From contig JAAYSP010000079.1 in the NCBI GenBank assembly GCA_012518355.1, positions 1 through 42,858 of the forward strand: DNA of 42,858 nucleotides, given 5' to 3'. Below, one piece after another: positions 1 to 42,858 of the stretch (positions are counted from its first letter, which is position 1; every line of letters starts with the position of its first letter). The DNA comes from a candidate division WS1 bacterium. GTDB lineage: Bacteria; Armatimonadota; Zipacnadia; Zipacnadales; UBA11051. A model generated the notes under the pieces. It saw only the letters and a program-made list of their open reading frames with translations. It searched no databases and was not told the origin of the DNA. The translations under genes were made by a program, and so were the position numbers.

Positions 1-1124
1 AACAGGAAGTCGCCCGCATCTATCCACTGCTTGAGTTCGGCGGCGATGGCCTGTGCTTTCACGTAGCTGGAAAGCGGTGCCGTAGGTATCTTGCGCCCCT
101 GCACCTCTATCTGACCACTTTTTAGCTGTGCATAGCTTACATGGCCCAGCGGTCCGCCCTCGTTGTACGGGTAATTGCGGCTGTAGTCCAGAACCGGGGC
201 GACGATGTCTTCATCCCTTACCGCAGTATATCGCGCCATTTCTTCATCCAGTATGGGAATCGGTATCCCCACTCCGACAGCCAGTGACACGCCGTAACCG
301 TACATGCTGACACCAACCACGTATTCGGGCCGCATCGCCTTCATGTCACCAACTACGGCGATGGTGCCGGCGCCTTCCATTGGCGTCCCCGTTTCGGATC
401 GGGCCACGGTGGGGTTGTGCTGCGTCCCCTCGAAGTAGACATAGCCCACTCCGCCACCAAGCCAGATCCGTGTTCCGATACCAACTGTGCGGTAGTACGG
501 ATCGTTCAGCAGTGGGCTAAGCTGCCCCGCCGAACAGAAATTGGCCGATCCCAAATCGGCCTGTACGACACCCATATAAGTGTAGATGTCGCGCTCGGTG
601 TTGAGATTGACCGCCACACCGTAATTCTGGTAGGCGTTTCGCGGATTCAGCAGGTATGCCTGGTTCAGGTCTTCTATGTTGATCCAGGTATCTAGTTTCT
701 TGCGCGGGTAGCAATCGGTGCCATAAGCAGTGGCCGTCATCCGCACGTCCTTGCCTGCGATGAGGTCCTGGATGACATGAGCGCCCCCGTAGGGAAACAG
801 CCCTGGATGTTCGCGGTTAGCCGGATCGTTGTCCACGAGCTCCGTGGCTCCGATATAGACATCAACTGCGGCTACACCGGTGTAGGCGGGCACTTCGTTC
901 AGCCACACCTTGGAGTATCTCATGCGGGGGGTGGTGTGGCCTGTGTTGAGCATCGCACCCGAGGAACACATCGGGCCGAAGGTGCCGGTGGTGACCACAT
1001 CCACGTGCTGGGCAGCCTTCTCCACGCCTTCTTCGGCCACAATATCGATCATCTCTTCGGCGGTCACGACCACCGCCTTGCCTGCCCTAATCTTGTCGTT
1101 TATTTCGGCATATGTCTTGGGCAA
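1..1124 (-). CDS. DUF39 homocysteine biosynthesis protein (putative L-aspartate semialdehyde sulfurtransferase), 3' end outside window
   Basis: The reading frame is open from a TTG at 1124 to the left edge (374 codons), so the C-terminus is missing. It starts MPKTYAEIND and carries the GTFGPMCSSGAM motif near residues 47-58 and a second conserved-looking cysteine in AYGTDCYP near residue 138. Archaeal DUF39 proteins of the MA1821 type are known to make homocysteine from aspartate semialdehyde and sulfide through a persulfide. They use two cysteines, and C53 and C138 are the likely counterparts. The TTG start is chosen because AGGAGG lies 9 nt upstream and the family begins at this point; an in-frame TTG 9 nt earlier lies too close to that site. 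The upstream same-strand UPF0280 gene belongs to another family linked to this pathway. CBS domains or a ferredoxin partner, if present, would be beyond the edge. The family call is firm; the reaction is inferred from archaeal work. Confidence 0.88.
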   Translation of the reverse strand, partial: MPKTYAEINDKIRAGKAVVVTAEEMIDIVAEEGVEKAAQHVDVVTTGTFGPMCSSGAMLNTGHTTPRMRYSKVWLNEVPAYTGVAAVDVYIGATELVDNDPANREHPGLFPYGGAHVIQDLIAGKDVRMTATAYGTDCYPRKKLDTWINIEDLNQAYLLNPRNAYQNYGVAVNLNTERDIYTYMGVVQADLGSANFCSAGQLSPLLNDPYYRTVGIGTRIWLGGGVGYVYFEGTQHNPTVARSETGTPMEGAGTIAVVGDMKAMRPEYVVGVSMYGYGVSLAVGVGIPIPILDEEMARYTAVRDEDIVAPVLDYSRNYPYNEGGPLGHVSYAQLKSGQIEVQGRKIPTAPLSSYVKAQAIAAELKQWIDAGDFL

Positions 1125-1293
1125 TCCTATCAACCTCCTGCCGCTCACCGGAGTAGTCGCTTCTGGAGAAATGGCGAACGGCCACATTTTCTGTTGGTGA
1201 TCCGGACGATGCGAAAAAGCGCCGGTAGCCCCGGCGCTGAGGCATCGCCATAGGCATCACCTGAACCGCCAAACTGATCGAAGCATCCGCCAT
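1087..1293 (-). pseudogene. Small ORF, possible truncated thiamine-binding (DUF77/YkoF-like) N-terminus
   Basis: A 68-codon frame starts at ATG 1293 behind a strong AAGGAGG placed 9 nt upstream. Its first residues, MADASISLAVQVMPM, resemble the first beta strand of MTH1187/YkoF thiamine-binding proteins. The rest (Arg/Ser-rich) matches nothing I recognise. An intrinsic terminator sits inside the frame at 1213-1238, and the 3' end overlaps the start of the DUF39 gene by 38 nt. It could be the remnant of a gene broken in the rearrangement that duplicated the neighbouring UPF0280 tail, or a leader peptide in front of DUF39. The good ribosome site is seen directly; the homology is a weak guess from about ten residues. 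Confidence 0.3.
1213..1238 (-). terminator. Intrinsic terminator between UPF0280 and DUF39
   Basis: On the minus strand a perfect 8-bp stem, AGCGCCGG/CCGGCGCT, with a 5-nt loop is followed immediately by a short T run (A-tract at 1214-1218 on the plus strand). It ends transcripts coming from UPF0280 about 90 nt before the DUF39 start. No clear promoter is visible between it and DUF39, so it may act as a conditional attenuator. Confidence 0.75.
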
Positions 1294-1370
1294 CTTCTCA
1301 TCCCTCCTTTGCGACCGAGATTGCCGGGTCGTGCGTTCGAACTTATCAGGCGACGGCACCATGTCGGGTA

Positions 1371-1505
1371 GAGGTCTGGCAGCATCTACCCGCCTGTTTC
1401 GACAGGTACAACCTCCAACTGACCCCAGGTGCCAAAGTAATCGCGAAAAACTACGGCAGCGGGCAGTACCTCTTCGACCTGCTGCACCTAATCCAGCGCC
1501 GGTTA
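1371..1505 (-). pseudogene. Decayed tandem duplicate of the 3' end of the UPF0280 gene
   Basis: These 135 bp repeat the adjacent 1506-1640 at about 87% identity (17 mismatches by eye). Read on the minus strand in the gene's frame, they encode the last ~40 residues of UPF0280 again, including the FRDxFGTWGQ core and the terminal GG-stop. The Trp codon of the LDW motif has become TAG. The copy lies after the real stop codon, so it is not translated as part of the protein. Many differences are silent or conservative, which suggests a period of selection before decay, or a recent C-terminal replacement. Confidence 0.8.
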
Positions 1506-1640
1506 GAGGTCTGGTAGCGTCTACCCGCCTGTTCCGACAGGTACGACCTCAAATTGGCCCCAGGTGCCGAAGTGATCGCGAAAAACCACGGCAGCGTGCA
1601 GTACCCCTTCGATCTGCTGCACCCAATCCAGCGCAGGCTC
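1371..1640. repeat. Two-copy 135-bp direct tandem repeat
   Basis: Copy A covers 1371-1505 and copy B 1506-1640, head to tail with no spacer. Both begin GAGGTCTGG on the plus strand. The unit is exactly 45 codons. Copy B contains the living 3' end of UPF0280; copy A is the decayed downstream copy. Confidence 0.88.
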
Positions 1641-2267
1641 GATATCGTCTGCGGACTTAACCCGATTGCCCAGGGCAGTGGCCATGGCATCGGCCAGCGC
1701 AGTGTCAGAGCATACTACCACCGCTGCATCGGCACATCCTATACTGATGGCGTGGCCAACCGTCGCTGAAGAGGTGCAAATCCCAACCCGGCCGGGGGGG
1801 ACCACCAGCCCGATTTTTTCGCTCAGCGCCGCGTCTCCAGCATAGATGCTCACAGTACGCGGCTCGTCTGACTTGATGAAGATGTCGCCACCGTTTTCGA
1901 CTATGACCTGCCGCGAGTACTGTAGCAGGCTGTCCCCAACAGCTTCCGCAACTGCGCCAGCAACAGCAGCCATCGGCCCTGTACCGGCGATCTGCGCTGC
2001 TCGATACATCGCGACCACCACAGGAGGCAGGTCGGCTGACGCAACCTTCTCGGGCAATGGGAGAGGCTCCATACTGGTGACAAACTCACGACGGTTGAGG
2101 ATATGGCCCTGTATCTCCGCACGGATTGAGCGGACTGTCTCGAGCGCTTGTTCCGCCAGGTTCGTGTCCGCTAAAACCAGTAAATCGGTTTCGCCCAGCG
2201 CCGCCGAGAAGCGCACCAGGTCCGTCGCATCCACATTCCGCCGATAGTACCGGGGCTGATACATCAT
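1521..2267 (-). CDS. UPF0280 family protein (COG2122, ApbE-like), homocysteine-pathway associated
   Basis: This 248-residue protein starts MMYQPRYYRR. An alternative start 63 codons upstream gives an N-terminal extension unlike the family. ATG 2267 has AAGGGTG about 5 nt upstream. Family-like features are a glycine/alanine-rich block with GTGPMAAVAGAVAE near residues 106-119, VIENGGDIF-like (VIVENGGDIF) near 133-142, and GICTSSATVGHA near 174-185. COG2122 was linked, together with DUF39, to homocysteine synthesis in methanogens and other anaerobes, though its own chemistry is unsettled. It lies upstream of the DUF39 gene on the same strand, separated by a duplicated gene tail and a terminator. 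Length is normal. The association is strong; the biochemical role is inferred. Confidence 0.87.
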   Translation of the reverse strand: MMYQPRYYRRNVDATDLVRFSAALGETDLLVLADTNLAEQALETVRSIRAEIQGHILNRREFVTSMEPLPLPEKVASADLPPVVVAMYRAAQIAGTGPMAAVAGAVAEAVGDSLLQYSRQVIVENGGDIFIKSDEPRTVSIYAGDAALSEKIGLVVPPGRVGICTSSATVGHAISIGCADAAVVVCSDTALADAMATALGNRVKSADDIEPALDWVQQIEGVLHAAVVFRDHFGTWGQFEVVPVGTGG

Positions 2268-2365
2268 CGTCACCCTTGTGAGCTTCACAGAAAGCCCCGC
2301 ACAACATGTGGAGAACTCCCGGATACGACGACCGAGGGTCACAGCCGACGACAAATTCCCTGCAT

Positions 2366-2394
2366 ATGATACCGAAGGCGGGGCATGTTTGCAA
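2366..2394 (-). promoter_or_regulatory. Sigma-70-like promoter for UPF0280
   Basis: On the minus strand TTGCAA and TATCAT are separated by exactly 17 nt, giving a predicted start near 2359 and a leader of about 90 nt. It sits in the 216-bp gap between the sugar transferase and UPF0280, so the two genes probably have separate promoters. The call rests on visual consensus matching only. Confidence 0.5.
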
Positions 2395-2483
2395 GAGGCC
2401 GCCATATGCAAGCCTCTGACAAGGCTGCACGTGCACCCAGCCCTATGTATGGGCAAAATGAGAGGGGTCTGTGCTGATGACTT

Positions 2484-3155
2484 CTAGTAGGCTCCGCGCC
2501 CCCCTAAAACGGCGGGCACGGTTTTGAGCAGCAGCTTGATGTCCAGGAGAAGGCTGCGTGTCTCGATGTACTCGATATCCATGCGCATCCATTCGTCAAA
2601 ACTGACATCGCTGCGCCCTTGTACCTGCCATATGCAGGTCAGCCCCGGTTTTACCGTCAGACGACGTTTGTGCCACTCTTCGTAACTGGCGACCTCCTCA
2701 GGGATGGGTGGCCGCGGGCCGACCAGGCTCATGGTTCCGACCAGTACATGCCACAGTTGGGGCAGCTCGTCTATGCTGTACTTGCGGATGAAACGCCCTA
2801 CTGACGTCACTCGCGGATCGCTCCGAATCTTGAACACCGGACCATCAGCTTCGTTGAATTCGGCCAACTGAGCACGCATCGCGTCAGCATCCTTGCGCAT
2901 AGACCTGAACTTGAGCATATAGAAGGGCCTGGCATCCCGACCAAGACGCAGTTGGCGGTAAAAGACCGGCCCGGGAGAGGTCAGCTTGATTGCCACTGCC
3001 ACCCCCAGCAACAGTGGGCTGATGATGAGCAGAGCCGTAGCAGCGCCAATCACGTCCATGCAGCGCTTGGCAAACAGATAGGCTCGGCTGTTAACCCGGG
3101 ACCATGTGCTGCAACACATGTCACGGCTGTCTGCAGGACTGCTGTTAGTGAGCAT
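2484..3155 (-). CDS. Bacterial sugar transferase (polyprenyl-phosphate phosphoglycosyl transferase, short form)
   Basis: This 223-residue monotopic phosphoglycosyl transferase (PF02397 family) moves a sugar-1-phosphate from a nucleotide sugar onto undecaprenyl phosphate, the first step of exopolysaccharide or O-glycan assembly at the inner membrane. Seen are a re-entrant hydrophobic helix at about residues 33-57 preceded by KRCMDVIGA, then FRSMRKDAD near 103-111, the [12 protein letters not shown] block near 147-158, and SLVGPRPP near 163-170. It lacks the N-terminal CoA-binding-like and multi-helix domains of WcaJ, so it is the short PglC-like form. No glycosyltransferases surround it; its neighbour upstream is the Ser/Thr kinase on the same strand, 88 bp away. 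The sugar is unknown. An internal Met at residue 13 is a possible alternative start. Confidence 0.9.
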
Positions 3156-3243
3156 CGCAACCTATCGTACCATGTTTGGTATCAAGTACAATTAACAATT
3201 TCAGCAACAGCATTTGTATTCGCCTACCTACATCTGCGCCAAC

Positions 3244-5553
3244 CTACATCGAACGAGATGCAAAAGCACACAGGTAGCCGTCGTTGCTGCCAACATACAC
3301 GCTTTGATCCGAGACTGCAGGCGAACTTTGCACTTCTCCACCTGTCTGATACTGCCACAGGCATACGCCAGTATGCGTATCAAGTGCATATAGGTTGCCA
3401 TCATGGCTTCCAACGTAAACGCTGCGCCCACTGACTGCAGGAGAAGAGTTCACCCAGTCACCCGCTTGAAAGTGCCACAGATGGTCACCGGTTGTTGCGT
3501 CTATTGCGTAGACGCGACCGTCTCGCGAACCTGTGTAGATGAACGATTGCCATGCTGCAGGCGACGACTCAAGTGGTCCTTGCGTCTGGAACTCCCACAC
3601 GCGCCTTCCGTGCAGTGTCTCCAGACAGTACAGACGATGGTCCGCAGAACAAACATACAGGCGGCCTTGATGAAACGACGGCGTCCCATAGATCTCCCCG
3701 CCGGTCATATACTGCCATAGCTCGCGTCCTGAAGATGCGTCAAGAGCGTAAAGGCGATGGTCCAGGCTGCCAACATAGACTTTACCTTGCCAGACCAATG
3801 GTGGTGAACATATGCCCAGATCGGCCTTAAATTGCCATATCTGCTGGCCACTCTTAGCACTTACAGCTACTAGATGGCCGTCATCAGTGCCGAAATAGAC
3901 CATATGTTGCCATGCTACGGGACTGGCACTGATGTGAGCCCGGACGTTGACCTGCCACAGTATGTCGCCCCTGATCGCATCCAATGCCAAAAGCCGATTG
4001 TGGACCGCAAAAAACGCTGTCTTCCCCCCCAGCACACAGCCGCTGTGCATCACTTCATGGTTGAACTCTTGCTCCCACAGTACATTGCCCGTAGTTGTAG
4101 CAAGCGCCGATATGCGTCCGGTATTCATCCCCATGTCAATTCCCGCACCGATGAACACCACGCCGTTGGCCACAACCGGAGAGGCGATAACCCAGTGCCC
4201 GATCTTCTTGCGCCAGCGTAAGCGCAACGGCGGCAATACTACCTCCGGAGTGTAACCCGTACGGGTGATATTGCCGCGAAACATCGGCCAGTTGTAGGCG
4301 CGCGTCGCCTTCTGCGAGCGCTGACGCACCAACGCCAGTGCAGCCTCATCCAGACTGCGTCGTGCTTTGGTATGCTCCGGATCTATTGCCAATACCTGAC
4401 GAAACAGTGCGATGGAACGGCGCAGGTCGCCTTCGTGTTGCCACTGTTGTGCACGCTTGAACAGTGTCTGGGCAGCCTCTGCTGTAGAGGTGTCTGCCCC
4501 CGCAGGAGCAGGATTGGCAGTGCTTTGCTGTTGGATGTCAGCTCGCTTCGCAGGCGGCGCAGTATCGGTCTGGCCATAAGACCGATACTTGACACGCTCC
4601 ATGGGCCCCACACAGATGGGACAGGAGCTATAGCGGCGCCAGGTCATATACTCACACTGGCTGCATCGCACTGCAGACTGTCCGGCCACCGCCTCCAGGA
4701 CCGAAGATTCTACGTCGGCGATGGCCTGCGACAGCTCTGAAAAACTCTGAAAGCGTTCAGCGCGATCTTTGGCCAGGCATCGCATGATCACTTCTTCCAA
4801 TGGTTCGGGGACATTCGGCACCAGTTGGCTGGGCTGCGGCGGTTCGTCACTGAGAATACTTCGGATCAGCACCCCCAGATTGGAGCCATGATGTGGCGGT
4901 TGTCCTGTGGTGGCGACATACATGACCACCCCGATGCTGTACAGGTCAGAAGTTCGGTCTGCTGAAGCAGCGTCAGTGAACTGCTCAGGAGGCATGTACA
5001 AGTATGTGCCCACACCCTGGCCGGTCTCGGTGAGATGCGTCACACCACCGCGCACCTTCGCAAGGCCAAAATCGCTGATCTTGATGTTGGCCTGCCGAGT
5101 CAGCATCAGATTTGATGGCTTCAAATCGCGATGCACTACACCGAGTTCGGTAGGCCCGATGGGCAGGTTGTGGATGTATTCCATACCGGCACATATCTGT
5201 TGGACGAATTTGAGCAGTTGCGGGGGAAATAGACGCTTCTCAGAGTCGAAAAGCTTCTGCAAGTCCGTGCCGGCGACGTAATCGAGAAACAGAAACGGCT
5301 GGTCATCCATCTCGCGATAGATGATGGCCTCAACAATGTTGGGGTGACGGCCGAGATTGAGCCAGGTTTTGGCCTCACGGGAAAAGCGCTTTACCGCTGC
5401 CCGATCCGCCAGCAGCTCTTCCTTAAGTGTTTTGACGGCAAATCGGCGCTGCGAAAACTCGTCAAGCACCACATAAACTACGCTCATGCCGCCCCGATGC
5501 TTCTCGATAACCTTGTACTGGTCGTCTATACTGTCGCGTAACTGGAACTCCAC
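3244..5553 (-). CDS. Ser/Thr protein kinase fused to zinc ribbon, TPR and PQQ-like beta-propeller
   Basis: A 769-residue protein from GTG 5553; AAGGGGGA lies just upstream and the kinase fold begins directly after it. Residues 8-275 form a Hanks-type kinase with glycine loop RGGMSVVY, catalytic-fold Lys near 41, HRDLKPSN with Asp near 143, DFG near 161, and MPPEQF in the activation segment. Residues 297-314 hold two Cys pairs (CSQC, CPIC), a zinc ribbon. A TPR-like pair follows at about 362-410, with FRQVLAIDPEH. From about 427 to the end are seven or so PQQ-type propeller blades, each with a GxVYVGSxDGxLYALD-like signature. No transmembrane helix is evident, so the propeller is probably cytoplasmic and may bind a ligand or substrate proteins. 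All kinase residues look intact. Substrates are unknown; the adjacent sugar transferase is one candidate. Confidence 0.9.
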   Translation of the reverse strand: MEFQLRDSIDDQYKVIEKHRGGMSVVYVVLDEFSQRRFAVKTLKEELLADRAAVKRFSREAKTWLNLGRHPNIVEAIIYREMDDQPFLFLDYVAGTDLQKLFDSEKRLFPPQLLKFVQQICAGMEYIHNLPIGPTELGVVHRDLKPSNLMLTRQANIKISDFGLAKVRGGVTHLTETGQGVGTYLYMPPEQFTDAASADRTSDLYSIGVVMYVATTGQPPHHGSNLGVLIRSILSDEPPQPSQLVPNVPEPLEEVIMRCLAKDRAERFQSFSELSQAIADVESSVLEAVAGQSAVRCSQCEYMTWRRYSSCPICVGPMERVKYRSYGQTDTAPPAKRADIQQQSTANPAPAGADTSTAEAAQTLFKRAQQWQHEGDLRRSIALFRQVLAIDPEHTKARRSLDEAALALVRQRSQKATRAYNWPMFRGNITRTGYTPEVVLPPLRLRWRKKIGHWVIASPVVANGVVFIGAGIDMGMNTGRISALATTTGNVLWEQEFNHEVMHSGCVLGGKTAFFAVHNRLLALDAIRGDILWQVNVRAHISASPVAWQHMVYFGTDDGHLVAVSAKSGQQIWQFKADLGICSPPLVWQGKVYVGSLDHRLYALDASSGRELWQYMTGGEIYGTPSFHQGRLYVCSADHRLYCLETLHGRRVWEFQTQGPLESSPAAWQSFIYTGSRDGRVYAIDATTGDHLWHFQAGDWVNSSPAVSGRSVYVGSHDGNLYALDTHTGVCLWQYQTGGEVQSSPAVSDQSVYVGSNDGYLCAFASRSM

Positions 5554-5921
5554 ACGCGATCCCCCTTGCCGCGACAGGTGCGAAGGCCGGGCTTTCCATG
5601 CCCGCACCTGGGCAAATCATGTGACGAAGCCATATTCGGCACTCGGTCACTATACTCCTGCCTGTCTGATCACGCTTGCCGACTTGCCACCTCAAAGCAG
5701 CAGAGAACCAGGCCGGTCCCTGCGCCTCAAAACGCAGCCTGCCGTAATCCTATCCCCCAATCACACGTAGTTCAAGCTCTCTCTATGGCAGTAGCTCAGA
5801 TTCTGGCCCAATTCGGCTCGCTTTGCCTCAAAGATAAGGATGCACTGTCTCAATTCTTTCGTCAACTATGCCAATCCCCATCCGCCGCAGTATGACATGT
5901 CGCGAACAGGAATGCCAGACC

Positions 5922-6062
5922 GACACTTGCGACACTTGCGACACTCTCGACACTCTCGACACTCTCGACACTCTCGACACTCGCAGGCACTCTCGACACT
6001 CTCGACACTCTCGACACTCTCGACACTCTCGACACTCGCAGGCACTCGCAGGCACTCGCAGG
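5922..6062. repeat. GACACTCTC minisatellite with AGGCACTCGC variant units
   Basis: Roughly fifteen head-to-tail units occur. Two GACACTTGC are followed by four GACACTCTC, then GACACTCGC-AGG and a partial unit, four more GACACTCTC, a GACACTCGC, and a closing run of 10-bp CACTCGCAGG variants. The unit is 9 bp, so every frame stays open. It lies between divergent functions in non-coding DNA, 5' of the kinase and 3' of the exported protein gene. Confidence 0.93.
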
Positions 6063-6174
6063 CCAATCAAGATCCAGGTCGGGTGGTGCACTCCACAGAA
6101 TTTCATGTAGCCCGACGACTTGGTGTCTTACCTCGCTGCGTGTGCAGTTTGCCACACCTGCGGGAAGGACTGGG

Positions 6175-6192
6175 TCATATATGCATATATGA
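6175..6192. promoter_or_regulatory. Perfect 18-bp palindrome, possible operator
   Basis: TCATATATGCATATATGA is its own reverse complement over all 18 bases. It is AT-rich in an otherwise GC-richer region. It could be a repressor site or a chance TA-rich palindrome. No gene start lies within 300 bp. Confidence 0.4.
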
Positions 6193-6708
6193 GGCGGTTT
6201 TCTCGATGTAGGCCGTGTGATTTTATCGCCTATGTTGGCATGACACTTGAGTGGCCTAACTACACCCACATGATTGTCGGGCCCAACAGCTCGATGACAG
6301 TGCTCAAATGCCAGACAAACAAGGCAAATAACGCTGAGATGGCCGTGCTCTGATACGACGCACGCAGCCTCTGGGTCTGTATTGTGAGAGTGCTCGGCCA
6401 TGGTGAGCCGGGCACACGGATGACTGCAGACGGTCAACCGGTGGAACTGGACGCCAGGAACTGCTTCTCAGCACCTGTTGCCCTACCCGAGCGAGCAGAT
6501 GACCGAATCCTTCATGGTGAAAATCGAAGCGATACACGCGCGGTCACCGGGCACTGCGTGAAGTCACCATGCAGATGGGGCACGGACTGCATCACCAAAC
6601 GAGACCGACACGCTGCGATATCGATCACCGCGTATGGCTGGCGATTTGTCGTTGCACCGGATATGTACGAAGCTGTCCGTACACTGCCTGGCCAGGCCAG
6701 GCACAGGA

Positions 6709-8499
6709 TCACTGAGGTCGGCTTCGCAAAGTCAGCAGTACTGGGTAGTGCGAACCCGATTGGGGTATGGTGAAGACCCGCACTGAATACCGATTTCCGG
6801 CCAGCACCGTTGCTCTATGGATCACTTTCTCTGATTGATTGTCGAGCATCGGTGTCTCAACCAATCGCCCCTCAATCCAGAATACCCCTCGGGCTATCCC
6901 CCCACGTGGGTGCATAACCAACTCTATCGCCGCAGATCGATCAGTCGGATTTTCGACAGTAGCGTTGATGCGGTGCAGCACACCATAGCTGCCCATCAAC
7001 GGATTTCCGGCAGTGCTCATGTCGGTATCTTTGCCCAGGCTGTAGAAGCACCAGCCATCTCCTACCGTGTGGAGCATGTCTACCAGCTTCTCACCATCGT
7101 ACGCAAAACCACTGGTGGGGCGATCAGCGTACATACTCCCCGGTGCCGCGGTGACAGATCTACGCGAAGTACCGGTGGTCTCCTCAGCCGTCACCTCTAC
7201 GATCAGCTCTCCATCGCCCAGTGGCACCATACGCTTGACTCCACTGGCCAACTCGCGAGGACGCAACCGGACTTCTGATATTTCGATACTGCTTCCTGCT
7301 GGTATAGGTAACACGTAGCCGATGCCCGAAAACAGATCAGACATAAATCTGGATGCCGCCACATGGCCCGCGAAAAGCTCATCCAGACTGGGACCTGCTC
7401 GCCCCTCGGTCAGGTGTAGCGGGATAGCCCTGTCGCCCAGGTTGTGAACTCGTACACTCAGATGCATCGGCGAAGAAGACGCGTTTACATGATGCCAGAG
7501 CAATCGAGCGCCCTGTCTTTGGCCCAGATGCTCACGTAGTAACACAGCCGACCCGGCAACCTTCTCGGGCACGTTGCTGACTAACAGCGTGTCAGCAGTC
7601 ATCTCTGGAGCAGCTATGCGTTGTATCTGCACCATATGAGTGCGCACAACCGGCAGGTAGGCGCCGCCCTCGGCCTTCACATTGACTTGATAGCCATCAG
7701 CAGATGTCACCGGCGTGCCGATAGCAAGCCAGGCCCCCGGCTCGAGGTTTGTGACGCTACGGACAAGACACTCCACCGCCTGCGGCAGTTGCTCCTTGCG
7801 CAACCGCGCACCAGATACCTGCAACTGTGAAGTCGGCGGTATACGTGCCGCCCATTTGCGACACAGCACTGAGATGACGCTGGAGCACTCACGGAGGCCA
7901 ACAGTCACTTGCGTATCGCCAGGCTGCAACGCCCACACCACCACACCTTTGCCGTCCTGCGAATCCTGCATGGTGACTACCGACTCATCAGCAACGCTGA
8001 TGCTGTCCGGACGTCCCGCGGTACCTCCCCACCTGATTGTGCGGCTTTCCCCCACCGGCACCAACACTTCCGGATACGGCGTGATCGTCAGATACGGGTC
8101 AGCCAGCACAGCTTTGACATTCGCCGCCCAACTCTGTGCCAGGCCTTCGGCGGAACTGTTGGCACTTTTGGCAAGGGCAGCATTCACTGTGACTACGGCC
8201 TGACCGGCTACGATAAGCTGTGCCTGTTGATCAGCCGCCTTCACGGTCACATCTGTTGGTCGTGCGCCACTCATGGCGGCTGTATTCATCTTCTGGGCAA
8301 TCGCCTGGGCTCTTGTCAACAGACCTTCGGCATTGCCACCGCGCAATCGCAGTATCACTTTTCCACGAGCAACCACCTGGGCACTGGTATTGTCCGCCCC
8401 TGCAAAAGCCTCAAACTGTAGCAGACAATTGCAAGTACCGACACCGGTGGAGACAAGCACCAGCACTGCCACCACTACTGCGGCACATCTGTTTCTCAT
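6709..8499 (-). CDS. Exported protein of unknown function with Ig-like segment
   Basis: A 596-residue protein from ATG 8499, with GGAG 8 nt upstream. The N-terminus is a signal peptide (Arg pair, hydrophobic stretch about 7-22). Residues ~145-210 contain VPVGESRTI...ISVADESVV...LQPGDTQVTVGL, the pattern of Ig-like BIG2/pilus-assembly N-terminal domains. The rest is beta-rich with no catalytic motif I recognise; a block with WHHVNASS, VHNLGDRAIP and GHVAASRF near 345-395 may be a conserved domain. It lies after a terminator at the end of the lpxD operon, so it either has its own promoter in a short gap or depends on read-through. Location is probably periplasm, outer-membrane inner face or surface. 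Function is not known. Confidence 0.75.
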   Translation of the reverse strand: MRNRCAAVVVAVLVLVSTGVGTCNCLLQFEAFAGADNTSAQVVARGKVILRLRGGNAEGLLTRAQAIAQKMNTAAMSGARPTDVTVKAADQQAQLIVAGQAVVTVNAALAKSANSSAEGLAQSWAANVKAVLADPYLTITPYPEVLVPVGESRTIRWGGTAGRPDSISVADESVVTMQDSQDGKGVVVWALQPGDTQVTVGLRECSSVISVLCRKWAARIPPTSQLQVSGARLRKEQLPQAVECLVRSVTNLEPGAWLAIGTPVTSADGYQVNVKAEGGAYLPVVRTHMVQIQRIAAPEMTADTLLVSNVPEKVAGSAVLLREHLGQRQGARLLWHHVNASSSPMHLSVRVHNLGDRAIPLHLTEGRAGPSLDELFAGHVAASRFMSDLFSGIGYVLPIPAGSSIEISEVRLRPRELASGVKRMVPLGDGELIVEVTAEETTGTSRRSVTAAPGSMYADRPTSGFAYDGEKLVDMLHTVGDGWCFYSLGKDTDMSTAGNPLMGSYGVLHRINATVENPTDRSAAIELVMHPRGGIARGVFWIEGRLVETPMLDNQSEKVIHRATVLAGNRYSVRVFTIPQSGSHYPVLLTLRSRPQ

Positions 8500-8533
8500 G
8501 GATTACTCCAGAACAACATGATAGTAGGCATAC

Positions 8534-8572
8534 AAAAGTCTGGCGCCACTGCATTTGCGCGGACGCCAGACT
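8534..8572 (-). terminator. Intrinsic terminator after lpxD
   Basis: On the minus strand a perfect 9-bp stem (AGTCTGGCG/CGCCAGACT, 18-nt loop) is followed by TTTTG. It lies 34 bp past the lpxD stop and ends the bamA-skp-X-lpxD transcript before the exported protein gene. Confidence 0.8.
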
Positions 8573-8605
8573 CAGGAAATGCTATCAGTTTCGTCAGGCG
8601 CGGTG

Positions 8606-9649
8606 TCAGCCGTCCTTGTCAAGCAGTTCTTCCAACTCCCGGACACGTCTTCGGAGATCTCTTATCTCGCGCAGCAAATCCGGTAGCCTGCGTACAGACG
8701 CCTCTGCCCGCATCGCGGAGCTGTGTTTGGTTGCAGGAAAGCCAGAGTAGATACCCGGCTCGGTGATATCTGATATCACGCCGCAACCTCCGCCCAGTGT
8801 TACGTTATCGCAAATCTTGATGTGATCGTTGATCCCGGCCTGCCCTCCCATGACGACATTGTCGCCTATGGCAGTGCTGCCCGCTATGCCCACCTGCCCG
8901 CACAGCAGACAGTTACGGCCGATGGTTACGTTGTGGGCTACATGAACTCCGTCGTCCATTTTAGTACCCTGGCCAATGCGGGTGGCGTTGATCGTGGCAC
9001 GGTCAATAGTAGTGTGTGCACCCACTTCTACGTCGTCTTCGATGATGACGGTGCCAATCTGGTGTATCTTCCTATGGCCTTCGGGAGTAGGCGCAAAGCC
9101 AAAGCCATCAGCACCAACGGCGGCACCTGCATGTATGATGCATCTGGCACCAATTATAACTCGCTCGCCGATATACACCTGTGGGTGAACCGCGGTGGCA
9201 TTGCCGATGACTGCCTCATGGCCGACGTAGGCAAGCGGGTGGATGATCACATCGTCGCCGAGGATAGTGTTCTCGCCGACAAAGGCATGTGCACCGATGC
9301 TCACGTTGCTTCCCAACACCACTCCGGCCTCCACCACCGCAGTGGGATGTATCCCCTCATAACACCTGGGCTTGGGCGCGAAGATCTCAAGCACACGGCT
9401 AAATGCCAGGCGAGGGTCTTCGGTGACAATCATCGGCTTGTGCCCAACGGTGGCGTTTGGCGGTACGATAAGGGCAGACGCACCGGAGGTCTCTGCCAGT
9501 GGTAGTAACTCGACCTTCTCGACAAAGGCAATCTGCCCGTTGCCAGCCTGATCCAGCGAGCCTACGCCTGTGATGGTGACATCTTCACCCTGGGCGCGCC
9601 CCTGGAGCATCTCAGCAAGCTGCGATAGTGGGTAGCTCTGTTCTGACAC
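8606..9649 (-). CDS. lpxD: UDP-3-O-(3-hydroxyacyl)glucosamine N-acyltransferase LpxD
   Basis: A 347-residue enzyme that adds the second acyl chain, from acyl-ACP, to UDP-3-O-acyl-glucosamine in lipid A synthesis. The N-terminal uridine-binding domain covers about 1-100 (LxQLAEML, IAFVEK, TEDPRLAFSRVLEIF). A left-handed beta-helix of hexapeptide repeats follows from 100 to 310, with the catalytic-type His in GVHVAHNVTIG near 234. The C-terminus is a coiled-coil helix (LPDLLREIRDLRRRVRELEELL). GTG 9649 is preceded by GGGAGG about 7 nt upstream. Length is standard. It is the last gene of the bamA-skp-X-lpxD series, as in proteobacteria but without fabZ and lpxA after it. Its presence indicates the cell makes a lipid A-type outer leaflet. 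Confidence 0.95.
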   Translation of the reverse strand: MSEQSYPLSQLAEMLQGRAQGEDVTITGVGSLDQAGNGQIAFVEKVELLPLAETSGASALIVPPNATVGHKPMIVTEDPRLAFSRVLEIFAPKPRCYEGIHPTAVVEAGVVLGSNVSIGAHAFVGENTILGDDVIIHPLAYVGHEAVIGNATAVHPQVYIGERVIIGARCIIHAGAAVGADGFGFAPTPEGHRKIHQIGTVIIEDDVEVGAHTTIDRATINATRIGQGTKMDDGVHVAHNVTIGRNCLLCGQVGIAGSTAIGDNVVMGGQAGINDHIKICDNVTLGGGCGVISDITEPGIYSGFPATKHSSAMRAEASVRRLPDLLREIRDLRRRVRELEELLDKDG

Positions 9650-9673
9650 TCGAGAACCTCCCGCAAATCCTGT

Positions 9674-10846
9674 TTACGACTGCCACATTCTGCGCAATTG
9701 TGGTCTTAGTTGCTCTGTGACATCCGGCCCCGCTGTCGGCTGGGTCGGCGGTACAGTCAGGCGAGTGCCGGCTTCCAAAGCGCTCTTGCGCACCGCTAAC
9801 ACCGTCTCGTCATATATGCGACGGCTTAGCCTCGACTTCTGCACTGAGAGCATAGCAGCCAGACGGTTGCCGGCGGAAGCATAGACTGCTTCTACATCCG
9901 TACCACCGGGCTCATATTCGTGCGTCAAGACGTCAACCGCACTCGATTGATGCACCAGCACACGGCCGCTGTAGTCAGGGACCTCCCAATTGCTTAGGAG
10001 TTTAGACAAACGATCTGCAGTTTTGCTTCCGGAACTTACCGAACTATGCAATCTTTTCTGCATTTTTTGCCAAACTTGCTGCTGTGCCGTGTCAAAAGCA
10101 AGCTGTGCCTCCTGCCGCATCCGAGCTTCGTACTCGTCAAGCAGACGTTGCGAAGCATCCGCCTGTTCTGCCATTTGCGCTTCGATCCTCGCCAGAATCC
10201 GCTCGCGTTCGGAGGGTGCCGCGTCAGTGCTCTCGCCACGGCGCCGGACCATCAGGTCCGCATTCATCAGCGCTTCTTGATATTTGCGGACCAGGTCGGC
10301 TTCCTTGCGGCTCAATTCAAGCTGTTCGGCGTATCGGGTGGCCTGCAATTTCTGTTCAAGATCGCCCCTTAGTTGCTGCTCAATCCATCCAAGCCTGGCC
10401 CTCAGATCTGGCGCCAATTCACTTGGCGATGCCGCGAAAGCATTGGTGCGACTCTGCCGCCACAGTGTCACATAATCATCGTAGGTCACACTATCGAAAC
10501 CCGGTGGCTGTGGGCCGATGAGCACCAGGGTGCTATCGGGGCGCGGTCCCCAGTGCCATCTCCGCTCCCAGCGGTGGACAGTCAGGCTACTGAAGCGGGC
10601 AATTTCGGCATCCAAACGCATCAATTGCGGGTACAGAGGGTGCTCGGACATTAGCCGTGCCGGATAGGCATGACATGTTTCGCCGAGAGCCCCCCATGTC
10701 AAATCACTGGATTTGATGGGCGCATCGGTGTCAGATCTTGACGCCGGAGCGAAAGTTGTCTGCGATATGACTATTGCGCCGACCAGCATTACTGCGACAA
10801 GGGTGGCGATCTGCCAGGCAGCGATACGACTAGCCCTGGCTCTCAT
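9674..10846 (-). CDS. Membrane-anchored or exported coiled-coil protein of unknown function between skp and lpxD
   Basis: About 390 residues from ATG 10846, which lies 7 nt past the skp stop; an upstream in-frame start at 10885 would overlap skp by 32 nt. A signal anchor is seen at about 9-29 (AAWQIATLVAVMLVGAIVIS). The middle third is highly charged and Gln/Arg/Glu-rich with heptad character (QQLRGDLEQKLQATRYAEQL through EARMRQEAQLAFDTAQQQ), a long coiled coil. The C-terminal part has VLTHEY and an Ala/Arg helix. No enzyme motif is visible. Its spacing of 24 nt to lpxD and its place after skp suggest a role in outer-membrane protein or lipid delivery, perhaps an elongated Skp-like holdase. 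This is inference; I do not recognise the family. Confidence 0.78.
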   Translation of the reverse strand: MRARASRIAAWQIATLVAVMLVGAIVISQTTFAPASRSDTDAPIKSSDLTWGALGETCHAYPARLMSEHPLYPQLMRLDAEIARFSSLTVHRWERRWHWGPRPDSTLVLIGPQPPGFDSVTYDDYVTLWRQSRTNAFAASPSELAPDLRARLGWIEQQLRGDLEQKLQATRYAEQLELSRKEADLVRKYQEALMNADLMVRRRGESTDAAPSERERILARIEAQMAEQADASQRLLDEYEARMRQEAQLAFDTAQQQVWQKMQKRLHSSVSSGSKTADRLSKLLSNWEVPDYSGRVLVHQSSAVDVLTHEYEPGGTDVEAVYASAGNRLAAMLSVQKSRLSRRIYDETVLAVRKSALEAGTRLTVPPTQPTAGPDVTEQLRPQLRRMWQS

Positions 10847-10853
10847 GACGCTA

Positions 10854-11555
10854 TCACTGCTCCGGCGGGGTGTTGAGTTTCTCAAGCACCACTGCAGTCA
10901 AATCGGTTACATGTTCGCTGCAGTAAAATACCATGCCTCGGTCCACCACCAGGTCGTATTTGTCGGCCTGGGCGACCTCGGTGATGATCTCCCGCACGCT
11001 GGTGACAAGTGACACCTGGGTCTCTGAGCGCTTCTCCAGGTACTCCCGCTCAATGGCGGTGGCACGCATAGTGATATCGGCATGGCGCGCCTCGTATGTG
11101 TCTGAGAGACTGTTGAACTCATCGCCCTCAGCGGGTGTGCGGCCCGTATTGGCTTGCAGGTCCATGAACCGCTTTTCTTTCTGCTCTGACACCTGCCGCA
11201 GCTCTTCCTCACGGCTGGTCTGCGCGTCGGTCCACTTATCACGCGAGATCTGAAGCAGCTCTGCGATTTCCGCAAAGTTCTGTTCACTCAAAAATAGGTA
11301 GTTGCGCAACTGGTCAATGTAACGCGTACGCGTCTGAGCCCAGGTGCGCAGTTGCTCCTGTTGCGCAATCAGTTCCTGATATTGCTCACTGATTATGTCC
11401 AGGTCCACAACGCCTACCTTGAGGATCGGTGATGCGGTTGTGGCCCCAGCCTCAGCTTGTGTTTCGGCCTCCTGAGCCACGATCATCCCGACCGACAGCA
11501 ACAGCAGACTCACCGCTACAGCAACAGTGGCTATCCACCTACTGCGTGTATTCAT
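10854..11555 (-). CDS. OmpH/Skp family periplasmic chaperone
   Basis: A 233-residue protein from ATG 11555, chosen because a classic signal peptide begins there (MNTRSRW, hydrophobic 10-25, VAQEAE cleavage region). The mature part starts ILKVGVVDLDIISEQY, the typical Skp first strand (KIGVVDxxxI), followed by a long coiled coil with QEQLRTWAQ and REEELRQVSEQKEKRF. It ends with a YDLVVDRGMVFYCSEHVTDLT-type strand pair, the usual Skp C-terminal cap. Skp trimers hold unfolded outer-membrane proteins in the periplasm for BamA. It lies downstream of bamA (275-bp gap) and is followed at 7 nt by the coiled-coil gene. The mature length, longer than proteobacterial Skp, is common outside proteobacteria. 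Confidence 0.88.
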   Translation of the reverse strand: MNTRSRWIATVAVAVSLLLLSVGMIVAQEAETQAEAGATTASPILKVGVVDLDIISEQYQELIAQQEQLRTWAQTRTRYIDQLRNYLFLSEQNFAEIAELLQISRDKWTDAQTSREEELRQVSEQKEKRFMDLQANTGRTPAEGDEFNSLSDTYEARHADITMRATAIEREYLEKRSETQVSLVTSVREIITEVAQADKYDLVVDRGMVFYCSEHVTDLTAVVLEKLNTPPEQ

Positions 11556-11829
11556 TTTGGTGTCAACCGACTCCTTTCGCACATCTCTACGGGCCACTTT
11601 GCGGCAGTCGCGTCTGGCAATGTGCACTCCGGACATACAGCTCGTCCAGAGGCGATTTAAGCGATAGAGTCTAAAAGAGGCACCAAGCAGCACCAGGAGT
11701 CACCGATAGTACCATGAATTATCCATGCTGGCCACATGACTGGACGGTCTGCGCCCATCTCCTGGAGTCGTCATGGGAAAACACAATCCTGTTGCCCAGG
11801 CACGCTTGTTCAGTGGACCATCAGGCGGC

Positions 11830-13737
11830 TCAAAACATGTGGCCGAAGCTGAAGTGAGCCTGGCTTCCGTCCTCACCATATCCGAAATCGAGCCGGATCG
11901 GCCCTATCGGCGTCTCCACCCGAAGACCCACTCCTGCACCTACGTGCGGGTCCAGACTGCTGTCTTCGGCCGGTATGCTGAAACCTGGTATGACTGTCGG
12001 GAACTTGCCATCGAATGAACTGCCCACATCCACGAAACCGACTGCCCACAGCTTGTCACTGATGGCCCGTCGATACTCGACGTTCAGGAGTGCCATTTTC
12101 TCTCCGCGAAAGCGGTCCTCGCGATAGCCTCGAAGAGTGTTGCTGCCGCCCACTGAAAACGATTCAAACAGTGGTAGATCTCCAAACGCCGCTCCTAGCA
12201 TCAGACGTGCAGCTAGAATCTGTTTCGGCGAGCCCAGAGTGCGGTACATGCGTCGTTCGGCGGTGAGCTTCTGGAACTGCACTTCTCCACCGACGAGCTT
12301 GTGGGCCAGCTCAAGGCTTATGTCAGTATAGCCACCAGACGTCGGATTTGCCAGCAAGTCACGGCTGTCCATGGTACGGCCGAGTGTGATGCTGGCCAGT
12401 CTTCCTCCGGGATGCAACGGAGCGGCTACAAGTATGGGGCCGAGCATGTCGCCAGGTCCCGGGGTATCGCTTATGCTGCCGGGGTCGTAGTTGCCCCCCG
12501 AAGCGCCGTCGCCACTGAGCCCATCTCCTGTCCGGTGGTCGCCGGGCAAGTTGCCTCCGACGCCGGGTATGCTTCCTTCACCGATGAGCCGAGTGCCCTG
12601 CAGAAAGCTGCTCGAGACCTTCTCACTGCGGAAGCCGAAAGTCATACGCGACTGGCTGCCAGTTGGTCTCGACAGGGACATGTTGACACCGGTGCGACGC
12701 TCATCAAACACGTCCTCAGAGGTAGTAACTGCCGCACCTCCGACGAATCGTCGGCTCCTCTCTGTGTCGAAAAGGCGGATAGAGAAGGAGCTGCCCTTAC
12801 TGTCCACATACGGTTTGAAATACTTGGTCTCGTAGCTGGTGCGGCCGAACAACTCGACGTCCACAGAGGCACGCTCACCTTTTCCGCGAAAATTGTTCTC
12901 TGCCAGAGACAATACCAGCACGAATTTGTCAAGATTGCTGTAACCGGCGGCCACCGAGAATTGCCCGGTGCGTTTTTCCTCGACCTGCAATGCGACGATG
13001 ACGCCCCGTTCAGGATCTTTCACGCCAGGGCGGATATCTGAACTCACGTTTTCGAACATGCCCAGGTTATAGATGCGGCGAATCTGTTCAACAATTTTCT
13101 GTTCCTGAAACAGCTCTCCGGCCTGCAGTTCCAGCTCGCGGCTGACTACCTCGTCCTTGGTGCGTATCAAGCCTTCGATGAGTACTTCTTCAATCCGTGC
13201 CTCAGTTATGACGAATGTGACTACCCCAAACTGGGATACCTGAACATCAGTGACCTCGGCCAGATAGCCCTTCTGACTGTAGTAGTCAGCAATACGGCCC
13301 ACATCACGCCGAATCGCCGCATCATCAATCACGTGCCCCTCGCGTATGAACATAGATTCCCGCAGCTCGGCATCCGTGATTACAGTGTTGCCCACCAGCT
13401 CCACTCTGGTGATCCGCTTTTTTTCCACTACGGTGATTACCACGGCCACACCCGTATCTGCATCCTGGGCATCAACTGCCACTGTGTCAAAGTACCCCAT
13501 CCGCATGAGCTTGCGCTGAGCTTCTTCGCGAGCGCGTGCGGTAAAGGGTGCCCCGATCTTGAGCACATCCGACACCTCCGCGATGATCGCCTCCGCAGAG
13601 ATATAGTCGTTGCCTTCGACGCGCAGTGCGGCGATGAGCGGCTCTTCTTGGGCCCATACAACGTGGGATGATGCCATGGCACACAATACAGGGACGATCG
13701 CCGCCAACAGGGCAATACGTGTTCGGCTATCGTTCAT
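11830..13737 (-). CDS. bamA: Outer membrane protein assembly factor BamA
   Basis: A 635-residue Omp85 protein that inserts beta-barrel proteins into the outer membrane. A signal peptide is at 1-30 (cleavage near VVWAQEE). Three POTRA domains lie at about 32-106, 108-181 and 182-255, each with the G-N/I and GYF-type turns, against five in proteobacteria. The barrel runs from about 258 to the terminal Phe. The lid motif is LRGYREDRFRGE near 548-559. Residues 386-433 form an unusual Gly/Asp/Pro-rich low-complexity stretch inside the barrel region, probably a long surface loop. AAGAGGTG precedes ATG 13737. It follows the ECF sigma gene by 86 bp on the same strand, placing outer-membrane assembly under that regulator's likely operon. 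Confidence 0.94.
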   Translation of the reverse strand: MNDSRTRIALLAAIVPVLCAMASSHVVWAQEEPLIAALRVEGNDYISAEAIIAEVSDVLKIGAPFTARAREEAQRKLMRMGYFDTVAVDAQDADTGVAVVITVVEKKRITRVELVGNTVITDAELRESMFIREGHVIDDAAIRRDVGRIADYYSQKGYLAEVTDVQVSQFGVVTFVITEARIEEVLIEGLIRTKDEVVSRELELQAGELFQEQKIVEQIRRIYNLGMFENVSSDIRPGVKDPERGVIVALQVEEKRTGQFSVAAGYSNLDKFVLVLSLAENNFRGKGERASVDVELFGRTSYETKYFKPYVDSKGSSFSIRLFDTERSRRFVGGAAVTTSEDVFDERRTGVNMSLSRPTGSQSRMTFGFRSEKVSSSFLQGTRLIGEGSIPGVGGNLPGDHRTGDGLSGDGASGGNYDPGSISDTPGPGDMLGPILVAAPLHPGGRLASITLGRTMDSRDLLANPTSGGYTDISLELAHKLVGGEVQFQKLTAERRMYRTLGSPKQILAARLMLGAAFGDLPLFESFSVGGSNTLRGYREDRFRGEKMALLNVEYRRAISDKLWAVGFVDVGSSFDGKFPTVIPGFSIPAEDSSLDPHVGAGVGLRVETPIGPIRLDFGYGEDGSQAHFSFGHMF

Positions 13738-13823
13738 GTTTACACCTCTTCTTGGGCAAACAGGCCGTGGCGCTAATGTATTGGTTTGCCGGCCTCAACC
13801 GGTGGAACGAAATCCGCCGGCGC

Positions 13824-14387
13824 TCAAGGCTCTTCGTTTAGATACTCTTCCAGACGCTCACGTAACACCGATCGTGCTCGAAACAGCCTGGACTTGACCG
13901 CTTCCAGGCTGCAACCAAGTATATCAGCCATCTCGTTGTAGGAAAAGCCCTGATAGTCGCGGAGAATGATGACCTCACGGTAATCATGGCGCAATCGCTC
14001 CACGGAACGGGCCAACACCTGCGCCAACTCACGATTTTCAGCAAGCCGTTCCGGCGCCAAAGTCTCATCAATAACATCAACGTAAATCTCAGAATCGTCT
14101 CCGGTGTCTAGCGGCGCATCGAGTGACACGACCTCGGTTCGGTTGATACGGCGTTGACGTTCCAGTCGGTTCTTGGTCAGGTTGATTGCGATTCGGTACA
14201 GCCAGGTATAGACCTGTGAGTCGCCGCGGAAACTATCCCAGGCCCGATAGGCATTCACAAAGGTATCCTGGGTCAAATCCGCGGCCTCTTCAGCGTCGCT
14301 GGTCAGGCGATAGACAACATTGTACACGCGCTCATAGTTGTCCGCGATGATTCGCTTGAATTCTTGCTGCTTTTGGTGGTCTGCCAC
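13824..14387 (-). CDS. ECF-type RNA polymerase sigma factor (RpoE/SigW-like)
   Basis: A 187-residue sigma factor with region 2 at about 12-80 (VYRLTSDAEEAADLTQDTF, then TWLYRIAINL) and region 4 at about 128-180 (VIILRDYQGFSYNEMADIL, a helix-turn-helix ending AVKSRLFRAR). Region 3 is absent, which defines the ECF group. GTG 14387 has GAAGG about 6 nt upstream. An ECF-type promoter lies 64-90 bp upstream (14451-14477), suggesting autoregulation. It heads the bamA-skp-X-lpxD series, so it probably controls outer-membrane assembly like proteobacterial sigma-E. No anti-sigma gene is adjacent; the double-zinc-finger gene at 38016 shares the same promoter motif and is a candidate partner. Family call is firm; regulon is inferred. 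Confidence 0.95.
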   Translation of the reverse strand: MADHQKQQEFKRIIADNYERVYNVVYRLTSDAEEAADLTQDTFVNAYRAWDSFRGDSQVYTWLYRIAINLTKNRLERQRRINRTEVVSLDAPLDTGDDSEIYVDVIDETLAPERLAENRELAQVLARSVERLRHDYREVIILRDYQGFSYNEMADILGCSLEAVKSRLFRARSVLRERLEEYLNEEP

Positions 14388-14450
14388 TCAGCCTTCACGC
14401 CTGATAGATTCCGTCCCACCGGAGCCAGGCGGGAGCGCGAGTTATGGACT

Positions 14451-14477
14451 TAGACACGAACCGGGCATGTCGGTTGC
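14451..14477 (-). promoter_or_regulatory. ECF-type promoter of the sigma gene (AAC-N14-CGTGTCTA)
   Basis: On the minus strand AAC (14475-14473) and CGTGTCTA (14458-14451) are separated by 14 nt. This matches the usual ECF layout of an AAC-containing -35 and a CGTC/TCTA-like -10. The same arrangement with identical spacing precedes the zinc-finger gene at 38016. The predicted leader before GTG 14387 is about 57 nt. Confidence 0.6.
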
Positions 14478-14508
14478 AAAGCCTCTCTCTCAATCCAGGA
14501 CCGCGCCA

Positions 14509-17500
14509 TTAGAAGCTCCAGACGCGTTCCAACTGTACCCGGTTGCGGTTTGTCTCATCGGTATTGTACGATACCCGCCAGTCTCTTCCTACCTCGTATG
14601 CCACAGTGAGGTCGTATCTATCGCCTCCGGTGCCTATCGTGGTGTGATAGGTTACTAGCAGGTCTTCAAGCAGATACTTGCCCAACTGCAACTCCACCGG
14701 CTGGTTGAAAGCAAAATGCAGGCTGAATTCTGAAAGTCCTAGCAGGCGACGCAACTCCTGCTCCAACGGCTCAAAAATGGCAACCCGGAAGCCCGCTGCC
14801 AGAGCTCCCAGGAATTGCTCAGAGACGATGTTTTCCAGCTCTAGAGCTCCACCGGCGCCCTCTCCAGTGAAATATGAGAACGGCTGTGACCCCAGTAGGG
14901 CATAGATCTGCGCTTCCTGCAGAGGCGGATGGGAAGATACGTCCACCCGCAGTTGGTCCGGCAGGTTGCCACTGAGCTTCATGTCTATCATGACAGTACC
15001 GATGTCACGGCCGTAGACCACCGCAGACCGCACCGCTGTCTCGGCTTCGCCCAGGATGTTGCCAGTCAATTCGAGGGACACAGGATCACGCCTGATGGCT
15101 TCCGGTTTGCGAGCCAGCCTGTACTGCGCTCTCATGGTCTTAATAGTAGCCATACCTCCGGATACCTGTGTCCGTCCTCGCTGTGCCTCTACGACGCCTT
15201 CGATTACCGGCATCTGCAGGGTGCCTTGAACATGCGCGGCTCTGGCTGTCGGCTGTATCGGAGCGACAATACCGGGGCCCACCAGTTGCATGTCAGGCCC
15301 CAGAGCCAGGCGGACATCGAGGCGCGGCTTGGGGTAACTACTGCCTGGTGCGTGCAATTCCCCCTGCCCACCGCCACCGGCCGGTAAGCCCAGACGTCCG
15401 TGGCTCAGAGTATAGGCACCAGCTATCTGTGCAGGCGTCCCATCTCCTGCGCCAGTGACATCAACTCTGCCTTCCAGCACGCCTTCGACCAGGCCTCGCA
15501 ACGCCATCTCCGCACGATCTGCCACCAGTGTGATATCCATCGCGTTGTCTGCCAGATTCGCGAAGCGAAAATCGGCCATCTGAGCAGTGCCATCCACTGT
15601 GAAGTGGCCCTTGCCAAACTTGCCCCCGACCTGCTCGATGGTCAACTCCGGTGCGTGCAGTCCTCCACCCTTGAGTGTGGCCTTGCCGCCGACCTCCCAG
15701 GCGGTCAGCCCCCGAGCCAGTTGCTGCTGATCTGCATCCAGGGTCAGGGTCAGGTCATACTGGTTCTCCGCCATCCTGGCAGGCGCTGTCTGGGTAATCG
15801 TAGCGTTCCCGGCCAGACCAAGCTTCAAATCCTCCCAGTTAGCATCTGCTTGCTTGATGAAGATACTGTTGCCCTGTTCCTGCCCGTGCAACTCCAAATC
15901 GAGAGCGATATTTTTGAGCATGCTTGTGCGCTCACCGATAGCCACTGATCCATCCTGGACCTGCAGAAATCCGTACAGCTCCGGTTTGGCAGGGGTGCCG
16001 GTCATGCGCAGGGTGCTGTCCACAGAGCCTGCCAGCGACAGTCTGGTCCAGATGTCTGATGCATCCACACCGTCCCGCCGTGCCTCATACTGTGCGAACT
16101 CGTCCATCAGGACCGGAAACAAGGCGACTTCGGTGTCTTCGATGCGCGCTTCAAGCTTCATGGGCTGGTCAGCGACGATACCCACCGGCTCCCAAGAAAA
16201 CGGCAGCGTCCCATCTATGACCATCTCTTCTCCGGTACGGGAGGACGACAGTTGGTGCCCCCCTGCGAGCGTCTGCTGGGAATCAGATGTCTCCTGGGGC
16301 TCAGAGGCCTCCTGGCGCTCGTAACTTCGCCGCAGGGTGAGAGTGTCAACAGCCAACGTACCCTCTTCAATCGATATGATCGGGGCACTGAGTACGTCGA
16401 ACGAAACGCCAGCCAGCTGCGGATTGAGCACGTCCACACTGGCCATGATCTGTGGTTTGCGAGTGCTCCCACCGGCCATGACTGTGAAACCAAGCTCACC
16501 GCCCATAGCCGAGCGGAAGGGCGTCCATCGATCATAGCGGGCCATGTCCATACCCGAACCGACGACAAGGACGTTCATCTCGCCATCATAGCGCAGATCG
16601 CCCTCAGCGGTGATCAGCGCATCACCCTGAGTAGCCTCCATCGCGATGTCGTAAAGCCCTTCTCTGTCGCCGGTCGCAGTCGTCCTCACATCAGGCAGGG
16701 GCACTCTGTCGAACACCGCATCATGCAACTGCACCTGCGCCCTGCCCACAGGGTTGTCCGCACCACCTTCGATGTGGATTTCACCCGACAGGCGGCCATC
16801 CAGCCGCAAAGACATCGCATCCACAGTCCGAAGCAGTGACTCGCGGCGTTCCGCATCCTGTTCAGAATTCACTGCGGCTGCCACTGGCCTGGCCAGGTTC
16901 AGGAGGCGAGAAACGCTGGTGCCAGTGAGGATGGCATCAGCGTACATCTGGCGAGTGTCAATGTCATACTCGCCGACTGCACCGACCTCGCCATCTGCCA
17001 ACTGGCACTGCATGCCCAACAGCTTCACCAACTGTTTTGATAGCGCCAGCTCAGCCTGCAGACCCTCCACCGGCTGCCCGCCGATGACTATCCTGTCGCT
17101 GACTAACCGCGCCTGGCCGCTCAGGTTGTCAAGTGGCCCGACTACCCAGGCCACAGGCATCTGCACCAAACCACCCACATCCAGCCCCATATCCTGCAAC
17201 TGATAGATGCCCTCGAGATAGATGTCGGCTGCCGACAGACTCGCTGTCAGTGCAGGTTCATCGCGCAGATCAACACTGGCCTGCGCATGCAATTCCGAGC
17301 CCTGCACCTGAAATACTGCGTCATCTACAGAGATGACTAGCCCGGACAACTCAAACGGTATGCGACCCTCACTGATGTCAAGGCTGGTGGTCATCGCATG
17401 CGCAATCTGCACCTGACCGGTTGCTATCGGGTCGGCAAGTGTGCCACCAAACACGCCCTGTATTTCCGCCAGTCCGTCAAGGCTATCCACATCACGGCCT

Positions 17501-19899
17501 AGCATTTCGACGACGTCCGCGAGCTGAATTCCGGCACCATCAAAACGCCCGGCTATACGCGCGTCGGCATACTGCTTGCTTTTGCGCAGATCCTCCAGGC
17601 CCTCAAGCGAGCCGCTGGCAGAGATCGCAGCACTACCGCGACTGGCGAGCATCTGTGTGACGTGCACATCCTGCAGGTCGGTGGTCAACTCTGCGCTCAG
17701 TGCATCCAACTGATATCGCTGATAGCGCGGCTCGAAAACCGTAGCTTCGGCATGTATGCTGGGATTGGTGGGCGTACCGGACACCTGTCCCTGGATATAG
17801 AGTACACCGCCGGCCTGCTCTATGTCGAATTGCTCCAGCACGCTGTCCAGGTGCGCTTCCGCCACCTGGAAGTCTGCCGAAAGCTCGCTATCTGACGGCT
17901 GTTGCACCGAGCCCAGACTTCCCGTGGCCCAGACCGTGCCCATGGGCGATACGGCAAACGCAACAGGCACTTCCAGCCGTTCGCCTTCCAGTGTGAGCAG
18001 CGCTCCAGCACCTGAGGCTTCATACTGCTGGTAGGCGAGTTCGTTGCCGCGCACACTGGCCGCAGAGCTAAGCTGCCCGTCGTGGTAACTGACCACAAAG
18101 TCGGCATCCAGCAGCCCCCGGGGCGGCGCATGGAACCCAAGGCGGGCAATCGGCAGGCCCGACAGCTCCACATCACGGAGCGTGCCGTCGGCATATATCG
18201 CAGGAGTATCACCCGACAGGTCAACTACTGCCTCACCGGCCAGCCGCCCATCAAGCACATCTGCCTGCAAGTCACGCAAACGCAGAGCAGTGCCGACCAG
18301 TGTTGCCTCTGTGCGAATGTCACTGAGCTCCACATCCCAGAGACGCACTCCATCCAGCGCCAGGCGGCTGTGCGCCTGTGGCGCCCCGTCTATCACCGCC
18401 GCCTCCACTGTCAGGGCATCAAGTGGCGCAGCCGACATGAGATCGGACTCTGCTAAGTGCGCGTTCTCGACCACCAGACTGCCGGACACCTCCGGCATTC
18501 CGGCATACCACTGCAATTGTGCAGTCACACTGTGCAAAGCTGATACAGTCAAGTGCTCCGGCCAGCTGTCATCATCAGGAGCGGCCAACGGAATTGGCCC
18601 GGGATGGACCGTCTCCATGTCCGCTCTACCAACCAGCACCGGTTCGGACAGGTCTACCAGCGCCACGCTCAGGTCGAGCCCGTCGGCCGAAATACTCAGC
18701 TCTTCAGTCGGTTCGGACGTCACCGTTCCTGACGTACCAAGCCGAAGGTCAATCGCGGCATGCTGTGGCGGCCCGATCACCCGAGCCTGCACACTGACCG
18801 GCCCCTGCACGGAAAAGGGTGGCAGTTCGGACCGGGTCTTCGCAGGCAGTGCTTGCAGTACCCTGCCTACATCCACCGCCGATGCCTGCAGTTCCAGGTC
18901 AAGGCTGGGCTGGTCGAAATCTACTACGCTACCGGTCACCAGCATGCTCTGGCCGTTCCAGGCCAGTCGCATTGCGTCAGTGATCACACCCTGTGGTGTG
19001 ACGATTAGCTCTCCGTCCATCTGCACCGGGCCTGCCGGCAGACTGGGCACAGCCACCGTAGTGGGATCCAGCTTCGCCTTGATGCTGTAACCAGTGTCCG
19101 TGGCGTTTTCAGTCGGCACACGGTAGAGCGCCCCCTCCACTTGTGCTCTGCCATTCATGACCGACACGGGAGAGTTCGGCGACAGGCGATGCTGGGCCCA
19201 AGCCAGGTCCAGGTCAGCTAGCTGCAAATCGAAGCTGAAGCCTCCGTGGATTGTGTCTACTACACCCTCAGCTATCAGGCTGGAAAAGTCACCGCTGTCA
19301 CCGGTGGCCGACAGGTCCACTCGGATCAGCCCAACACGGCGCATGTCTACATGCCCGGACAGATCCTCCAGCTCCAGATGCAGTGGAGTGGGGCCAAATT
19401 CGTTGCTGTGATCGGTGTAGTGCAGGTGAGCGTCAGACAGCCACACTTCGCCTTGAAACTGATCTTCCGGGGGGACGGGCGCCTTCGGTGGAGGGAGGAG
19501 CTGCTGCAGGTTGAGCCGCCCATCGGCATCGCGAACCAGATCAACTTCGAGGCCTTCTATGCGCACCTGGCGGACTGCTGCAGCCGGAGTGCTGCGACGA
19601 CGCACGATTGCAAGCAAATCGTAGGATACTCGGAGACGTCGCGCGGTGACCAGCGCTCCTTCGCTGAAGTTCTCGCCGGCCGCCACAGCTAAGCCGTCCA
19701 CCTGGACGCCGGTGAGCAGATTGCCGGTAAGAGGGCCTACTCGCACCTCACGTCCTGTCAGGTCAGCCAGATATCGGGCAACCATTTCCTGGCTTCGATG
19801 CTGCACCCACGCACTTCGGTTGACTACCATATAGCAGATAGTCAGTAGCCCTGCCAGAGGCAGAATCATGATGCCCAGGGTCAGAAATAGCCGTCGCAT
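14509..19899 (-). CDS. TamB/AsmA-like translocation and assembly module protein (DUF490)
   Basis: A 1796-residue protein from ATG 19899, where MRRLFLTLGIMILPLAGLLT gives an N-terminal membrane anchor; longer in-frame starts run into the lipA end. The body is a very long repetitive beta structure of alternating VxGxL/ADG/LxG strands, the lipid-groove fold of TamB/AsmA/VPS13-like bridges. The C-terminal DUF490 domain (about the last 350 residues) includes DQLRVDVSSHPPL, YALLGSQPFSYF and FSLHFAFNQPVELQLGKYLL, and ends with an aromatic VWSF. Such proteins span the periplasm and carry phospholipids to, or help assemble proteins in, the outer membrane. It sits 43 bp after lipA and 121 bp before the ECF sigma gene on the same strand. 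Proteobacterial TamB is about 1250 residues; this one is longer. Family call is strong. Confidence 0.92.
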   Translation of the reverse strand: MRRLFLTLGIMILPLAGLLTICYMVVNRSAWVQHRSQEMVARYLADLTGREVRVGPLTGNLLTGVQVDGLAVAAGENFSEGALVTARRLRVSYDLLAIVRRRSTPAAAVRQVRIEGLEVDLVRDADGRLNLQQLLPPPKAPVPPEDQFQGEVWLSDAHLHYTDHSNEFGPTPLHLELEDLSGHVDMRRVGLIRVDLSATGDSGDFSSLIAEGVVDTIHGGFSFDLQLADLDLAWAQHRLSPNSPVSVMNGRAQVEGALYRVPTENATDTGYSIKAKLDPTTVAVPSLPAGPVQMDGELIVTPQGVITDAMRLAWNGQSMLVTGSVVDFDQPSLDLELQASAVDVGRVLQALPAKTRSELPPFSVQGPVSVQARVIGPPQHAAIDLRLGTSGTVTSEPTEELSISADGLDLSVALVDLSEPVLVGRADMETVHPGPIPLAAPDDDSWPEHLTVSALHSVTAQLQWYAGMPEVSGSLVVENAHLAESDLMSAAPLDALTVEAAVIDGAPQAHSRLALDGVRLWDVELSDIRTEATLVGTALRLRDLQADVLDGRLAGEAVVDLSGDTPAIYADGTLRDVELSGLPIARLGFHAPPRGLLDADFVVSYHDGQLSSAASVRGNELAYQQYEASGAGALLTLEGERLEVPVAFAVSPMGTVWATGSLGSVQQPSDSELSADFQVAEAHLDSVLEQFDIEQAGGVLYIQGQVSGTPTNPSIHAEATVFEPRYQRYQLDALSAELTTDLQDVHVTQMLASRGSAAISASGSLEGLEDLRKSKQYADARIAGRFDGAGIQLADVVEMLGRDVDSLDGLAEIQGVFGGTLADPIATGQVQIAHAMTTSLDISEGRIPFELSGLVISVDDAVFQVQGSELHAQASVDLRDEPALTASLSAADIYLEGIYQLQDMGLDVGGLVQMPVAWVVGPLDNLSGQARLVSDRIVIGGQPVEGLQAELALSKQLVKLLGMQCQLADGEVGAVGEYDIDTRQMYADAILTGTSVSRLLNLARPVAAAVNSEQDAERRESLLRTVDAMSLRLDGRLSGEIHIEGGADNPVGRAQVQLHDAVFDRVPLPDVRTTATGDREGLYDIAMEATQGDALITAEGDLRYDGEMNVLVVGSGMDMARYDRWTPFRSAMGGELGFTVMAGGSTRKPQIMASVDVLNPQLAGVSFDVLSAPIISIEEGTLAVDTLTLRRSYERQEASEPQETSDSQQTLAGGHQLSSSRTGEEMVIDGTLPFSWEPVGIVADQPMKLEARIEDTEVALFPVLMDEFAQYEARRDGVDASDIWTRLSLAGSVDSTLRMTGTPAKPELYGFLQVQDGSVAIGERTSMLKNIALDLELHGQEQGNSIFIKQADANWEDLKLGLAGNATITQTAPARMAENQYDLTLTLDADQQQLARGLTAWEVGGKATLKGGGLHAPELTIEQVGGKFGKGHFTVDGTAQMADFRFANLADNAMDITLVADRAEMALRGLVEGVLEGRVDVTGAGDGTPAQIAGAYTLSHGRLGLPAGGGGQGELHAPGSSYPKPRLDVRLALGPDMQLVGPGIVAPIQPTARAAHVQGTLQMPVIEGVVEAQRGRTQVSGGMATIKTMRAQYRLARKPEAIRRDPVSLELTGNILGEAETAVRSAVVYGRDIGTVMIDMKLSGNLPDQLRVDVSSHPPLQEAQIYALLGSQPFSYFTGEGAGGALELENIVSEQFLGALAAGFRVAIFEPLEQELRRLLGLSEFSLHFAFNQPVELQLGKYLLEDLLVTYHTTIGTGGDRYDLTVAYEVGRDWRVSYNTDETNRNRVQLERVWSF

Positions 19900-19942
19900 A
19901 GCACCTGAGAGACCGCTCACCGGCTCGGTTCTGTTATGTGTC

Positions 19943-20884
19943 TTAATCCCGCCGGGATGTTCGTGCCGCCTTGGCCAGGATATCTGCGCGGTAGCTGCTG
20001 CGGACAAATGGCCCTGCGGCGACATGCCGTATACCTGCACCAACGGCCCACTCGGCATACCGGTCGAAAAGGTCGGGATGCACATATCGGGCGACGGGCA
20101 GGTGACGACGAGTGGGCTGCAAATACTGACCGATGGTCACGATGTCGCAGCCGCCCTGCGCCAGGTCGTCGAGTAGCGTTCGGACTTGCTCATCGGTTTC
20201 GCCGACGCCCACCATGAAACCAGACTTGATCACTATGCCTGAATCGTTCCCTGCAGCAGCAGCCAACACCTGCAAAGACCGATCATAGTCGGCCTCCGGA
20301 CGGAGCAATGGCGACACTTCACGGACTGTCTCGACATTGTGGTTGAACACCGTCGGCCCGGCATCCAGTACCACCTGCAAAGCCGACATATCACCCTGGA
20401 AATCTGGGGTCAGCACTTCTATACCCGCCTGTGGAAGCGTCTGGCGCACGGCATCTATGGTGGCTGCAAAATGCGCGGCCCCACCATCTGGGAGGTCGTC
20501 ACGAGTAACTGAGGTGACTACCACAAAGTGCAGGCCCAGGTGTGCGGCAGTGGCGGCCACTCGTTGAGGTTCGTCAGGGTCAAGAGGGTCCAGTGTGTCC
20601 GACGGGCGCGCATGGCGTACTGCGCAAAAGCGGCAGTGACGGGTGCAAACCTCCCCCATCAGCATGAAAGTGGCTGTCTGCCGCGAGAAACACTCGCCTA
20701 TGTTGGGGCAACGTGCGCTCTCGCACACAGTGCACACGCCATGGTTGCGCAACAGTGTACGTGTTTGTTGGCCCTGAGAATCCTTGCCTATCTTGACGCG
20801 CAGCCAGTCCGGCAGTCTGTGGGGATCTTGCGACACTTGTCTTCGCACCCTTCTGGATATATTCCGGCGATGACAGTCACACAT
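19943..20884 (-). CDS. lipA: Lipoyl synthase LipA
   Basis: A radical-SAM enzyme that inserts two sulfurs into octanoyl groups on lipoyl-carrier proteins. Seen are the auxiliary cluster motif CESARCPNIGEC (C-X4-C-X5-C), the radical-SAM motif CTRHCRFC (CX3CX2C), HNVETV, SGFMVGVGET, and the C-terminal GPFVRSSY, whose serine binds the auxiliary cluster. All catalytic residues are present. The start is uncertain. ATG 20884 gives 313 residues and leaves a perfect hairpin (20891-20910) in the leader. A GTG at 20929 would put the hairpin in the coding part, and GTG codons at 20848 and 20836 are also possible. No start has a clean ribosome site. It lies between the response regulator and tamB on the same strand. 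Confidence 0.93.
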   Translation of the reverse strand: MCDCHRRNISRRVRRQVSQDPHRLPDWLRVKIGKDSQGQQTRTLLRNHGVCTVCESARCPNIGECFSRQTATFMLMGEVCTRHCRFCAVRHARPSDTLDPLDPDEPQRVAATAAHLGLHFVVVTSVTRDDLPDGGAAHFAATIDAVRQTLPQAGIEVLTPDFQGDMSALQVVLDAGPTVFNHNVETVREVSPLLRPEADYDRSLQVLAAAAGNDSGIVIKSGFMVGVGETDEQVRTLLDDLAQGGCDIVTIGQYLQPTRRHLPVARYVHPDLFDRYAEWAVGAGIRHVAAGPFVRSSYRADILAKAARTSRRD

Positions 20885-20890
20885 GCAGCA

Positions 20891-20910
20891 CGGGAGGCGG
20901 TTGCCTCCCG
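20891..20910 (-). promoter_or_regulatory. Perfect 8-bp hairpin next to the lipA start
   Basis: CGGGAGGC/GCCTCCCG with a 4-nt loop lies 6 nt upstream of ATG 20884. There is no T tract on either side, so it is not a standard terminator. Its first arm holds a GGGAGG that could be a sequestered ribosome site. Confidence 0.45.
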
Positions 20911-20965
20911 TCAGGGTGTATTTGTGCACACGGCTATGGCTGTCCGATTGCGAGGTGTAGTGTGC

Positions 20966-21352
20966 TTACTTGCCATCCAGTAGCCGTTTGAGAAGCTCAC
21001 CAATCGTCTGCAGAAAGTAGCCTTTCTTCTGGATGTGGACGCCGTCATACTTGGCCACCTTTGACGCATCAGAGGGACTGTTGGCGTACCCGGTCAGTAC
21101 CACGACCTTGATCGGCGCCCAGAGGGGATTGCTCTTGACGGCTTCGAGCACCTGCCAGCCGTCAATCTCGGGCATCACTATGTCCAGCAGGATACAGTCA
21201 TACATCAGGCCTTCGCTAGTGGCCTCACATAGCTTCTGCAAAGCCTCGCGCCCGTTGCTTGCCTCATCGTATTGGAATCCCAATTCGTTGAGACTGTTGG
21301 TCACCACTCGACGCAATTGGTAGTCATCTTCAACGACTAATACACTCGGCAT
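20966..21352 (-). CDS. Stand-alone response regulator receiver (REC) protein
   Basis: A 128-residue CheY-like domain from ATG 21352, the point where the receiver fold begins (MPSVLVVEDDY). Seen are the acidic pair EDD, the phosphoacceptor Asp in CILLDIVMPEIDGW near residue 57, the Thr switch in VVVLTGYAN near 90, and the conserved Lys in HIQKKGY near 111. There is no DNA-binding or enzymatic output domain, so it must signal by protein contact. No histidine kinase is encoded in the window. It lies 96 bp after smpB. The longer frame starting at 21433 adds an N-terminus unlike receivers. Confidence 0.92.
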   Translation of the reverse strand: MPSVLVVEDDYQLRRVVTNSLNELGFQYDEASNGREALQKLCEATSEGLMYDCILLDIVMPEIDGWQVLEAVKSNPLWAPIKVVVLTGYANSPSDASKVAKYDGVHIQKKGYFLQTIGELLKRLLDGK

Positions 21353-21448
21353 TTTTCCGCCCACATTCCTCATGGTCACAGTGACGAAAGAAGGCATGGC
21401 TGCAGCACATCTATATACGCAGTTGTGGGCCATATGGCGGCACCGGAC

Positions 21449-21922
21449 TTATCTTTTCTCCAGTTCACGGCGTGTTCGTTCAGCCTCCCGCTGCATATCT
21501 TTTTTCGCGATGGCTTCACGCTTGTCGTACTGGCGTTTGCCACGGCACAGTGCCAACTCCACCTTGGCATAGCCGCGAGGGTTGAAATATAGCCGAAGAG
21601 GTATCAGAGTGTAACCTTTTTGGCGCACCTGGCGCTCAAGAGCACTTATCTCACGTTTGCGTAAAAGCAGGCGGCGTTTGCGCAGAGGATCAGGCTGTAA
21701 GGCTTCCGCAGCATTCGCATATGGGCTTATGTGCATCCCATGAATCCATACCTGCCCGTCTTCAATTCGAGCAAAGCTTTCGTTCAGGCTTACGTTGCGG
21801 GCGCGCAGTGACTTAACCTCGGCGCCAAACAGCTCTATTCCCGCCTCATAAGACCTGTCTATGAAGTACTCGTGGCGGGCCTTCCGATTGGTTGCAACAA
21901 TCTGTTGTGACATCTGATTCAT
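21449..21922 (-). CDS. smpB: SsrA-binding protein SmpB
   Basis: A 157-residue partner of tmRNA in trans-translation, which rescues stalled ribosomes. Motifs are NRKARHEYFI near the start, GIELFGAEVKSLR, NVSLNESFARI, HISPY, LLLRKREI and FNPRGYAKVELALCRGKRQYDKRE, all canonical. The basic C-terminal tail (QREAERTRRELEKR) is intact. ATG 21922 is a usual family start, but a promoter-like TTGACG-N17-TACCAT ends inside that codon, so a leaderless start at Met4 (21913) is possible. The tmRNA gene itself was not seen in the window. It is divergent from the dcw cluster across a 290-bp gap. Confidence 0.96.
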   Translation of the reverse strand: MNQMSQQIVATNRKARHEYFIDRSYEAGIELFGAEVKSLRARNVSLNESFARIEDGQVWIHGMHISPYANAAEALQPDPLRKRRLLLRKREISALERQVRQKGYTLIPLRLYFNPRGYAKVELALCRGKRQYDKREAIAKKDMQREAERTRRELEKR

Positions 21923-21949
21923 GGTACCCTAGCCAGTTTTCAGCGTCAA
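21921..21949 (-). promoter_or_regulatory. Sigma-70-like promoter of smpB, possibly leaderless
   Basis: On the minus strand TTGACG (21949-21944), a 17-nt spacer and TACCAT (21926-21921). The -10 overlaps the first ATG and lies 7 nt before the ATG of Met4, the spacing expected of a leaderless message. Confidence 0.45.
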
Positions 21950-22212
21950 GATCACCGGCACTTTGCCAGTACGCTCACTACAGACACGGATGTGTCAGAC
22001 AGCAAACCTGGTAAAACTATTTTGCTCTCGGCCTTGACAACATCTCGAGGGACAATTAGAATGCCGGCATATCGATTACGATGTAAATTGTAGGCAGTGA
22101 TAGGTTGTAGCATGTAGTTTCTTGGTTTTGTGTGGATTATAGAAGCTAACATAGGCATCTCAGTTGTATCCGATAGTACATTTGCAGAAGCTTAAGTGAG
22201 ACTGAGCACGCC

Positions 22213-22728
22213 ATGGCCGGGCATGCGGACAAGTCACCAAAGCCAGCTTTCCTCACTCGACACAGCGTCACTGATGGGCGCGTGACGATGAAGGATGAGC
22301 AACTTGCACTTGTCGGCAGGGAAGTCATCGTCGCATTCGGCCCCCGTAGGTCCATCTGCATGTACAGCCCCGAGGCTTTTGCCGTACACGAGGACATCGT
22401 GTATGCCGCACTGGAAAAGTATCTCCAGCATTTCGAGAGAGTGCCCATATACAGGCAGCTTGTTGCCACTAGATTTGCCGCTTCAATAGACGCACAAAAA
22501 CGCTTTCGTATTCCCCAGCCGTACCTGTCGCGGATGCAGTTGGATGCCAACCATCCTGAGGTGGACATACTGCACATGTCTGGCGATGGGTACGAGTGGC
22601 TGGAGATATGGCCTGCGGACGGCCTCAGTGCCGGTCCCGACACCGAAGATTCGTTTGACAAAGCTTATGAGCGTCTTATCGAGGCCATGCGCGGGCCAGT
22701 CGGAGCCGCAGCAGATGTCGGCCTATGA
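22213..22728 (+). CDS. mraZ: Divergent MraZ (transcriptional regulator/first gene of dcw cluster)
   Basis: A 171-residue protein with two SpoVT/AbrB-like halves. In the first, RHSVTDGRVTM stands for the usual HxxDxKGRxxxP and is followed by ICMYSPEAF. In the second, FAASIDAQKRFRIPQPYL matches the canonical LDKQGRVLIPxxL, and YEWLEIW matches xxFEIW. MraZ binds repeats upstream of its own gene and represses dcw transcription in several bacteria. Position supports the call: it lies immediately before rsmH and overlaps it by 14 nt. The glycine of the second GR motif is replaced (KRF), and the protein is about 20-30 residues longer than usual, with an Asp/Ala tail. No typical TGGGN box array is visible upstream. 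Confidence 0.8.
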   Translation: MAGHADKSPKPAFLTRHSVTDGRVTMKDEQLALVGREVIVAFGPRRSICMYSPEAFAVHEDIVYAALEKYLQHFERVPIYRQLVATRFAASIDAQKRFRIPQPYLSRMQLDANHPEVDILHMSGDGYEWLEIWPADGLSAGPDTEDSFDKAYERLIEAMRGPVGAAADVGL

Positions 22729-23683
22729 CCTGCAGCACTCACCATGTATGCTGCAGGAGACACTGCAATTGCTCGACCCGCAGCCCGGTGAGACTCTGAT
22801 AGATATGACCTGTGGCCTCGGTGGCCACGCAGTTGCGATCCTTGAAAAAACGGCAGATAACGGACCCGCAATCCTGATCGACTGGGACCCGGCAATGCTG
22901 GAGGCCGCACGTCAAAGGCTGCAACAGCATTTGCCTCGTGTCCAGACCTTCACCAGCAATTTCGCGGAGCTGCCTCAAATCATGCAGCAGGCCGGACTCC
23001 AGTGGGCCGACCTCGCAGTGCTGGACGCAGGAGTCGCACGCCCCCAGTTGGTAGATCCAGAGCGCGGTTTTGGATTCGAGGGCAGTCGGCTCGATATGCG
23101 CATGAGCGAACAGGTGGGCCCAAGTGCCCATGAGATCATCAACACAGCATCAGAGTCACAGTTGCGTCAGATACTCAGGCTCACCCAGACGCCGCGTGAA
23201 AGTCGGGCAATTGCGTCAGCTATCTCTAGAGCCAGGAGTCGGCAAGCTATCGCCTCAAGCGCTGAGCTAGCAGAGATCATCACGGAAGCCACGTTTCGAC
23301 GCAAGCGGCCGACCAGACGTCAGCCCGCCTCAGCTATGCTGGCATTTCGTATCTACGTAAACCGTGAGCTTGACCACCTGCAGGCCGGGGTGGAAGCGAT
23401 GGCCCGAGCGCTGCGACCTGGAAGCGGCAGGATGGTAGTGTTGACATATCACTCGCTCGAGTTTCGGATTGTGCGCCAGACCCTGGAGAAGTTGGCCAGA
23501 GGCCACGATGCCCCACCATGGCTTCCCGATCCTCCGGATGCCTGTCCAATCATCGTGAGCCTGCTTGACAAACCTTTGAAGCCTTCGCAGTCGGAGGCGC
23601 CGACATGCCGAAGTGTCCGTTTATTTGCCGCCAGATCCATAGAATGCGAAAACCGGGCCGTTTACGGGCCCGGATCGCAGTGA
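22715..23683 (+). CDS. rsmH: 16S rRNA (cytosine(1402)-N4)-methyltransferase RsmH (MraW)
   Basis: A 322-residue SAM-dependent methyltransferase acting on C1402 of 16S rRNA. ATG 22715 is chosen because it follows GGAG by about 10 nt, overlaps the mraZ end, and begins the family fold (MSAYDLQHSPCMLQETLQ). The SAM motif is DMTCGLGGHA, followed by LIDWDPAML. The RsmH signatures are recognisable but changed: LDAGVARPQL where DLGVSSPQL is usual, PERGFGFEGSRLDMRM, SAMLAFRIYVNRELDHL, and TYHSLEFRIVR where FHSLEDRIVK is usual. Length is normal. Second gene of the dcw cluster; a 518-bp gap follows before ftsL. Confidence 0.92.
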   Translation: MSAYDLQHSPCMLQETLQLLDPQPGETLIDMTCGLGGHAVAILEKTADNGPAILIDWDPAMLEAARQRLQQHLPRVQTFTSNFAELPQIMQQAGLQWADLAVLDAGVARPQLVDPERGFGFEGSRLDMRMSEQVGPSAHEIINTASESQLRQILRLTQTPRESRAIASAISRARSRQAIASSAELAEIITEATFRRKRPTRRQPASAMLAFRIYVNRELDHLQAGVEAMARALRPGSGRMVVLTYHSLEFRIVRQTLEKLARGHDAPPWLPDPPDACPIIVSLLDKPLKPSQSEAPTCRSVRLFAARSIECENRAVYGPGSQ

Positions 23684-23799
23684 ACCTTGACAGATAATAC
23701 TGCCACATAGTCTGGAGGCCGGTACTCCGTTCAGGCGCGGGTGCCCGGACCTGCAGACAGGTGAGTGAGTGCGACATCACCACAGCAACGGATGTATCA

Positions 23800-23813
23800 A
23801 TTGCTGCAGCAAT
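23800..23813. promoter_or_regulatory. Perfect 14-bp palindrome in the rsmH-ftsL gap
   Basis: ATTGCTGCAGCAAT equals its reverse complement over all 14 bases. It could be an operator for a dimeric regulator; chance cannot be excluded. Confidence 0.35.
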
Positions 23814-24070
23814 ATTCGCAGCCTACATCACAGCAAAGGTCACATCCTAACTCACAGCACTAGGAAACGTAGGATAACAAAAGCTGCTGCAGACGTCAAT
23901 GCAAGTTTCGCAGAACAAGTCGCCAACAACATCCATAGCTACTTCAATGCAACAGACGCACTACGTCGCCTCACTCACCGGCAGTATTTCTGCTGCATAC
24001 TACACATGTGGGAGACTAGAAATCATCGGTGTTTGCCTGCAAGTGTTCATCTCTTGTAAAGGACACTGCA

Positions 24071-24130
24071 CTGATGACCCAGGGCAGAATCTGATGATCC
24101 AGGGCAGGACCTGACGATTGTGCGGCAAGA
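24071..24130. repeat. 20-bp direct repeats upstream of ftsL
   Basis: Units at 24071-24090 and 24091-24110 (CTGATGAcCCAGGGCAGaat) differ at 3 of 20 positions. A third, degenerate unit begins CTGACGAttgtGCGGCA at 24111. They end 71 bp before the ftsL start and could be tandem regulator sites. Confidence 0.65.
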
Positions 24131-24201
24131 CCTAACCGGTTTCTCCGGTCGTGGTCGGGCCGCCTATAGGGCGCATCGTATTCAAGGGGGGATACACGAA
24201 G

Positions 24202-24627
24202 ATGGACTACAGGTTCGACACGGGCATACCGTGGAAGAACATGCTGTTGATAAGCCTGGTCACGGCAGTGGCCATCGGCTACCTGGCAGGAGTCGCCAGA
24301 TTGGGAGAACTGAGCCGCGAATCTCGTCGCCTTGATGCTCTCATTGCCAACGAGGCTGCCCAGCAGGGGATGCTGACGCGGGCACGATCTGTTGTGTGCA
24401 ACGCGGCAGAACTGGAACGCTTTGCGCCAGCACACAATATGGTCAAGGCCCCGGTGAAGGGACAACGTGTCATGGTGGGAATGCTGCCGGCACCCGACCA
24501 GCTTTCTGGCGAAGCGCTGCTGGTCTCCAGAACGTCACCTGCGTCGGGAGCCTCCGTGGCCCACATGACTTCCCCGATGCAGGCCGGCGCCTTCGCCTAC
24601 CGTCACCTTTCGACCTCGCGCCGGTAG
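24202..24627 (+). CDS. ftsL: FtsL-like cell division protein
   Basis: A 141-residue single-pass membrane protein. ATG 24202 follows an AAGGGGGG run. A short cytoplasmic N-terminus precedes one transmembrane helix at about 14-33 (MLLISLVTAVAIGYLAGVA). A short coiled-coil segment (LSRESRRLDALIANEAAQQ) and the FtsL-type C-terminal motif ELERFAPAHNMVKAP follow; the latter compares with the usual IExxAREKLGMVKP. The tail after residue 90 is Ser/Ala-rich and has no clear role. FtsL with DivIC/FtsB activates the FtsW-FtsI synthase at the septum. FtsL is poorly conserved, so the call rests on topology, the motif and its place between rsmH and ftsI. Confidence 0.75.
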   Translation: MDYRFDTGIPWKNMLLISLVTAVAIGYLAGVARLGELSRESRRLDALIANEAAQQGMLTRARSVVCNAAELERFAPAHNMVKAPVKGQRVMVGMLPAPDQLSGEALLVSRTSPASGASVAHMTSPMQAGAFAYRHLSTSRR

Positions 24628-24688
24628 AGTTCGGTCTGGCTCAGTCACGCCCACACCGCTGTTTCGGCGTGGCTGAGACGATCACTCC

Positions 24689-26578
24689 ATGCAGGGAGGG
24701 TACAGTAGCTTGCAGCCTGGCTCGGCCAATCCGCGACACCAGGGCTCCCGGCAGCCGGAAACCGATCACTCCTACAGGCCCAGGCGTCAGCGCTTACAGT
24801 GGGCTAACCTGGTCGTCGTGCTGGGGCTGGGTGTGGTCGCAGGACGCTTGATGCAGCTCCAGCTCATAGATGCCAGCTATTATCTGGATACCTTATCGCC
24901 ACAACTACTATCCCAACCTCGCACCGATGCAGCCATACCCGGCTCCCTGCTAGCACGTGACAGCAGTGAACTGGCTCGCAGTACCTACTCCTATACCTTG
25001 ACTGCCGATCCTTCACGCATTGCAAAGAGCAAGCAACTGGCAAAATACGGGCAACCCTTCGCAGTTATCGCCAGCACACTGGCGCCTGTGATCGGCAGGG
25101 AGCAGGCCGAACTGGAGGAATTTCTGGAGCATCGCAAGGGTCGGCAGTACGCCGTGCTCAAGCAATGGCTCGATGCAGACCAGCTGGCAGCGGTACGTGC
25201 CCTCGGCCTTGACGGCATCAATCTCGTCCCTTCATACCGTCGTGCCTACCCCTATGGGACTCTGGCCTGCCACATACTGGGATCTCGCAATCAGTTTCAT
25301 GATCCCCTGGGCGGCCTTGAACACCGCTACCGCTTACTACTGGACGGCAAGCCTTCGGCCACGGCTTCGGTTAGCAGTGATCCCAGTGCTATAGCATTGG
25401 GACAGGATGGTGCAGTGCTTCCGGCTGTCGCCGGTTACGACATCGTGCTAACCCTGGATCTGGCGCTGCAACGTTATGTCGAGGCCGCGATGGATGAGCT
25501 GTGGCAGCGAGAGAATCCGAAAAGCGCGTGTGCAGTTGTGATGGACCCTACCACCGGAGAGATTTTGGCGATGTCATCACGGCCCGCCTATGATCCCGAA
25601 ACATCGTCTTCCTCCGGCGCCAGTGGACAAGGCACCAGCGCTGCGACACAGGACAGCCGCAGTAACGTGGCTGTGGAAAAGGACTATGAGCCAGGCAGCA
25701 CAATCAAGGTGCTGCTAGCAGCCGCAGCCCTGGAAAACGGTGTGAACCCCAGCTACGCCCATCACTGCTCAGGCCGTTACAATGCTGGCGGCCAGCCTAT
25801 CAACTGCTGGGGCAGGTATCGTACCGAAGGCCATGGTACGGTCAACATGCTACGTATGATAAGCATGTCTTGCAATGTAACCGCCGCCAAGATAGCATTA
25901 GAGGTTGGACCTCAAAAGTATCTTGCTTTCTTGCGGAAGGCTGGCCTGGGAGAGGTCCCCGGTGCTGGCTTCCCTGCCGAAACAGCAGGAATTATGATTA
26001 AGCGAGAATGGTTGGTCGAACCGACGGCGTCAACCAAAGCCAGCGAGTTCGTACTCAATCCGAAAGCCATTTCGCGACGTGACGTGGCGGTCATGGGTTT
26101 CGGCCAGGGCCTCAGTTGCAGTGCGTTGCAGCTCACCTCGGCCATCAGCGTTTTAGCCAACGATGGGGTCAGGCAGCCACCACGCATCATCAAGCAGGTA
26201 CTGAACAAGGACGGCACCGTATTCCGCACTCCGGCGCAGCCGCCGCCTGTACGAGTGTGTAGCGCTAAGACTGCTCAGGCTGTACTCAAGATGATGGTCG
26301 CGGCGGTTGAAAGCGGAACGGCGCGTACGGCGGCCATCGAAGGGGTCTCAGTGGCCGCCAAGACCGGCACAGCGCAGATATGGGATCGAGAGGCTCGACG
26401 CTTCCATCCTGGCAGATATCTCACTTCTTTTGTGCTGATTTGCCCTGCTGACAAGCCTCGTTTCGTCATATACGTTGCCGCTGACGATGCCCAGGCCGGT
26501 TCGCACGGTTCAGACGTCGCCGGCCCCACCGCCCGCGACATCGCCGGCTTTGCACTACGACAACTCGACGCCCTGTAG
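24689..26578 (+). CDS. ftsI: Septal peptidoglycan transpeptidase FtsI (class B PBP)
   Basis: A 629-residue penicillin-binding protein that crosslinks septal peptidoglycan. A cytoplasmic tail precedes one membrane helix at about 40-56. A PBP dimer region lies at about 70-230. The transpeptidase domain has SxxK as STIK (Ser337, Lys340), SxN as SCN (394-396) and KTG at 558-560, all intact. No PASTA repeats. The usual RGxIxDRxG near the start of the dimer domain is reduced to PGSLLARDSSELA. ATG 24689 has no strong ribosome site; it lies 61 bp past ftsL. Its partner glycosyltransferase FtsW is encoded six genes on. Confidence 0.95.
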   Translation: MQGGYSSLQPGSANPRHQGSRQPETDHSYRPRRQRLQWANLVVVLGLGVVAGRLMQLQLIDASYYLDTLSPQLLSQPRTDAAIPGSLLARDSSELARSTYSYTLTADPSRIAKSKQLAKYGQPFAVIASTLAPVIGREQAELEEFLEHRKGRQYAVLKQWLDADQLAAVRALGLDGINLVPSYRRAYPYGTLACHILGSRNQFHDPLGGLEHRYRLLLDGKPSATASVSSDPSAIALGQDGAVLPAVAGYDIVLTLDLALQRYVEAAMDELWQRENPKSACAVVMDPTTGEILAMSSRPAYDPETSSSSGASGQGTSAATQDSRSNVAVEKDYEPGSTIKVLLAAAALENGVNPSYAHHCSGRYNAGGQPINCWGRYRTEGHGTVNMLRMISMSCNVTAAKIALEVGPQKYLAFLRKAGLGEVPGAGFPAETAGIMIKREWLVEPTASTKASEFVLNPKAISRRDVAVMGFGQGLSCSALQLTSAISVLANDGVRQPPRIIKQVLNKDGTVFRTPAQPPPVRVCSAKTAQAVLKMMVAAVESGTARTAAIEGVSVAAKTGTAQIWDREARRFHPGRYLTSFVLICPADKPRFVIYVAADDAQAGSHGSDVAGPTARDIAGFALRQLDAL

Positions 26579-26627
26579 ACTGACTGCTCTCTGACCGCCC
26601 CACGACGAAAGAAGCCAGGCGTGAGAG

Positions 26628-28136
26628 GTGAACCGCATCAACCGAATCACACGTCCGAAGAATCTGGGTCAACTGATGGCCGGATTAGCCCCGGTAGCTC
26701 CCGGCAATCGCGATTTGACGATAACCGGTGTGACTGCCGATTCGCGCCAGGTTCGCAACGGCACACTGTTTGTGGCCGTACCCGGCTTCGTACATGATGG
26801 TCACAACTTCATCCTCGATGCGATACATAACGGCGCGAAAGCAATCGTATATCAGAATCCTGATTATGATGCCGTACAGGGCACGAGGGTACCCACCGTC
26901 CAGGTCACCGACAGCCGCCAGACCCTGGCAGTTATCGCCGACCGCTTCTACGACCATCCATCAGGCCTGCTGGATTTGGTGGCAGTGACCGGCACTAACG
27001 GCAAGACCACTGTCCTGAGCTTGCTGGATGCCATCTTCCGTGCTGCAGGCCTGAAAACCGGCACCATCGGCACCCTTGGGGCCACCATACTGGACAGCCA
27101 TGTCCCCGGCGACCGAACTACTCCCGATGCCGTCGGTTTACAGAGCCTGCTGGCCAGGATGGTGACAGCAGATGTCACACATGCAGCCATGGAGATAACT
27201 TCGCACGCTCTGGATCTGCATCGAGCCTACCAGACCAGTTTCGCCGCTGCAATCTACACCAACCTATCTCAGGATCACCTGGATTGGCACCATACCATGG
27301 AGAGCTACTTCGCTTCCAAGACAGCGCTATTCAGTAACTACGTGGAGTTCTCTCCCGATATGGTGGGAGTAATCAACCTCGATGATCTGTATGGGCCCAA
27401 AATGCTAGAGCTGGCCCGCTGCAGAACCATCAGCTACGGGCTCACATCTCAGGCCGATGCTCGTGCCACGCAAGTGGAGCTCTCCCCTACTGGGAACCGC
27501 TTTGTGATACGACTGGGCGATGAGCAGTTGCCGGTCAAAACTCAATTGGTTGGCCAGTTCAACGTCTACAACTGCCTGGGCGCGGCAGCGACTGCCTGGG
27601 CGCTCGGAGTCAAGCTGTCCGCGATAAGAGACGGTCTGGAGTGGGCATCCGGTGCAGATGGACGCTTTCAGCGCGTAGATGCGGGGCAACCGTTCACTGT
27701 CCTGGTAGACTATGCCCACACCCCAGAAGCGTTGCGAAACGTGTTGGAGGCCGCCCGAGGCCTGAACCCCCGCCGTCTCATCTGTGTGTTCGGCTGTGGT
27801 GGAGATCGCGACCAGAGCAAGCGGCCAAAAATGGGCGCAGTTGCCACTGAATTGGCGGACGTAACCATCATCACCTCCGACAACCCTCGAAGTGAGGATC
27901 CCGAGACGATAGTGGCCCAGATCGCCCACGGGGCGCGCGAAGGCCGCTATGCAGTGCAGGTAGATCGGCGCACTGCGATCGCGGACGCCATCGCGGAAGC
28001 AACTGCGGGAGACCTGGTGCTCATCGCAGGCAAAGGGCATGAGACTTATCAGGAGTTCTCTGATCATCGCATAGATTTCGATGACCGTCTGGTGGCCACC
28101 GAGGCTCTAAAACAAAGCGGCTACCAATCCGTTTAG
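26628..28136 (+). CDS. murE: UDP-MurNAc-L-Ala-D-Glu:meso-diaminopimelate ligase MurE
   Basis: A 502-residue cytoplasmic ligase that adds the third amino acid to the peptidoglycan precursor. GTG 26628 is preceded by GTGAGAG. The ATP loop is VTGTNGKTT (120-128). The carbamylated-Lys region SKTALFSNY is near 231-239, HTPEALRNVLEAAR near 365-378. The specificity motif is DNPR (419-422), which marks meso-diaminopimelate rather than lysine. GKGHET, near residue 466, is also typical. Lies 49 bp after ftsI and 16 bp before murF. Confidence 0.97.
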   Translation: MNRINRITRPKNLGQLMAGLAPVAPGNRDLTITGVTADSRQVRNGTLFVAVPGFVHDGHNFILDAIHNGAKAIVYQNPDYDAVQGTRVPTVQVTDSRQTLAVIADRFYDHPSGLLDLVAVTGTNGKTTVLSLLDAIFRAAGLKTGTIGTLGATILDSHVPGDRTTPDAVGLQSLLARMVTADVTHAAMEITSHALDLHRAYQTSFAAAIYTNLSQDHLDWHHTMESYFASKTALFSNYVEFSPDMVGVINLDDLYGPKMLELARCRTISYGLTSQADARATQVELSPTGNRFVIRLGDEQLPVKTQLVGQFNVYNCLGAAATAWALGVKLSAIRDGLEWASGADGRFQRVDAGQPFTVLVDYAHTPEALRNVLEAARGLNPRRLICVFGCGGDRDQSKRPKMGAVATELADVTIITSDNPRSEDPETIVAQIAHGAREGRYAVQVDRRTAIADAIAEATAGDLVLIAGKGHETYQEFSDHRIDFDDRLVATEALKQSGYQSV

Positions 28137-28152
28137 TCAGGAGTACCACACC

Positions 28153-29532
28153 ATGCACGAACCCATGCTGAGCCTCAATCAGCTGGTAGATGAGCTGCAA
28201 CCGACTGAGACGCCGGATTTACTCCCAGACCTGCAGATCACGGGTGTGTCCACCGACACGCGATCTATCTGTTCCGGCGAGCTGTTCGTAGCACTCAGGG
28301 GCGAGAACTTCGACGGCCATGAGTTCATCACCGATGCGGTCGAAAAAGGCGCGGTGGCGGTCATAGCCGAGACGAACGCTGAGGTGCCCCCGACTATCGA
28401 AGTACCACTCATCAGAGTCGAATCGACAGTGCACGCACTCGGTGCGGTGGCTCTAGTTTGGCGCAGGCAGTGTGGGGCTCGGGTCGTAGCGATAACCGGC
28501 AGTGCGGGCAAGACCACCACAAAAGATATGGTAGTAGCCATACTCAAGCGCGCAGGCTCTACGACTTATACCCATGCCACCGAAAACAACGAAATCGGAG
28601 TTGCCCAGACTCTGCTCCGGATGAAGCACGATGACGACTACTGCGTGCTCGAATTTGGGATGCGTGGTGCCGGCGAGATAGACTACCTGGCAGGTATCAG
28701 TCAGCCAGACGTGTCCGTCATCACCAACGTCGGAGATGCACATGTCGGTCTGCTGGGCTCTCGCGAGGCGGTCGCTCAAGCCAAAGCTGAGATACTTCAC
28801 CATCTGCCTGCCGAGGGCATCGCTGTGCTGAACCGTGATGACTTTTTCTTTGACCTGATGGCGAACATGACAGCGGCTCGTGTGGTGTCCTTCGGCTTCG
28901 AAACAGCCGACGTATGTATCGCAGATCTAGCACTCGACGGCCTGGAGGGTAGCACAGCGACAATCCAATTGCCAACCGGTGAGCGACTGGCGCTGAATCT
29001 GCAGGTACCAGGCCGGCACAGCGCCCTGAACGCCGCGGCGGCAACAGCAGTGGCCTACGCCCTGGGAGTAGACCCAGCATGTATACAGGAAGGGCTCAGC
29101 AGTTTTACCGGTAGCGATATGCGCAGCCAGGTGCTGACAGCCTCCGGTGGATATACGGTCATCAACGACGCATACAACGCCAGTCCGACTTCTGTACCAC
29201 CAGCTCTGGAAATGCTCGCCCAGGCCTCGGGGCGGAAGCTGTTTGTGTTCGGCGATATGCTGGAGTTGGGCCCGTTCGCCCAGCAAGCCCATGAAGACAT
29301 CGGCAGGCTGGCAGTGCGCCATGGTATCGAGCTCATGGTGGGAGTCGGCCCGATGGCCGCTGTAGCCGTGGACTACGCCGCGCAGAGCGGAGTGGAGACT
29401 TACAAGACAGATGACGCCGATGAGGCCGCTATCCTGGTGCGTCAGCATGTGCAGGACGGCGATACGGTGCTGGCCAAAGGTTCGCGAGGTATGGGGCTGG
29501 AGAGAGTCGTCCAGGAGTTGCTGCGGCCATGA
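28153..29532 (+). CDS. murF: UDP-MurNAc-tripeptide:D-Ala-D-Ala ligase MurF
   Basis: A 459-residue ligase that adds D-Ala-D-Ala to make the UDP-MurNAc-pentapeptide. ATG 28153 has CAGGAG 9 nt upstream. Motifs are GVSTDTRSICSGELFVAL near 32-49, the ATP loop ITGSAGKTTTKD near 115-126, TENNEIGVAQTLL, EFGMRGAGEID, INDAYNASPTSV, and GDMLELG. A ddl gene for D-Ala-D-Ala is not in the window. The last four bases overlap mraY (ATGA), typical of translational coupling. Confidence 0.96.
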   Translation: MHEPMLSLNQLVDELQPTETPDLLPDLQITGVSTDTRSICSGELFVALRGENFDGHEFITDAVEKGAVAVIAETNAEVPPTIEVPLIRVESTVHALGAVALVWRRQCGARVVAITGSAGKTTTKDMVVAILKRAGSTTYTHATENNEIGVAQTLLRMKHDDDYCVLEFGMRGAGEIDYLAGISQPDVSVITNVGDAHVGLLGSREAVAQAKAEILHHLPAEGIAVLNRDDFFFDLMANMTAARVVSFGFETADVCIADLALDGLEGSTATIQLPTGERLALNLQVPGRHSALNAAAATAVAYALGVDPACIQEGLSSFTGSDMRSQVLTASGGYTVINDAYNASPTSVPPALEMLAQASGRKLFVFGDMLELGPFAQQAHEDIGRLAVRHGIELMVGVGPMAAVAVDYAAQSGVETYKTDDADEAAILVRQHVQDGDTVLAKGSRGMGLERVVQELLRP

Positions 29533-30503
29533 TGCTACTTGTCACTGTGTTGCTGGCTTCAGGCCTCCTCAGCGCACTGACCACTGCAGTGTTGCTCGGT
29601 CAATTGCGCCGGCGGGGAGTGCAGCAAGCAGTCCGTGATGATGGCCCTGAGACACACCTGCAAAAAAGCAGTACACCCACGATGGGCGGTTTGGCAGTGA
29701 TCCTCAGTATAGCCGTCGTGGTGCTTTTGGGCGGTCTGGCCACCGATGTCGCGGGCCTGCGACTGTATCTGGTGGTGGCCGCGATGCTGGCATACGCCCT
29801 CGTCGGTCTGTATGATGATCTCAGTAAAACCGGCACCGGCAACCCTACCGGCTGGCGTGCCCGCTACAAGATCGTCGCCGAGACTGCGGCTGCTATCCTC
29901 TTCCTCGTCGGGCTGGTACTGCTACGAGATGACGCTGGTCCGGCCTGGCACACAGAATGGCTCTGGCTTTGGGTGCCTCTGGGGCTGGTTGCCCTGGTCG
30001 GTGGAGCGAACGCGGTGAACCTCACCGATGGCCTGGATGGCCTGGCGGCCGGTCTCACCACGCTATGCGGACTGGCTATGGCAGCGTTGCTGGCGATGCG
30101 TGGCGACATGCAGATGGCACTTGTCGCTGCTGCGATTGCCGGAGCTGCTGCGGGCTTTTTGTGGCTCAACGCTCATCCGGCACGAATCTTCATGGGTGAT
30201 GTGGGCAGCCTGGGACTGGGGGCGGCACTGGCGGCAGTCGCTGTTGCAGCACGCATGGAGCTGCTGTTTGGCCTGATAGCCGCAGTCTTCGTGTGGGAGA
30301 CGTTGTCAGTGATGATCCAGGTGGCCTATTTCAGACGTACCGGCGGCAAACGCGTGTTCCGCATGGCTCCGTTTCATCACCACCTGGAGTTGTACGGCTG
30401 GCCTGAGCCCACAGTGGTCACCAGACTGTGGCTTGTCGGAGCCGTATGCGCACTGTTGGGAATACTTATCGGCGTTGCGACCTGGGTAGGTGGTGCTCCG
30501 TGA
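29529..30503 (+). CDS. mraY: Phospho-MurNAc-pentapeptide transferase MraY
   Basis: A 324-residue polytopic enzyme that makes lipid I from UDP-MurNAc-pentapeptide and undecaprenyl phosphate at the inner membrane. Seen are STPTMGGLAVI near 51-61, the Asp pair in YDDLSKTGTGNPTGWRARYK near 96-115, ANAVNLTDGLDGLAAG, HPARIFMGDVGSLGLG, and FHHHLELYGWPE. About ten hydrophobic segments fit the family. It is slightly short at the N-terminus compared with the E. coli enzyme, as is common. Overlaps murF by 4 nt and murD by 4 nt. Confidence 0.96.
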   Translation: MMLLVTVLLASGLLSALTTAVLLGQLRRRGVQQAVRDDGPETHLQKSSTPTMGGLAVILSIAVVVLLGGLATDVAGLRLYLVVAAMLAYALVGLYDDLSKTGTGNPTGWRARYKIVAETAAAILFLVGLVLLRDDAGPAWHTEWLWLWVPLGLVALVGGANAVNLTDGLDGLAAGLTTLCGLAMAALLAMRGDMQMALVAAAIAGAAAGFLWLNAHPARIFMGDVGSLGLGAALAAVAVAARMELLFGLIAAVFVWETLSVMIQVAYFRRTGGKRVFRMAPFHHHLELYGWPEPTVVTRLWLVGAVCALLGILIGVATWVGGAP

Positions 30504-31918
30504 CCGGTAGACAGCTTCGTATCGGAGTGCCTGAGCCCACCTCGCCTCCTGAGATAGACTTGCACGGGCGGCCGGTAGCGATTTTCGGCATGGCTCGCAG
30601 CGGCATGGCACTGACCGAGTTTCTGGTTCGCAAAGGCGCAGTGCCCACTGTATTCGATGAAGCACCGGCTGAGCGGCTCACTGATGCCATGGCACGACTT
30701 GGGGCCCTGCCAGTCCGTCTCATCCCTGGAGCGCACAGTTATGAGCAACTCAGCAATCCCGAACTGGTAGTGACCAGTCCGGCGGTACCTGTTCAGCACC
30801 CTCTGTTGCAGGCTGCACGTGCCAGCGGAGCCACAGTCATCGGCGAAGTAGAGTTGGCTTATCGCTTCTGCCCCGCCCCTATCATCGCGGTCACGGGTAC
30901 TAACGGCAAGGGCACGACCGTCACCCTACTTGGCGACATGCTCAACCGCGCAGGCGTCCGTGCCGCAGTCGGGGGAAACATCGGCATCCCCCTGATATCG
31001 CTGCTTGACAGCACCCCGGCACCACAGGTGATTGTAGCCGAGATAAGCAGCTTCCAGCTAGAAACAATCGACCAGTTCAGGCCATGGATCGGTATACTGC
31101 TCAACATCTCGCCAGATCACGGAGACCGTCATCCGGATCTGGAACAGTACCTGGCTACCAAATGCCGACTGTTTGCCAGGCAGAGTGATGACGATATCGC
31201 GATTCTGAACGCCGATGACAATCGTGTAGCGGCCGTCGCATCCCGACTTGACGCGCAGGTATTGAAAGTGTCGCTTGCAGACACTACGGCTCACGGCCGG
31301 ACGGAGAATGGGACCCTGATGGTGGAGCTTCCCGGCCACGGAGTCGTGCATCTGTGCCGTTCTGATGAGTTGACTGTCCTAGGCCGCCACCACATGCGCA
31401 ACACTCTGTTTGCAGCAGTGGCTGCAGCGACATGTGGAGCCTCCAGTGACGATATCTCGGCAGCTATTCGTGACTTCTCTACCCCCCGTCATTTGATGGA
31501 GGATGCGGGCGCTGTCAGAGGAGTGCGCTTCATAAACGACTCGAAAGCCACAAATCCGGCGGCGGCAATAGCGGACCTGTCCTCGATCCAGGGGCCGCTG
31601 ATTCTGATCGCAGGGGGGCATGCCAAAAGCGTGGACTTGAGCGAGTATGCCGATGTCGCGGCTGAGCGCGCGCGACATATCGTACTCATCGGGGAAAGCG
31701 CCGCCACACTGGCTTCAGCCATCGCAGATCGGTGCCCCGTCACTATCGCGACCAGCATGGAAGAAGCAGTGCAGAAAGCTTTTGAGGTGGCAAATTCTGG
31801 CGATACGGTCTTGATGGCACCAGGCTGCGCCTCATATGATATGTTTGACGGCATGGCAGCACGCGGTGACGCCTTCTGCCGAGAGGTGAAGAGACTTGCC
31901 AGTCGGCTCTCGCCGTAA
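30500..31918 (+). CDS. murD: UDP-MurNAc-L-alanine:D-glutamate ligase MurD
   Basis: A 472-residue ligase that adds D-Glu. GTG 30500 overlaps the mraY stop (GTGA) and follows GGTAGGTGG. The Rossmann N-domain starts VAIFGMARSGMAL. The ATP loop reads VTGTNGKGTTVT, with Gly where MurD usually has Ser/Thr after GK. GGNIGIPLISLL, SSFQLE, NISPDHGDRH (usually DHLDRH) and NDSKATNPAAA are typical of MurD. The C-domain includes LIAGGHAKSVDLSEY and LMAPGCASYDMF, matching LLSPACASFDMF. The GKG loop recalls folylpolyglutamate synthases, but all else says MurD. Confidence 0.95.
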   Translation: MTGRQLRIGVPEPTSPPEIDLHGRPVAIFGMARSGMALTEFLVRKGAVPTVFDEAPAERLTDAMARLGALPVRLIPGAHSYEQLSNPELVVTSPAVPVQHPLLQAARASGATVIGEVELAYRFCPAPIIAVTGTNGKGTTVTLLGDMLNRAGVRAAVGGNIGIPLISLLDSTPAPQVIVAEISSFQLETIDQFRPWIGILLNISPDHGDRHPDLEQYLATKCRLFARQSDDDIAILNADDNRVAAVASRLDAQVLKVSLADTTAHGRTENGTLMVELPGHGVVHLCRSDELTVLGRHHMRNTLFAAVAAATCGASSDDISAAIRDFSTPRHLMEDAGAVRGVRFINDSKATNPAAAIADLSSIQGPLILIAGGHAKSVDLSEYADVAAERARHIVLIGESAATLASAIADRCPVTIATSMEEAVQKAFEVANSGDTVLMAPGCASYDMFDGMAARGDAFCREVKRLASRLSP

Positions 31919-33128
31919 CATGAACGGGAAGCAGGGCCTGGATAGAGGGCATATGCGCGGCAAGGCCGCTGCGCCTGGGAGATCCAGGACTTCTTCTACG
32001 GATCGTAGACTTCCGGACGGGTGGCTAGTGCTACTGGTGTTTGGCCTGGTAGCATTCGGGCTAGTTATGGTGTACTCGGCCAGCTTCCCCAAGGCGCTGC
32101 AAACCGATGAAGCCGCACCTGCCGGCGATAGTCCGCGTTTCTTGCGTCTGCAGACCGGTTATGCCCTTATCGGCCTGATAGCTATGCTGTTGGTCAGCAA
32201 TGTACATCCTGAGACTATCCGCCGCTATATCCCTCAGCTTCTGTTTATCACTCTGGCCTTGACAGCAGTTACGCTCACTGGCTTTAGCATTGCGCGGACC
32301 TCACACGGTGCCGCCCGATGGTTGGGGCATGGTTCCTTTCAGGTACAGCCCTCCGAGTTTGCAAAGCTTGCCCTTATCTTGTATATAGCTGCTAAACTAG
32401 CTGAAGGCCCGCTGAATGGTGCGAATTTTGGCCGGATAACGGTGCGAATTGGGCTGGCACTTGCGATCCTGGTAACCCTTCTTCTGCTGCAAAAGGACCA
32501 GGGCATGACCGTCCTGGTGGGCCTGATCACACTGGTCATGGCCTATCTGGGACATATGCGGGGCCGATGGCTTGTCCTTTCTGTGATGATAGCCATCGGC
32601 GTGCTGGCCCTGGGCATCCAAGCGGAACCGTACCGTATGCAGCGCATCACAGCTCACTTTGATCCGCTAAAATATCGCACTGACCGCGGCTGGCACGTGC
32701 TGGTGATGAAGACTACCATAGCCCGTGGCGGCCTTACCGGTCTGGGGATGGGCATGTGTCCAGAAAAGCTCAGTCACCTGCCCGAAGCACATACTGACGC
32801 CATATTCTGTGTGGTGGCAAGTGAATTCGGCTTTATCGGAGCTCTGACAGTGTTGATGGTGATGGGGCTAGTCATAAGCCGTATCGTAGCTATCGCTGTG
32901 CTATCTTCAAGCAATTTGGGGTACTTCATGGCCGCCGGTGTGGCCGTGATGTTCGCCATTCAGACGCTAATCAACGTAGGGGTCGCGACACACCTAATCC
33001 CGGTCACCGGCCTGACGCTACCGTTCGTCAGTTATGGAGGCAGCAGCCTGATAGCCTCACTGGCGGCGATAGGTGTTGTGCTGTCGGTTCAACGGCATTC
33101 GTCACACTCCACACAGGTGCAGTCGTGA
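31896..33128 (+). CDS. ftsW: Septal SEDS peptidoglycan glycosyltransferase FtsW
   Basis: A polytopic SEDS protein (410 residues from TTG 31896) that polymerises lipid II at the septum with FtsI. TTG 31896 has GAGGTG 9 nt upstream and overlaps murD by 23 nt. ATG 31920, one base after the murD stop, is the alternative and lacks a ribosome site. About ten membrane helices are seen. Signatures include VMVYSASFP, SFQVQPSEFAKLALILY, QKDQGMT, the SEDS block LSHLPEAHTDAIFCVVASEFG with the catalytic-type Asp, and TLPFVSYGGSSL near the end. The cytoplasmic N-tail (GKAAAPGRSRTSS) is basic and Ser-rich. Overlaps murG by 4 nt. Confidence 0.95.
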   Translation: MPVGSRRNMNGKQGLDRGHMRGKAAAPGRSRTSSTDRRLPDGWLVLLVFGLVAFGLVMVYSASFPKALQTDEAAPAGDSPRFLRLQTGYALIGLIAMLLVSNVHPETIRRYIPQLLFITLALTAVTLTGFSIARTSHGAARWLGHGSFQVQPSEFAKLALILYIAAKLAEGPLNGANFGRITVRIGLALAILVTLLLLQKDQGMTVLVGLITLVMAYLGHMRGRWLVLSVMIAIGVLALGIQAEPYRMQRITAHFDPLKYRTDRGWHVLVMKTTIARGGLTGLGMGMCPEKLSHLPEAHTDAIFCVVASEFGFIGALTVLMVMGLVISRIVAIAVLSSSNLGYFMAAGVAVMFAIQTLINVGVATHLIPVTGLTLPFVSYGGSSLIASLAAIGVVLSVQRHSSHSTQVQS

Positions 33129-34231
33129 CACCTGTGCGCGTACTGTTTGCCGGTGGCGGTACTTCGGGGCACCTGACACCCTGCCTGGCCGTGGCACAGA
33201 GTCTGCTGGAGCGCCGCCCCGAGGCAAAGGTGACGTTTGTCGTCTCGCGCCGCTCTGCAGATGCTGCCATGATGTCCGCCCGCGACCTAGACTACCACCC
33301 CATCTTCGGCACGGGAATGCCATACGGCATTTCACCGGCAACCGTGCTGAGCCTGGCACACCTGGGAGTCGGTTGCATTCAGGCGATGGGCATCATCCGG
33401 CAAGTGAGACCTCAAGTACTGTTTGCCACCGGGGGCTTCATCTCAGCGGCCACAGTTCTCGCTGCCCGCACACTACGCGTTCCGGTGATGCTGCACGCCT
33501 GTGATGCCATGCCTGATCGCACAAATCGGCTGCTTGCCAGATGGGCCGCCTCGATGTCAGTGGTCAGCGATGAGGCTGGTGCACTGCTGGCAGCTCGCCA
33601 CGTAGTCGTCACAGGCCAGCCGGTGCGGCCTGAGGTGCTCCAGGCTGATCCTCGGCAGGCTCGTGACGAGTTGGGCATACACCCGTCTGCGTTTGTGGTC
33701 CTGGTTACAGGCGGTAGTCAGGGTGCAGAGACACTCAATCGCGCCACGACTGGCGCCTTGCCAAACCTGCTTGAGGATCCGAACATCCACGTGATCCATC
33801 TGACAGGTGCAGGGAAGCTGCCAGACCTTTCGCAACTGCATACCCTGGGCCTACCTGCAGAACGCTATCTGGTCCAGGAGCACCGCAGTGATATGTCCAC
33901 CCTACTGGCCGCGTCCGATGTGGTTGTCACTCGCGCAGGGGCCAGCAGCCTGGCTGAAGCCAGTGCCTGGGGCCGCCCCATGATCGTCGTACCCTATCCG
34001 TACGCCGGCGGACATCAGCATCACAACGCGAGGCTGTATGAACGCGCCGGTGCAGCGTGGACCGTCGAGGACTCTGACTTCGATGCACCCCGACTCGTAG
34101 GGCTCATCAACCGCTTGCGTGAAGCTCCCTGCACTCTTCACACCATGTCACAAGCTGCCTTTTCTATGGAGACGCGAGACGCGGCAGGTAAGATAACCGA
34201 GCAATTGCTTACCCTACTACCACCATCGTAA
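33125..34231 (+). CDS. murG: Lipid I N-acetylglucosaminyltransferase MurG
   Basis: A 368-residue GT28 enzyme at the inner face of the membrane that adds GlcNAc to lipid I, giving lipid II. GTG 33125 overlaps the ftsW stop. The glycine loop is FAGGGTSGHLTPCLA (family: GGTGGHxxPxLA). ATGGFISA, MLHACDAMPD and GGSQGAETLN are present, as is the nucleotide-sugar site VVTRAGASSLAEASAWGRPMIVVPYPYAG with GGHQHHNA after it. The second glycine of the GTGGH loop is Ser. It ends 97 bp before a promoter-bearing gap and murC. Confidence 0.94.
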   Translation: MTPVRVLFAGGGTSGHLTPCLAVAQSLLERRPEAKVTFVVSRRSADAAMMSARDLDYHPIFGTGMPYGISPATVLSLAHLGVGCIQAMGIIRQVRPQVLFATGGFISAATVLAARTLRVPVMLHACDAMPDRTNRLLARWAASMSVVSDEAGALLAARHVVVTGQPVRPEVLQADPRQARDELGIHPSAFVVLVTGGSQGAETLNRATTGALPNLLEDPNIHVIHLTGAGKLPDLSQLHTLGLPAERYLVQEHRSDMSTLLAASDVVVTRAGASSLAEASAWGRPMIVVPYPYAGGHQHHNARLYERAGAAWTVEDSDFDAPRLVGLINRLREAPCTLHTMSQAAFSMETRDAAGKITEQLLTLLPPS

Positions 34232-34287
34232 CCCACCGATTCCTGTCTCAAAACCCGCCGGCAGCAGTTCGCTCCAGGTCAAAATAG

Positions 34288-34316
34288 TTGCCATTCTGTC
34301 CTCCTCGGTTTACAAT
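34288..34316 (+). promoter_or_regulatory. Sigma-70-like promoter of murC-ftsQ
   Basis: TTGCCA and TACAAT are separated by exactly 17 nt, 12 nt before the ATG at 34329. Predicted transcription would begin only about 6 nt before that ATG, or about 27 nt before the ATG at 34350. It lies in the 97-bp murG-murC gap. Confidence 0.6.
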
Positions 34317-34349
34317 TCACCCATTCTCATGAGAGTTGTGATCAGATAT

Positions 34350-35747
34350 ATGTATGATTTGGCTGACATCAGTTGCGTCCATATGATCGGCATAGGTGGC
34401 ATCGGCATGAGCGCGTTGGCTCATGCTCTTCATGACCGGGGAGTTCGTGTGACCGGATCGGATGTCATCGAATCGGACCAGGTGCAGCGACTAAGAGCCC
34501 TGGGGATAACCGTGCATTTGGGGCACAACGCTGCAAACGTAGATGGCGCCCAACTGGTTACCCACACCAGTGCTATCCGACGAGACAACTGCGAATGGGA
34601 GGCAGCAGCTCAGCTTGGCATACCGGTCATCCATCGCTCGGAGCTGCTGGCAGCTTTCCTACAGGGCAAACGTGCTGTGGCAGTAGCAGGCACCCATGGC
34701 AAGACGACCACCACCGCTATGCTCACGACGATCCTGATCGACGCAGGTATGGATCCTACTGTCTTCCTCGGGGGCATTTCGTTGGACCTGGGAGACAACT
34801 ACCGGCTGGGCGGCAGCGATCTGGTGGTATTCGAGGCTGACGAAAGCGACGCTAGCTTTCGTCGCTATCGTAACTGCTGGCAAATAGTGACCAACGTAGA
34901 CCAGGACCACCTCGACAAGCACGCCAACCTGGACAACATAAAGCAGATGTTCGCCGAGTTCATGAGTACCGGCAATCCTGAAGGATTTCTGGTTTATGGT
35001 TCGGATATCGAAGGCTTATCTGATATGGCCCAGTGTTTTCCCGGGCCCACTCGCAGCTTCGGAATCGACGACCCGAACGCTTACTACCGTGCCGACGAGA
35101 TTCGTTGCACTGAGGATTTCCGCTGTCTTGCCCAGATACACGTTGGTGGCCGGCGAGCAGGCACCCTCTCGCTTCAACAGCCGGGTCACCACAACATATG
35201 CAACGCACTTGCGGCTGTCGGCATGGCTCACAGTATGGGGGTTGCGGTGGAGGAGGCGGTTCAGTCGCTGGAGCGTTTCACAGGCACTGAGCGCCGCTTT
35301 CAACTCCTGTACCATCGGGATGGGCTGCGCATTTACGATGACTATGCGCACCACCCTACAGAGGTCAAAGCAGCTTTGCGTGGTGCACGTGACCTGCTTC
35401 CTAATGCCCGGCTAACAGTGGTCTTCCAGCCGCACCTGCCCAGCCGTACCAGGCTACTTCTGGATGATTTCGCCACCGCATTCGGTCTGGCTGATACCGT
35501 CATCATCAATTCCATCTATGCAGCCCGCGAAGAGCCCATACCGGGGTTTTCGGCAGAGACCCTGGTCGAGCGAATTCGGAGTGTTGACGCGGACAAACCA
35601 GTACTCTATTTTGAGAACCAGGATGAGCTGCTTGAGCATGTCTGGGCAAACCTGGCCGATCAAGAATTGGTCATGGTGATGGGAGCAGGAGACATCTACC
35701 GCGTCGGGCACACCATCGCAAATCGGTTGGCGCAAGAAGATGGCTAG
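34350..35747 (+). CDS. murC: UDP-MurNAc:L-alanine ligase MurC
   Basis: A 465-residue ligase that adds L-Ala to UDP-MurNAc. ATG 34350 is preferred over ATG 34329 because the promoter leaves almost no leader for the latter; neither has a strong ribosome site. The N-domain begins VHMIGIGGIGMSALA. The ATP loop is VAGTHGKTTTTAML near 115-128. EADESDASF, NVDQDHLDKH, IYDDYAHHPTEV and FQPHLPSRTRLL are all MurC signatures. MurB, often fused to or next to MurC, is absent. Fourteen bases separate the stop from ftsQ, which has its own GGAGG. Confidence 0.95.
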   Translation: MYDLADISCVHMIGIGGIGMSALAHALHDRGVRVTGSDVIESDQVQRLRALGITVHLGHNAANVDGAQLVTHTSAIRRDNCEWEAAAQLGIPVIHRSELLAAFLQGKRAVAVAGTHGKTTTTAMLTTILIDAGMDPTVFLGGISLDLGDNYRLGGSDLVVFEADESDASFRRYRNCWQIVTNVDQDHLDKHANLDNIKQMFAEFMSTGNPEGFLVYGSDIEGLSDMAQCFPGPTRSFGIDDPNAYYRADEIRCTEDFRCLAQIHVGGRRAGTLSLQQPGHHNICNALAAVGMAHSMGVAVEEAVQSLERFTGTERRFQLLYHRDGLRIYDDYAHHPTEVKAALRGARDLLPNARLTVVFQPHLPSRTRLLLDDFATAFGLADTVIINSIYAAREEPIPGFSAETLVERIRSVDADKPVLYFENQDELLEHVWANLADQELVMVMGAGDIYRVGHTIANRLAQEDG

Positions 35748-35761
35748 CGGAGGAGCACTGA

Positions 35762-36481
35762 ATGCACTCGCATCTTCCTGCAGCACGACGGGCCATGCTT
35801 TTAAGCATCGTCATCGGTGCGGCCATCGGGCTAGTCTTTTCGCCAGCCTGCCGAATTCGGTACGTGACCGTGGTCGGTCCTACTGAGACAATCGCGGCAG
35901 AAGTGGCAGCCGGGCTGAAGCTTCCGGCCCAGGCCAATACGGTATTCCTGCCACTAACACATGTGAAGGCCCGAGCTACCGAGTGCTATCGGGTCAAACG
36001 GTTGACAGTGAGGCGGCGTTCGCCCAAAGAGATAGTTATCCGCGTGCATGAACGCCAACCTATGGCCGCTTTAGTTTCGCCTGATAGTGGCTATACAGTT
36101 ATAGATGATGAGGGCATGGCACTGGTGCGCACCGATACTCCGGGCCTGCTACCGGTGGCCGAGGGGGTAGTGGGACAGCGCCCGGAACTGGGCAGAATCA
36201 TCTCGCCTGAGGCGTTGAGCCTGCTAAAAGCTTGCATCGAAGCAGCGGAGCAAGATGGCATGGACCAAAAGCTACGTCTCGATTTATCTGATCCGCATAT
36301 GATTACGATGCAGACCGCCGATGGAGTGGTCGGCAAATTAGGCGACAAGCACCATCTGCGGCGCAAAACCGTGATGTTTGGACGGCTGCTCAAGGCTTTG
36401 CAGGACCAGCCAGGACAAATTGAATACATAGATGTCAGCACAGAGAGCGCGCCGACTTTCCGCCGACGTGCCCGTAACTGA
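35762..36481 (+). CDS. ftsQ: Cell division protein FtsQ/DivIB (POTRA-type)
   Basis: A 239-residue bitopic protein. GGAGG lies 8 nt before ATG 35762. A short N-tail precedes a membrane helix at about 12-28 (MLLSIVIGAAIGLVFSP). The POTRA domain follows (IRYVTVVGPTETI, then VKRLTVRRRSPKEIVIRVHERQPMA), then the beta domain with YTVIDDEGMALV and YIDVSTESAPTFR. FtsQ forms the FtsQLB complex that licenses FtsWI. Position between murC and ftsA is classical. The usual VxGxxxxS start of POTRA is VVGPTETI. Length is typical. Confidence 0.9.
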   Translation: MHSHLPAARRAMLLSIVIGAAIGLVFSPACRIRYVTVVGPTETIAAEVAAGLKLPAQANTVFLPLTHVKARATECYRVKRLTVRRRSPKEIVIRVHERQPMAALVSPDSGYTVIDDEGMALVRTDTPGLLPVAEGVVGQRPELGRIISPEALSLLKACIEAAEQDGMDQKLRLDLSDPHMITMQTADGVVGKLGDKHHLRRKTVMFGRLLKALQDQPGQIEYIDVSTESAPTFRRRARN

Positions 36482-36609
36482 CAACTACAACACGAAACCG
36501 ATAAGCTCACAACCATGCGGTATGTCTGCTATGGGATTTGCTCCATGCGGCATGCCGTTCGCGAGCTGTAGTAGTGTGTGCACTCTGCTGCTTCGCGCGG
36601 GAGACCAGG

Positions 36610-37860
36610 ATGTCTGACGCGGGATTATGTGTGGCCGGCATTGATGTCGGCACCACTAAAATATGTACAGTGATCGGGCGTCACTTCAGTGGGCGTCCGC
36701 TAGAAATAGTTGGTGTTGGCCTCAGCCCCTGTGCGGGTCTGAAATCAGGCATAATCGTCGATCGCGAGAGCGCGGTCGACTCGATCAAGGAGTCCGTCAA
36801 GAAGGCCGAGGAGATGGCGGAGGTAGTCATCGAAGGCGCATACGTAGGCATCACCGGAGATCATGTGCGATCCATCAACGTGGTGGGACGGGTGCACACA
36901 GGCCCTGACAGTGAAGTCACCGCAGATGATATCGAACAGGCGAAACAAAGCGCCCTGGACAGCGTGCCTCTTCCCGTTGAGCGGGAGGTCATCCACAGTA
37001 TCGTCCGCGAGTTCTCAGTTGATGGTACTTCGGGTGTCTCACGGCCTCTGGGCATGTCCGGACGTCGTCTGGACGCACTGCTGCACGTAGTCACCGGCAT
37101 GAGCACTGTCATCGCCAACGCCCGGCGTTGCGTCGAAGAGGCCGACATTCAGGTGCAAGCTCAAATCCTCGAGCCAATCGCCACCGCCCGTGCCGTACTC
37201 ACCGATGCCGAGCGTGATATCGGAGTCCTAATTGTAGATATCGGTGGCGGCACTACAGACGTCGCAGTGTTCGTGGACAACGCAATCTGCCACACCGCAG
37301 CGGTACCGTTAGCCGGAGACCGGATTACCCGTGACATCGCCGAAGTTCTGCGCGTTAGCCGAACAGATGCCGAAGCGCTCAAGTGCCGTTTTGGGGCCGC
37401 CATTCCTGATCTGGTTCCTGAAGGGGACCTGGTACACGTAAGCAAGGCCGACGGCCACGAGTTCGACCGAGTTCCTCGACGCTTGATCGCCGAGATCATG
37501 CAAGCTCGGTTGTCCGAGATTTTCGACATGGTTAAGCAGGAAGCAGCCCGTGCCCCGGTACCCAAGATCGGTGGAATTGTACTTTCCGGCGGCGGAAGCC
37601 TGGCTCCTGGCACAGGCAAGCTGGCAAGTAGAGTGTTTGACGGCTCACCGGTGCGTACAAGCGAACCCAGAAATCTCACCGGATTGGCCCACCTGGTAAA
37701 CGGCCCCATGTACGCCACCGGAGTTGGCCTGGCTATGGTGGCTGCAGAAGAAGGTATCGGTGCTGCAGGGCCTGACCGCCCTGCAGCCAGCACGGCAGCG
37801 ACGGTTCGCTCGTGGATCGGTGAGTTGTGGGATCGACTCCTGGCTCTCAAACCGTGGTAG
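36610..37860 (+). CDS. ftsA: Cell division protein FtsA (actin-like membrane tether)
   Basis: A 416-residue actin-like ATPase that tethers FtsZ filaments to the membrane. ATG 36610 follows GGGAG by about 7 nt and starts the actin fold (AGIDVGTTKICTVIG). The 1C domain region with AYVGITGDHVRSIN follows, then the second phosphate loop DIGGGTTDVAVF and the adenosine motif VLSGGGSLAPG. The C-terminal VRSWIGELWDRLLALKPW is a plausible amphipathic membrane-targeting helix. The 128-bp gap to ftsQ shows no clear promoter. Striking is that ftsZ does not follow; the next gene encodes a zinc-finger membrane protein. Confidence 0.94.
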   Translation: MSDAGLCVAGIDVGTTKICTVIGRHFSGRPLEIVGVGLSPCAGLKSGIIVDRESAVDSIKESVKKAEEMAEVVIEGAYVGITGDHVRSINVVGRVHTGPDSEVTADDIEQAKQSALDSVPLPVEREVIHSIVREFSVDGTSGVSRPLGMSGRRLDALLHVVTGMSTVIANARRCVEEADIQVQAQILEPIATARAVLTDAERDIGVLIVDIGGGTTDVAVFVDNAICHTAAVPLAGDRITRDIAEVLRVSRTDAEALKCRFGAAIPDLVPEGDLVHVSKADGHEFDRVPRRLIAEIMQARLSEIFDMVKQEAARAPVPKIGGIVLSGGGSLAPGTGKLASRVFDGSPVRTSEPRNLTGLAHLVNGPMYATGVGLAMVAAEEGIGAAGPDRPAASTAATVRSWIGELWDRLLALKPW

Positions 37861-37877
37861 AGATTTACCACTCCGGT

Positions 37878-37904
37878 GAAACTTTTTCCCTCTGAACGTG
37901 TCTA
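37878..37904 (+). promoter_or_regulatory. ECF-type promoter upstream of the double-zinc-finger gene (AAC-N14-CGTGTCTA)
   Basis: GAAAC (AAC at 37880-37882) and CGTGTCTA (37897-37904) are separated by 14 nt. The eight-base -10 element and the spacing are identical to those in front of the ECF sigma gene at 14451-14477. It lies 18 bp after the ftsA stop and about 110 bp before the zinc-finger gene, so the latter has its own predicted start. Confidence 0.6.
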
Positions 37905-38015
37905 CTAAAGTGAAGATACTCACTTCGGCACAAGCTACACCACCACTTCACTGCCACGTGCTGAAAGAACCGTCACAACCGCTGCTTGCGGCTGACGAAT
38001 AGTGGCTGAACTGCG

Positions 38016-39437
38016 ATGACGAACTGTCCCAGCGAAATCACCCTGCAAAGCTACCTGGACGGCGAACTTGGCCAGCTCGAGCTCCAGGAGATAACGCGCC
38101 ACGTAGAGCACTGCTTCGCCTGCCGACAAACCCTGCTGCGTATGCAGCGAGTGCACTCGCTGCTGAGTGCTGCTACCCCAATCGCTGTCCCCGATGGCCT
38201 GCGCCAACAGATACAGGCAGCCGTCGCATTCCGCGGAGAGGGTTTGCCGTGCGAGCAAGCTCGCGAAATGGTGCTGTTATCACTGGATGAACAGCTTTCG
38301 GCATCCCAGCTTACCTCGCTGGAAGGGCATCTGGACGAGTGCGAAGACTGTCGGTTCTATGCTGACCGCATGGCCATACTGGTTCGAGGTTTGCGTCAGG
38401 TGCCCGATGTGCCAACACCGAAAAGCCTGCACCAACGTATCGAAGTTGCGGTTGAAAAGGCCGACAAGAAGAGTGCGCTGAGCCTGCAGCACCTGATCAC
38501 AACCTGGGTCCCGCGGCGCATGACAGCAGTTGCTGGCCTGGCCGCTGCGGCTGCCATCATGATAGCGCTCGTCATGCAGTATGCCGGGGTTTTGTGGGCA
38601 CCCAAGGGCGTGCCCATATCTCCAGCACCGATCATCGCCGAAGCTCCGATGACACCCTCTCAGGCGACAGATGTATTGCCACCTGACGCTACAGCGACTC
38701 CCGACATGCCTACAGTGCAACCTGATATCCAGATAGCTCCACCAGCAACGGTCACCCCTGCCCCGATATCTACGCCAGGGGCAGTGCCAGATACCACAAT
38801 TGTATCTCGCCGCACCGCACGGGCCACACAGCCTACGCAACCTGCTCGGGCTACACGACCTCCGATTGGCGTCCGGATAGCCACGGCAGCTCCTACAGAG
38901 TCTGCTCGCGTGCCATCCGAAACCGCCGCTGTGCCCACCTCCGTGCAGCCAGAGACTGCAGTGGAGGCTCAGACTGTGGTATCGCCAAGCCCAGTTGCAA
39001 CTGCTCCCCTCATCGAGGGTAGACCGGTAGACATCGCCCGGCGCAGTGAGGTATCCGTACCGCCAGCATCTAGAGCTGTGGCTATCAGGACAGACCTATC
39101 TCCGGATCCGTTTACTCCGCCTGCCAGGCCCGCCACACCGCCTGAACCTCAGAAACCGTCGAGACCAACCAGCAGTGGTGCGACCCTTGCCAAGGCATCA
39201 CCTCGAACACCACCGACGCTTCGGACAGCAGAAAGTGCGCCCACAGAAACGGCAGGACCAACCCGTTTGGCGTCAGCCTCGGCTAGCTGGCTCCCTGTGC
39301 ATGAAGCAACGCGTTCAGTGTACAGCGCGCCACCGGCTGATTCGTCGCGCCTGGCGAATGCCTCAGAGCGCATCTCGCGAGAACTGGGTGATCTGAAGCA
39401 AACCCCAACCACTCCTGCGATCGTGGTAATCAAGTAG
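38016..39437 (+). CDS. Putative membrane anti-sigma factor with two zf-HC2 domains and Pro/Thr-rich tail
   Basis: A 473-residue protein. The first anti-sigma zinc finger covers about 4-40 (C4, H29, C33, C36 in HVEHCFACRQ) and the second about 79-115 (C79, H105, C109, C112 in HLDECEDCRF). One membrane helix follows at about 169-193. The roughly 280-residue outer part is Pro/Thr/Ala/Ser-rich, like a disordered periplasmic or wall-spanning tether, and ends in a short Ile/Val motif (AIVVIK). zf-HC2 domains typically hold ECF sigma factors inactive at the membrane. No sigma gene is adjacent, but an ECF-type promoter identical in layout to that of the sigma gene at 13824 lies upstream. It occupies the position after ftsA where ftsZ is common. 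Family call is good; the partner is inferred. Confidence 0.82.
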   Translation: MTNCPSEITLQSYLDGELGQLELQEITRHVEHCFACRQTLLRMQRVHSLLSAATPIAVPDGLRQQIQAAVAFRGEGLPCEQAREMVLLSLDEQLSASQLTSLEGHLDECEDCRFYADRMAILVRGLRQVPDVPTPKSLHQRIEVAVEKADKKSALSLQHLITTWVPRRMTAVAGLAAAAAIMIALVMQYAGVLWAPKGVPISPAPIIAEAPMTPSQATDVLPPDATATPDMPTVQPDIQIAPPATVTPAPISTPGAVPDTTIVSRRTARATQPTQPARATRPPIGVRIATAAPTESARVPSETAAVPTSVQPETAVEAQTVVSPSPVATAPLIEGRPVDIARRSEVSVPPASRAVAIRTDLSPDPFTPPARPATPPEPQKPSRPTSSGATLAKASPRTPPTLRTAESAPTETAGPTRLASASASWLPVHEATRSVYSAPPADSSRLANASERISRELGDLKQTPTTPAIVVIK

Positions 39438-39563
39438 TCACAGGCGTTGCAGGTCATCTCGGCACCTGTGACGAAACCTCATGCAAAAGGCCAGCTTGAC
39501 GTGCCATTTTTGCACTGCTGGCTCTCCATCGAAATGCTACACTCTCGCGATCGAGGAACATCC

Positions 39564-40580
39564 ATGCGCACCTGCCAGCGGTATCTACTGCCCTACGCTA
39601 TCCTGATTGCCCTGCTATTGAGTTCGTGCACCAGTTGCTCGCAAACGGGTGGCAGTCAAGCCACCGAACCGCCCCTGCCCTATCCACAGTTTGACCGTCA
39701 CACAGCGTTCGCCTATCTGGAGAAGCAGTGCGATTTTGGCCCGCGCATACCCGGCTCACAGGCACATCAAGACTGCTTGGAGTGGCTCGTACAGGAGTTA
39801 GAAGACCTGGGCGGCGAGGTGATCCGGCAAGAGTTCAGTGCCAGCACGCCTTTTGGTGGCCCGTTCGAGTTCACCAACATCATAGCCTACTTCCCAGGCG
39901 ATAAACCAGGTGGGCCAGTGCTGCTGGGCGCTCACTGGGACAACCGACCGGAAGCAGACGAAGACCCGAATCCAGCTTTGCGCACACAACCGGTGCTTGG
40001 GGCAAACGACGGAGCATCTGGGATAGCGGTTCTGCTGGAAATCGCACATCAGGCTCATGACAAGACCGCCCGACGCCCCCTCATCATAGCCCTGTTTGAT
40101 GCCGAGGACTCCGGCAAGTCCGCAGCCGGGCAATTTCCTCTGGACGGCTGGTGCATAGGCTCATCGTACCTGGCACAAAACCTGCCTGCAGAGATCCCAA
40201 AACCAGAAGCGGTTATAGTGGTGGATATGGTTGGGCGTGGGTCAATCCCCAACTCCAGAGTGGGTACACCGCGTGGGTCGAAGAACTACATGGAGTTACA
40301 GACTGAAGGATACTCGCGCCAATCGGCACCAGGGCTGGTGGATGAGATATGGAGCATCGCCGAGGAGGCCGGTCACACTGCGTTTGTGCGTGCCCGGCGT
40401 GGCCACATCATAGATGACCATCTGTCGTTCATCCTGCAAGGCATCCCTGCAGTGGACATAATTGACTTCCCCCCCGAATGGCACACCATCGATGACACCC
40501 CAGAGTACTGCTCGCCCGATTCGCTGTATCAGGTCGGCGACACTCTCATGCGCTATCTGTATGGAGTTAGAAATCCATGA
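39564..40580 (+). CDS. M28-family lipoprotein, glutaminyl-peptide cyclotransferase-like
   Basis: A 338-residue zinc enzyme from ATG 39564, with GAGGA 6 nt upstream. The signal ends in a lipobox (LLLSSC), so it is probably a lipoprotein. The QC-like fold is clear: LLGAHWDNRPEAD, then the zinc Asp in GANDGASGIAVLLE, the Glu/Asp site LFDAEDSG, VVDMVGRGS, and the last zinc His in DDHLSFILQGIPAVDIIDFP followed by WHTIDDT. This pattern fits bacterial glutaminyl cyclases, which make N-terminal pyroglutamate, better than M28 aminopeptidases. Activity cannot be told apart from sequence alone. It lies 126 bp past the zinc-finger gene and converges with thiE. Confidence 0.87.
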   Translation: MRTCQRYLLPYAILIALLLSSCTSCSQTGGSQATEPPLPYPQFDRHTAFAYLEKQCDFGPRIPGSQAHQDCLEWLVQELEDLGGEVIRQEFSASTPFGGPFEFTNIIAYFPGDKPGGPVLLGAHWDNRPEADEDPNPALRTQPVLGANDGASGIAVLLEIAHQAHDKTARRPLIIALFDAEDSGKSAAGQFPLDGWCIGSSYLAQNLPAEIPKPEAVIVVDMVGRGSIPNSRVGTPRGSKNYMELQTEGYSRQSAPGLVDEIWSIAEEAGHTAFVRARRGHIIDDHLSFILQGIPAVDIIDFPPEWHTIDDTPEYCSPDSLYQVGDTLMRYLYGVRNP

Positions 40581-40614
40581 GACAGGCGTTGCAGAGGCTT
40601 GCAGCGACCGCGCG

Positions 40615-41241
40615 TCATGCCTGAGTGAGATGTGCCAACTCTGCTGTAGCCTCGGCAGGGTCTTGGGCGGCGCTTATGGCTGAAACGACCGCGTAAAGCG
40701 AGGCACCTGCCGCCGGAAGCTGAGCGATGTTTTGGGCGTCTATCCCGCCGATCGCGCACACGGGAAGGCTTGTCACAGCGGCCACCTGGCGCACTGCATC
40801 AACTCCCACCTGCGGCTTTTCCGGCTTAGTCGGGGAGGCAAACACAGGGCCTATGGCCGCATAGCTGGCCCCGTCAGCGCGGGCTTGCTGCGCCAGCTGT
40901 GGCGAGGGAGTGGTAGCGCCGACGATAGCTTGCGCTCCCAGTAAGCGGCGCGCCACCTGCACCGGCATGTCTTCCTGCCCCACATGCACCCCGTCGGCCT
41001 CCGCTGCCAGGCAAACATCAACCCTATCGTTTACGATTAGAGGCACACTTATCGGACTTGTCAACATCAGAAGATCCGTTACTTCCAGGATCATCTGCCT
41101 CGTAGACTTGTCTTTTTCTCGGTACTGGATCATGCCGACTCCGCCAGCAAGAGCAGCCTCTGTCAGACGCACAAGCTCGACCTGATCTAATCCCTCGGGC
41201 AGGATGAAGTACACACCGCTTCTCAATTGTGGCCAGGACAT
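40615..41241 (-). CDS. thiE: Thiamine phosphate synthase ThiE
   Basis: A 208-residue TIM-barrel enzyme that joins HMP-pyrophosphate and thiazole phosphate into thiamine phosphate. GGGGGAA lies 5 nt before ATG 41241. Motifs are MIQYREKD near 37-44, VNDRVDVCLAAEADGVHVGQ near 70-89 with the phosphate and magnesium ligands, GATTPSP, and YAAIGPVFASPTKP near 126-139, all canonical. No other thiamine gene and no TPP riboswitch is seen nearby; rpsR lies upstream on the same strand with a 113-bp gap holding a hairpin. Confidence 0.95.
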   Translation of the reverse strand: MSWPQLRSGVYFILPEGLDQVELVRLTEAALAGGVGMIQYREKDKSTRQMILEVTDLLMLTSPISVPLIVNDRVDVCLAAEADGVHVGQEDMPVQVARRLLGAQAIVGATTPSPQLAQQARADGASYAAIGPVFASPTKPEKPQVGVDAVRQVAAVTSLPVCAIGGIDAQNIAQLPAAGASLYAVVSAISAAQDPAEATAELAHLTQA

Positions 41242-41267
41242 GCTTGTTCCCCCTGACTGACACGTCA

Positions 41268-41291
41268 GAAGCCGCCCAGAAGGGCGGCTTC
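41268..41291 (-). promoter_or_regulatory. Perfect 10-bp hairpin between rpsR and thiE
   Basis: GAAGCCGCCC/GGGCGGCTTC with a 4-nt loop. No T tract follows on the minus strand, so it is not a standard intrinsic terminator. It may be a transcript-stabilising or processing hairpin, or a Rho-linked end for rpsR. Confidence 0.5.
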
Positions 41292-41354
41292 AGGAAAGCA
41301 CGTGATCTAAGAACTCCGCGTGAAACTTGAATGCAGCAGGCTTTGGCCGCTGCC

Positions 41355-41600
41355 TCAGTCCATAGTGTAGGGCAAAAGTGCCATCTCGCGGGCGCGCTTG
41401 ATGGCCTGGGCTACTCGACTCTGGTGCCGCCGACAAGTCCCAGTCTGTCGAGCTTTTTTGATGCGGCCTCGGTCATCAACATAGTTGCGCAGCATCTGGA
41501 GGTTCTTGTAATCGATCGCACTGTCTTCACGTCGTGCGCAAAAACGGCATACTTTGCGCCGCCTGCCCCCTCTGGGCCTGCTGTCTCTGTCGTCTGCCAC
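41355..41600 (-). CDS. rpsR: 30S ribosomal protein S18
   Basis: An 81-residue basic protein with the signature KVCRFCARREDSAIDYKN, then LRNYVDDRGRIKKARQTGTCRRHQ and the C-terminal AIKRAREMALLPYT. Cysteines at CRFC and TGTC make it a zinc-binding (C+) type S18. GTG 41600 is preceded by GAGAGG about 10 nt upstream. It stands alone, without its usual neighbours rpsF, ssb and rplI, which suggests the classic operon is broken up in this genome. Confidence 0.97.
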   Translation of the reverse strand: MADDRDSRPRGGRRRKVCRFCARREDSAIDYKNLQMLRNYVDDRGRIKKARQTGTCRRHQSRVAQAIKRAREMALLPYTMD

Positions 41601-41683
41601 CTGTATCGTACCTCTCTATATCGTGTATGGGCGGTAACCCTGTCACCGCAGACAACTAATTATAGCAACAAAGCCAGCAAGCA

Positions 41684-42607
41684 TCAAGTTCGGTGTGCTT
41701 CTCGCGCTCGACGCCGGCGACGAATCCATAAAATCAGCAGAACCAGGGGGATCCAGAACACCGCTCCTGCGATGAGCGCATATACCATGGCGTACACGAG
41801 ACTTTCGACCATGCGTGCCAGAGCAGCCCAGGCGGTGCGCAGATGGTACGCCAGACGCCATGGACCGCGCTCTGCCAGACCCACCTCCCCCAACTCCTGT
41901 ACCGTCACACTGATCGTGGACAAACTGACCTGATCCTTCAGATACCGCAGCCGCCCCTCCAACCGCTCTATCTCGCCACGAACACGAAAGATCTCGCGCT
42001 GAATCTCCATTATATCGCTCAGCTCACCCTTGCGCTGAAGCAGTGCCAGCAGGCTTTTCTCCTCAGCCTTCTGATTGGATATCCGCGCCTCCAGGTCTAT
42101 CCACTCTTCGGTCACATCTGAGGCGTCCTCACTATAACTGACAGCCTTGCCGATTTCTCGAAGGCTGCGGAAGGTCACTGTGAACTTGTCAGCCGGCACG
42201 CGCACCTCTATAGATCCACTGCGTCTGCCCTCTGCGGTCTCGTACACACGACTGCCTGAGACATAGCCACCGGCATCTTCAGCCAGCTTGCTGATCTGAT
42301 CCACAGTTGCAGGCAGATCGGTCACCTCGATGGTGACATCTCCAGTCTTGATGATACGCCTGGTGACCTGACCGGGACTGCCACCTGCCTTCGACAGGTC
42401 TACATCATCGGCCGTCTCAGCATCCTCTGCCGATGCCGAGCGCGTCATCTCGTGGGAGCCGTCAGCCTGTGGAGCCGCCATTTCGGATGAGCTTGCGGAA
42501 ATGGATTCAGTGGACCTCTGCCAGCCACATCCGCCCTGACCCACGAGCAGCATCAGGACTATCAGAGATGCAACAGCGTTCACTACATCTATCTTACGCA
42601 TGATCAT
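41684..42607 (-). CDS. DUF4349 domain lipoprotein with coiled coil and C-terminal membrane helix
   Basis: A 307-residue protein (ATG 42607, or ATG 42601, two codons on). The N-terminal hydrophobic stretch ends at a lipobox-like VGQGGC. A Ser/Ala-rich linker follows. The DUF4349 domain spans about 80-290: RRIIKTGDVTIEVTD, SGSIEVRVPADKF, WIDLEARISNQKAEEKSLL, and a coiled coil (IQREIFRVRGEIERLEGRLRYLKDQ). A membrane helix at about 270-295 precedes a basic tail (RRRRRAREAHR). Such proteins are common in diverse bacteria; function is unknown, probably envelope. No clear ribosome site. It lies between the aldolase tail and rpsR on the same strand. Confidence 0.87.
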   Translation of the reverse strand: MIMRKIDVVNAVASLIVLMLLVGQGGCGWQRSTESISASSSEMAAPQADGSHEMTRSASAEDAETADDVDLSKAGGSPGQVTRRIIKTGDVTIEVTDLPATVDQISKLAEDAGGYVSGSRVYETAEGRRSGSIEVRVPADKFTVTFRSLREIGKAVSYSEDASDVTEEWIDLEARISNQKAEEKSLLALLQRKGELSDIMEIQREIFRVRGEIERLEGRLRYLKDQVSLSTISVTVQELGEVGLAERGPWRLAYHLRTAWAALARMVESLVYAMVYALIAGAVFWIPLVLLILWIRRRRRAREAHRT

Positions 42608-42723
42608 CGCCGACCAACGGCTGGTCTCCCTTCATAGTGCGTAGTGTCGGGCTCCGCTCAGGTGTACAGTCAGACCTATGGCTGGCTGGGATGCGCATGG
42701 TATTGTTCCGCCCCCATGCATAG

Positions 42724-42858
42724 CTATCCCAGTTTGCGCCGCAGAGCGTGCAGGGCCTCCAGCCGGTCCGGAGGGATTTCATCGGCAGCTCCCAACTGCG
42801 CCACCACCAGTGCAGTCCGCGCGAAGTGCTCCAGCACCTCCATACGGTAGTACGCCTG
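42724..42858 (-). CDS. C-terminal tail of a class II aldolase/adducin-like protein, 5' part outside window
   Basis: Forty-four codons are open from the right edge to a TAG ending at 42724. The helix with RMEVLEHFARTALVVAQLG matches the C-terminal helix of class II aldolase/adducin proteins (fuculose-phosphate aldolase type), in which EHxAKIxLLARQLG is usual. A short tail with LEALHALRRKLG follows. The catalytic zinc histidines would be outside the window. It is followed, 116 bp on, by the DUF4349 gene. Confidence 0.6.
   Translation of the reverse strand, partial: QAYYRMEVLEHFARTALVVAQLGAADEIPPDRLEALHALRRKLG

Follow-up and report, generated by a model that had tools for sequence, protein, structure and literature searches.

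The window, that is the whole stretch of 42,858 nucleotides analysed here, is one entire contig of a 3.09-Mb metagenome-assembled genome (93.7% complete) from Armatimonadota, near Candidatus Zipacnadia. Its minus strand carries, in this order, lipA, a tamB-like gene, an ECF sigma factor gene, bamA, skp, a gene that we call X and lpxD, followed by a hairpin:

14509-20085, minus strand: tamB-like gene, 1858 aa (Pfam TamB, E 3.4e-17)
14450-14477, minus strand: ECF-type box GCAACC-N15-TGTCTAA in the tamB-sigma gap, kept in relatives
13824-14387, minus strand: ECF sigma factor gene, sigma-E/AlgU-like, 187 aa, GTG start (Pfam Sigma70_r2 and Sigma70_r4_2)
11830-13737, minus strand: bamA, 635 aa (three POTRA domains and Omp85)
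10854-11555, minus strand: gene for a skp/OmpH-like periplasmic chaperone (Pfam OmpH, E 5.9e-13)
9674-10846, or from a TTG at 10885, minus strand: gene X, exported coiled-coil protein (alignment)
8606-9649, minus strand: lpxD (NCBIfam lipid_A_lpxD, E 3.1e-102, over the cut-off)
8534-8572, minus strand: intrinsic-terminator-like hairpin (folding energy -30.4 kcal/mol with z -5.06; a UUUU tract comes next)

Gene and domain calls bear out the single-strand order sigma-bamA-skp-X-lpxD, the coordinates and the identities proposed in a first-pass annotation, and the folding energy and U-tract of the hairpin agree with the intrinsic terminator it had placed at the end. Because tamB lies 121 bp upstream of the sigma gene on the same strand, sigma is flanked by tamB on one side and bamA on the other. 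The first-pass annotation had named a separate promoter and terminator between sigma and bamA as one observation that would speak against a common unit; both were looked for, and the 86-bp gap yielded neither a terminator-like site nor a sigma-70-like promoter. The bamA-skp gap measures 274 bp when counted to the skp ATG (an alternative upstream GTG start is possible at 11693) and contains one weak terminator-like site (fold z -1.10). Gene X matched no Pfam or NCBIfam family, and the alignment places a lipobox-like LxGC in several relatives; the idea that X is a second Skp was unsupported (hhalign probability 16%). On this layout, sigma would be the first gene of a sigma-bamA-skp-X-lpxD transcription unit.

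The sigma factor has an ECF architecture, with sigma2 and sigma4 domains only (Pfam). Among solved structures it comes closest to 6in7 (E 7.2e-32), which was deposited as a sigma-H factor and which we take to be AlgU, and to sigma-E of E. coli (1or7, E 3.8e-30). The alignment is near-identical both in a stretch of region 2 (AYRAWDSFRGDSQVYTWLYRIAIN versus AYRALDSFRGDSAFYTWLYRIAVN) and in the recognition helix (VKSRLFRAR versus VRSRIFRAR). The protein falls short of the NCBIfam RpoE equivalog cut-off (139.4 versus 236.15 bits), with RpoE still the best among the listed models.

The first-pass annotation had called for the sigma-bamA adjacency to be checked in related genomes, where a failure to keep the order would have counted against its reading; the adjacency is in fact kept there. 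Sigma and bamA were sought in 61 related genomes, and 40 regions were read for gene order. Sigma lies directly before bamA in 52 of the 54 relatives with assembled bamA-upstream DNA, a tally made by eye from the sigma/bamA match listings and the gene-order table; left out of the 54 were genomes with contig breaks (G004, G014, G046) or with no bamA match (G033, G035, G038, G044). In most relatives tamB is directly upstream of sigma. When a genome collection was searched with a BamA alignment, 78 loci were obtained, among which the named relatives are Armatimonadota, mostly Candidatus Zipacnadia and candidate division WS1. Sigma precedes bamA in 34 of these loci, including Chthonomonas calidirosea, Capsulimonas and Fimbriimonadales. 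No sigma precedes bamA in two loci from Abditibacteriota or in L159, another Armatimonadetes locus, and contig ends truncate a further two from Armatimonadota (L133, L150). The other 39 loci are a narrow sample, mostly Gastranaerophilales and other non-Armatimonadota, and 38 of them have no sigma at this place. The last, L203, was considered as a sigma-bamA case outside the phylum and rejected, its sigma being of a different sigma-70 type. In a quick tree of 53 operon rows (sequences shorter than 141 residues or with at least 8 X excluded beforehand) and 25 paralog rows (those shorter than 131 residues excluded beforehand), the operon sigmas group apart from most paralogs. The exceptions are few: L298, though labelled a paralog, is the copy from an operon that lies at the end of a contig, and L290 and L291 are extra copies from family f11.

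The first-pass annotation had also given the sigma gene a promoter of its own, which corresponds to the ECF-type box at 14477-14450, located 62 nt before the sigma start and kept in relatives far above chance. With patterns that were partly chosen after examples had been inspected, AAC-N16/17-TGTC[TA] occurs in 22 of the 38 regions upstream of sigma (mean 0.33, maximum 4 in shuffles of dinucleotide blocks) and the strict form in 16 of 38 (0 in the shuffles); the box is missing from the other 16 regions. Mononucleotide shuffles were used in an earlier sigma-box motif search, in the motif search outside the window's class and in the 30-locus test described below. Outside the class, most sigma upstream regions are without the box, and the motif search found nothing clearly above shuffles. 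In family f2 the box stands before skp and not before sigma. The -10 part of the box presumably resembles that of sigma-E promoters. Its -35 part resembles the RpoE element, given as GGAACTT in a passage of a review (PMC8103513).

A genome-wide scan of 41 genomes returned as recurring targets the sigma operon, skp in f2, genes of LmeA-like type in family f3, and prfB together with the exported 5'-nucleotidase-C-domain gene behind it; at this last target, two relatives from the genus have secA upstream. In the window's own genome AACYN15/16TGTCTAA occurs four times, before sigma, prfB, a secretin gene and an exported coiled-coil gene, and the reversed-pattern control also gives four matches. 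By sequence, GGAAC-type -35 elements are present, as parts of putative promoter boxes, on the sigma factor's own operon and on outer-membrane-assembly genes.

The kept gene order, the sigma-E likeness and the upstream ECF-type box together support the first-pass reading of a regulator encoded within its target operon, and suggest that sigma probably controls the outer-membrane-building operon containing its gene. If sigma drives its own unit from the box at 14477-14450, each round of activation would yield more sigma together with more BAM insertase, Skp and lipid A enzyme. Alternatively, the adjacency might be merely positional, with bamA transcribed mainly together with tamB or from a housekeeping promoter and sigma serving some other regulon. 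Such a reading could draw on the position of tamB upstream on the same strand, on the two genomes (G047 and G056) in which tamB and bamA adjoin without sigma between them, and on a TGnTATAAT element that 6 of 38 relatives carry in the tamB-sigma gap, near the start of sigma, four of them (L044, L053, L074, L075) in addition to the box. We nevertheless judge it very improbable, given a gene order kept across the phylum, a box in the very gap before sigma-bamA and in relatives also before skp, and no terminator found between sigma and bamA.

No anti-sigma gene adjoins the bamA-linked sigma. The five other ECF genes of the same genome each have a neighbouring zinc-type anti-sigma-like gene (three over the Pfam zf-HC2 cut-off, two matched weakly by NCBIfam). 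RseA was rejected as the partner, since RseA_N (PF03872) exceeded its cut-off in 0 of 61 genomes and was detected in the E. coli control. A candidate of another type lies in the same window, 24 kb from the sigma operon, with ftsQ-ftsA before it and an M28 peptidase gene after it:

37878-37905, plus strand: ECF-type box GAAACT-N15-TGTCTAC, after ftsA and before the gene at 38016-39437
38016-39437, plus strand: orphan anti-sigma candidate, 473 aa (two Pfam zf-HC2 domains, one hydrophobic segment, long Pro-rich tail)

Among the zf-HC2 genes of this genome that exceed the Pfam cut-off, it is the only one without an adjoining ECF gene. The HxxxCxxC motif is invariant in both zinc domains in all 24 aligned rows (H29, C33, C36 and H105, C109, C112). 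A profile of the protein matches seven PDB sequences, five of which are named anti-sigma factors (RsiW, DdvA, ChrR twice and RsrA), the remaining ones being 3hug, described as a 'probable conserved membrane protein' and which we take to be an anti-sigma factor, and one CHAT-domain protein. The tandem-zinc protein thus has the HxxxCxxC motif and the domain of a ZAS protein, and its gene does not lie beside an ECF sigma gene. A position after ftsA throughout the phylum was considered for the zinc gene and rejected, as the stretch assessed downstream of ftsA in genomes from outside the class showed no gene with a zinc motif. In several genomes outside the class, ftsZ comes after ftsA. The genome also encodes a peptidase M50, which indicates nothing specific. 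The first-pass picture stands as far as the operon is concerned; it had overlooked tamB, the fact that no anti-sigma gene adjoins sigma, and the orphan anti-sigma gene with its box.

A pattern derived from the sigma promoters had also matched 37880-37904 before the zinc gene was studied. That first scan had many other matches, so what counts is the conservation of the box at 37878-37905. The box was found in 24 of the best 30 relatives' loci (mean 0.31 and maximum 3 in shuffles), the 30 being the best-scoring among 54 genomes with zinc-gene matches. The pattern SVAACYN15TGTCTAW has 17 genome-wide matches in the seven same-family genomes, 12 of them before the sigma operon (7 of 7 genomes) or the zinc gene (5 genomes), compared with 9 for the reversed-pattern control. 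GAAACYN15TGTCTAW has 37 matches in 41 genomes, 26 of them before the zinc gene (control 11), figures that test specificity and are not independent, since this pattern was derived from the 30-locus set. Two of its matches, judged by coordinates, lie just after bamA with skp next (G025, G031).

Spacing and the TGTCTA element are identical at the sigma and anti-sigma boxes. The base before AAC differs systematically, being G or C at the sigma box (GCAAC/GGAAC) and A at the anti-sigma box (GAAAC), and another ECF could for this reason read the anti-sigma box. It is conceivable, though in our estimation unlikely, that sigma drives its own operon while the zinc gene partners another ECF or none, sigma then being kept in check by its own abundance or by some regulator that has escaped recognition. 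In addition to the -35 difference, linkage of the tandem-zinc gene to ftsA is confined to the class, whereas sigma is found phylum-wide, and two genomes (G054 and G059) have sigma with no match in the zinc-gene search. Against these points, the orphan sigma and the orphan anti-sigma of the window's own genome correspond one to one, the two boxes share their spacing and TGTCTA, two of the five paralogous ECFs have a different box, ending GCGTCTAT, and the sigma boxes of some other classes themselves read TGAAAC (L068, L070, L073).

The box might also be read by a different ECF, or by some other regulator that steers the sigma-bamA operon from outside. Each genome encodes several ECFs and ECF -35 sequences are similar; yet the box is by far commonest before sigma and the candidate anti-sigma, and the upstream regions of the five paralogous ECFs in the window's genome contain no TGTCTA-type box with the same spacing. 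We therefore consider outside control improbable.

The reading we prefer, and regard as likely from the sequence evidence, is a sigma-E-like outer-membrane stress circuit in which sigma is encoded inside its target operon and a co-regulated, tandem-domain anti-sigma has been split off into the cell-division cluster. The two-zinc-domain membrane protein encoded at 38016-39437 would hold sigma, in place of an adjacent rseA-type gene. Its periplasmic tail may sense envelope damage, upon which sigma would be released. Freed sigma would then raise sigma, BamA, Skp and LpxD together, and with them the tandem-zinc protein, which would restrain sigma again; the box at 37878-37905 would place the anti-sigma under the same sigma and so close a negative feedback. 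We lean slightly towards the broader proposal that a split sigma-E circuit of this kind characterizes this Armatimonadota class, with sigma locked in the tamB-bamA operon and the co-regulated two-domain anti-sigma in the cell-division cluster, such that a single stress switch would serve both outer-membrane assembly and division.

If the preferred circuit is true, the link between a sigma-E-type regulator and BAM is not limited to Proteobacteria, and a distant diderm phylum encodes the regulator within its main target. The case also illustrates how split sigma/anti-sigma pairs can be matched through shared promoter boxes. An anti-sigma survey (PMC7406223) looked no further than 10 genes from each ECF and named orphan anti-sigmas as possible; a partner 24 kb off would probably escape such a search. 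One question becomes directly testable, namely what signal and what anti-sigma govern the biogenesis of the outer membrane in Armatimonadota.

Regulation of bam genes and skp by sigma-E is stated in a passage of a review (PMC6737893), and a table (PMC5493296) lists an RpoE binding site between lpxD and fabZ. With these and the orphan anti-sigma idea already published, the kind of system is known; the arrangement described here was not found reported in the literature searched, whose coverage leaves out most subscription papers. E. coli RpoE-RseA has a sigma of the same sequence type as the Armatimonadota sigma (1or7, at the E value given above). Here, in contrast, sigma lies inside the bamA operon with no rseA, rseB or rseC neighbour, and the candidate anti-sigma, unlike RseA, is of the zinc type, has two domains and is encoded in the dcw cluster. 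Pseudomonas AlgU-MucA shares the sigma likeness through 6in7 and differs in gene context and anti-sigma type. RsiW, ChrR and RsrA have in common with the tandem-zinc protein the profile matches, the HxxxCxxC motif and a single hydrophobic segment, whereas the tandem-zinc protein has two anti-sigma domains and no ECF gene beside it. Relative to these published systems, the wiring appears to be new.

Genes beyond lpxD, and repeats, in the window are as follows:

3244-5607, gene for a fusion protein that joins a Ser/Thr kinase with a PQQ/BamB-like propeller
6709-8499, gene for a pilus-N-domain protein
5921-6057, tandem array of the 9-bp unit CGACACTCT, between the kinase gene and the gene at 6709-8499
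1365-1634, direct repeat of 135 bp in two copies, 88% matching

When the gene orders of relatives were read, the pilus-N-domain gene was found to come after lpxD in many of them.

Several relatives carry variants of the segment around the sigma gene. At one locus (L053:6820-8513, genome G018), tamB and the sigma gene are set apart by a 1.7-kb insertion that holds an ORF of about 350 aa. In genome G045 (locus L058:8815-15042), the sigma gene is followed by three bamA paralogs in tandem. A single MAG, G040, contains the sigma-bamA pair twice, on contigs C191 and C244, reflecting either a duplication or a mixture of strains.

Boxes of the ECF type, such as the predicted promoter ahead of the window's sigma gene, were also observed at prfB (release factor 2). 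The box precedes prfB at loci L090, L091, L100, L106, L110, L114, L120 and L126, and at L111/L112 it is sited between secA and prfB. An exported 5'-nucleotidase-C-domain gene comes after prfB in several of the box-bearing loci. These boxes would place a release factor, unexpectedly, within the putative envelope regulon.

Outside the phylum, a locus of Clostridia bacterium DTU084 (L203:2853-10693) has tamB followed by a sigma-70-family gene of non-ECF type, then a gene for a possible membrane protein of no named family, and lastly bamA. In this other phylum, too, a sigma gene is inserted between tamB and bamA, similar to the arrangement in the window.
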